Shown here in pieces: positions 1-64,000 of a stretch of 64,000 nt of DNA (its first letter is position 1; each line of letters begins with the position of its first letter). The notes beneath the pieces were generated by a model. That model did no database searches and was not told the DNA's origin. It saw only the letters and a program-made list of their open reading frames with translations. Source of the DNA: Zingiber officinale (lineage: Eukaryota > Streptophyta > Magnoliopsida > Zingiberales > Zingiberaceae); the NCBI RefSeq assembly GCF_018446385.1, contig NC_056001.1, positions 6,343,600-6,407,599 on the forward strand. The letters run 5' to 3'. A program made the position numbers and the translations under genes.

Positions 1-1490
1 AAAGCTATTAGAGTCAAATGAGTGTTCAAAATAAAGACAAATGCAAAAGGAGAAGTTGAAGGATATAAAACAAGATTGGTAGCTAAAGAATACAAGCAAA
101 AGTACGAAATTGATTATAAAGAAGTCTTCACACCAGTAGCCCAGCTTAAAACACTAAGACTATCCATTTCTCTTACAACTCAAAGAAGATGGAAGATATA
201 CCAAATGGATGTAAAATCTACTTTCTTAAATGAAAATCTTGAAGAAGAGGTCTATATCGAGCAACCACCGGGTTTTATCATCAAAAGGTAAGATGAAAAG
301 GTATAAATTAAAGAAATCTCTTTACGGATTCAAGCAAGCCCCTAAAGTCTGGAACTCAAGAATTGATGAACACTTTATAAAGGAAGGTTTCACAAAGTGT
401 CCCTATAAGCATTCTTTATATTTGAAGAATAATTCATATAGAGATATTTTACTGGTATGTCTTTATGCGGATGATTTAATTTTTATAGGTAATAATATCT
501 CCATAATTAAAGAATTCAAGCAATCGATAGAGAAGGAATTTGAGATGATAGATCCATGATTGATAAAATACTTCCTCGACATTGAAATATAACAAAGAGA
601 AGAGGGAATCTTTGTATTACACGAAAAATATGCCAAAGAGATTTTGAAGAAATTCTTAATGGAAGATTGCTATGGATACACCCGTTTAATATGACATTAG
701 AATGACTAAAGACAGAGAAGGTAAACTTATGAATTCGACTTATTGCAAGAGTCTTATAGGTTGCCTCAGATATTTGACATGTACAAGGCCTGACATATTA
801 TTTGGAGTTAGTTTGATAAGCAAGTATATGAAAATTCCAAAAACTTCTTACTTATACGTAGCTAAGAGAATTCTTAGATATATCAAAGGGGCAATTGATT
901 ATGAGTTTCTCTATTCATCAACAAAAGATATAGAGTTTTTTTATTTCAGTGATAGTGATTGGGCTAGAAGTTATGATGATTGCAAGAGCACTACTAGTAC
1001 ATGCTTTATTTTGGTAATGTCGCATTCACTTGGTATTCAAAGAAATAATCAATTGTTGCTCTATCGACATGTGAAGCTGAGTATATTGCTGTAGCCTAGC
1101 CTCTTGTGTCTGTCATGCTATTTGACTAAAGAGATTACTCCAAGATCTTAAATTGCAACAAGAAGCTACAACTAAGATCTATGTGGATAACAAATCAGCA
1201 ATTGCTTTAGTCAAAAATCTAGTTCATCATGAAAGATTCAAGCATTTCGATGCTTGTTTTCATTTCATAAAGGAGTATGTTAAGTCAAAAGAAATAGAAT
1301 TGTTTTATGTGAAGTCAACTGATCAAGTATCCGACATATTTACAAAGCCTCTAAAAACGGAAACTTTTCAATACCTAAGGAATTTACGGGGAAGTCAAGG
1401 AAGGAACAAGTCTAGGGAGGGCAGATATTGGCATGTAAACTTATTCCAAAGACAATTTATCTTCAATTATACAAGAATAATGCCAAAAAT
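1..1490 (+). mobile_element. Ty1/copia retrotransposon fossil, 3' part (reverse transcriptase and RNase H)
   Basis: The stretch encodes the C-terminal half of a copia polyprotein. Reverse transcriptase is marked by the box LYADD near 465-480 and by the motif GFKQAP. RNase H follows from about 700, with the late motifs DNKSA and DIFTKPL near 1180-1360. The element enters from the left edge, so its 5' LTR, gag and integrase lie outside the window. It is broken in several places and is a fossil. Its motif set resembles lineages such as Ivana, but I cannot assign a lineage. The 3' LTR should follow but has no partner here to define it. Confidence 0.85.
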
Positions 1491-1497
1491 AATTTGA

Positions 1498-2308
1498 CTT
1501 CAACAACCATGCAAGGAAATTGTCAAAATCAATTTGACTTCATATGACTTTTCATGAAGTAAGTAAAGTTCAATTATCTTACTAAATTCAATGAAACTCC
1601 TTATGACAAGAATCATTAGTATAGAAAAAAAATAAAATCTAATTGTCTTGTGTTTAATAACATCATGTATTAATTGTAGAAATTTTGAAAGCATGAATCT
1701 AAGTGAATAAATAGGGAAGAATAATAAGTAGTAAACATTCCTCTTCATAGAAACTCTCTATCATTCTCATACTTTCTTATAAAGTCTCTCCTACATTCTT
1801 ATTTTCTCATCTTAGATCCATCAAAATTCCAACAATTTTGCCCTTCTATCTATGATGTTATACAAAGTAAATGTAGAAATAAAGGACCAGCGGTCATTGC
1901 ACATTTATACTACAACAGGTATAGTTTCGAGAGTTATACTACAACAAACGTATATATCATGTAGTCATAGAAAAGGAGAAAATTGGGATGTAAATTGAAT
2001 GCACTCAAGGCGACTTCTATCATCTGATTACTAATGATATAAAAGATAAAATTTATAGTTTTTATGGTCTTGACAAAATGAAATTTTGAATAAAAAAGAT
2101 TGAGCGCATTATTTAAGCATCAAAATGCATAACAAATCTTGATGATTTCACCAAATAATCTACAGAGTTTATACAGTTTGTAGTTGTTGTCCTTGTAAGC
2201 ATCAGAAGATTTTGAATAAATAGTGGCATTTGAAGCTTATGCAACTGGTTCATTGTACTAAATAAACAAGCAGAATAATATGGAGAGTGGTGTATATTTG
2301 AGTAATAC
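1498..2308. other. No gene recognised; probable tail of the copia element
   Basis: AT-rich sequence just downstream of the copia RNase H region. It probably includes the 3' LTR, but without a 5' copy the ends cannot be drawn. Short open frames on both strands have no family features. Confidence 0.4.
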
Positions 2309-2424
2309 CTTGTGCAATAGTAGAATATGCCATCAGATTGATTCCCAATTCATCACACGTCTTCTTCACGCCATTCTGTTCAGGAAGAATTCCATGCTTC
2401 TCGAGTTTATTATAGGCACTTCTC
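2309..2424 (-). pseudogene. Aldo/keto reductase exon remnant (At1g06690-like, plastid type)
   Basis: Read on the minus strand, one frame gives [10 protein letters not shown], then [12 protein letters not shown] and AYSTIAQG. This matches from memory the conserved segment of plant plastid aldo/keto reductases that reads roughly AYxKLKxRGI ... [22 protein letters not shown]. About 14 residues usually found between the first two blocks (around a SNQVNYSLIYR motif) are missing, which is an internal deletion. A plausible GT donor follows the segment at 2308-2307. No upstream or downstream reductase exons are seen, and the copia fossil lies close by. It is best read as a decayed or translocated exon, not a working gene. 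Confidence 0.55.
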
Positions 2425-2833
2425 TAGGTCAAGGATAAAATCAGATCAATTTCATATGTCAGTCCATGGAGCCAGGCACTGCAGTTTCCTTGAAGAAACA
2501 TCCCTGAACTACAGCATCCCATCAACACACGTGATGGAGCAGAAGGTTATCGACTGATCGAGGAGTTCCAATTATGTTAAACATTTACTTAATGAAAATT
2601 TATAAAAATAAAATATTTATTTCCATGAATCACACGCATTTAATCTTTTTTAATTCGATCATGATAATCATTTTTTTTTTAAAAAAAAAGAGTATGGAGT
2701 TTGACACAAAAGAATGATATTGAAGAAAATATTTTATTCATATAATGAAGGTGCTTAAGTATTGATAACAATATTCAGTTTGAAGATTATATATTATGAG
2801 GAAAATTTTATTCATCTAATTAAATTTCAATCA

Positions 2834-2882
<49 letters not shown>

Positions 2883-3508
2883 AAAAATAAAATTTAAAAA
2901 CATTTATACTCATTTTCATGTTTAATAGATTACCTAAATTTTCAATGTTCTTGCTGGCCATCAATTTCTCCTTTCTTAATCGATCATAATTCAATTAATT
3001 ATCCATTAATACATTCCATATTTGCCACATAACATTATTTATTTGAATGAGATTATAACAATTTGAACAACTTCATGAATCCTTTAAGAATTCACCATTA
3101 ATAATTAATTATGGCATCATCAGAAAGCTCGTCGTGGTATGTGGCGAAACAACCTTCTTATTGTACTAATTTTATATAGTGATTTTTTTAAAAATCCTAA
3201 TTTTTTATCCATCTAAATCTTTTTATATAAATAATTTATATATTTCTAAGTCTGCATTAGTTGTTTATCTTCGATATTACAAGAAACAGTCTAGGCAGCA
3301 ACTCAGAGCATATTATAATTATAATTCAGTAAAAATATTACACTACGTTGACATTTATCTACCTGTACCACAGTAGACTGATATATGATTTGAAGCTACC
3401 CTTCTGACTATCTCCTTCTCAATATATATATATATATAATATATATATATCATAGATCATAGACGGTACTAAATCTCCTTTTGCCACCATAGACGGTACT
3501 AAATCTCC
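2425..3508. other. AT-rich intergenic DNA with TA microsatellites
   Basis: No gene is seen. It holds a (TA)n run at 2837-2879 and a second interrupted TA tract near 3421-3450. The first half may contain other scraps of the reductase gene, but none is readable. Confidence 0.6.
2837..2879. repeat. (TA)n microsatellite
   Basis: About 21 uninterrupted TA dinucleotides in AT-rich intergenic DNA. Confidence 0.95.
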
Positions 3509-3658
3509 TCAAGCCGCCGGTGCCACATCATGATCGTCGTCGTCATCGTCATCGCCATCATTTCTCTCTCCATCAACCACGTTGTCATAACTCACCAGCT
3601 CGACGGCAACCGAGCCATAGATGAGAGAGCGGTGCTCCTCGCTTGCGACGACAACCAT
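3509..3658 (-). CDS. Small acidic protein candidate, 49 aa, downstream of a TATA box
   Basis: An ATG at 3658 opens a 49-codon frame ending at TGA 3511-3509. The product starts MVVVASEEHRSL and ends with seven aspartates in a row followed by HDVAPAA. No family is recognised. Support comes from context. A TATAAATA box lies about 115 bases upstream on the same strand, a pyrimidine-rich likely start region follows it, and a G-box sits farther up, all within a GC-rich island in AT-rich DNA. A GTGAGT sequence inside the ORF, after codon 21, is a perfect splice donor, so this could instead be exon 1 of a spliced gene. The opposite strand has a 52-codon frame over the same bases but no promoter-like sequence. 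Confidence 0.35.
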   Translation of the reverse strand: MVVVASEEHRSLIYGSVAVELVSYDNVVDGERNDGDDDDDDDHDVAPAA

Positions 3659-3770
3659 TGCAGCCGGTTTATTGATTTAACCGTCTAGCTAACTCGAAGC
3701 TTGCGGGGCTAGCTCTACTGGATCGAGCTTTCCTTAATTTCGTTGTGAAGAGAGAAGCAACATGGAGCCA

Positions 3771-4007
3771 GTTATTTATAGCAGGCGAGGAGCTAGTGCA
3801 TGCAGCGATCGTTCCCGCATCATTTTTCCTCAGGTGGCCAGGCTTTGGTCGCTTTATGCGAGGTTCGGCCGGCCGGTTTGATCCGGAGCCCTCCGGTCGA
3901 CGGCGGAATGGCAACATGGGGAGTTCTCCTCCACAAGCTGGTCCTGCGTGGCGCGTGGGACCCACCAGGCTCATGGAGGGTGTAGGCGGCGCACGGTCTC
4001 CACGTGG
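3771..4007 (-). promoter_or_regulatory. Candidate core promoter: TATA box (3771-3782) and G-box (4001-4007)
   Basis: On the minus strand TATAAATA lies at about 3780-3773 and is followed by a CT-rich stretch suited to transcription start. CACGTGG, a G-box/ABRE core, lies at 4001-4007, about 220 bases upstream of the TATA box. The island from 3.5 to 4.1 kb is far richer in GC than its surroundings. It would drive the small ORF at 3509-3658. Confidence 0.45.
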
Positions 4008-4140
4008 ATCGGGGAGCGATCCACGCACGTTCTCGTGGCTCCGCGACGCATGGAGCAGGCGGAGAAGCTCAGAATTGTACGTACGGTATACAGGGGAGCA
4101 CGAGAGCCGTGTGGTCAATGGTAAGTCAACCAGAATCTAA

Positions 4141-5798
4141 CTGCCTCTTTTTTCAGTCAACTATAAGGCTTCTTTATGGGTTGATGAGCTTGATCGAAAT
4201 CTTAGCGTATCTAGCTTTAGATATCGAGGCTGAAGTATAAAAAACTAATAATTGAATTAAAAAGTGTTTGAGAAAGATCAAATCTATAGAAAATTGAATC
4301 GAATGAACAAGATCAATTATCAATTATCATTGATGAGTGACGTGAGGGACCATAATTTAAGGATGAATTAGGAGATAAGCCGTAAGCGACTTCAATCGCA
4401 TAATCAACCTTGAAAAAAAAAATGACAATTGCATGATCCTCTTGCAACTCTATCTACCTCCTTTTAGTTAACAATTCTCCTTGAGTCAAGTCTGTTCAGG
4501 TTCTCATAGCATCTCTATGGATTGTTGTTGCTGTTATATCAAGGCGTGGCTTTTCGCAATTTGGAGGGTCAAGAGCAACTTCAGGGAACCTTTTTAGAAG
4601 AGAAGCCTCTTTATCATCCTCTTTGTCAATGCAACTTACTCGATTCCCAAATGCTCTTATGTAGATAGTTGAGAGGGACCGCAATCGCAATCGTGGTCGA
4701 GTGTAGTTGCAGATAAATTTGAGGAGCATTACCCAAGTATGCAGTATAAGGAAACTGAACTAAAACAAATTTTCAAATTTCTCTGTTAAGTATTCAGATT
4801 CAGTTTATCGTAAATACAATCCAAAAATTCATGAGCTCAACTTGAAATCTTCAACTTTTGATACTTTTGGCCGATTGCTTTTGACTGGCTGAGATAATGA
4901 GATCAGCTGGTTGGTATTCATGATTGTTATCAACAAATAGTCAACTCTCATGCTGGCCATCTTCATATTGGTGGGAAGGGCAGATAAAGATTTAGGTGTC
5001 TGTTTAAACCTGCAAAGTAAGTGTGATCGTCATGTTACAAATTGTAGCAAATTCTGTGTCACAAATACAAACTGCATACAAGAAATAACACTCCTAGAAA
5101 CAGTGTCAAACTTTTGTCTAAACATATGGGCTTAAAGATTTATTTTTCTGAAGAATGAATCATCATGCATAGGTGACATGGGATTGATACAATGGAATAT
5201 GGAGCTTAAAGGAGGGATAAGATTCCTATGGTCGATCACAAATAGTAGGGACAAATACAGCTTGACGATGATGTAAAAAAGCAATATGTTAAACATCAGA
5301 AAATAAAAGTGCGTAGGATATAGTAGTTCCTCTGGTAAAAATCAGAAGGATAAATGAATCAAATTGACTGCAATTTACTATGCCTAGGAGACTTGAACCT
5401 TGTTTCAGAGGGAAATAGTTACCTCATGCGATCTGCACAACTCTTTCTATTTGGTTTTTCTGCAGAAGCATGAAACAGCACCAACTATCAATGATAGGAG
5501 AAGTAGGGACAGCATGAAGTCAACCAGTGACCAAGATACTGCTTTACTAATTCAGGAAAAATTCAGAACAGATGGGTCACCAATTTAACCAAAGTAGCCC
5601 TTGTAAGAGCATCAACAGTTTGAAAAGAAAAACACAATTTCTCAAAACTGAAAATGTAAGTGAGAGTATTCTGAATGGCACTCTCTGCTGATAGTGGAAA
5701 TCAGTGATTCATTACATTTCTTCAAGTCCAAAATTTTGAAATGTATCTCAAGTCCAACTCATTAACTTTTTATTTAGACACTGGCAGTCTACTAGAAG
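4141..5798. other. Intergenic; no gene recognised
   Basis: Only short frames with no family features. The minus-strand frame at 4496-4729 has no recognisable motif and no promoter. The last few hundred bases are likely the 3' untranslated and downstream region of the PPR gene. Confidence 0.6.
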
Positions 5799-7481
5799 TT
5801 AATCCAAGTCATATCGCATAGTGATTCGCTCAATTGTACTTTGGCTCAGGATGTCTCTAGAGTGCAACTCTCTCAACACCTCTGCAGCCAAATCTAATTC
5901 ATCCTCACGAGCAATTCCTTCAACTATAATGGTGTATGTCATTTCATTAGGTAAATAACCCTTGTCGATCATTGACTCATATATTTCGAATGACAGATCT
6001 GTTCGCTGAGCCTTGCACAATCCGAGGATAAGTGCGTTATAGTTGTCTATACTGGGTTTGTGGTCATTTTCCTCCATTACTTCAAAAAGCTCAATAGCTT
6101 CATCTAACATACCTTCCAAGCAAAGGCCTCTAATCAGAGAGGAATTGGTGAAAGAATCAGGAGTGAATCCATGTTTTGTAATTTCATGCAACAACCGGAA
6201 AGCTGCAAAGGTGTTGCCTTTCTTACACAAGAATGATATCACATTTTTGAAGAACTCATTTGTTGAAACATTCTGCTTCTTACTCAAGCTTTGCAATATG
6301 GAGAACGCATCTTCCACCTTGCCTTCTTCACACAGCACAGCGATCGCATTACAAGTCCCTTCATTAGGAGGGCAATGCTTATGCATCATGATATCCACGT
6401 ATTTGAGAACCATGTCCAATCTTCCCTCCCTGCAGAATTGTGCAATTATAGGGTTAAAGCTCGCAGCTACAGGCTTAAATCCATTGTTCATCATCTCCTC
6501 CAAGATGTCTAGGGCTTGTTCTGTTCTACTATGATTGGCAAGTGAACCTATTAGGATATTATATGTAATAATGCTGGGATCACATTTTTTCTCGGCCATC
6601 TCAGCTAAGAGTTCCTCTGCCTCATCCCATCTGCCTTCGTAACACAAGTTCCTCAATAGAATGTTGTAGCTTACAACATTGGGCCTAAAACCTTTGGATG
6701 GCAGCTTCCTGAAGAAGTGCATTGCCTCCTCCAACCTACCTTCCTTGCAAAACCCGGTAAGAAGAACATTGTAGCTGACCAGATTAGGCTTCCCACCCTT
6801 GGCGACGATCTCATCAAGTAGCCTGACAGCCTCATCAACCCCCTTTTCCTTGTATGCCGCTTCTAACAAAAACGTGTAGGTAAACACATTGGGAACTAAC
6901 CCCCTGTGCATCAACTTCTCCAAAAGCTGCAAGCTTTGCTGCAAACTGCCATGGATGCAAAGGCCCCGGACAAGGGAGTTGTAGATGATGGTGGAAGGCG
7001 GAAACCCAAGCTCCTCCATTTTATCGACCAATTGCATGGCGTATCCGATATTGCCCCGTCTGCAGAGATGGTTCACTAGGAAAGTGTAAGTAGACGGGTC
7101 AGGTGTGGCTCCGGAGGCGACCATCAACTCGATGACGCGAATGGCCTTCCGGATCTTGTTGGACTTGCAGAAACCGTAGAGGAGCTGTGTGGCGTGAGAT
7201 GCGTTGGGCTTCTGTCCCTCCGCGACCATGTTCTCGAGTTGGAGGAAGGCGTCGTGGAGCCGGAGCTGTTTGCTCCGGGACCCGTTCCCGGAGTTCCTCC
7301 AGTTAGGGAGGGTGAAGGAGTCGTCTTTGGGGTTGGGGGGAACGGTGGCGAGGGAGGAGGCGGCCAAGACCCTGGAGAAACCCTTCTTTAGGGGGAGTAC
7401 GGAGAGGAAGAGTGAGAGCTTAGGTCTGGCAGGCGCTGAACTTGGGAAGGAAGAGATGGAAGGGAGAGGAGCCACCGTCAT
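5799..7481 (-). CDS. P-class pentatricopeptide repeat protein, chloroplast type (At1g79080-like)
   Basis: This is an intronless gene of 560 codons. PPR proteins bind single-stranded organellar RNA through tandem 35-residue helical hairpins and guide processing, stability or translation. After a Ser/Pro/Ala-rich N-terminus of about 60 residues, typical of a plastid transit peptide, repeats run from about residue 90 to 540 with the usual PDxxTYxxLVxxLCRxG and PNxxSYNxLLxGFCKEGR pattern. There is no E or DYW tail, so it is P class. Wording and C-terminus (close to RITMRYDLD) match from memory Arabidopsis At1g79080, about 576 residues. The start at 7481 is the first ATG of the frame; the frame stays open upstream to about 7616 but without an ATG. 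A TATA-like box at 7691-7700 supports this. The gene appears intact. Confidence 0.93.
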   Translation of the reverse strand: MTVAPLPSISSFPSSAPARPKLSLFLSVLPLKKGFSRVLAASSLATVPPNPKDDSFTLPNWRNSGNGSRSKQLRLHDAFLQLENMVAEGQKPNASHATQLLYGFCKSNKIRKAIRVIELMVASGATPDPSTYTFLVNHLCRRGNIGYAMQLVDKMEELGFPPSTIIYNSLVRGLCIHGSLQQSLQLLEKLMHRGLVPNVFTYTFLLEAAYKEKGVDEAVRLLDEIVAKGGKPNLVSYNVLLTGFCKEGRLEEAMHFFRKLPSKGFRPNVVSYNILLRNLCYEGRWDEAEELLAEMAEKKCDPSIITYNILIGSLANHSRTEQALDILEEMMNNGFKPVAASFNPIIAQFCREGRLDMVLKYVDIMMHKHCPPNEGTCNAIAVLCEEGKVEDAFSILQSLSKKQNVSTNEFFKNVISFLCKKGNTFAAFRLLHEITKHGFTPDSFTNSSLIRGLCLEGMLDEAIELFEVMEENDHKPSIDNYNALILGLCKAQRTDLSFEIYESMIDKGYLPNEMTYTIIVEGIAREDELDLAAEVLRELHSRDILSQSTIERITMRYDLD

Positions 7482-7690
7482 CGCCTCCGATGTTTGCAAT
7501 AACTCCAAACGAAGGGTCGAAGAGTCAAATATCTGCAACGGGACGGAGCGGAGCGGAGCGGAAGAAGCGCGAGATCGCACGGTCTCATCCGGAAGGGGCG
7601 CTTCCCGACCAACCAAATCGAGCTTAGTGTGGCAGACTTATCTCGCTCGAACCGGATCTTGAACCGGAATTAATTGCTGGGTGCGCCGTG

Positions 7691-7700
7691 TATTATATAC
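7691..7700 (-). promoter_or_regulatory. TATA-like box of the PPR gene
   Basis: GTATATAATA on the minus strand, about 210 bases upstream of the PPR start codon, giving an expected leader of about 180 bases. The leader holds a GGAGCGGAGCGG direct repeat near 7541-7560. Confidence 0.5.
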
Positions 7701-8164
7701 TCTGATTCATTCTGTTAGCTAACAATCAATTTGCTTGCATTGCCATCAATCGAATACGAACCGGGTTCGGGTTGCTTAAATTCGTATCGCACATAGACGC
7801 ATTTAAGTTGGACAGGTGAGACCACTCATTTCGATAAGTCTTGTCCGGCCCAAACCACTTTAATATAAAAAAAATATTTTAGAAATTTAGATAGATAGAT
7901 CTAAAAATTCAAGTATTAAAAAATAATCATGATGACAAAAAAAATGAATACATCCATCCTTAAGGCCTTAGTAAATTTGTTCCAAGGTCAACATAAAGAA
8001 AATAAATTATGAATTACTATTAACTTTAGAATAATGACTAAGACATAAGAAAGATATTTATCTTGACTTTATCGAAATTTGAATCAAAGTGAGGTGTGCT
8101 AACCACTGTAACTCCGAAGGGACAAAAAATGATCATGATTTGGAGGGAAAGGAGGTGGTTGTAG
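7701..8164. other. Intergenic; nothing recognised
   Basis: AT-rich upstream flank of the PPR gene without open frames of note. Confidence 0.6.
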
Positions 8165-8494
8165 ATGATCACGATCATGGGGCTGCTCTTGCTGCAGGAG
8201 CACAACGAGCAGGAGATGATTCGCTTGGCCTTCGCCCCGGAGACAATGCTCCAGTCCGTGGTCTTTAAAGTCCTAAAGGAGCTGGGGCTCGCGTCGGCCT
8301 CCACTCTCGGAAACCCTTCCGGCGACGCCTCGCTGTTGCTCCTCTGTCAGAACTCTGCATCGCGTCTCCTTGTCATTTCCTCGCCGTCCTCGTGGGCTTT
8401 GTTCTCGGCTTTCTCCCGCTCCATCAGCGGCATGGGCGGGAATGGTTTGAGCGCGTCACTGGATGAGCGCGTTACTGGCGATGGTTGGAATTAG
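8165..8494 (+). other. GC-rich island with open frames on both strands, coding status unclear
   Basis: A plus-strand ATG frame of 109 codons (8165-8494) has GC-rich third positions, as many monocot genes do, and begins MITIMGLLLLQEHNEQEM. A minus-strand frame of similar quality overlaps it (8038-8304). Neither product is recognised and no TATA box or splice pattern decides between them. It could be a small gene, a decayed gene or a promoter-associated GC island. Confidence 0.2.
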
Positions 8495-11088
8495 GGGTTG
8501 CACCGTGGTTGGCAAGGAAAGCCACCTGAATAGCTGATCTGGCAGGTGGAAATCATCAATGAGGTTAGCTGATCCGCTCCTGATAGATGCCACTCTCACT
8601 ACTTTTATTTGTTTAAAATGATAATATTTTAGTTATTTAAAAAAATATATATATATTTTGGTTACGGCTACCCAATAATCGAATTGGCATCACTTAAATA
8701 TTCAAGTTGAAGTGTGGACGATACACCCATGACCCATTGCTTTCGCGGGGTAACTGAATGAGGATTTATTATTAGAGTTGATTTTGATAGATGTAAATAT
8801 TATTTTTAGTTATTTCATGTAGTAAAAAGTGATTTATTCATCTCAGTACTTCAGTAAATTTGTCCCTTTAAAGAATTATCGTTTGGCTAAGATTAAATGT
8901 CTTCGTAATTTATCTTCTTGAAGCATGCGTAGGGTCATCAGATCTCTAGGACGACGACGTCGATACATCCATTAATAAACCATTGAAACAATATAAGTCA
9001 GAACTGAACCGCATTTGGAACGCCTGGCCACTCGATTTGATCCTACGCGTACGCGGCCGGAAGGACCCACCACACGCGTCTTCGCGGATCTGACTCGGAT
9101 TCACCTTCTTGCTTTTGGCATCTCAACAGCTGCAAGTTGGCTCCCCACTGCTGATGTAAACCGACCTCAGACATGGCTCAATTTACGGTATTACCACCCG
9201 TGCCGGGGAAAGAAATAAGGCTCTGTTAGGTAATTCAGTTTTCGAACCTATCAAAAGGCAAAACGGAAAAATTAGCCCATTTAGAAAGATTACTTTATTG
9301 CTTATTAGCAATCATTCTCCACAATTTTAGAAAGATTTGTTAGATATTATCGAGCCTTTTATATACTATCACTGAATTATTAATGTCAATTAATTGTTTA
9401 TAAAAAATATAGACAACTAATAGGGGAAATTAACTTTTCTATGCCAATCACTAAAAATTTATTGGCAAAGAAATTCTTTTATTTTTTAAAAGAGAAAGTT
9501 AAAATAATATATAAAGACAAGGTGTATCAATATTTTTAAAATAAAATAAATACTTTACATTCAAAAACCAAGTATGAAAATATTTGGGCAAAAATAAAAA
9601 AGACGTTGATCATTTATAAAATTAGATAGACATTCCATTTTCAATTAAAGTCAAATTGATGCCCTATTTAATATAAATTGTTTAAAATATTCTTATATTA
9701 TCTCATCTATGAATTATCTTATATACTAATGGCTTTATATATTTTAATTTTACTTCTTTGAATGATAATTTAATTAAAATAATATTTTAACTAGTAAAAA
9801 AAATAATAAAAATTTTATGACACTCACTACATTTCATATGAATATTATTTAATTACAATTTACTATGTAAAGTTAGCATGTAGCTTCTATTATGAATATA
9901 AGCTAGTTACAAATTTCTACAATAATAATTTTATATCATTTTAATCTTACTTTTTGAATAATAACTTTATTAAAATAATATTCAAACAAGCAAAATGAAT
10001 ATATGTAATCTTCATTATACTCATTACATTTCAAATGAATATAATTTAATCATGATTGAATATATAGGAACTAATATTTAGCTTCTATAATAGAATTGAA
10101 TCCTATATTTTTAGGATAAATTTATGGGAGAGATGTCTATTTTATTATTTTTTTGAAAAAAACTTAATATGATGTTTCTCTTAATTTTGGTCTTCTTTTG
10201 ATTTTTGTAAAAAAAAAAAAACACACACAAAGAAGAAAATACTTTACTTTGATTTTCTGACCAACATATGATTTTGTTCAATAAAATAAATGATCAAACT
10301 GAAAAAAAATCAAAGCTAAAATTTAAAGTACATTTTTTAATATTAAAATGTTTTCATGAGATTAATAGTTTCCTTATAATTCTGATAACTTCATTTTTTA
10401 TTTTTGGAAATTCTTCGTTTACATCTGTAAATGGATTTTTCCTCCCAACAATTTTCTCAATATTAATTTCTTAGATTTATTCACCATTTCAATATTGCCA
10501 TTAAATTACCAGCGACAATTATTTTAGATAAAATTATTTATAAAATACGGGAAACTAGTATAAGAATCAAGCATAATGAATAAAAAATAAAGAAAAACTC
10601 TATTTTTATTTTTTTTATGAAGCTTAATATAATTCTCTTTTACGACAGTTAAAAAGCAATTTGTTTTTCTTCACGGAAGGAAAACTTATTCAGTATCCAT
10701 TTTCATAAATACTTAATTCAGAAAGTAAAAACTGGGTAATATATAAATAAATGTGGATATATTTAAAATAATAAATAAGTAAAAAAAAATATTAAAAATT
10801 AACAGTTTGTATATAGAGAATTAATAGGGAGTAATTTATGAAAACTGTATACAACTAAGTGTGATACTATTAAGAAAAATAAACTAACCAATTTAAAATA
10901 TAAACATACATATAAAATATTTTTTTTATTTTATTTTTATCTTTCCAATGTTTTGATCGTTGAATCGTTAAATAAAATTGAATATTTCCAGTCTCATATA
11001 TATATTTTTAAAAATTTCTTTTATTCGAAAATTGTATTGTTTATTAGTCGAAACTCATCAATGAGAATGAATCTATAAATGGTAATTA
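8495..11088. other. AT-rich intergenic DNA upstream of the NDR kinase gene
   Basis: No gene is recognised. A small GC-rich patch at about 9010-9210 has an open frame of 67 codons with no family features. From 9.2 to 11.1 kb the DNA is very AT-rich and holds a diverged tandem duplication (listed separately). Confidence 0.6.
9731..10096. repeat. Diverged tandem duplication, two copies of about 170 bp
   Basis: Copy 1 (9731-9900) and copy 2 (about 9926-10096) share the same order of words: TTTTAAT.TTAC, GAAT.ATAA.TT, ATTAAAATAATATT, ACTCA.TACATTTCA, ATGAATAT, and TAGCTTCTAT near the end. The copies have many differences, so the duplication is old. No coding content. Confidence 0.7.
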
Positions 11089-11090
11089 TA

Positions 11091-11100
11091 CTATATAAGG
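11091..11100 (+). promoter_or_regulatory. TATA box of the NDR kinase gene
   Basis: CTATATAAGG, followed about 30 bases on by the likely start of a GC-richer leader exon (about 11125-11351). That exon ends at a GT donor (GAG/GTATCC, 11352). The leader intron runs to an acceptor CTGATTCAG ending at 11749, and the rest of the leader to 11800. A leader intron of about 400 bases is common in plant kinase genes. Confidence 0.6.
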
Positions 11101-11800
11101 GACTCGCGTGCAAAACGGCCATAAAGAGAGTTCATCGGCAAGTGTTGCCGTAATGGTGGTCTAAATATCTCTGTTGTGGGTTGATCCCGTCGCGGCAGGA
11201 AGGTGGAGAAAAAGCTGAAGCAGGCGTTAGTTGCGGAGAGTCAAAGCGACGCGAGGCTGCTGCGATCGAATCATTGTGGGGAGCAAAGGCGAAAGTTTCC
11301 TAATCGCTCGAGGAGTTGCAGATCTAGTTGGTCGTGTGTGCCGCTCTAGAGGTATCCGTTTTTGCGCGTCTTTGCTAGTGGATTGTGGTCGATTAATGTG
11401 GAGATTCATGTTTTTTTATTTTTAGATCTTCAGAGTTTATTTGGTAGTGTAGAAGGGAAATTGAGAAGCAGTAGGCATTTAGTTGTTCCCCAGTGAGATT
11501 CTCGTGTCCTCTATAGGGAATTCTATAAACGCATAGATTTTGATGCATTTTTTGCTTTAGATTTCATTTTAGGGTGGTAATCTAGGATTTGCTGAGCCCT
11601 TTTTCTTCCCTCCATAGTTATGTATGATTTTTTTTTTTTTTACACAATTTAGTTTTGTTTGGTTTGAATTTTGAACTTGTACTTGATCTATGAATTATTT
11701 CTCTGAGTTCGATTTTTTGTTTGTTTGTTTTTGCTTTTTCCTGATTCAGTCTACTGACACGGAGTAGCAACCTCGGAGATATTGCGCGGCGTAGTTCCTT

Positions 11801-19671
<7,871 letters not shown>

Positions 19672-20149
19672 TCTCTGGATCAATCCCATCATCGACAGAG
19701 ATAACACAACCAGTTCAATGAACTTCTTAATACCTGAACAACCGAGAAGCTTTCCCATCATGCATACCTATTTCGTCCTCCTCAATCTGTACATAAAAAA
19801 GATATGACAGCGGTGTTGGGATGGTTACCTGTAAATTTGTTGATCCAAGTGCGTAAAGTTTCTCTTGGATTCTTTAATTTTTGTAACACTGAATTTAAGC
19901 TGGTGCCAAGAATTCCTGTTGTAGTGTGGATTAGCCACTGAACAAATCATAATTACTTGATTTTGATTTGTGTCATATTAGTGATGCAAAATTAAGCAAT
20001 CTATTTCTCTATGTACATTACATTGTTGTTTGTCAGACTATGCAAACAGTTAAATTTAGTGGATGTTATTTATCATTATTCATTCAGACCAACTTCATAA
20101 TTTTTTTAGTAATTAGTATATTTGATTAAATGCGTGCAAATGCAAAGCA
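19672..20149. other. 3' untranslated region of NDR and intergenic spacer
   Basis: The first 300 or so bases are likely the 3' UTR of the kinase gene. No open frame of note. Confidence 0.6.
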
Positions 20150-20364
20150 TCAGTAATTATTTACTTGGGGGTGAAAGGTGGGATTTAGCCGAGAACTCTT
20201 CTCGTTACAGTCCTCGGCCTCCACGGCCAGATCAGGAAAGCTCTTCATCGTCACTTTAGGCGCCACGGGGACGAGTCGCAATTTGTACTCGGCGGCGCCG
20301 CCGCCGCCGACCGGGGTGCAGATGCCGGCAGGGAACGCTACTTCTGTGTCCTTGATTTTTTTGT
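20150..20364 (-). pseudogene. Unrecognised coding-like fragment, possible last exon of a lost gene
   Basis: A minus-strand frame of about 70 codons ends at TGA 20152-20150. It includes KDTEVAFPAGICTPVGG and, farther on, EYKLRLVPVAPKVTMKSF and LAVEAEDCNEKSS. The codons are GC-rich and the composition is protein-like, but no ATG begins the frame. An AG acceptor-like site precedes it near 20352. The Noc2 promoter lies just beyond, leaving no room for upstream exons, so a truncated gene piece is more likely than a live gene. I do not recognise the family. Confidence 0.25.
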
Positions 20365-20517
20365 TTTAAGAGAAAGTGGAAAAAAAAAATAAGAAAGAAT
20401 AGTTAAAAAATTATGTCTGTTTGTAAAGAAACGTATCGTGGGTATTTTAGTCATTCTATTTTTGCATGTTTCTCCTATAGAGCCGTCCCTCGCTTTACGG
20501 TTCTGATTTCATATTCG

Positions 20518-20526
20518 AAACCCTAA
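20518..20526 (+). promoter_or_regulatory. Telo-box (AAACCCTAA) upstream of the Noc2 gene
   Basis: AAACCCTAA lies 74 bases before the ATG. Telo-boxes near the start site are a known mark of plant genes for ribosomal proteins and ribosome biogenesis, which fits the Noc2 product. Whether it lies in the promoter or in the leader is not decided by sequence. Confidence 0.6.
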
Positions 20527-20599
20527 TCTAAAACCCCAACGCCCACCCGTCCGCCACAGGCCCTCGTTCCCCGGAATTCGAAATCCTCTGAAACCAAAG

Positions 20600-23500
20600 A
20601 TGGCGAAGAAAATGGGAAGGAGGGCGAGGAAGTTCGCCAAGAAGAATCTCCAATCCGTGATGAAGCGGAAGCGCAAGCTCAATGCTTTGTTCCAGAAGAA
20701 ATTCGCTCCTCGACAAGGTATATCCTAAACAAAAGGGTGCATCTTTTCCCATTTATTTGTCCACCTGCTTTGTTATATTGGACTGATAGTGTTGTTATCT
20801 TGTAAGTTTTTCAGGGTCATGTAAAAAAGAAGCGTTATGCTTATTTTTTCCTCTGTTTCCTGTTATTTGTTTATTTAGCTAAATAGCTGGTATCTTTTCG
20901 ACATATTTATTGTTGCTAAAGTGGTTATCTATCGTTGACAGAAAAAAGCGACTCCCCTGAAGAAAGCAAAAACTTGAAAAATGATATGCAGACTCCAGTG
21001 TATGAAAATTTCCCTAAGAATGTGAAATAGATGATACTGTGTTAGTTCATATTGTGTGGGGTTTTGTTGTGTCAAAACATGTTAAAATTTTACGTTTCTC
21101 CTCACTCAGAGATCCAGAACAGGAGATTCTGGATGGAATTGTTTCCACCAATCCTTTTGGTGATTTATTTATTAAGGAAGATGATGATTCTGGTGCAGAT
21201 GTTTCAGATAGTGATGGATACCTCTCTGAGGTATGCAAATTGGACCCTCCTTGAATCTCACCATATTAAACTTTACTGAAGTAGATTATTTTTGTACAAT
21301 AATTGTCAAGGAGCTGGATAATTGTTATTGTAGGCCTAATCTAGATCTTTGGATTAGTTGGTTATCAGAAATAATGTAATTACTGAATAGAAAATTAATC
21401 CTTTGTTGTTTTTTTTGTCCCATTTGCATTTGTGTATCAGATTTTTTCCTTTCTATGTCTGTTTTGTTGCATCATTGACATTTTTTCTATACATATATTT
21501 CTCAAGTTTGTTCAAGTCTATAATCAAAATTTATACTCACGTTCTAGTTGAGTGGATTTCTCTTGTTCACAAATTTGTTAAATATTCATAATGTAGATTT
21601 CAAATTATAAAAATCTTTGAATTTAAGATTTTTCTGTTAGGCTGTTACTACATTATTTTTCTTGTGACATTTTAGATAGAAATAATTTTTTCCATTCATG
21701 CAGAAACAGCATGCAAATGCATATTCTTCTCAGCCAGTATCAGATCAATATTCCATTCATATTTGTATAATGAACATGCATTTGTTTGCACCATTACTGT
21801 AAATTATGCTGATAATAGTTTGCTACAGGATCCTGAATGCCCATATATTTCTGAAGATGAAGAGGAGAGTTGTCCTGAAGGTTAGTGTTGTTTTACCATC
21901 TATATATTAATACTGTCACGTGATATGTTTGTTGGTCTAACTTCTGCAGTATATCTGTAGAAATGTGCAAGGATGTTGTTTTACTAGAACAGAATACAGA
22001 AATTAATCAAAGACTTAAAAATCAGAAGAGGAAACTATCCAAACTGTGTAAAAAGGTTTGAACTTTCTTCCATTGTGAACTGCCTGTGGCAATTGTTAAT
22101 AAGTTTGAAATCCATTTTCTTCTAATGAAGGTCCATAACTTTGTTCATTAAAGTTTCCTCTGCATAGTTTAGCCTCTTAGTAGACGATTTCTGTCCTAAT
22201 ATATGAAAATTCAACCATACCTCTGTTTTGTATTGATTTCAGATTCTGCATGTGTGCTTTTGTTTTATTTTAGATATATGTTTTTATGGAATACCTGCTT
22301 CTAGCAATTTTTTTAGATACATTACACTGGAATAGCATTGGATTTTTTTTCAATAATTAATCTTTATCAGAGTGATCACCTCAGATAATTTATGCTTCTA
22401 TTCCTTGGTAGATCCTTTCACTGGGTATTTTGAAAAACTGAACCACATAACTGCTGTCGATTATGAATTTAAAATTCTCTTTGTGCTAGCATTTTCTTCT
22501 CCTAAATCCAAGTTGGCTCTCAAGCATTTTTTTGTTACTCCAATTGTGACGCCGGGCTGCAGGCAGAAGTTTAGAGAGGAATTATAGAGAAGACAAGAAA
22601 TCGCCAAAACGTAGAGAAGCCGTCTCTAGGTTTAGCCGAAATAAATTGATTCAAAACAAAAGATGATGCCCTAACATCAACTAAGCAATTGTTTAAATTG
22701 ACCCAAAAACCCTAAGATGCAAAAAAGCTGAAAATAAACCTAACAGAAAAGATAAAATCTTCGGAGCCACTGAAAAGGTCTTAAACAACATTTTTGGCCC
22801 GAGACTGGCTGTTATGGGTTTCATCCAGTAACCAATTATAGATTTCTGAACGAGCTTCAATTTGAGTGGTTAAAGGTCACGTGGTTCAACCTGAGTTAAA
22901 AATTGTGGTCCGTCGAAGCTCGGATCCTCCTGCATCAAATTGGGATGTAGTTAGGCTGTGAACATGTTCAATGAATTAGTTTTCTGGTGTTTGGGATGAA
23001 TGGGAGATGAAGGCCAGATATGAGAGTTGAGATTCCTAACAACTAATGACAATGATAAACTCAAGAAGTCTCTTGCTTAGACAACTGATAATTAACTGTC
23101 CTGTACCGGTGTTGGTAGGATAATGTTAGCAATAAATATATACAATATTATAAATTGTGGCCTACAGATCAACTATACCTAGTAGCTCATTCAGTTCATT
23201 TTATTTCTTTTTATGTAAAAAGTAAAATATAATTAATCCACTGGTCTTATAGATGTTACGACATCAAAGAACTGATCCAACTTATAAAGAAACAAACAAA
23301 GATGCCGAAATATTGAGCCAGCAACCAAGCTAGACGAAACAAAATACTAGTAGTTCAGTTGATTTTGTTATTTTGTTGGTTTTGGTCACCTATCTCATGA
23401 CTTGTTATTCTACTGCACTGGTATTCGGATTTCAACTCATACGATCTGCATGCTAGTATGATTCCTAATGAGATTTATGTTACACATTCCTTAATCATGT

Positions 23501-26500
23501 CATAGATATTCATCTTTATGGTAGCTATTCTATTTTTTTATATTGAGGACAATCTTGTGTATCTTCCATCGATGCTAATGGTTTACTAGTTACGAATTTC
23601 TGTCAAATATCCTATCTCTGTTTGCGCATGTATTATCCAATGATGTTATAGATTTTGGTGGGTGGATTGGTGGCTGTAAGCAAGTGTGTTTGCTTTCATT
23701 GTAAACTCTTAGTTTACCTGAGTTTCTGAAGCATGTTTTCCTATATTTTCACTGAACTCTTTCTGTATTGTTAACCCTGACATAATTTTTTTGTTAGGAC
23801 CCACAATTCTCAAAATTTCTTGAAAGCAGAAGATCTGAATTCCTCAAGTCCAAAAGTGAAGAAATTGTAAGATATTTATTGCTATCATTTGAAAAGTATA
23901 AAAATTTAATATGCCCACTATTATTTGGAGATGATTGTACCAAGTACTAGTGCAATTATAGTATGACATGCACAGGAATGCCTCCTAGAAATTTGCTCAA
24001 ATAAATTATGGTAATATAATTTAATATCTTTATCTTTTTTGCTTAATATTATGTGATGTTCATGTTATATTAATAAACTTATGTTCGTAAATGTTGAAAA
24101 CTTAGCTAAATTTTTTCGGTATAATCTGTTGATAAGAGGATTCAAAATGTAACATATATTGACAACTAGATTGTATTTTCATACATTTTGCTTTGACAAA
24201 TTCTCCTAGGTTTGATTCCTGCTATCCTGCTATTACAGTTGTTGGCAAATAGAAATGCTACAAGTGACATTCGCAATTATGTTGTTTGGTTACTTGCAAT
24301 CCTATCTACATATATAATTGTTTTACATATTTTTATTTGTATACTTATTAATTACTTCAGTTCATTGTAAATTTTATGATATTGTGCTAGAGTCGCTTGA
24401 TTGTATCTAAACAAATTCATATCCAGATAATCTTCTTATTTTATTTTATATTATTACAAAAATGAAAGTTTTTTTTTCATTACACTATTTTTGTTGTAAG
24501 TTTTAAAAACACTCCCAGATCATGCTGATTAAACATTGTTAAACTAAACCAGAGTAAATAGCTTATGTGGATCTAATTAAAATTTAGTTGATTTTTATTG
24601 TATTTCAAAGTTGGAAATACAAAAGAAAAAAATTTGCAATAGGGCAGATACTCTATTGTTTGTTAAATATATTCTTTAGGGTGTTTGATGCATGCTGCGA
24701 CTGTGATATGCAGCCATTTCAAGTTGCAAATAGTACATGTAGCTTTTTATGGCCTACTTTGCAAATGAATTTGTTACATACAAATGCTCGAAAATAGGCT
24801 TTTTTCACGAGAAACTAAGCAAACACTATATTGTAGAACATGGACTCATAGCTGTCCTATGCATTAAACATTTATGCATTTGTTGGTCATTATGAAATAT
24901 GAAATATGGGCATCCGTTATCTTAAGTTGGTATAATTTTGTTTGTCTTGGTGGTTTCTTCTTTCTGTTATTTTCTTTAACTTGTATATTAAACAATACCA
25001 TAGTCATATTAAAGCAATTATCGATGGTGGCAGTATTCAGATGATGAAGGTGACACAAGTAGCATGGATGATGAATATATAGTAGGAAATGAAATCTCAC
25101 AAGTTAGCAAAGTCATCACAAGCTCAACTGTGGATGTATGGTGTTGGCTGGTTATGGAGCAACCAAATTGGCCTGGACTTGCCAACCTACTCAATGCCTT
25201 CAGAGCAGCTTGTCATTATGGTCTGGATACTGGCGAAGTTTCACCAGTAAAGATTGCCAATAGAGAGGTTTTCTGTAAGATTTTGACATTTGTTCTTTCT
25301 GAGGCCAAGGGAATCTTTTGTGGGCTCTTGAGGATTTCAGGTTTTTCGAATAAAGAGACCATTTTGAAAATGAAAAATAAGCCAGAATGGAAAACTACGC
25401 GATCACTGATCAAGTCATTTCTAAGGAGTTCTCTGTTCCTTTTGAATCAAGAAACTGACAACCAGATCCTTGTGTTTGTTTTATCTCAGATAAGATTGTC
25501 AATTCTGCTATTTTCTGCTTTCCCATCCCTAACAAAGAAACTGATCAAGGTATGCTAAACATGTGTTCCTTGCTAAAGCTTCAACTAGTACCCAGCCAAC
25601 TAGCATAATCAGTAAGGTTACAATAACTAGGCATATTTCAATATTTTCCATGTATCCTAGGAAGGACACACCACAAACTTGTAAACCTGCCCATCATATT
25701 TTGTAAAATTGTGACTTTGTTAGGTAAGTTTGAATTGTTACTAAAGCTACTATGTTTATGTGACAAGCGAAGTTTATCCACAATATTGAATATCTATGAA
25801 GGATAGACTACTCATACAATTCTGAGCAACTTGATTGATTGTAATCTTGTTAGCCCTCGGTTGCAAAAGAAAATAGAAATTACCTGAATATTCTGTATTT
25901 AGTGTGACCAAAAGATAGTCATTGTATATTATAGCCAGGAAAGTTCGTTAACAACTGAGAAATTTATCTTTATCTTTCCATTTTCTCTTATTTCTTTAGC
26001 AATTTGATACAGATATCCATTCATTTATGGGTTACTGGTGACAAGGATCTTTCTGCAAGTTCTTTTTTAATTTTACGGGACATTGCTTCTGAATTTTCTT
26101 TGGACAATATCGATACATGCCTGACGAAAGGTTTTGGAGCTTTCATTGCCAATAGCAAGTTCATGAAGCCTCAAAACATTGAACATATTGAATTTTTGGA
26201 AAATTCTGTCGTGGAACTTTATTCGTTAGATATTCAGAAATCATATCAGAAGGTGCTTATGTCTGTACAGCAGCTTGCCAGTATCTTGAGACTGGCTCTT
26301 AAAACAAAGGAAAAGGTCTACTATCCCTCATAGCTCTTTGCATCTTTGTTTCTGTTATGCATATTTATAAATTTCATAAGAGGTTCATAGCCTTATATGG
26401 CGAGTTATATTTGCATGCTGAAATATTTATTTCCCTCTAGTTATGTTGGCCCATTCATGTTATTCTTGAATTTTGTACTTATAGTGGATTGGAGACTTTG

Positions 26501-28996
26501 TTGACTGATAGTGGACAATGCTAATTTTCAAATATACTGCAATTCAAATAAAAAGGTGTCGGATATTTGTAAGAAAACTAAAAAAGATTTTTTTTTAAAG
26601 AATGATTAAGAAAAGGTTCTGACAGATCCCATTAGACCACAGTACACGCCAGAGTAAGTTTTAGATCTTTGTGCTAAGTTTCAATTTGTTGGTTAAGATC
26701 TTTGACTCCTACCATTCAACTTAAACATGATGTTTTTGTTTCAAAACTATTTTTTTTTTGAGGATGTGGAAAACATTTACAAACTTACTACAATTTTTTT
26801 TTCACCTGTCTGAGTTAGGTTGTTGTCCCTTGCATATCCTCTTATTGATGTGAGCTTGCACATTTGAGGTGGCTATGTTTGATCTGTCATATTAGTTATT
26901 TGTTTTCATGGAAATTCATTCATTGTTTCTTCCACATTCTGTCACTGATCTCCTAAAAGTTATTAGATCAACTGGAGATCCTCTATAAACGTGTATGTAT
27001 ATTCAAAAAATCACATCATCAATTGTCCCATCATGTGTGTATAATGCTTCCTAGTGTGAAGAGGTTTGTCCTGTCTTCAATATTCAAGATTGCAAGTAAA
27101 TTATTTTTTCCTGTAATAATCCAACAAGTCAAAAGTCAAATTCTAACTTTTTGTAAAATTGACTGGGTTCATGCATATGAAATGTTATAGAATTTCATTA
27201 ATCTATGCTTTATTTTTTTCTGCTGCATAATTGTATATTTAGAATCTTTTGGTTCTTTTTGTTAGAATCTATTGTTTGAAAAAAAATTGTGCTTAATACT
27301 GTAACCCAACCCTTAAACCCTAAAGGCAAAATCCTAAATGGCATAACCGTAAGCTAAAAAAAAATAATTAAAAAAAAAACTGCATGTCTCAGTCACACAG
27401 CGTAACTCCGCAGTGCTGGTCCGCAGCATAAAATTGCTGTTATAAACTTATAAGATATGTAGAGAGAGACCTTTACTTATGTACTTTTTTTCTGATTGCT
27501 CTGTGTGCAGGATGAACTCAAGAAGATTCATAGTTGGCAGTACATCAATTGCATCAGCTTGTGGGTCAAGTTTGTTTCTTGCAATTACAAGAATCATGAT
27601 CTTCAACAATTACTTTTCTTGATTATTGGAGTCATAAAGGGGATTGCTCACTTATTTCCTGGGCCACGATATTTGCCTTTAAGATTTAAGTGTGTTAAAA
27701 TGCTAAATCAGCTCTCTTTTTCAAGTGGAGTTTTCATTCCAGTTGAGTCCTTGCTTTTTGACTGCCTAGAAATCAGGGGGACTAACAATGCAGAAGGAAC
27801 GAAGTTAAAACATTTGGACCTTGCTTTATTATTGAAGGTAAAAAAATAGTTTAGAACAATCATATTTGATGTTAATGTTGTTTATCGCCACTTTGTTTTT
27901 CCCTTTATTTTGTACCATATTATAGTTCTTTGTGTGCATTAAGATCCATATTTATTCTTAAATTCTAATCATTTTGGTTTCTAATAAATAGTTTATTCAT
28001 GTCTGATATTTGGATAATAGCTATTGCAATGTCTTTTTCTGGAATGCAAATAGTTCTATTGTTCTTGACCTTCATTAACCTAATAGGCTGATATTAGGTC
28101 TTGGAATATTTATTTACAATGTGCACATGATTGACAGTTTCGGGCATTAGTAATCTGCCATTTCACATCAGTGCCTTTTTCTGGGGTGAGACTCTTATTG
28201 ATATTATCCATCCACTTCTGTTTAACCGATCCCACTTAGTGGGATAAAGTTGGTTGTTGTTGTTGTTCTATCTTAGTTAGTTCTCTTCCAAGGATACAAA
28301 CACATCCTTTCTAATATTCATCTTTATTATGTTATTGTTCTATAACTTTGCTCTGTTTTTTTCTGTCAAAATAGGTGCCTAATCAGCTTCTAAAATCACA
28401 AGACTTTCAGCAGGCGAGTGTTCTTTCAGCTATCAAGTTACTGGCAGAACATCTTTCTCAATGGTGCTATCATGTATCTTTTCCTGATTTAGCGACCATT
28501 CCACTGATTCTCCTGAAAAGATTCCATGAGAATACTTCTATCGAAAGTGTGCGCCGTCCAGTTAAGCGGTTCATAGACCAGGTACCAACAAAGGGGTCTT
28601 TGTTTGTCTTACCACCAATAATCGAGTGGAAAGAATATAAATTACTGGTCAAGATACTGAATGTTGCACGAATTATCAATTACATTAATCTAGAACTACA
28701 AATAGGAGAAAACAGTGGTTTATGTCGCCTTCCTCTGGTAATGCAGGTTCAGCAAAATAGCGATTTCATTCAGAGAAAAAGAGATCAGGTTTCCTTTTCG
28801 CCAAAAGATAAAGAATCAGTGGATAGCTTTTTGCAGGTCAGTTTTCCTTCCTAATAACCATTATTATTTTTTTTTATCTGAGCTGGTGTATGCTGACAGT
28901 ATCTTGTCCTGATTACATTTGCAGCTGGAGAAATGTGATAGAAGTGCTGCTTTTACAAAGTTCTACGACAACATGCTACAAAACGCACTCGCCTGA
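20600..28996 (+). CDS. NOC2: Noc2-family nucleolar complex protein (NOC2/REBELOTE-like), 675 aa, 12 exons
   Basis: Exons: 20600-20717, 20942-20999, 21110-21230, 21829-21880, 21961-22055, 23798-23866, 25034-25549, 26013-26315, 27511-27837, 28375-28581, 28747-28836, 28925-28996. They total 2028 bases with frame kept throughout. Noc2 proteins pair with Noc1 or Noc3 in the nucleolus and nucleus to mature and export 60S pre-ribosomes; in Arabidopsis REBELOTE also affects floral meristem control. The N-terminus (MAKKMGRRARKFAKKNLQS) is the basic nucleolar signature. An acidic middle follows, then DPQFSKFLESRR, the helical Noc2 domain from about residue 345, and a C-terminal QNSDFIQRKRDQVSFSPKD block. 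The exon 2/3 junction (GT/GTATGA, CTCACTCAG) was chosen by frame. The segment 28582-28746 could be retained (see its own entry). I cannot separate NOC2 from REBELOTE by eye. Confidence 0.88.
22545..22935 (-). mobile_element. Possible inserted element fragment in Noc2 intron 5
   Basis: This part of the 1.7-kb intron differs in texture from the T-rich intron around it. It is purine-rich on the plus strand, and on the minus strand it reads like a leader or LTR-type sequence (CTTAGGGTTTTTGGGTC, then TCTAAACTTCTGCCTGCAGC, ending near GGCGTCACAATTG). No ends or coding part are defined. An old retroelement scrap is the likeliest reading. Confidence 0.25.
28231..28268 (+). mobile_element. LINE/SINE 3' end: CCCACTTAGTGGG stem-loop with (TTG)n tail, in Noc2 intron 9
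   Basis: CCCACTTAGTGGG followed by GATAAAG and a (GTT)n tail is the familiar 3' terminus of many plant L1-type retroposons and the SINEs that use them. The body upstream is short or unreadable; the insertion may start near 28130. Confidence 0.55.
28582..28746 (+). other. Stop-free 165-base intron in the Noc2 gene, exitron-like
   Basis: The segment begins CAG/GTACCA and ends ATGCAG/GTT, has a length divisible by three and no stop in frame, so splicing or retention both keep the reading frame. Splicing joins FIDQ to VQQNSDF, which fits the family pattern FxDQVEQNxEF. Retention would add 55 residues in the middle of that conserved block. I take it as an intron for that reason. Confidence 0.6.
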
Positions 28997-29158
28997 GAAC
29001 ATAATTTGGTGTCTAATTGTACCCGGTTCAATTTTTTTTAATCCGTTTTTTTTACTTATATTTCCAAGAGTTTTGTGATCTAATTCACATGTAGCTACGA
29101 TTGAATTCCAGTTTCATCAACAAATTGCCTTGTACAATGAAATCAAGCTAAATTCAAG

Positions 29159-29446
29159 CTACACACGTCTGATGACTTCTTTGCCCGCTGCCTGTCGAAA
29201 TTTCTCGGGATCACAAGGTATGGTAAGCACGCCTTTCTGTTGGTAGCCAAACTCCAGCGCTGCCATGTTGAGGAAGCCAACGAAGTGCGGGTGTTTGAAG
29301 GCCTCGATGCTAACCAGGAACCTCTGCAGCTCGGCCGCCTTCCCTGTTCCGACGAGCACTGGAATGTAGCCCTTTGGCAGCTGCTCATGCTCAGAAGGAA
29401 TGGACTTGACATGGCGGCAGCGGCAGCAGTGGTGTTGCTTGGTCAT
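29159..29446 (-). CDS. SAUR: SAUR-family auxin-responsive protein, 95 aa
   Basis: A single-exon gene, as SAUR genes are, ending at TAG 29161-29159. The central SAUR domain is clear: LPKGYIPVLVG, then LQRFLVSIEAFKHPHFVGFL and FGYQQKGVLTIPCD. SAUR proteins inhibit PP2C.D phosphatases at the plasma membrane, which activates H+-ATPases and promotes cell expansion. The N-terminus is Cys/His-rich (QHHCCRCRH), a feature of some SAURs. The ATG at 29446 is the first in frame near the expected length. A weak TATA-like ACTTTATATTT lies about 55 bases upstream. The gene stands tail to tail with the Noc2 gene, with about 160 bases between stop codons. Confidence 0.93.
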   Translation of the reverse strand: MTKQHHCCRCRHVKSIPSEHEQLPKGYIPVLVGTGKAAELQRFLVSIEAFKHPHFVGFLNMAALEFGYQQKGVLTIPCDPEKFRQAAGKEVIRRV

Positions 29447-31021
29447 TGCGTTGGTTGCAGTGGGCTCTCATACGACCCTCGATGTGAAGGTTTAAACCAA
29501 ATATAAAGTCCGAGGATCGATTCTGACAAATGAACAACAATGTCATACTAAGCACATGTCGAGCGTACATCAAATGGAAAAGGTGGCAGCAGCTGGAGGC
29601 GGCGTAGTGCATGAACTGAAACTCCCCATGTGAAAACTTTATCCATGGATGTTGTACGGTTGTCCGTAAGTTCTCTTTGATCGATCGATCGATCATGATC
29701 TATCGTAATTAAATAAAACACTTTAGCTGGCTTGCGAGTAGTTGCGAAGATAACTACGTCCACTGATTTGGAACGCCCATTGCTACCCCGGAAGATTGCC
29801 CATGTGTCCTCGCACTCATGCTCATCGGCCAGCGAATGCCTAACAGTGGTAGTCGAACACACTCCAAATCCTTTCTAGTTTTCTACTCTTTCACGCACTT
29901 CCCTAATTAATTATCAACATGATCATCGGTGTAGTAGTTGAGATGGATCAAGCTTGCTTGCTTGCTTGCACTGAATCATTAAGACAAAAAAGTTTCTCAC
30001 GAGTGTTTACGACATACAAGCATCAAAGCCCTACAGGAAACTAGGTCAACAAATTGTAGTCAATTGATCGATCGACTAAGCCTAATGACTATTAATTAGT
30101 CGGGAGGGTTTCTTTTGGTAGGAGATTGTGATAGCTTAATCTTGTTGTGATTTAATTAATCCATGTCTCAATCATAAATGAAGTGGTCTACAATTTTAAT
30201 TATAGAGTTTGTTAAATGATCTCGAAAACTTTTCTCCATATGAAACCTGGCGTGCCCATGGAGGACGACGTCTGTTTCTATTTTAATTATTCTCAAGTAG
30301 ATTTCCATGTTTAAAATGCTGATTTTAAAAATGAAACGGAAATTTTAGGAAAATAAAAATAAAAAAATTTAGGAAGTAAAATTTCTTAGAATCTACCTGC
30401 CACGAGTGTCGTGAGGAAATTAAATTAAGCAAAAATAAATAAAATAAAATAAAATTCGAGGAAACCGTACCTCCTCGATGGCTACGATACCCGAAGAAAT
30501 CTTTCTTCACCCACCGCTCTTTTTAAAACTTTCTCGTAAGCTTTACTTAACCAACTATTTTGTAAAAGAACTCTTTGTTTAATGTAAAATTGTCTTCTTT
30601 TTGTGAATTAAAAAAAAAACTAGTATTTTGGTGTTGCCGCTACTAGAATTTTGGTAGATCGAACATTATAAAATTTAATGAAGGATTCATTATATATATT
30701 TATGATTGCAGATGAATATTAATATTACCAGAAAAAAAGTGGCAATTCACTCTTTAAAATCAAATTTGCAATCGAAGAGGAAAAACAAGAATTCACAATC
30801 TTTTCCTCATAATTCCGAAGTACTACTTGAATCAATAATCTTATTAACAAAAACCTCACCATTTGAGGTTGAAATCACAGTACAGAACAAGAGTACGATA
30901 ACAGCAGAACGAGCATCATTCTGCAATCAATTCCATCAAAAAAAAAAAATCCCGAAATCACTTGTTTTTTATATATGAAAATGGGACAAAAGAAGTTTTT
31001 TTGATAGAGATCGCTGCATGC
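29447..31021. other. SAUR promoter region and AT-rich intergenic DNA
   Basis: Contains a GATCGATCGATCGATCATGATC run at about 29680-29701 and (CTTG)n near 29951-29967. No further gene seen; open frames at 29391-29862 on the minus strand are upstream of the SAUR start and have no family features. Confidence 0.6.
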
Positions 31022-31639
31022 CTAATGACAGAGCACGAACCTGGTGAGGCCTAACACGCAGCAGGAGAGCGCGAGGAGAACCATGGTGGCAAGATCGCGA
31101 GTCGACCACTTGCGCACCTTGGCGCCGCCCTCCTTGGCCTCGATGCGCAGGCTCTTGGCCCGCCTCAGCGCGTCCACCTCCTTGAGCAGGTCGAATTCCG
31201 CCCCCTTCCGCTTCAGCTCCTCCACGCATTTGGCCAGCAGCACGCCGTCCTCCCGCTCCCTCTCCAGCAGCCGCTCCAGCATGCACTCCGTGTCAGTCTT
31301 GTAGCGGACGGCCCAGACGAGCGCCACGGAGCAGAGGAGGGAGCAGAGGCAGGGGATCCAGGAGCGGCGGCACGCCGAGGAGGGAGACGCCACGGCGGAT
31401 GAGTAGAGGAGGAGCAGGATTAGGGAGTGGAAAACGAAGAAGGCGCAGTAGAGACCGGAGATCTCTCGGCGGACGGAGTCGACGCGTGACTCCCGGAGGG
31501 CGACGCGCTGGGCTACGAGATCCTCCTCCTTGATCCACTGCTTTAGGAGGAGCTTGTGAGTAGCGCTCTCAGCGATCTGGTGGAGCGGGTGGCGGAGAAT
31601 CAATGCCAATTTATCAATGCTCCCTTCACCGTCGGTCAT
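31022..31639 (-). CDS. Conserved plant membrane protein with coiled coil, 205 aa, function unknown
   Basis: Single exon from the ATG at 31639 (MTDGEGSIDKLALILRHP) to TAG 31024-31022. The frame is open further upstream but has no earlier ATG. The order is: a soluble helical N-terminus (about 1-60); two hydrophobic segments (about 62-80, with LYCAFFVFHSLILLLL, and about 90-112, with SWIPCLCSLLCSVALVWAV); a charged coiled-coil stretch (about 115-180, with LLEREREDGVLLAKCVEELK and LLKEVDALRRAKSLR); and a third hydrophobic segment at the C-terminus (MVLLALSCCVLGLTRFVL). I believe similar unnamed proteins occur widely in plants. No catalytic motif is visible. The first two membrane segments form a hairpin and the coiled coil suggests self-association, which is inference. 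Confidence 0.85.
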   Translation of the reverse strand: MTDGEGSIDKLALILRHPLHQIAESATHKLLLKQWIKEEDLVAQRVALRESRVDSVRREISGLYCAFFVFHSLILLLLYSSAVASPSSACRRSWIPCLCSLLCSVALVWAVRYKTDTECMLERLLEREREDGVLLAKCVEELKRKGAEFDLLKEVDALRRAKSLRIEAKEGGAKVRKWSTRDLATMVLLALSCCVLGLTRFVLCH

Positions 31640-31834
31640 CGTTTCGATCGAATTTCTTCTCGGATTCTTCGAGGCTCGAGCTCTCAAATGGAGAGAAAGT
31701 GGAGAAGAAAGGAGAGGCTTTGGGATTTGAATAGGAAGTGATTCGAACGTTAATATTTGGTTTGAGGCATTCTAACGGTCGAATTGCGATTCGCACGCAA
31801 CGCTCCAACGGTCGAATTGATCTAAAAATAATGT

Positions 31835-31862
31835 TTATTATTATTATTATTATTATTATTAT
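31835..31862. repeat. (TTA)n microsatellite
   Basis: Nine or so trinucleotide units upstream of the membrane-protein gene. Near it the 12-base word AACGGTCGAATT occurs twice (about 31772 and 31808). Confidence 0.9.
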
Positions 31863-33007
31863 AAACCAAGAACTTGGAGGTGCATTTACATTGAGGAAAT
31901 AATTGAAAAAGAAAACATAGGTTAATAAGCTATTACCCTTCTAGATCCCAACATTAAATCAATTAACCTATTAATTATTTACACGTGGCGCCAAACAACA
32001 ATAACCTCTTTTTTTATTCTTGAAGTCTGCTTCACACTGTTGATATTTCAAGGAGAAGATTTATTTTCAACATGTGTCAAATGTATTATGAGTCATCTGA
32101 TCCCATATAAAAAGGTCATTATATTGGGTGAAATCTTATCTTTGATGCAAATCTGCCTTAATTCACCTTTGATTAAGAGAACATAATTAAATCTGGTGGC
32201 GCCATATATAATTAATGATGCAGAATGATTTTATATATACGATTCATGAGCGTCTAAAAAATCTTCTCGAAGCCTTAAATATTTTTCAACTGTAAATCTC
32301 TTGATCATACTCCTCAGGGCCATTTCTGATAGGGTATTAAGTAGAAACAAGAATGTTCATTTTCCCCTTGTTATATTTTAAAAGAGACCGTGTTATACAA
32401 GTCAGAACCTTCCTCTCATTGAATTAATACTGTAACCTAATTAATTGTAACACGCACGTCTTCAATGGGTCCACATGCTCACAAAATTATTGTCATCAAA
32501 CTCCCTGCAAAAGTCTAGTCCATGGCACACATAAATTTGGCTGAGAAACTGCAATTTTCTATAGAGTTTTGTAGTGTTTGTTACAAAAACCTACAAGCTA
32601 GCAAGCTCTTTCAAACAGGAAGCTTCATTTCATGCTGTATTTCTTAGACTGAGTTCGGCCTGTGGCGACAAGATACGAGTCTAGCTTCTCTGCCCTGATG
32701 ATCTATGCTGATTAATATTATTCACCAGGTTGACTTTGATGCTGACCAAGTCTTCAAAGCAGAAAATTGACCATCAAAATTACGAAGTACAATTAATGTT
32801 GACCTTTCCAGGCAAAAAATTAAACCAAGTTTGAGATTATTTGTTTTCCGAATCACAACTGAGCCGCTGGATTAATCAGATTGACAGGACGCTCCATCTT
32901 AATTTTCTAACTATATATAATATAAACTGATAAAATTTAGCAAGATGGGAAAAACAAAGTCTAGCTGAATTATTTTTCTTTTTCAAATTTTAATCTCCGG
33001 CAAATTA
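31863..33007. other. Intergenic; 3' flank of the NAC gene
   Basis: AT-rich with no open frame of note. The part next to 33008 is the likely NAC 3' UTR. Confidence 0.6.
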
Positions 33008-34262
33008 TCAGAACGTGTTTTCGATCTCAAGAGCGTGCGACGACGACGCGTATCCACAGTCGTTGAATGGGAATATTCCGTCATCCGCTAGGAACTCCGA
33101 GATCCTGCCCAGCTCGTCCCAGATGCTATCTCTCATGAAGTCATTCGAGCTCGGGCTCAGGCTCATCTCCGGATTGTTAATATCCGACCTCGCCGGCGCC
33201 GGAAAGATAGATTGGGCGCCTTGGCCGGGGGCGCCGCTCAGGTTCCCGTGGAGGACGCTGTGGTTTTGACGTTGAAGGAGTTGCAGCTCCTTCGCCGAGC
33301 CGCCGGAGGAGGTGCAGCACATGTAGTCGTCGATGGACTCGAAGCAATTGGTGACGATGCTGGACTCCGGCGGCGACTTCGTCGGCGTCGATGTCTTGTA
33401 GCTGTTCGGTTGCTTCTTGTAAGAAGAGCTTCTCTTGAAGATTCTGCAGATCGTCCAAACTTCCTGGAAATAAAACAAAGTGTAAAATTAATTATGAGCC
33501 GCATTTGTTACGAAATTAGAAGCAAATTAAAGCTTGAATTAAACAAGATTTACTGTTATATTGAGAAGGAATTTAAAGTCATTGGAGTTTGTGTATACGC
33601 AAAATTTTCAAACATCTTAATTGCATTCCATAAATGCATGCAACCACGTAAGGAATAATTCAAGTATAAGCTTACCGCTTCTTGGAGGTTGGCAGCGGCC
33701 TTGGAGGAGGCGGAGGCGGTGGCGGTGTCGCCGGCGTCGGACATTCCGCTAGTGGGAAGGCGGAACTCGTGCATCATCCAGTCGGTCTTCGTGCCTTTCC
33801 CAGCCTGGCCGCGGTAGTAAACCAGCGACTTCTTGAGGCCGATGCAGCGGCCGGAGGCGTGGATCGGCCGGTCGATTCCTGTGGCTTTCCAGAAGCCGCA
33901 GCCGGTGACCCGGTTCGGCCGGACGCTGTTCCGGTACTTCCTACCTCTCCGGCAGAAGAAGTACCATTCCTTCTCCCCCGCCGTAATCATAAAATCTGAA
34001 ATTCGATCATCAAATTTAAATTTCGCATGCACACCAGTGTGCAATTATTAACTAATTAACCAATCAATTAAATTATTACTTGGCAATTCCCAAGGCTCGT
34101 GCCTGTAAACGTCCATCTCCTTGATGATCTCGATACTGAGCGGCATCTTCTCCACCTTCGGCGGAGGTAGAAGCCGACGAGCTCTTCGTCCGTCGGGTGG
34201 AAGCGGAATCCAGGGAGCATCACGTCGTCCTCCTCCTCCGCCATCTCAAGCTCTGTTCTCAT
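33008..34262 (-). CDS. NAC transcription factor, JUB1/ANAC042-like, with a one-base frameshift in exon 1
   Basis: Exons on the minus strand: 34262-34080, 33995-33676 and 33463-33008, the standard three-exon NAC plan. The NAC DNA-binding domain reads [20 protein letters not shown] in exon 1, then [55 protein letters not shown] and WMMHEFRLP in exon 2; exon 3 opens [11 protein letters not shown]. GxKKSLVYYxGxAGKGTKT and EVWTxCRIFKR are typical of the JUB1 (ANAC042) clade, which restrains ageing and H2O2 stress. The exons total 959 bases, one short of a whole frame. After FYLRR the bases (near 34158-34163) read out of frame although the next codons would give VEKMP. This is either a real lesion or an assembly error. 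The start may be 34262 or the ATG at 34244. Confidence 0.85.
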
Positions 34263-34360
34263 CTTCCCTAGCTATATCTCTGTTCCTAATCCCTCAATCA
34301 AAACTCTATTTACTCTCAATCGATTGCTGGACTGTACCAACTTTCGGTTTGCTCCGATCG

Positions 34361-34368
34361 TATTTATA
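34361..34368 (-). promoter_or_regulatory. TATA box of the NAC gene
   Basis: TATAAATA on the minus strand about 100 bases upstream of the first ATG, preceded by a CT repeat (GA on the plus strand, 34369-34378). A leader of about 70 bases is expected. Confidence 0.65.
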
Positions 34369-34920
34369 GAGAGAGAGATCGAGATTCAAAAGATGGAAGT
34401 ATTAATTGATATGGTGGAATTCCAAGAGGAATTAGAGTTGAAAGCAACGTGTAGCTCCCTCACAAAGCACTTTAAATAAAAAAAGGATTAAATATGCTGC
34501 ATGTTCTAGAAATATTAGAGAAACGATCGCGTGAGAGGTGTGAGATATTTAGATAAATATATATTTATATATATAAAATGGGAACGCAGTTAAACCTCAA
34601 TTATTCTTTTTCAATGCGTGCCGATAAAAATTACTTTTTTTTGGGTAAATAATTGGAATTTAATTTTTTTTTTCACACCGTGAAAAAATATACATTTGAT
34701 TCCCTTTTGTTGGATGCTATTTAATGTAGAGCCCTGTAGAAGATGAAACACAACGCTGTTGCGTCACTTTGAATTTACTACTGGGTAAAATTATATTATT
34801 CATAAAATATGTTATTAGTTTTATTATTTTATTTTTGGTGATTGAATTTTTGTTCCATTGACCATGGCGGAACTCATACAGAGTTAAATGAAACCACATG
34901 GTGGCACTAATTTTTTTTTT

Positions 34921-35170
34921 CCCGAAGGGTATGGTGTAGTGATAAGATATTCAGGTTGTCATCCAGATACCCACGGTTCAAGTCTTAGCTATGATGATTT
35001 TATAGGAATTTTTTTTTCAAATGGGGCACGCAACTAAAGTATGCTGGGCTCCTGGACTGCCCGTAACGTGCGCTTCCCAATTTTACTTTGATGATCGATG
35101 GAAAACTTCCGCGGGGCCGAGTCGATCATCCCAGACTCGACGTTACCCAGCCTGGTTAATCATTTTTTTT
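34921..35170 (+). mobile_element. tRNA-derived SINE, copy 1
   Basis: A diverged Pol III promoter is visible: a box-A-like TGGTGTAGTGATAAG near 34933 and a box-B-like GGTTCAAGTCT near 34976. The body ends in a T run (35163-35170), as in plant Au-type SINEs. The same words recur in the same order in the adjoining copy. Confidence 0.65.
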
Positions 35171-35383
35171 GTCCCCGAGGTTATGGTGCGACGGTAGGAC
35201 ATCTAGGTTGTCACTCAGGCACCCGTAGTTCGAATCCCAACTATGACGTATTTGTAGGAATTTTTTCTCCAAATGGGGGCGTAACCAAAGGATGCTGGAT
35301 TTCTGGGCTGACCGTCGCATGCGCTTCCCGATTTACTCTGATAATAGATGGAAAACTTTCATGGAGCCGGACCCATCATTTTT
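35171..35383 (+). mobile_element. tRNA-derived SINE, copy 2, directly abutting copy 1
   Basis: Box-A-like TGGTGCGACGGTAGG lies near 35185 and box B GTTCGAATCC at 35228-35237. Shared body words with copy 1 include GGATGCTGG..T..TGG.CTG, GCGCTTCCC and ATGGAAAACTT. It ends ATCATTTTT. It lies head to tail with copy 1. Confidence 0.7.
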
Positions 35384-37923
35384 ATTAAATTTGCAAAAAT
35401 ACTATAAAGTGTCTATTTTGCCCTTATTTATTAAATCTTTTTAAAAAATATAACAAAAATATAAATTTAGAATATGACAAACTTAAACTCTATGAAATCT
35501 GGATATTAATTTTACAACATCAAAATTCAATTTTTGATATTACAAAATTATAATTTGTTGAAAAGGTCGAAGTTTAGTATAAAAATCAGTTCACATATTT
35601 TTTATAAATTTGAAATTTATAATTTTAATTTGTTAAAATCTGAATATTATTTTTTTTCCAAAATCTAAATTCAAACTTTACTATTATAAAATCGAAATTT
35701 GTAAAAAAAATCATAATGTTTAGTTATAAATTTATACTTTTTTTAAGTAGATAATTTTTATTTGTATATAAATTGATGTAAGTTTTGATCCAAGAAAATT
35801 ACAAAATCAAGGATAAAACATATTTCCAAATAAAAATTTTAAAATACTAAAAAACTCATGAAAAGATGACGATGAGCCTCTAAATTAAAATTAAAGTACT
35901 TCTACTAGCCGTGTTTCATGAGCTGATTCTCAAGCTAATTATTCTCTATATATATATCTCATCCGGACCTTTTAATTAGTTTCTTAAGGATCAAATCTCT
36001 CATTTGAGGGACGAAATAAGCTATTGCTATCAATGCAAATCAATAGAAAGTTGACAAGAGTGATATTATTGAAGACCTTTGCTAATAAGTACAACTAAAC
36101 AAAGACTAGGACCAAGGTAGTAAATGAATTGTTAATTGGTTAGCTAGTAGACAAATCGAAGAGACCTGTATGGCATTAGCGAATTCAATTAAGCTAATCA
36201 CACGTAATCAAGATGAGGTATTGTTTGATTGACTTACTATTGATTGATTCACTTGTCCATTCGGCTAATTAATCAACGATTCAAAATATTTCCCAGGTCA
36301 TTGTGCAGAATTATATAATGAAAACCAAGTTTTTGAAGCTGACTCCACCCATCCAATCATGAAATATATATAGTTTTGGGAAAGATTCACACATCGATAG
36401 AGCTTTTATAATCCTACTGTTACTCTCTTAACTCTTAATAATTATATTACTGCATCTAGATCATGTACATGTTGACTCCATATATATACCAGAAAGGTAA
36501 AATTTTATCTATAGAGAAGACTTTGATCTTCATTTTCCCTTGATATAGATAACAAAACTATCCATCTAGCTATGAAGTCTTCCATTGCCTTAATTTCCTT
36601 CACCCGAGCTCTCATTTTCAAGAGTTACCAATTTCGTTGCATCTCGAAGGTCATCGCACAGGTCACACTGTTGATACAAATTGGCCATGCCGATACGAAT
36701 CAGTTCATTATTGAGCTTAATTGCCTGTTGTTCTGGTCTAAATCCTGTACATGAGCAAGTATACTCATCTCAAGACAAATAACTAAGAGCATTCATTATT
36801 AACTATCCTATCTAAATATTTTATCTTAAATTTTAGATAAAATAATTAAAAAATTAGCTACCCTATTTATTGATTTGATGAATAATGATTCTTTTTAATT
36901 TCTCTCTTTTTAATCATTTTGTTCAATATCTCTCCTACTCATTCTATAAACTAGGACGGATTGACGGGGACGCTAAAAGTGAGTGTATTTGTTTTTCGCC
37001 ACAATAAATATAATAATAAAAAAATATAAAAAATAATAAAAATTTGAAAATAATAGAAATTTTAGGATAATTCATGTAGTGTATAGTGAATAGAGATTAT
37101 CTAAATTTTTAAAAAATAAATTATTTATATTAAATTTTAAATATAATGATAGAGAAATTGACATGTATATCCTAAGAAATTTATTTAAGAATAACTGGAA
37201 GGATAACTCATATCAAGGTAGGCAAATAACTAACAAAAAATAGAAGAAAAAAAAAAAAAAAAGAGACCAACCAGTTTTGCATATCAGATTTTCATATAAT
37301 TTGATTATCTGTCAAGTTGAGTTCTGACTATTGGATATGAATAGATAATGGTGGTTTGAGTCAGAGATACGGAGAAGATACGCACGAAATAAACAGATGG
37401 GTGTTTCACGTGTTGATAAATCTCAATTATACTGCAAGAGAATTTACAATGGCAAGGTCAGAAACTATATGCAGTTCATACTGATAGCCGACATGTTCAA
37501 CAAAACTGCATGGTAATGAACTTCAAAACTCAAAATATATATATATATATTATGAATGTTCTGGTCAAATATTGTCGATGATGAAGTCGTCAATGAATGA
37601 ATGAATTGACATATGCGTTTGTTAGATATCGCCGGTGAAGAGAATGAGGAAGATTTAAAACATAATCCAATAGAGAATTAGAATGACGCCAGAAAGATAT
37701 CCCGGTAAACTATTCCGATGTTCATGTTAGGGTTTGTTTGAGGTATAAAGCTAATGGAGAAGAAAGTGCGAGAGTTTAATGTAACCAAAGAAAGTGTTAG
37801 AAAGAGACATCCCCCTGCATTTACCATCTCTTGAGTTTATATAGCTATTAGAAGAACATCTTCATGTTAGACGCTCTATTCTTTTTTATTATCCTCATAT
37901 GAGCAAGTAAGGGAATTATATTT
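35384..37923. other. AT-rich intergenic DNA; no gene recognised
   Basis: Long AT-rich stretch between the SINEs and the retrotransposon block. A 60-codon frame at 36572-36754 has no family features. The part from about 36785 to 37210 has the texture of a small AT-rich transposon remnant but no clean inverted repeats. An A-run lies at about 37245-37262. Confidence 0.5.
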
Positions 37924-38918
37924 TGTTGGACCCCAAGATTGTTTTGGTATGATCAACAAGTTATAAGTTAGGTCCTGTCGATTTTTAACCTTGTGTCTAA
38001 GTGTGCAGGAGCTTAGGAGCACAGGTAGTTGAGCGGAAGACGCAACTAGCGAGAAGGACGGTACGAGGTGCGTCCGAGGGATGAGGCGTTACGGAAGAAT
38101 ACACCGGCGGACGAGAAGGAAGTGTGCGGTGGTTCCAAGGGACGAGAAGCCGGAGCGGAAGAATGCTCGGGGAACAAGAGACACAGCTAGCGAGAAGGTC
38201 GGCACGGGGTGCGACTGAGGGATGAAGACTGCGGATGAGTACGCTGGCGGATGAGAAGGAAGCACGCGACGATTCCGAGGGACGAGAAGCCGGAGCGGAA
38301 GCTTGCTCGAGAAGACCGGAAGTTGGGTTCGGGTGAGCCCTATTCCGGATGGCAGAGATCACCCAAACAAGCGGAGTCGGAGGAGAAGACCCGAACCGAG
38401 GCAAGTAGCACCGGAGCAGAAGGCCCAGACCCGAAAGTCAATCTGGTTGACTTAGTGGTCCGGGCGCCGGGAACCACCATTCCGGGCGCCCGGAAGAGGA
38501 TTTTTGACCGGATCGTGTCAAGCGCGATCCGTTGCGTTAGGGATAAAGATTTATCTCCCAGGGCGCCCGGAACCCCTTCGGGGCGCCCCGACCAAGACTA
38601 TAAATACAGGTTTGGTCCAGAAGCTTTTGATCAACTCAAGAATTGTAATTCTTCCTTTAGAGTCTAGCTTCTTTCTTTTTGCGCTTTCATTGCTGTAAAA
38701 GACTTTTCCGCCTGAAGGAGATATTCTAGTGCGTTCCATTCCTTGGATTAACAACCTTCCCGGTTATAACCAAGTAAACATCTTGTGCCTGTCATTTTTA
38801 CTTTTGTTTATCACTTTTATAATTTATGCAAGTGTTAGTTTAAGAAAAGTCGAGAAGGGTTGTTTTTATTTTTACAGGCTATTCAACCCCCCTTCTAGCT
38901 AGCCGCAGCAGTCCAACA
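37924..38918 (+). repeat. 5' LTR of the gag-only element
   Basis: Contains two tandem units of about 130 bp (about 38031-38160 and 38161-38310), then palindromes TCCGGGCGCCCGGA (38481-38494) and CGGGGCGCCCCG (38579-38590), then a TATA box TATAAATA (38599-38606). It ends just before the primer site. Confidence 0.9.
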
Positions 38919-38975
38919 AGTGGTATCAGAGCCAAGGCGCTTCAGGAGGACTAACCGCTGATCGAAGCAAAGACG

Positions 38976-40353
38976 ATGGCCGGACCGAACATCTACCCGC
39001 CGAAGTTCGAAGGGGATTTCGTTACCTGGAAAAAATGAATGCAGGTATTTTTTACAACAGAGTTTGAGTTAATTCTAATAATGGAATTTGGTTTTGTAGT
39101 TCCAGAGGGCAAAGAAAAATATCAATAGACGAAAAAGGAGCAGACCGACTACATGACGAACGACAAAGCAGAGTACAATCTGCTAAGCGTTCTCCCGCCA
39201 CAAGAAGTCAACTAGATCGGGAACTATGACTCTGCAAAGGAACTTTGGGAGAAGTTCCTTGAGCTGCACGAAGGAACGTCCGAAGCCAAGCTCGCTAGAC
39301 AGGATCTACTTCGTAATCAGCTCACTAGCCTGCGACTTGGGGAAGACGAGACAGTTGTGCATCTGCACTCAAGAATTAAAGAAATCATAATCGGACTGTC
39401 GAATCTCGGAGAAAAGGTAAGTAACCGAGATTCGCTAAGGTATGCGTTAAATTCTTTTTTGAGAAATTCAAAAATGGGTATCACTAGTAGATGCCGTTTA
39501 TATTTCAAAAGATTTAGAAAAAATTACATTAGAAGAATTATTCTCGACATTTGAAGTGCACGAATCAAGATGTGCATGTTTGAAGGAGCCCAAACACAAT
39601 GTCGCCCTCAAAGCATCGAGAGACGAACCTGAGTCGGAGTCTTCTCACGACGACGAGGAAATGATAATGATGGTAAGACAGTTTAAAAAACTTTGTAAAT
39701 CTAGAACCTCTAACCATCCGCAGGATAAAAAGAAAAGGATGATCCGCTGCTACCACTGCGACGAAGAAGGGCACGTCAAGGACAACTGCCCTAAGCTAAA
39801 GAACAAGGACAAGGATAAAGGTAAGAAGCCTGTCCAAAAGCGCAAGGTCCTAAAGGCGATGTGGGATGATACGTCGTCCGAATCGGAAGTCGAGGTGTTC
39901 TCCGGGCTCGCATTAATGGCGAGTCATCAAGACGACGACTGTGATTCAAGCTCTTCCGAAATGAGCATCGAGAGCATCGATGAAGGGGGAGTTACGTCAG
40001 AAGAAAGCAGCAGTTCAGGGGGAGACACGGATAACGAGATCGACAAGGTAAGTCAGGTTCGATCTCTTCCTCCCGATAAACTCTTTAAATTCGTTAAATT
40101 GTTAACAAAAGATTGCTGCAAATTAAAAATAAAAAATAAAAATTTAAAAGTAATACTAGCTAAATCTTGCCCTCTAGAAGATTTAGACAAATCAAAATTA
40201 GAAAATAAAAAATTGAAATCAGAAAATGTAAATATGAAAATTCAAGTACAAAACTTAAAAAACCATGCATGCTCATCTAATACAAATTTTAGAAGATTTA
40301 ATAATTTAAATTGGTATTTTAGATATCATAAGGGACAAATTAAGAACATTTGA
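38976..40353 (+). other. Gag region of the gag-only element (fossil)
   Basis: Capsid-like region followed by a zinc knuckle of CX2CX4HX4C form near 39750-39790, then an acidic Ser-rich stretch and a Lys/Asn-rich coiled-coil-like tail. It is decayed and not a working gene. Confidence 0.8.
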
Positions 40354-41130
40354 AAAAGATATGTCCCTAAGAAATTTTTAGTCAATCCAGTAGACTGGAA
40401 CCTATATTGGGTTCCAAAGTCTTGTTTGACTTGAACTTGAACTAATTAGATTTAGAGCTTTATGCGAGAAAATTAAACAGTGAGTTTCTTTATGAGGTTT
40501 TGTCTAATGAAGTGGTTGTTGCTCCAATAACCAAGAAGGTCTAGTGTCTCGCCACGACCTGGAAGCCAAAAGATTGAAATAAAATGTTTAATTAACTTTC
40601 TGATAAAACATTAAGGTTGAAATTTAATAATGCTTAAAATTTTTTTTTTAACATTTCTTTCAAAAAAAATTTCTTAGAATTTTCTTTTTGCATAAAACTA
40701 AAATTGCTAAGTTAAAAGTTCATATGAAATTAGAAATTTATACTTAAATCTTTACTTAGAAAAATTTTTCAAAAATATTTTTGTAAAATTTCTTAAGTCA
40801 AATTTTTTTTAAAATTCTCTTACTTAAAGTTTTTTTTAACTTAGAATATTTTTTTTTGCTGAAAATTATTGCAAATTCTCTAACTTAGAATTTATTTAAC
40901 TTAGAATTTTTGTTAAGAAACTTAGAAAAAAAAATTTAACCCTTAGATTTTTTCGGAACCCCATTTTTTTATGTGATCAAAGGAGGAGAAGGAAAAGTAT
41001 AAGTCTAGGGGAGGTAGACTAAACTTTAAATTTTCTATCTTTTTGCACTTTATTGCAAAATTAGTTAGTTTATTTTTTATGTCTATTTACCTATCTTAAC
41101 TTGGGTTGCTCACATTAAAAAGGGGGAGAT
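40354..41130 (+). other. Non-coding interior of the gag-only element
   Basis: Very T-rich and A-rich spacer ending in the polypurine tract. It holds a module at 40495-40556 that also occurs in the solo LTR at 44574-44634. Confidence 0.6.
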
Positions 41131-42062
41131 TGTTGGAACCCCAAAGTTGTTTTGGTATGATCAACAAGTTAAGTTAGGTCACATCGGTTTTTAACCTTGT
41201 GTCTAAGTGTGCAGGAGCTTAGGAGCACATGTAGTCGAGTGGAAGACACAGCTAGTGAGAAGGACGGCACGCGATGCTTCCAAGGGACGAGGTGCTGCGG
41301 AAGAGTACACCGGCGGACGAGAAGGAAGCGTGCGGTGGTTTCGAGAGACGAGAAGCCGAAGCAGAAGAATGCTCGGGGAGCAAGAGACACAGCTAACAAG
41401 AAGGTCGGCACGGGGTGCGACCGAGGGACGAAGACTGCGGACGAGTACGCTAGAGGACGAGAAGGAAGCATGCGATGATTCCGAGGGACGAGAAGTCGAA
41501 GTAGAAGACTGCTCGTTAAGACCGGAAGTTAGGTTTGGGTGAGCTCTATTCCGGATGGCAGAGATCACCCAAGCAAGCGGAGCCGGAGTGGAAGACTCGA
41601 ACTGAGGCGAGCAACACCGGACCGTGAAGTTTGACCAGATAGAGTCAATCTCGATCTGAATGTTGGGGAATAAAGTTTTATCCCCCTTAGGGCGCCCGAA
41701 ACCCTTCCAGGCGCCCCGACCAAGGCTATAAATATAGCCTTGGTCCAGAAGCTTTGAAATCAATTCAGAAATTGTAACAACACTTGTGCGCTTCCACTAT
41801 TTAGATTAGCTTCTCTCTTTCTGTGCCTACACTGCTGTATAAGAGGCTTCTCCGCCTGAAGGAGATAGTAGTGTGATCATCTTCCTTGGATTAACAACCT
41901 CCCTGGTTGTAACCAAGTCAAATCCGGTGCCTCGTTTTTTTTTAATTTTCTATTTATTTTATTATTCTTCAAGTGTTGGTTTGAAAAGTCGAGAAGGATA
42001 TTTTTATTTTTGTTTTTAGGGCTATTCAACCCCCCCTTTCTAGCCGACCCAACGGTCCTACA
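41131..42062 (+). repeat. 3' LTR of the gag-only element
   Basis: Parallel to the 5' LTR, with the tandem units, a shorter palindrome region and TATAAATA at 41727-41734. It lacks a stretch of about 60 bases found in the 5' copy around the TCCGGGCGCCCGGA palindrome. Confidence 0.9.
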
Positions 42063-42486
42063 CTAATTACTACACTTTTTATTCGTTATTATCCTAATAC
42101 TTATTTTGCAAGGTATTTTGGACTAACATTGTTTTGCAGGGCAAAGAGGAGAAAATTACCTTTGAATGAACAGTGTCTGAAGGCGCATTCAACGGAGATG
42201 GAAGGTGCCTTCGTACTGTTTATAGAAGGCGCCTTTCATGGCTATGGAAGGCGCCTTCCGCAGGTTGAATTTTAGCAGAAGTCGTGGATAAACACTGAGC
42301 TGTTCGGGATCGAATTTGCCTCATTGGAGGCGCCTTCCATGCCTTTTTTAAGATTGTCTCGAGAAGGCATGGAAGAACAACTGATATACGAGCTATTATG
42401 CGTTCGTTGAGATTCCGACTGCTCTAAGATCTTGCTGCAACACTGCTACAAAGCTACTGCGCCCGACGACTGCTTCAAGGACTTTA

Positions 42487-44900
42487 TGTTGGAGTGTATA
42501 CTGAAAGCCTAAGCTTTTGTAAACATTTGTTTTGAATAAAGAATCACATTTGGTCAAATTATCTACATTTGTTTGTAGTTGTTCAATTAATTTATATTGT
42601 AGATAACATAGTATGTGGTGTCATATGCAGAAGATGATGTTATCAGTACCTTATAAATTATAAACAGTAGCTCACGACCAAAATAGAAAGGAACAAACCA
42701 TTAGAAGGTCGTAGTGTAATTAGGTATTAGTTTATCTTGACTATATAATTACACTAGTACACTCAGAGTGTATTGAGTAGGACCATTTGAGGTCGTTTCT
42801 TTTATACTGACTTTATAAAGGAACAAAGACCTCAGTTATTATGGAAGTGTGTGCTTTTAATCCTAATATAATAACAAGCACATATATTTGATATTTGTTT
42901 CTTTAATTTATCAATGGGTGAGATTTAGTTCGATGAATCAATAAGCTCGATAAGTTGGGAAATGATATCACTTATAGTGTGTGTTGTTGATTATAGAAGG
43001 AAACTGTGTCCTAGAGATACTAGGTTGATAATGTCCCCAAGAGGAGCTCATAAGGATTGTCATGTTAAACCCTGTAGGTGGACTTAGTCCGACATGACGA
43101 TAAGGTTGAGTGGTACTACTCTTGGACTAAGATATTAATTAAATGAGTTGTCAGTAACTCACTTAATTAGTGGACATTCGATATCTTAAACATAGGGAGA
43201 CTAACACACTCATAATAAGAAGGAGCCCAAAAATGTAATTTGGGATTGGTGCGGTAGTTCAATAATAGTTCTCTAGTGGAATGAATTATTATTGATAAAA
43301 TTAAGTTGTGTGTTTGGGGCGAACACGGGATGCTTAATTTTATCGGGAGACCAAAATCAATTACTCCTCTCGGTCCCTATCGTAGCCTCTTATTTATAGA
43401 GTATTATACCCACCTATACCCACCTTCTATACCCACCTAAAGGGGACCGGCCAAGCTAGCTTGGGAATCAAGCTAGGGCCGGCCTAAGCATGGTTTAGGA
43501 TGGCCGACCCTAGCTTGAACCCAAGCTAGAGGGGGCCGGCCATAATTAAATTAAAAAGAATTTTAATTTTAATTTTTATTATGTAGAAGATATAATTTAT
43601 TAAAGAGAATTAAAATTAAAATATCTCTTTTAAAAAGGATCTACAAAAGATTAAAGAAAGAGATTAGATCTCTTTCCTTATTTGTAGATTGGAGAGATAT
43701 TTTATTTTCTCTTTGAAAATTATTCACATGTTGAAAAATTAAAATTATAGAAATTTCTTTTTATCAACCATAAAGGGATTTTTGAAGAGAAATTTTATTT
43801 TTAAAATTTCCGGAAACAAATTAGGAAGTTTTAATTTGTTGATTGAAACTTGTCTAATTTGCCTCTCTATGATGTGGCCAGCCATTAAGAGTTTAATTGG
43901 GAAATTTTATTTTATTTTTCTCAATTAAATCATGTCAAGGAAATTAAGGAAATTTTATTGTAATTAAATTTCCTAATTTACCAAGGCTATGGAATATAAA
44001 AGAAGGGGTGGGGGTGCCTTCATTGGGGACAACCTCTATTATTTTTCTTCCTCTCTTATTCCTTGGTGTGGCCGGCCAACCTCTCTTCCCCTCTTCTTCT
44101 ATGTGGTGGCCGAACCTTTCTCTTGGCTTGGAGCTCTTGTGGTGGCCGGATACTACTTGGAGAAGAAGAAGAAGAAGGAGAGAAAGTTTGCATCCCTTGG
44201 AGCTTGGTTGGTGTTTTTTTCTTCTTCCTTGGTGAAACTTTCTTGTTTTGGCCGAACCTAGCTAGGAGGAGAAGAAGGTGTTTGGTGGTTTCTCATCTTG
44301 GAAGATCGTTTCCCACACAACGTCCGAGGTTAGAAGAGGAATACGGTAGAAGATCAAGAGGTCTTTCTAGAAGGTATAACTAGTAATTTTCCCTTTCCGC
44401 ATCATATTAGTTATTTATGGAAATAATACCAAATACAAGAGGCTTACGATTCTAGTATTTCGAATATATTTTTCGATGTTGTGTTCTTTTGTTTTTTCTT
44501 TTCCTTGTGATTGAATGTTCCTTTCGGTTAACCTAAAGTTATTTTAGGAAATTAAATATTAGCTTTCCATAAAAGGTTTTGTCTAGTCGGTGGTGGTTGC
44601 TCCCATATCCAAGAGGGCCATGTGCCTCGCCACGTCAGTACTGGGAACCAATTATGGAAATTAATATTTAATGAAATTAATAACTTAATGTGATTTGGAT
44701 CGAACGTGTTAAGTTCCGCAGGAGATCCAAGTCTAAACCTAAAAGAACAAATAGATTAAGTTTTGGATCAAACGTGTTAAGTTCTGCAGGCGATCCAAAA
44801 TTTAATTTAAAAGAACACATGGTAGCTAGGAAAAGGTTCAGACCTTTGTACAAAATTTTTGTACAGTGGAACCTCTAGGTTTTCCGAATAGCAACCAACA
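42487..44900 (+). mobile_element. Large solo LTR (Angela/Tork-like copia) inserted in the SIRE-like 5' LTR
   Basis: It starts TGTTGGAGTGTATACTGAAA and ends CAACCAACA, which are normal LTR ends. The pentamers flanking it, CTTTA and CTTTC, look like a target-site duplication with one change. The 3' LTR of the host element is uninterrupted at the matching place, which shows the insertion directly. At 2.4 kb it is long for a solo LTR. It includes GGCCGGCC-rich stretches near 43445-43545. The missing interior implies recombination between its two LTRs. Confidence 0.8.
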
Positions 44901-45548
44901 CTTTCGATCGCGGCCGGTAGACCGACATCGACACGAGCACTTCCACATCATTCTTTAAGTGCCGGTAATTTTTTTTATAATTAATTACTATAAAAGGACA
45001 TGTGCAGTGTGTTGCACTTTTTCAACTTTCATTATACTCGATTTTCTCTTTCGGAGGTACCAGAAGAGGTTTTTAGTGGATTATCCATTGATAGGTCCAC
45101 AAGACCTGGGTCTTGGAGTAGGAGTCGCCGAAGGCTCCGAACCAAGTAAAACCGTTTATGTTTTTCTTATGTTCTTTATTTTCATTTTCTTTTTTCCGCT
45201 GCTTATACTTTGATTTCAAAATCGAAAAGATAAGTTTTTAAAAAATCACGTGATTCACCCCCACCCCCCCTCTCACGTGCGATCGATCCAATAAGTGGTA
45301 TCAGAGCAGGTTTTGCTTTGAATTGGTGCAACCATGAATCAAGTCGGGGGAATCGTTTTTTGTTTTTTGCATTCTATTTGAATTGGTAAAACTTTACCTA
45401 TTCAGATAATTTTTTTGTTTGGTTTTAATTTGAGATTGGTGCAACACCTCTCAAAATTTTCTACATTTTTAAATATATCTCAAACACTGCTAATCTAAGA
45501 CCAAGTCTTGGTACTTTGTTTTAGTTTTTTTTTTTCTACAGCTGTGAA

Positions 45549-46920
45549 ATGACACAACTTGAAGGGTACAACACCGTTCATCCTCCCCTATTCAACGGTG
45601 ACGACTTCTCATACTGGAAGAAGCGAATGGAGATGTACCTGAAGACCGACTTCGACCAGGGGTTTAGCATCACCAGAGGCTATAAAGCTCCCATCGACAA
45701 CGCTGGAATTCTAGTGGACTCGGAACATTGGAATCCAGAAATGAAGAAAAAAGCTCAGATCGACTTCAAAGCTCTCAACACAATTCAGTGTGAACTAACA
45801 AAAGAAGAGTTGAACCACGTCGGTCCACATGAAAATGCAAAGGAATTGTGGGATAAGCTCATAGAACTACACGAGGGAACCAATGATGCAAATGTAACAA
45901 AAAGAGATTTGTTCTTAAATAAATTATTTAATGTCAAAATGCAGAAAGGTGAGACCGCTGGTCAGCTACACGCGAGGATAAAGGATATCCCCAACATACT
46001 TCACACCATCAACCACCAGATGGAGAATCGCGATCTAATAAGGTATGCTCTAAACATGTTTCCTCGAAATGCACTGTGGACATTCATTGTGGATGCCTAT
46101 AAGATTTTGAGAAACTTGTCAAAGTTAAAATTAGATGAATTATTTTATGAATTAGAACTGCATAAATAGACTAACGCCAAATCCGAGAAAAGTCTTGCTC
46201 TTATTGCAGGATCATCAAAAGACAAGTTTATATCTAAACCGGAACCTGAAGTCAAGTCTGACTCAGACTCAGATGATGAAGAATACCTAGTGAACCTGGT
46301 AAGGAAAATGTTCACAAGGAGAAAGAAGAACTTCACCAACAAGGACTTGCAGAAGATCAACTCCACCTCCAACTCTAATAACAAGAATGTGACCTACTTT
46401 GGATGCAACAAGAAGGGGTACTACAAGACCGACTGTCCGAATCTAAAAAAGAAGAAGGCTCTTAAAGCGACATGGGATGAATCGTCAGGGGAAGATTCAG
46501 ACAGCGAAGAACCAAAGCACTCCAACTACCTCGCACTGAGGGCATACGGACCAGAATCAAAAAGTGAATCAGAAGACGGATCCGAACTCGAATTGAGCCA
46601 TGAGTCCGCACTCGTCTCTGAAGGTTTCGATGAGGTATATTTTAGTTTAAATAAAAATTTCTTTAAAATCATTGCATGCTTAAATAGGAAATTAACTACT
46701 TATGAAAAATCAAATAAGCAATCTAAGTAAAGAAAATAAATCACTTAATGAACAACTAAACTCAACAAATGAACCAATTCAAACTGAAATCCCAACTCAA
46801 GTTGTAAAACTTGAGGAGGATAATTCCAGATTAAAAAATAAAATAATTAAACTAAATGAGTTATTACAAAAATTCACAACTGGATCCAAGTACCTCGATA
46901 TGATACTTGGATCATAAAGA
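45549..46920 (+). other. Gag region of the SIRE-like element (fossil)
   Basis: The capsid part includes FSYWKKRMEMYL and KELWDKLIELHEG, typical of the copia UBN2 gag family, followed by a decayed zinc knuckle and a charged tail with coiled-coil character. Confidence 0.8.
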
Positions 46921-47774
46921 ACTGTATACAACAAGTCCGAACTCGGATATAAGTCCAGCTCAACCAACAAATCCTTTATATCATTGGTTAACCAAAATAA
47001 GAATCAAGCTAAACCTTAGGTTCCAAAAGCGTGTCTAACCATGCAAGTAGGAATTAATCAATATTATGTATCTAAAAAAGAAATCCATTACCTAAAAATA
47101 AATCCAACTAAACTCTTAAATTCAAACCAAAATGAATTCTTAAAATCAAAGTCTAAACTTAAAAACAAAACAAAATTAAACTTAAATCTAAAAGATAAAA
47201 TAAAATCAAACTTATGAAATAAATTTATAACAAATAGATCAAATTACCATCAAGTAAGTTATAACTATAAAAGTAATCGACATAAACCCAAAACTTAAAC
47301 TCCAAATTATTTGGCATCTCTAAAATAATAACTTACCTTGAAGGATAATTAGGACTAGCTAAAATAGGGACAACAGTTTAACTTGACAAAAGTACTAGTG
47401 AAATTTTGGATGATAGTAGATTAGGGAAACTATATCTATGCATGTCTCGGAAGATATGACTTCGACCTAGTGGATTTCACTTAGTGGAACTAACTGAAGC
47501 TACCTCTCATGGACCCTAACTAGTTAAACTAAGGGTTTGTACTATGTTCAGTGGATAGAACTATTTGAAAAACCTCGAAGGCATGATTACTCTAATGATG
47601 TCTAAGTGACTCACCATAGCCTAGAAGTTTATCCAAAGAATGTCTGTTTGTTAAACTCAAAGGTAAACTTGAATCTAACACATAGTTAAACTAAACCCTG
47701 AAATTAAACTTAACTCATCTCACAAAATTATAGGATTCCCTGGTTGAAAACGTAGATTGGGTGAGATGACTAAG

Positions 47775-48135
47775 AAATTAAAACTAAAATTTAAAATTAA
47801 ACATTAAATTTAAAACTTAAATTAAATTTAAAAATTTAACTCAACTTAAAATTAAAATTAAAATTAAAACTAAAATTTAAAATTAAACATTAAACTTAAA
47901 ACTTAAAATTAAATTTAAAGTTTTAACTCAAATTAAAAATTTAAATTTAAAATTAAAAGTAAAATTTAAAATTAAACATTAAACTTAAACTTAAAATTCA
48001 ATTTAAAAAATTTAACTCAAATTTAAAATAAAAATTAAACATAAAATTAAATGTAAAATTAAAATTAAGACTAAAATTAAATTTAAAATTAAAATGAAAA
48101 CTAAAAATTAAAATTAAAACTAAGGGCTTAAAACT
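47775..48135. repeat. Nearly G-free AT-rich tandem repeat inside the SIRE-like element
   Basis: About three units of roughly 90 bp built on AAAATTTAAAATTAAACATT, then AACTTAAA and TTTAACTCAA, with a degenerate extension. The plus strand almost lacks G for about 350 bases. Confidence 0.7.
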
Positions 48136-48773
48136 TGAATTAAAAGTTTAATTTCAAATCAAAGTTAATATAAATTGGTTTTAACTCCTACCTGCTGTAG
48201 GAAACCAAGTGGATATTAGATAGTGGTTGTTTTAAACACATCTCTCGGGATCACACTAAATTCACGTAATTAACATACAAAAGCTTAGAAATAGTTGTCT
48301 TTGGAAATAACAATAAACTCAATGTAATTGTGATAGGTAATATTGAACTCAAAATTGATTTTATTATTAAGAAAGTATAACTTGTTGAAAATCTCAAATG
48401 CAACCTTCTTAGCATCAGTCAATTGTGCGATTCTGGATATAAGATTAGGTTCTTACCCTCTGAATGCCTAATTAAGCACATAGATAAACCTACCATAAAA
48501 CTAAGAGGGTTTTAGAAAGGACAATATCTATATAATCAACCTAACTGGTTCTTCACTTAAGTGTCACTTGACCCAAAAATAAGAAATCTGGCTATGGCAT
48601 AGAAGAATGTCACACACAAATTTTAAAAATCTAAGTAAATTAAATGGACTAATTAGAGGCTTATCAAAATTAACCAACTTAGACTCAACAATTTGTAATG
48701 TCTGTCAATAAGGAAAATAACAAAGTCAACTCATAAATTAACTAATAAACTTCAAACAAATTCTATACTAGAA

Positions 48774-51172
48774 ATGTTGCACTTGGACCTATTTGACTTC
48801 CATGGAATCAAATCAATAAATGGGAGTCTTTACTGCTTAGTAATAATAGATGATTACTCTAGATTCACCTGGACAAAATTCTTAAAAAGTAAAGATGAAA
48901 CATTTGAAGTATTCAGTAATTTTTACAATAAACTAAAAATGAAAAAGATAGAAAAGTTAAAAGAATCAGAAGTAATAACAGAAGTGAATTTAAAAATCAC
49001 AACTTTAATCAATTTTGCATTAAAAATGAATATCACCATGAATTTTCTTGCCCTAGGACACTCCAACAAAATGGAATAGTAGAAGGAAAGAATAGAACTC
49101 TACTTGAAGCCTCTAGGACAATGTTAAATGAATATAAATTACCAAAATATTTTTGGGCAGAAGCTATTAGCATAGCATGCTATGTACAAAATAGAACCAT
49201 AATAAATAAAACTTATAATAAGATCTCATTTAAACTCTATGATAATAAACAACCTAATAAAAAATACTTTAAAGTATTTGGATGCCCAGCCTACATACTA
49301 AATACAAGAGAATACTTAGAAAAATTTACCTCAAAAATAGAAAATAAAATCTTTGTAAGTTACTCATTAAACAGTAGAGGATACAAAGTATATAACAAAG
49401 TAACACTAAGAATTGAAGAAACCTCTAATGTAAGATTTGAAGAGACCAACCAAAACTTAGAATAGACTCAGGTTCAAACTCAAGGTAACAGTAGTAAAGG
49501 AGAAGCCAGTGAAAACCTAAGTCACAAATATGAAGAAGAAGATAACCTCAAGTAAAGGAACCTACTAGAACTGTAAGAGTCAACTCAAATCATCCAATTA
49601 ACCAAATAATTGATGACCCAGACAAAGAGTTCAAACTAGATCATCATGTAGAAATTTAAGTCAAATATCCTTGATCTCAAAATTTGAACCCAAAACGATA
49701 GAAGAATCCTTACTTGACCCAAACTGGATCATAGCCATGCAGGAAGAACTAGCCCAATTTGAAAGAAATGAAGTCTAGGAATTAGTGCCACCACCCAACA
49801 ATAAAAAGGTCATAGAAACAAAGTGGGTGTTCAGAAATAAACTAAGTGAAAGTGGGAAAAAAATTAAAAACAAGGCTAGACTAGTGGCCAAAGGGTTTAG
49901 TCAAGTGGAAGGACTTGACTATGATGAAACGTATGCCCTAGTAGCTAAACTTGAGTCTATCAGAATGCTACTGAGCTATGCAACCCATAAGGGATTTAAG
50001 CTTTATCAAATGAATGTTAAATCCACCTTTTTAAATGAACTGATAAAAGAAGAAGTTTATGTGGGTCAACCACCTGAGTTTGAAAATCTAGGCCATCCTG
50101 ACCATGTTTTTAAACTCAAGAAAGCCTTGTATGGTCTTAAACAAGCACCTTGAGTCTGGTATGAAAGGTTGACTTCCTACCTAATTTCCAAAGGATTTAA
50201 CCAAGGACAAATTGATCAACCAAGATATTTTTATAGTCCAAGTATATGTAGATGACATAATCTTTGGTTCAACTAATTCAGAATTTTTACAAGAATTTAT
50301 AACCTTAATGGAACAAGAGTTTGAAATGAATTTAGTGGGTAAACTAACTTACTTTTTAGGTTTACAAATTAAACAAACTAATGAAGAAAATTATGTTTAC
50401 CAAAAAAAGTATATCAAGAAATTACTTAAAAAATTTGGAATGAAAAAACACCAATGACAACTAACACAACCTTAGATAATGACCCAAATGGAAAACCCAT
50501 AAACCTAAAATACTATAGAAGTGTGATAGGTAGTCTTCTATACTTAACCGCAAGCTGACTTGATATTTTATTTGTGGTTAGTATGTGTGCTAGATATCAA
50601 ACCTGTGCTAAAGAATCCTACTTAACTAATGTAAAATAAATTTTCAGATATCTAAAGGGAACATCAAATGTAGGAATTTGGTGTCCTATAACACTAAACT
50701 TTGAACTCAAAGGTAACTCTGACTCAGACTATATTGGATGTAATCTTGACCGTAAAAGTACAAGTGGTGGATGCCAATTACTTGGATCATCACTTGTTCG
50801 TTGGTTTAGTAGAAAGCAACACCATGTTTCCTTATCTACTACTGAGGCATAATATATAGCAATAGGAGAATGCGTTTCACAATTGTTATGATGATGCACA
50901 CTCTAAAAGATTTTAATTTAAACTTTACAAAAATGAAAGTGCTAATTGACAATGTTAGCTCAATTAATTTAATAAAAAATCCTGTGCATCATTCAAGAGC
51001 CAAACACATTGAAATTAGACATCACTTTATTAGAGATCATGTCACTAAAGGTGACATTGAACTTAATTATATTGAGTTTAAGTCAAACTTAGCTGACATA
51101 TTTACCAAACTCCTCCCTAAAAGTGAATTTAGTAACTTACGACGTCAGTTAGGAACATGTTTAATAGACTAG
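48774..51172 (+). other. Pol region of the SIRE-like element: integrase, reverse transcriptase, RNase H (fossil)
   Basis: The integrase part shows DDYSRFTW and FWAEAISIACYVQNR. Reverse transcriptase shows KLYGLKQAP-like and YVDDIIFG motifs. RNase H shows HHSRAKHIEIRHHFIRD and LADIFTKLLP. Many breaks are present. Confidence 0.85.
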
Positions 51173-52385
51173 GACCAATATTTTCAAAAAATTTCAAATT
51201 CTAGGATAAAGTTCTTTACTTATACTTTTCTCAAAATTCTCTTATTTTTAGAATTTTCAAAATCACTTTTAGCCTTAATCTAGGTCAAATCCATAGAAAG
51301 CATGTTCCTATAGATCTAGGACTTGAGTATCTCACCAACACATTAGGGCTACTTTATTTGTGATTGCCAAATTTAGAAAGGGGTGAGATGCATAGGCAAA
51401 TTACCTGGACTTAAGATAGCAATTAGGTTAAATAGCAAATTTATAGTAATCAGGTTAAGTAAGTCAAACACTAATTAGATAAAATGACTTAACCTGATTA
51501 ATCAAGTGAAGACTGCTATATTCTGATAGCCAGTTAGTAACTAACGGTTAGACAGTTAAGGACAATTTATAGTTGATTCGATTATTTTAAAAACAAATAT
51601 CGGAGGAATAATATCTCTAAAAATTATCTCACAATTCAATAATTTTTCCTTCTAGAAGGATTTGTTTTGCATGTTTTGAAAAAACATATGTTTGAAAAAT
51701 TTTGATACTTATCAAATCATATGTTTTGAAATATTATTTTGAAAACTGTTTCAATTTTTCTAAACTACTTCCAATACTATTTTTGAAAAGTTTTTTAATT
51801 TTTTCTAAACTATTTCCAATACTTTTTTTTTGAAAAGTTTTACAAACTATTACAAACCTTAATTCTTGCAAAATATTTTTAACAAATATTTTGAAAAAGT
51901 TTCATTGTTGCAAAACTTTGTATAATTTTGACAAGTTTTGGAAAAGTTTTATTGTTACAAAACCTAGCATTTTCAACCATTTTTTTAAAACTTATCTTTC
52001 CTTAACTTTAAAAATTTTTGAAAGTATTTAAAACTACTTTAAAGATGAAAATGTTTTTGAAAAAGTTTTTAAACCAACTTATTTTTTAAAATTTATTTTT
52101 TAAAAAAATTTAAAGAGTTTTGAAAAAAAAAAATTTTAACCACTATTTTCTATGAAAAAAAGATAAGAGTTTTTTTTTGAAAAATCTTTTCTTCCCCTAA
52201 GTTATCCTCTTACCAGATGTCTAGCAAGATGGTAAGTTAAGGTAAGTCTCTATAGGAGAGTGATCAAGTGAGGATGCATCCCGATTGAAGGGACAGTAGG
52301 CGTTGGTTCAGTTTAGGTCTATTTGAGATCCCTAAACTGAGACCTTGACTAGTTCCTGGTCTTGGGGAGATAGGAACTAAGTACT

Positions 52386-53214
52386 ACACTTTTTATTCAT
52401 TATTATTATCCTAATACTTGTTTTGCAGGGTACTTTGGATTAGCATTATTTTGTAGGGCAAAATTACCTTCAAATGAATAGTATCCGAAGGCGCCTTCAA
52501 ACAGTGAAGGCGCCTTCGTATTGTTCATAGAAGGTGCCTTCCATGGCTATGGAAGGCCCCTTCCATGGATATGGAAGGTGCCTTTAGTGGGATAAATTTT
52601 GGCCGAAGTCGTGGATAAACACTGTGCTGTTCAGGATCGAATCTGCCTCATTATAGGTGCCTTCCATGTCTTTTATAAGGCTATCTCTAGAAGGCATTGA
52701 AAAAAACACTTATACGAGATACTGCACGTTCATTGGAAGTTTCGATTGCTCCAGACTCTTACTACGACTCTGCTGCAAAGCTGCTATGCCTGACGACTGC
52801 TCCAAGGACTTCTGATCACGGTCGACAGGCCAACATCGACACGAGCGCTCCACTTTGATCTTTAAGTGTTAGTAATTTTCTTTTGTAATTAATTACTGCA
52901 AAAGGACAAGTGCAGTGTGTTGCACTTGTTCAACCTTCTAGTACTCGATTCTCTTTTCCGGAGGTACCGGAAAAGGTTTTTAATGGATTACCCATCGATA
53001 TATCTGTGGGACCTGGGTCTTGGTATAGGAGTTGCCGAAGACTCCAAACCAAGTAAACCGACCGTGTCTATTTCTATTTCGCTTGATTGTCCTTTTGATT
53101 TTTGTTTTTCTTTTCCGCTGTGTTCGTACTTTAATATTAAAACAGAAAATAAAGTTTTGAAAACCACGTGATTCCCCCCCCCCCCCCCCTCTCATGTGCG
53201 TAATTGATCCAACA
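52386..53214 (+). repeat. 3' LTR of the SIRE-like element
   Basis: Matches the two halves of the 5' LTR. Two perfect palindromes GAAGGCGCCTTC (52487-52498 and 52506-52517) and several imperfect ones follow up to about 52670, with a weak TATA-like TTTATAAGG near 52672. It ends at GATCCAACA. Confidence 0.75.
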
Positions 53215-53594
53215 CATAGTAGGTGCTAGGAACATGTCCTTAGTTGGTATTGATATAGATGATCATGGAGTCCTATCTTGGAGGAGAGAGGCCCAACATT
53301 AGCCTGACCCCATAGCGCAACCTTAACCTGACCCAGCTCCAACAGAGGAGGTAGATATGCTTGATATCTTTGTTGATCTTTTTGGGCTGCCTCCACCTCC
53401 AGCCCCTCCTACTCTATACGAAAGAGTTACCAGACTTGAGGAGTCTATGACTAGTCCTCAATAGGAGGTCTCCGATCTTCAACAAGACATTTCCAATCTT
53501 CGAGAGGAGGAGAGAACTTGTCATATCGAGTTGATGGATATGTTTCACTCTTGGAGCTCGGGTCATCCTCCATCATTTTCTCAGTAGATCATCT
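53215..53594 (+). mobile_element. Retroelement remnant between two LTR elements
   Basis: A decayed reading frame rich in Pro, Leu and Glu (PPPPAPPTLYERVTRLEE-like, then DLQQDISNLREEERT) resembles the spacer proteins found in plant retrotransposons. No family assignment. Confidence 0.35.
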
Positions 53595-53837
53595 TGTTGG
53601 TGTAATTTCCAGTAGGTCAAGGTTGACCTAGTTGACCAAGCGTAAACCTTGGTCATGGTTTCGATGTTTGACAATACAGAAAGACATGTAGACATGGACA
53701 ATGCAGGTGCAGTTGTCCATGCGGAGAGATACTGATCAGGGTCTGATCAGGTTGGATGAAGAAGAGTCAAGTAGGTCAAGGTTGACCGGATACTTGACTG
53801 GGAAGTCCTAACTGGGATGTTAGGCAGTTCGGAAAGA

Positions 53838-54040
53838 CCTGGTGAGTGAAGCCAGGTGAAAATCCTAGTGAGTGAAGCTAGGTGAAAGTGAAAGTCCTGG
53901 TGAGTGAAGCCAGGCAGTTGGAGAAAGTCCTGGTGAGTGAAGCTAGGCAGTTGGGAAAGACCTGGTGAGTGAAGCCAAGTAGGGGAAAGACCTAGTGAGT
54001 GAAGCTAGGCAGTTTGGAAGTCCTGGTGAGTGAAGTCAGG
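53838..54040 (+). repeat. Seven hairpin units CCTGG-TGAGTGAAG-CCAGG and variants
   Basis: Units at 53838, 53864, 53896, 53929, 53961, 53991 and 54022, each 19 bases. The 9-base loop is invariant. Two units have the stem pair G-C, two have A-T at the same position (CCTAG with CTAGG), two have a G-T wobble and one is unpaired at one place. Confidence 0.85.
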
Positions 54041-54089
54041 CAAGGGAAATCCAGATGGGTCAAGGTTGACCAGACATCTGGTGAAAAGT

Positions 54090-54164
54090 CCAAGCAGGGA
54101 GCTTGGCACGGGAAAAGTCCAAGTATGGAGACTTGGCACGGAGAAGACCAAGTTGGAGACTTGG
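54090..54164 (+). repeat. Three hairpin units CCAAGC/GCTTGG and CCAAGT/ACTTGG
   Basis: Units at 54090-54106, 54119-54136 and 54148-54164. The innermost stem pair is C-G in the first and T-A in the other two. Confidence 0.85.
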
Positions 54165-54336
54165 CACGGAAAGTCGGAGAGGGCTCGGTAGCTCGTTCTC
54201 CAGACTGTGGTCAGAGAGGGCTCGGTAGCTCGAAGTCGGAGAGGGCTCGGTAGCTCGTTCTCCGGACTAGGTCAAGAGAGGGCTCGGTAGCTCGTTCTCA
54301 GGACCATTTAGGGTTTAGGGCTGGAGCTCTAAACCT

Positions 54337-54613
54337 GGATCGGTCTGGTGACCGATCCAGCGATACGCCTGAGTATCTGATCGGTCTGGTGACCGATCAG
54401 ATAACAAACAGAAGGGTTCTGTAAGTCATCTGATCGGTCTGGAGACCAATCAGCAGGGAGTCTGATCGGTCTCCACGATCGATCAGAGACGCAGCCACCT
54501 CTCTTGCAGAGAGGTGGGATCGGTCCGGGGACCGATCAGACTGGGGCCTGATCGGTCCCCAGGACCGATCAGAGGTACCCTGGACCGATCAGGCTTCAGC
54601 CTGATCGGTCCAG
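54337..54613 (+). repeat. GATCGGTC/GACCGATC inverted-repeat array with one 14-bp hairpin
   Basis: Clean pairs at 54337-54358 and 54377-54400, several imperfect ones, and a perfect 14-bp stem with 6-base loop at 54580-54613. A TATA box follows 76 bases later. Confidence 0.85.
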
Positions 54614-55318
54614 AACTATCCGTTGGCTCACAACGGCTAGTCTTCTGTCTTCTGTTCTTCGCAGGTGCAGTGCAGGTTGAGTGCAGGTTATAAAAGGAGT
54701 TCAAGGGCTTGTCTCTAGTTTCTTCTTCTTCTTCCTCTCTGTTTCTTCTTGCTTCTGCAAGTTCTTCCTGGTTCCTTCTGCGAGCTTTGCTGAGCTCTCA
54801 CTACCGAAGCTTCGGGTGAGCTTCCTGCTGGTTTTCTAGCTGAGCTTGGATCCGAGAAGTTGCTACTTCATCAGGATTCCAGTCGACAACGAGAAGGCAA
54901 GCAAAGGGTTTTACATTTCGATTGTTCTTGTTTTCTTTCTCTACTGTTGTACTCCTTATTGCTGTTGCAAAGTTATTGTAGCGAGGTTTCTCCACCCAGA
55001 AGGAGTTCATATTAGCCGGTTTTCCGGGGTCTCATCCACCGACGGATCGATAGGCTTCGTCCACCTTACGGACACGCCGAGGAGTAGGAGTTTATCTCCG
55101 AACCTCGTTACATCGCTGCGTGTTGAGGTTTGATCTTCTTGTCTTTGTTTCTTTGTTTTATTTTCCGCTGCGCTAACGTCAACTTGTAGAAAGAAACGAA
55201 GATTTGGGGTCGGCTATTCACACCCCCCCTCTCTAGCCGCGTCCGTCGATCCTAACAAGTGGTATCAGAGCGAGGTCGCTCTTCACCGGATTAACATCCA
55301 AGGGAGCATAAGCTAGAG

Positions 55319-56181
55319 ATGGATCGGCTTGGGGAGGACATCACGATTCCACCCTTCTACGATCGCGACGACTTCACGTATTGGAAGGTAAGAATGAGGT
55401 ATTTTCTTATGTCTAACCTTGAAAATTGGAGTTGTGTTCAATTAGGTTTCAAGCCTCCGATGGACAAGAAAGGAGAAACCCTAGAGAAGAAGAAGTGGAC
55501 TAAGGAACAAGTCCACCAATCCCTAGTCAACGATGAGGTATTGAAAATTTTTGAATTTTCTTTACCTAATGATGTTTTGTGTAGGATAGGTGGATATAAC
55601 GATGCCAAGGAGTTGTGGAACAACTTGGCTAAGTTCCATGAGGGGAACTCCACTTCAAGCCATGAAGAGGAGTCAAGTGAGCCAAGGAGTTCACATCATG
55701 GAGGGATGGATTTAGAAGTTGAGGGTTACTCAACATCTAAAGAAGAAGAGGAGGAGAGTTCCTCTTTAAGTTCGGAGCAAGGAGAAGAAGCTTCTACCTC
55801 CGGAAGGGATGAAAGAGAGAGCTTACATCCCACCTCAACCCTAGGTAACTCAAGCAATTTAAGTTCTAGTAAATTGCATATATTATGCTTTGAGTGTAGG
55901 GAATTTGGACATTACAAGAGTAAATGTCCAAAGAGGGTTAGGAAGACTCCACCGGCGCTAAAGATCAAGGAAGCCGGAGTCCCGATACGCAAGAGCAAGG
56001 AGCACGTGGTGTGCTTCCAATGCAAGCGAAGGGGACATTATCGGAGCCAATGTCCGAGGGGGAGGCAATCTCACAAGGACAAGAGACCAAGCACATCGAT
56101 AGGGGGAGCTAAGGCAAACCCTAAGGTAATCTCTAAGGCACATTATTGCAATACTAGTAAGCTGCATGCTAGTAGTTTGAT
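55319..56181 (+). other. Gag region of the second SIRE-like element (fossil)
   Basis: Capsid region with DFTYWKVRMRYFL and AKELWNNLAKFHEG, an acidic Ser-rich linker and two CX2CX4HX4C knuckles about 50 residues apart. Cut by the gypsy LTR. Confidence 0.8.
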
Positions 56182-56889
56182 TGCTGATCCGGCAGTAAGA
56201 ATGGGGAACCCACTTCCTGAAGGGGATCAACCTGAGCACCGATGAAAGGCTGTGCGGAGGATGGCCGAACCGAGTGGATGGGTAGGTCCGAACGGAGCTA
56301 GAGATAAGCCCATCCATGGGCTCATGTTTCCGACGCCAGGGCAGGAAGACCGAAGGGCCGAGCGGGAGTCCGCTCGGCCGGGGCCAAGGGCCGAGGGGGT
56401 TGTCCGTTCGGCCAAATAGGGGCGAGGGTATAAAGGGTGCCGAGCGGCCTATGCGCTCGGCTCAGGATATGAGATATAAGCAGAAGCATGTCTGAGGATT
56501 AGGCCGTACACAAGATCGCACGATCTTGCCGTCACCTCACGGAGAGGCTGATACAGTAACAGTATGGTCTCATGGGCGTCTCCCTGACAGATCCATATTC
56601 AGACATGGCCCTTCTGACAGACCCACACCTGGGCATGGTCAAAGGCAGGTGGTTGCTTTGATTGGCACGCCCAGGCTTCTCTGAGAGATCTATATAAGGC
56701 TTCCATTTCTCCACTGGAGGTATGAAAAAATCTTCATCTTGAAGCCACCTTTTTGTTATTCCTCGCCTGACTTGAGGGGCCGTCGCCGGACACCCTCCCG
56801 GCTCGGTTTTGTTGCAGTTCACCGAGCATTCGAGGATCTAGCAGAAGCGCCACGTGCCCAGCTCATCAACTAACCGATCGGACAGATCA
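56182..56889 (+). repeat. 5' LTR of the Tat-type element
   Basis: Starts TGCTGATCCGGCAG and ends near GATCA before the primer site. An inverted repeat GGCCGAGCGG/CCGCTCGGCC (56356-56379) lies upstream of TATAAAG (56429-56435), and another, GCCGAGCG/CGCTCGGC (56439-56461), just after it. Confidence 0.75.
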
Positions 56890-56999
56890 AATTGGCGCCG
56901 TCTGGGAACGCTCCCGCATCCGATCGAAACAATGGACGAGGTCGGACGACAACACACGGTGACGCTTTCAGGAAGAACTCGAGATAAGGGCCGCCAAAA

Positions 57000-59900
57000 T
57001 TGTTGAACAAAAACAGAAAGCAACGGCCGAAAGCAACATCAGCATCATGGGGCCGAGCGGAAGCACCTCCACCCACCGTCGCATTCCACCGGCCTTATTT
57101 TGAAGCCGGACCAGCTCGGAGAGATAGAGACTCTTCTTCAGACGAGATGCCAAGGCGAGATGACAGAAAAGGGAAAGCTCACTGGGCGGATTCATCTCCC
57201 GAGCGGACCAATCGCCAATTCTCGGAGACTATTCTACGAGACCCTCTACCCAAGCACTACGTGCCTCCGACGATAGGCGAGTACAATGGAACAACGGATC
57301 CGGATGACCATCTGGGTAAGTTTGACAACACAGCCACGCTCCATCAATACACCGATGGAGTGAAATGCCGCGTCTTTCTTACCACTCTCTCTGGATCCGC
57401 TCAACGGTGGTTCCGGAGGTTGCCGGACGGATCCATCACGAGCTTCAAATTCAACGACCTTCCTCCACCACTTCGCCAGAGTCGGCGGTATCAAAAGACA
57501 AGTGTCACCTTGTTCGCCATCAAGCAAGAGCCGAGAGAATCGCTTCGAGCTTACAGCGATTCAACCAAGTGGCGATGGACATCCCAACGGCCACTTCGAA
57601 GACGATGATGAACGCCTTCACGCAAGGCCTTGCGGATGGGGACTTCTTCCGGTCGCTCATCCGAAAGCCGCCCCGAGATTATGATCACATGCTACATCGA
57701 GCCAACGAATATATAAATGTGGAAGAAGCGCAAGCCGCTCGGAAAAAGGAAGCTCCAGCCGAGCGGGCATCTACTCATGCCGAGCTCAGCAACCCCCTAG
57801 AGGGCCGAGGGCCGATGCAATCCGATCCCCCCATGCCAGATCTCACGTACAAGAGGTAGCTGCCGCTCGGCCCAAGCCAAAGAAGAGGTGGACCCCTATG
57901 TTCTGCACCCTCCATCAGACGGATACGCACAACACGAGGGATTGCCGAAGCCTTCCCTTTGTATCCAATCCTGTTCCCAGGAAAGCCGAACGACGATTTC
58001 CTCCCATCGACAGGAGACATAGGACCCATGAAACGGACCGAACCCGCACCGAGAGACGACATCAGCAGACACCCGAGCGGCACCGATCTCCAAGGCAGGA
58101 GAATCGCCGGGCGTCCAGAGAACGGTCACGACCGTCCGCACGGGGAGAGGAAAACGGAACAATACTTCCCGAGGCGAGATCCAATCGAGCCAGAAAGGCG
58201 GGCGTCCGGCAGCTGCAGATCCACGCGGTCGGTTGTAGCCAAGAGCGGGCGAGTGGACCGGAAATCACTTTCGGACCCAAGGACTTGGAAGGAGTAGCAG
58301 TGCCACACGACGACGCGCTGCTCATTAAAGCGGTAATAGCAAATTACACCATTCACCGCATATTTGTTGACACAGGGAGCTCGGTCAACATCATATTCAA
58401 GAAGGCGTTCGATCAGCTGTAAATTGATCGTGCCGAGCTGCTGCCCATGACGACCCCGCTCTACGGGTTTACGGGCAACGAAGTTCAGCCGGTCGGACAG
58501 ATCCGGCTGGCCACCTCGCTGGGAGAGGAGCCGCTCAGGAGGACCAGGACAATAAACTTCGTGGTGGTCGACTCTCCATCATCCTACAACGTCATTTTGG
58601 GACGACCGGCGCTCGGTGAATTCCGAGCGGTTGTCTCAACCTTCCACCAGAAGATAAAGTTCCCCGTGGAAGACAAAGTAGGAGAAGTGCGTGGAGATCA
58701 GCTAGCAGCTCGGCGGTGCTATATAGAGATGATCCGAGCGGAAGGCGCCCCGAATCGAGGTAAATGCCATAACCGAGAAACCTCCCGCTTTAATTTATGA
58801 TGAAAAGGAGGAAGTTCAGATCCATCCGACCCAACCGGAGGCTACGACATTTATCGCCTCGGATCCGGAGGAAGAGCGAAGGAGAAACGATCCAATGCCT
58901 CAAAGAAAATCATGATGTCTTTGTCTCGTCAACACATGAGTTGCCCGGAATTTCGCCGAGCTCCGCGCACAGCATGAGTTGCATGTCCGACCGGACGCCA
59001 GAGCAGAAAGGACTTCAGCGTCGAACAAAATGCCATCATCCGAGCGAAGTAGAACTTCAAGGCCGCCACATACGCGAGGTGCGTTCCCGTGCTGACCAAC
59101 GTAGTATTGGTCTCCAAGCCGGGCGGCAAGTGGAGGGTCCGCATCGACTTTCGAGACCTAAACAAAGCATGCCCCAGGACTTTTATCCTCTGCCTGGATA
59201 GATCAACCGGTGGACTCTACGGCGGCTGCGAATTAATTTGCATGCTTGACGCCTACCAAGGATATCATCAAGTGCCGCTCGCCCGGAGGATCAAGAAAAG
59301 TAAGCCTCGTAACGGCCGACGGCACATATTGCTACAAAGTGATGCCGTTCGGATTGAAGAATGCCGGGGCCACCTATCAACGCTTGATGAACAAGGTGTT
59401 CAAGGAGCAAATCGGGAATCGGAAGTTTATGTGGACGACATTCTTATCAAACCGTCCGAGCGGCCGACCTTTTCAAGGATATGGAAGAAACCTTCCGAAC
59501 ACTGCGCAAATATGGAGTCAAGCTAAATCCCTAAATGCCTGTTCGGAGCTAAAGGAGGGCGTTTCTTGGGGTATATAGTGACCGAGCGGGAATCAAGCAA
59601 ATCCCAGCAAGGTGGAAGCACTACAAGACATGCCGCCCCAAGAAATACAAGAGAAGTGCAAAGGTCGGATAATTGCTTTATCCAGATTCATCTCCTCAAC
59701 CGATCGGAGCCCGCCATTCTTCAAGATCTCGCCGGCTACTAAGTTCCAGTGGGATGAAGAGTGTGACCGAGCATTTGAAGAGTTGAAGACATATCTAAAT
59801 TCTTTGCCTGTGCTGGCCAAGCCGATCGTGGGTGAGTCGCTGTATATGTATCTGTCGTCAACTGAGCATGCTGTAGGCTCAGCACTTGTGAGGGCGAGCG

Positions 59901-61859
59901 GCGAGGAGCAACCGGTGTATTTTCTAAGCCACATTTTAAAAGACGCTGAATCTCGTTACACTGGGCTCGAGAAGTTGGCCTTAGCTTTGGTTCTAGCCAC
60001 TCGGCGCCTTCGACCGTATTTCTTGGCTCACACCATCATTGTCCGAACGAACAGTCCACTCGGAAGGGTGCTGTTGAATCCAGAAGTGTCCGGACGGCTT
60101 ATCAAGTGGACGACAGAATTAAGTGAATTTGACATCCAATATCAGCCCCGCTCGGCGATTAAAGCCCAATCCTTGGCTGATTTTGTGACCGAAGTGCAAA
60201 GACCAGAGCCGGAGGCTATGTGGAGAATATATGTGGATGGATCCTCCACCCGGCTCGGAAGTGGGATCGGAATATTACTACTCTCACCTCAGGAGGAAAA
60301 AATGCACTTATCCATCCGGCTAGATTACAAAGCGACTAACAATGAAGCCAAGTACGAGGCCCTTATAGCCGGATTGCAGGCCGCTCGGCATGTGGGGGCC
60401 GGTCGGGTGACACTTTATTCGGACTCACTGTTAGCCGCTCAGTAACTCTCCGGCACCTTTGAAATCAACTGTGTTCGGCTTAAGCTCTACGCTGAGGCCT
60501 TTGAAAAACTCAAAGCTACTTTCCGAGAGGTGCTTATTCAGAAGATTCCACGAAGAACCAGGCGGCCGATGAGTTAGCCAAACTCGCAGTTCAATAACGC
60601 CGGTCGCCATTCAGAACCAATTGAAAACGCTGCTGGTGGCGCATGTCGACCGGATGCAAGGCCTCACATTTCCAATAGACTGGAGGACACCTATTATGGA
60701 ATTTCTCCGTTCGGCACCACACCATCCGATGAATATGCAGCCCGGCTCCTCGAAGAAGAGCCGGTCGATTTACACTCATCGGAGATCAGCTTTACAAGAA
60801 AGCTTTCTCGCGCCCTCGCTGAAATGTGTAAGCTCGGAGGACTCAGCACATCCTCCGTGAAGTACATCAAGGATCATGCGGAGGTCATCCGGAGGACGCG
60901 TTAGCCAAAAAGATCCTCTTAGCCGGATACTTTTGGCCAACTTTACAAACAGATGCCGCCGGTAGTATCTACTTGCCTTTCATGCCGGTATCACAACTTC
61001 TCTCACCGACCGGGGAGGAGATGAAGGCATCAACCATCTCATGTCCGCTCGATCAATGGGAATGGATATTGTGGGTCCGTTCCGATGGCGACCGAGGAAA
61101 TTCTTACTAGTGGCGGTGGATTACTTCCAAGTGGGTGGAGGCCGAGCCGCAAGATTACTGAACAAATGGTTAAAAATTCATCCGGCAACACATCATTTGT
61201 CGGTCATTCCTCGCCGACTAGTGTCCGACAACAGGCGGCAATTCACATGGAAGATGTTAGAGGATTGGTGCAAGAGCTACGGCATTGAGCAACATTTCAC
61301 ATCCGTGGCCTATCCTCGAGCAACGGTCAAGCTGAAGTCGCACCGAATTCTGCGCGCTCGGCTCGACCATTTGGGAGGGAGTTGGCCAGATGAAGTGCCG
61401 AGCGTCCTGTGGGTCATCCGAACGACGCCGAAAGAAGGGACAGGAGTCACCCCGTTCCATTTGGTATATGGCGGTGAGGCTGTCATTCCGGTCGAAGTTG
61501 GAGTTGAGTCAACCCGGATCCAGAGCTACGATGATGACAACGCCGAACGAAGAAACATGGAGCTGGACTTGGTAGAAGAGGAGAGGGCGAAGGCGTCCGT
61601 TCGGCTGATGGCATACCGTCAGCGGATGAAGCAAAACTACAACCGGCGCGTCATTCCCCGATCATTCCAGGTCGGCGATCTTGTTTGGAAGAAGATCAAG
61701 CCGGTCGGTGACGTCGGCAAGCTTGAAGCTCCATGGGCAGGTCCTTTCAAAATCATCGAAAAGCTCCGCTCGGGCGCGTATTATCTGGAGGATGAGGACG
61801 GTCGGCAGCTAGATAGACCGTGGAGTGCGAACCACCTCCAGCCTTACCGGGCGGGGTGA
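57000..61859 (+). other. Gag-pol coding region of the Tat-type element (fossil)
   Basis: Retrotransposon gag domain near 57250-57700 (with KCRVFLTTLSGSAQRWFRRL), aspartic protease with IFVDTGSSVN, reverse transcriptase with KWRVRIDFRDLNKACP, RNase H with IYVDGSS and KATNNEAKYEALIAGL, integrase core and a C-terminal stretch with RSFQVGDLVWKK. Breaks are numerous, so it is inactive. Confidence 0.88.
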
Positions 61860-61967
61860 AAGGTGTATTACTGTAAATCGCCATGTGTACATTTTTCGAC
61901 TGATTACTGAAAGTGCAGAAATGAAAGGTCAAAAGAGCGAAAATAAGGCATTATCATCGAGAAACGA

Positions 61968-62440
61968 AGGCCCCGTGCCGCTCGGCCGGAGGTATATGGG
62001 TCGAGCCAAGCGCTCAAAAATCGGGGGCCCCGAACCGGTCGGACGGAGGTAAATTATCTGAGCCAAAACGCTCGACGAAATAGACCATGAGCCGTTCGGT
62101 CGGGAGTACGTTCTCCGCGCTGGGTGACAGGTGCGCTAAATATAAATGTATATACTTTTTCGTCGCCTATATGCTTGCGATGCAGGAAGCAAAAAGATAA
62201 AAACACATTGAGCATTCTCCGATGAACGGTTCACCGTTCGGCCGTGAGGTTCATATCCGAGCCGGAGCTCGAACTCGAAGACCCTGTGCCGCTCGGCCAG
62301 AATATAAGCAACGTTCGAACTTGAAGACCCCGAGCTGTTCGCCGCTGCATACTAGGGTGGCAAAGAAACCAAAACCTACCGATCGTGGTAATAGCGGAGG
62401 TATGGCTCGAACGAAGGCCTCGAGCCGCTCGCGTGTGTAG
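61968..62440. repeat. Degenerate repeats downstream of pol in the Tat-type element
   Basis: Words such as CCGTGCCGCTCGGCC, GGAGGTA and CGAGCC recur every 60-90 bases with changes. It leads into the more regular array that follows. Confidence 0.5.
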
Positions 62441-62446
62441 TCTCAT

Positions 62447-63200
62447 CGACGCCGACGAGCACCGCTGCTTAAAATCGAGAGCCGCGCCGATCGGCTATAA
62501 TATCCGCGCCGACGAGCATCGTATCGAGAGCGGGCCGGCCTATCATCCGAAGCGGAAAGCCGACGAGCACCGCCGTTAAAATCGAGCCGCGCCGATCGGC
62601 TATAAATATCCGCTACCGACGAGCACCGCCGTTAAAATCGAGAGACGGGCCGGCCTATAAATAATCCGAAGGAAAGCCGACGAGCACCGCTGCAAAAATC
62701 GAGCCGCGCCGATCGCTATAAATATCCGCGCCGACGAGCACCGCTGCGTTAAAATCGAGAGCCGCACCGATCGGCTATAAATATCCGCTCCGACGAGCAC
62801 CGCCGTTAAAAATCGAGACGGGCCGGCGTCTATAATCCGAGCGAAAGCCGACGAGCACCGTCGTAAAATCGAGAGCCGCGCCGATCGGCTATAAATATCC
62901 GCGCCCGACGAGCACCGTTAAAAATCGAGAGCCGCCGATCGGGCTATAAATATCCGCGCCGACGAGCACCGCCGTTAAAATCGAGAGCCGCGCCGATCGG
63001 CTATAAATATCCGCGCCGACGAGCACCGCCATTAAAAATCGAGAGAGGGCCTGAGCCGCTCATGAAGCGGAAAGCCGACGAGCACCGTCGTTAAAAATCG
63101 AGAGACGGGCCGGCGTCTATAAATAATCCGAGCGGAAAGCCGACGAGCACCGTCGTGAAAAGTCGAGAGTCGCGCTGATCGGCCATAAATATACCAAGTG
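62447..63200. repeat. Thirteen-unit tandem array with palindrome and TATA-like motif
   Basis: Each unit of about 50-65 bases starts GCCGACGAGCACCG and continues AAAATCGAGA. Type A units go on GCCGATCGGCTATAAATA and TCCGC; type B units go on GGGCCGGCCTATAAATAATC or similar and end GCGGAAA. The order is A B A B A A B A A A B B A. Eight units have an intact TATAAATA. Confidence 0.85.
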
Positions 63201-63477
63201 GAAGAACGAATATCGGAGTAAGAAACTGCGGAAACTATAAATATTAAAGCATTCAGGCCCGAAGGGGGGTTGGTCCTTCTACACTCGGCGTTTGTTGACT
63301 TCACGCAAGCAGGATACGTGCAGAGTGAGTAGGTCTGCTCACTCGCACTTTATACAATGAGCCAAGCCGATCGGAGGCGTGAGGGAGAAAGCTTAAGAGC
63401 ACGACTGGCGAAAATTTTACAAGCATTAATGTTAAGCAAACAGAAGAATATAATGGACAATGAGTAGGAAGACAGGA

Positions 63478-64000
63478 AAAGGGACATCGTTTCATTAGCA
63501 GAAAAATTATGCCGAACGGCACGTACAAAAATTTCACATCCGCCGAGCGGAGGAAGTACAAAAAGTGCTTGAATAAACTACATCACTCCGGATCCTCAAA
63601 ATTAAAAAAGGTGTCCGGGATGTCGTCGATCATGGCCGCCAGTTCGGGAGGTGGAATGCTCAGGTCAGCAGGAAGATGCCCTCCCTTTTTGAAGTACGCC
63701 GTGGTGACCTTGACGGCCTCGAGGAAGGTTGAGGAGACGTTGCCACCAAACTTTTCACCAAATCGCTTTGAGCGGATGTATTCTTAGCGCGCTACAGCTA
63801 GGCGACTCGGCTCTCCCTCCTTATATTTTTTGAGCAACGCCCGGGAAGCAGTTAAGGAATCTTGGAGGGCCTTCAAGTTTGCTTCAGCCTTTGTGCGTTC
63901 AGCCGAACGGACCTCCCGTTCGGCGTTCAGCTGGGCCTCCAGATCCTTAGATCGCTGATTCAGCGCATGGACATCTACTTTCATTCTGTCCAGGTCAGCG
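63478..64000 (-). other. Antisense coding remnant of the Tat-type element
   Basis: The minus strand encodes a charged coiled-coil stretch (with LEAQLNAEREVRSAERTKAE) and beyond it a segment containing PPPELAAMIDDIPDTFF. Antisense genes between pol and the 3' LTR are known in Tat elements such as Grande. The region is decayed and enters from the right edge. Confidence 0.55.

What the first reader, a model, noticed from the sequence alone, without database searches (positions are those of the whole stretch)
53838..54164. Hairpin repeats with compensating stem changes in an LTR
Seven 19-base units share the loop TGAGTGAAG. The stem is CCTGG/CCAGG in units 1 and 3 and CCTAG/CTAGG in units 2 and 6, so both partners changed together. 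Two more units keep pairing through G-T wobble. A second family next to it does the same: CCAAGC/GCTTGG against CCAAGT/ACTTGG. Paired change in two unrelated repeat families points to selection on a folded strand, as RNA or as a DNA cruciform. Repeat homogenisation between two unit types could also give this pattern but does not explain why both halves always agree. Each loop also contains GGTGAGT, a strong splice-donor match, which a hairpin could hide.
Basis: partly seen in the sequence, partly recalled or inferred. Interest (0 to 1): 0.72.

Follow-up and report, generated by a model that had tools for sequence, protein, structure and literature searches.

The report
Self-pairing DNA modules in plant retrotransposon
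A very abundant plant jumping gene is packed with short perfect hairpins whose two halves change together; hairpin repeats in this kind of element were known, but here the arms change while the cores stay, and the cause may be copying of one arm from the other rather than selection on a folded RNA.

Summary
Largely confirmed. The seven units (53838-54040) and the second family lie in the U3 of the 5' LTR of a Sirevirus-type copia element, apparently without pol (LTR 53595-55257; target duplication CATCT). Genome-wide, 210,108 of 222,737 scored units have agreeing arms, but 4,783 are A.C mismatches and window unit 5 is broken, so "always agree" is wrong. Between the two LTRs of an element, core-anchored arms differ almost always on one side (42 of 43 cells) and are never re-paired, so complementarity is renewed in the replicating lineage. 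Perfect hairpins are about 2.5-9 times too frequent in U3, gag and linker; stems with one G.U are hardly more enriched than stems with one A.C, though single sequences vary. This favours, modestly, templated copying of arms over RNA-fold selection; the mechanism is inferred. Sirevirus LTR palindromes are published; variable arms on fixed cores and hairpin excess in gag were not found in the searches made.

The parts
53595..55257 (+). 5' LTR of a Sirevirus-type, apparently non-autonomous copia element (3' LTR: L009 5455-7199, G000:C16 about 6412954-6414698)
   Evidence: 93.6% identity over 1746 aligned columns; target duplication CATCT on both outer sides, TG..CA ends
53767..53797 (+). core-family hairpin (F3): arms TCAAGTA/TACTTGA around ggtcaaggttgaccgga
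53807..53824 (+). hairpin CCTAAC-tgggat-GTTAGG
54051..54081 (+). core-family hairpin (F3): arms CCAGATG/CATCTGG around ggtcaaggttgaccaga
54171..54299 (+). fourth family, core gggctcggtagctcgt; perfect arms CGGAGA/TCTCCG at 54237-54264 (CAGAGA/TCTCTG in other copies)
54335..54613 (+). GATCGGTC..GACCGATC palindromes, like the published Sirevirus repeated motif (CGG-CCG signature)
   Evidence: compared with PMC2829016 section 9
54689..54697 (+). TATA box TATAAAAGG
55223..55229 (+). poly-C stretch near the LTR end, like the Sirevirus integrase signal
   Evidence: PMC2829016 section 13
55256..55271 (+). LTR end CA / AGTGG / primer-binding site TATCAGAGC
   Evidence: PMC2829016 section 12
55319..56245 (+). 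gag-like open frame with CCHC knuckles, itself enriched in perfect hairpins; its last codons probably read into the Ty3 insert, since other copies stop aligning at about 56184

Best explanation
The feature is the palindrome-rich U3 (cis-region) of a Sirevirus-type LTR retrotransposon in which no pol was found. It is built from hairpin modules in which a core is kept (TGAGTGAAG; GGTCAA..TGACCGGA; GGGCTCGGTAGCTCGT) and the flanking arms differ between modules but mostly remain perfect reverse complements. Shown: the arms differ together between modules; differences between the two LTRs of one element are almost always one-sided, so resident copies lose complementarity; excess perfect hairpins are found in U3, gag and linker. 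Inferred: the arms agree mainly because one is copied from the other during the element's replication, by fold-back template switching of nascent cDNA at short inverted repeats, while selection keeps the cores, probably as cis-regulatory sites. A mutation in one arm is thus written into the other, and stems drift as units.
For: Core-anchored family F3: 384 units in 114 loci, 11 distinct perfect 7-bp stems, nine of them in 3 or more loci; Watson-Crick 91-98% at positions 1-7 and 17% at position 8 (316 units); whole right arms dealt at random give 0.727 paired (maximum of 5000: 0.844) against 0.952; 142 cells changed on both sides against 48.3 +/- 5.2 shuffled, slid controls 15-37% paired; the nine stems are about 12 paired replacements apart by minimum spanning tree. 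LTR pairs, F1 and F3: 0 of 43 differing cells re-paired. Perfect stems of 7 or more: 91 observed against 17.7 expected in 8 gag and interior sequences, 43 against 5.3 in 5 U3 sequences; with one G.U 1.9x and 1.5x; with one A.C 1.6x and 1.4x; host 1.4, 1.1, 1.1. E. coli 16S+23S rRNA, stems of 7 or more: perfect 1.4x (z 0.7), G.U 1.65x, A.C 0.92x. In the gag/interior set the enrichment is about 10-fold at loops of 3-9 nt and 1.75-fold at 101-200. gag ORF: 14 hairpins against 5.2 under synonymous-codon shuffles, 0 of 200. Template switching as maker and keeper of hairpins is published for RNA genes (PMC8794818; abstract and passages).
Against: No excess of templated insertions in U5: 5 of 139 rows against 5.3 expected; gag 2 of 4 against 0.5, too few. 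No loop found inverted: 725 forward, 6 inverted, all six in L024, which holds both orientations. Two Ty3 open frames, also made by reverse transcription, show no excess, and a second copia gag frame (45549-46166) no clear one (4 against 2.3; 38 of 200); the whole Ty3 insert has 1.6x to 2.5x. The loop-length decline is not smooth: 1 against 2.6 at loops of 10-14 nt. G.U against A.C differs between sequences: L009 interior 2.46x against 1.80x and L023 2.63x against 1.05x, but L036 0.67x against 2.00x and window U3 0.62x against 1.36x. In F1, pairs identical in both LTRs have G.U 12, A.C 2, as RNA selection would predict, although C>T also exceeds G>A in U5. In one search (all perfect hairpins, both directions) 7 of 166 changed cells between presumed LTR partners were re-paired. 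On the F3 alignment two of the five shuffle measures, those least sensitive to relatedness, do not exceed shuffles (435 and 189 of 500).
Confidence: 0.4

Rival explanations
1. Selection on a folded RNA: the U3 hairpins lie in the 3' part of the genomic transcript (and the gag hairpins in its body) and are kept for packaging, stability, 3'-end formation or compaction.
For: Covariation in F3; folding z about -3; gag hairpins beyond synonymous shuffles; F1 pairs identical in both LTRs G.U 12 against A.C 2; genome-wide variants of CCTGG/CCAGG that keep a wobble 26,597 against 13,649 that give a mismatch; G.U above A.C in some single sequences (L009 interior, L023).
Against: Pooled, perfect stems enriched 5-8x while stems with one G.U are only 1.5-1.9x and with one A.C 1.4-1.6x; rRNA has no excess of perfect stems (1.1-1.4x) and favours G.U at stems of 7 or more, though at 5 and 6 its three classes are alike (1.1-1.25x). 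F3 pairs identical in both LTRs: G.U 4, A.C 3, other 6. The wobble excess partly mirrors a strand asymmetry in U5: C>T 4.2%, G>A 2.8%. Differences between LTR partners: 52 G.U, 48 A.C.
Confidence: 0.27
2. Selection on DNA palindromes: dimeric transcription-factor sites or cruciforms in a cis-regulatory region, as proposed for Sirevirus repeated motifs.
For: Position upstream of a TATA box, as in known Sireviruses; perfect Watson-Crick palindromes without clear strand preference; the F3 core holds two inverted TTGACC, the W-box of WRKY factors (recalled).
Against: The arms, not the cores, vary, which a sequence-specific factor would not allow; the gag frame is also enriched.
Confidence: 0.2
3. 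Plain amplification of a few ancestral units: two unit types CCTGG/CCAGG and CCTAG/CTAGG were copied wholesale.
For: F1 alone: two types make 465 of 725 units, and distinct combinations hardly exceed chance.
Against: F3 has 11 perfect stems around one core, nine of them in 3 to 52 loci each; F1 itself has 5 perfect stems.
Confidence: 0.1

Closest known systems
Sirevirus LTR repeated motifs (RM), Bousios et al. 2010 (PMC2829016; abstract and passages, sections 9, 11-13 and 19 read)
   Same: High-copy palindromes in a long copia LTR, upstream of a TATA box, with CGG-CCG cores such as CGGTC..GACCG, and extra copies in the linker; the same PPT, attachment site, PBS and poly-C motifs.
   Different: Besides the CGG-CCG motif this LTR has at least three other hairpin families with fixed cores and changing arms. 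The 2010 paper lists one motif per element (66.5-100% identity among copies) and reports no arm covariation in what I read; its linker copies go with an env gene, which was not recognised here.
Maize Sirevirus palindrome hot spot (Bousios et al. 2016, Genome Res 26:226; not held; known through PMC10760457 and PMC5311732, passages)
   Same: A hairpin-forming, fast-evolving palindrome region in copia LTRs, linked there to small RNAs.
   Different: The maize motif is CACCGGACNNNGTCCGGTG; the 2023 paper puts structured regions mainly in the LTRs of copia elements, whereas here gag and linker are also enriched. Small RNAs were not examined here.
Template-switch making and keeping of RNA hairpins (Monttinen and Loytynoja 2022, PMC8794818; abstract and passages)
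   Same: A mutational process that writes one arm from the other and gives instantaneous compensatory change.
   Different: Described for RNA genes and DNA replication; here it is proposed for a retrotransposon's own replication and is not shown directly.
Large retrotransposon derivatives (LARD)-like non-autonomous LTR elements (recalled; one search lists three papers that hold the terms, none read)
   Same: Abundant element with LTRs and no pol found.
   Different: This one keeps a gag-like frame.

Membership tests
Sirevirus (copia genus) | PPT octamer AGGGGGAG 10 bp upstream of the 3' LTR, several copies in the linker | tested here: met
   six octamers at L009 4921-5445, the last followed by AT and the LTR
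Sirevirus (copia genus) | AT/TG attachment site | tested here: met
   GGGGGAGAT|TGTTGG at the 3' LTR
Sirevirus (copia genus) | LTR/PBS junction CA/ATTGG (or AGTGG)/TATCAGAGC | tested here: met
   CA/AGTGG/TATCAGAGC at 55256-55271; the definition is in PMC2829016 section 12
Sirevirus (copia genus) | Inverted repeat around the PPT/3' LTR junction | tested here: met
   15-nt arm ending 4 nt upstream of the PPT, partner at LTR base 69; shorter and further in than the published averages (28 bp, 28 bp)
Sirevirus (copia genus) | Palindromic repeated motif with CGG-CCG signature upstream of a TATA box | tested here: met
   54335-54613 and TATA at 54689
Sirevirus (copia genus) | Poly-C integrase signal near the LTR end | tested here: met
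   CCCCCCC at 55223, 28 bp before the LTR end; compared by eye only
Sirevirus (copia genus) | Reverse transcriptase of the Sirevirus clade | not testable with these tools
   Pfam gave only zf-CCHC models for the gag frame and nothing for the 181-aa frame at L009 3053-3595; shorter interior frames were not scanned; an autonomous partner was not fetched
Conserved RNA secondary structure | Covariation above column shuffles | tested here: met
   F3: 0 of 500 on three of five measures, the other two not exceeded (435 and 189 of 500); F1 weak: 13, 1 and 2 of 500, others 214 and 102
Conserved RNA secondary structure | G.U pairs tolerated above A.C mismatches on the transcript strand | tested here: inconclusive
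   not clear pooled, mixed by sequence, absent in F3; present in F1 but confounded by strand asymmetry
Conserved RNA secondary structure | Match to a described RNA family | tested here: not met
   0 Rfam matches in the window at gathering score

The most novel reading that the evidence does not exclude
The element's own replication writes palindromes: fold-back copying by reverse transcriptase makes and repairs short perfect hairpins throughout the element, coding gag included, so that compensatory change, usually read as proof of a functional RNA fold, is here largely a mutational product.
Probability: 0.33. Interest if true: 0.8.

Novelty: new variant of a known kind. Interest (0 to 1): 0.55.

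Why it matters
Covariation is the standard evidence for functional RNA structure. This genome offers a natural test, with more than 200,000 exact F1 units and 3,445 exact copies of the LTR/PBS junction, in which paired arm changes can be separated into those made while the element replicated and those made after insertion. If copying rather than selection makes the arms agree, covariation tests on retroelements and other hairpin-rich sequences need a new null model. If selection makes them agree, these elements carry a dense structure through gag, linker and U3 whose function is open.

Tried and rejected
Wobble-versus-mismatch counting genome-wide looked like support for an RNA fold until the U5 control showed a strand asymmetry (64 of 96 sequences matched the U5 query, 58 were long enough and used); kept as inconclusive. 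CHG-methylation decay (CCWGG sites; idea from recall) could explain single-arm changes such as unit 5 but not the paired ones; no methylation data were seen. Templated insertions were sought and not found in excess (rows sharing one insertion were counted apart). Hairpins around PPT octamers looked regular in L009 (GGTCAA-GGGGGAG-TTGACC, AGTCAA-GGGGGAG-TTGACT) but the commonest PPT contexts in the loci do not pair, so this is not claimed. The U3 extraction kept only 16 of 96 sequences because of strict end motifs, and the TATA-based split kept 1 of 30; distances from the PBS were used instead. Covariation of gag hairpins is mixed: with the window as reference 20 re-paired cells against 68 G.U, 69 A.C and 106 other single changes. 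Rfam gave nothing. Papers on ginger-family Sireviruses: one search listed none and one (listing only).

Limits: hairpin null models except one search are first-order Markov resamples; gag copies in one group are related, so their z-scores are not independent, and three of the eight gag and interior sequences are of one group. The F2 search pattern contains part of the arms, so F2 is not core-anchored and is left out of the 43 cells. Only the window's LTR pair was checked for a target duplication; the other 16 pairs are presumed from orientation, distance and 88-98% identity. Loci dropped as overlapping before the counts: L001, L003, L010, L011, L058, L059. On re-checking the calls the odds of the best reading were lowered slightly and those of the RNA reading raised, because G.U against A.C is mixed between sequences and two measures do not exceed shuffles.

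Full report
What is there. Seven units with loop TGAGTGAAG (family F1) start at 53838, 53864, 53896, 53929, 53961, 53991 and 54022, and three units of a second family (F2) lie at 54090, 54119 and 54148. GGTGAGT is present in five of seven units. The stretch folds better than shuffles as + RNA, - RNA and + DNA (z -3.03, -3.09, -3.07), so folding does not say which strand matters.

The host element. The stretch is in the U3 of an LTR at 53595-55257. The partner LTR starts about 16 kb downstream (L009 5455-7199) at 93.6% identity, and both outer flanks carry CATCT. A Ty3 element sits inside, from about 56185 where other copies stop aligning; it has RNase H domains and a weak integrase match. Junction, PPT, attachment site, poly-C signal, TATA box and CGGTC..GACCG palindromes match the published Sirevirus hallmarks (PMC2829016). 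The interior outside the Ty3 element is only about 3.4 kb (junction in L009 judged by eye); of its frames two were scanned, giving CCHC knuckles for the gag-like frame and nothing for the other, so the element is probably non-autonomous. Its clade was not tested with a reverse transcriptase.

How common. CCTNGTGAGTGAAGCNAGG has 224,629 exact matches in the 3.09-Gb genome, none for the reversed pattern. The two-by-two count at the fourth pair is G-C 110,714, A-T 99,394, G.T 7,846, A.C 4,783: 94.3% of 222,737 agree.

Is it more than two unit types? For F1 alone, hardly. Among 725 units in 114 loci, 465 are of the two main types. Five perfect stems exist (CCTGG, CCTAG, CCAAG, CCCGG, CACAA), but the 25 arm combinations seen in 3 or more loci are 0.872 paired against 0.845 after dealing the right arms at random (maximum of 5000: 0.912), and the count tool gives 75.0% against 72.9% (13 of 500 shuffles as high). 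A third family, F3, goes further. Its core GGTCAA..TGACCGGA is flanked by 7-nt arms. In 384 units there are 11 distinct perfect stems, among them CCAGATG, TCAAGTA, CCAAGTG, CCAAGTA, CTTAGCA, ACCAACA, CCTAGCA and ACCAATA, each in 11 to 52 loci. The 21 arm combinations in 3 or more loci are 0.952 paired against 0.727 (maximum 0.844). On 79 rows, one per distinct arm combination, all seven arm pairs show changes on both sides, 142 cells (both helices) against 48.3 +/- 5.2, pairing 92.9% against 81.0%, and slid structures fall to 15-37%; two further measures, the number of pairs with both-sided change and of pair types, do not exceed shuffles (435 and 189 of 500), probably because the columns are so variable that shuffles reach them too. 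Pairing ends sharply after position 7 (91% to 17%). The inner stem of the core also changes on both sides at one pair (G-C 63, A-U 13 rows). The fourth family shows CGGAGA/TCTCCG and CAGAGA/TCTCTG around one core (16 U3 sequences).

When do arms change together? Seventeen LTR pairs, one of them proved by its target duplication and 16 presumed, separate states shared by both LTRs from later differences. Units with identical arms in both LTRs, taken as the state at insertion, are perfect in 63 of 73 (F1), 45 of 53 (F3) and 23 of 25 (F2, whose search pattern contains part of the arms). Cells that differ between the two LTRs number 30 (F1), 13 (F3) and 2 (F2). In F1 and F3, 42 of these 43 differ on one side and one on both sides without a Watson-Crick pair in either; none is a re-paired double change. 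In a wider count over all perfect hairpins, in both directions, which may include misaligned repeats, 7 of 166 changed cells were re-paired. So resident copies lose complementarity and the replicating lineage restores it.

Where else? Perfect hairpins (stem 6 or more, loop 3-26) are 2.5 to 4.4 times too frequent in the U3, gag, interior and linker sequences of this kind, about twice in U5, 1.0 to 1.3 times in the first 37 kb of the window, and 1.6 times in the Ty3 insert; by kilobase the window's element (53-56 kb) and its 3' part in L009 (3-7 kb) reach z 4.5-7.2. Downstream of the PBS, 16 sequences of the window's gag group show 3.4 times and 15 others, alignable only in part or not at all, 2.5 times the expected number (lowest is L034, z 0.3). 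Direct repeats are raised 1.1 to 2.1 times, as in host DNA (1.2 to 1.6); mirror repeats are 1.8 times in the U3 and 0.5 to 1.3 times in the rest of the element. The gag frame has 14 hairpins against 5.2 under synonymous-codon shuffles (0 of 200), while a PPR gene and two Ty3 frames show no excess and another copia gag frame no clear one.

Selection or copying? Stems of 7 or more without any imperfect pair are enriched 5.1 times (8 gag and interior sequences) and 8.1 times (5 U3 sequences); stems with exactly one G.U 1.9 and 1.5 times; with one A.C 1.6 and 1.4 times; in the Ty3 insert 2.5, 1.4 and 1.0. Single sequences vary, some favouring G.U (L009 interior, L023), some A.C (L036, window U3). 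E. coli 16S and 23S rRNA, the one structured-RNA control, shows 1.4, 1.65 and 0.92 at this length, and about equal values at shorter stems. The excess is about 10 times at loops of 3-9 nt, absent at 10-14 (1 against 2.6), 2 to 3 times from 15 to 100 nt and 1.75 at 101-200 nt in gag and interior. Perfect inverted repeats without clear preference for G.U, mostly local, and also in a coding frame, are what copying one arm from the other would give. Such template switching is published as a maker and keeper of hairpins in RNA genes (PMC8794818). It is not shown here: templated insertions were not in excess, no loop was found inverted outside L024, and two Ty3 frames lack the signal. For an RNA fold speak the F1 state at insertion (G.U 12, A.C 2) and the genome-wide wobble excess (26,597 against 13,649), but U5 has its own asymmetry (C>T 4.2%, G>A 2.8%) and F3 shows no such excess (G.U 4, A.C 3).

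Compared with what is known. Palindromic, hairpin-forming, fast-evolving Sirevirus LTR regions are published, with small-RNA links in maize (PMC2829016 sections; PMC10760457 and PMC5311732 passages; the 2016 paper itself was not held). I found no report of fixed cores with covarying arms, or of the same excess in gag, in the listings of the searches made, whose library is open-access only and of which four papers were opened.

Verdict. A real feature, a new variant of a known kind; the paired change is genuine, its cause is open, and copying is favoured over an RNA fold at modest confidence.

Noticed in passing
window 55319-56245 and loci L010-L039 downstream of the PBS: The gag-like coding region of the window is rich in perfect short hairpins, beyond synonymous-codon shuffles; sequences in the same position that hardly align to it show an excess too.
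   Followed up: partly
window 38001-46500: Other copia-type pieces (PBS at 38924 and 45299) with 140-bp tandem repeats at 38038 and 41244; perfect inverted repeats are also raised there, about 1.8-fold.
   Followed up: no
window from about 56185 to 63200: A Ty3 element nested in the Sirevirus; a 58/117-bp tandem array at 62450-63192 lies next to its coding part.
   Followed up: no
L009 4710-4803: GATCGGTC..GACCGATC palindromes recur in the linker of the element although no env-like frame was recognised there.
   Followed up: no
L002 near 1056 and L046: A hairpin TCACAA-CGAGTGAAG-TTGTGA upstream of the 3' LTR reuses the F1 loop almost exactly with an unrelated stem.
   Followed up: partly
window 5799-7616 (-) and 33008-34044 (-): A PPR-type gene and a NAC-like gene by the look of their translations (recalled, no family search run); the PPR gene served as a no-excess control.
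   Followed up: no
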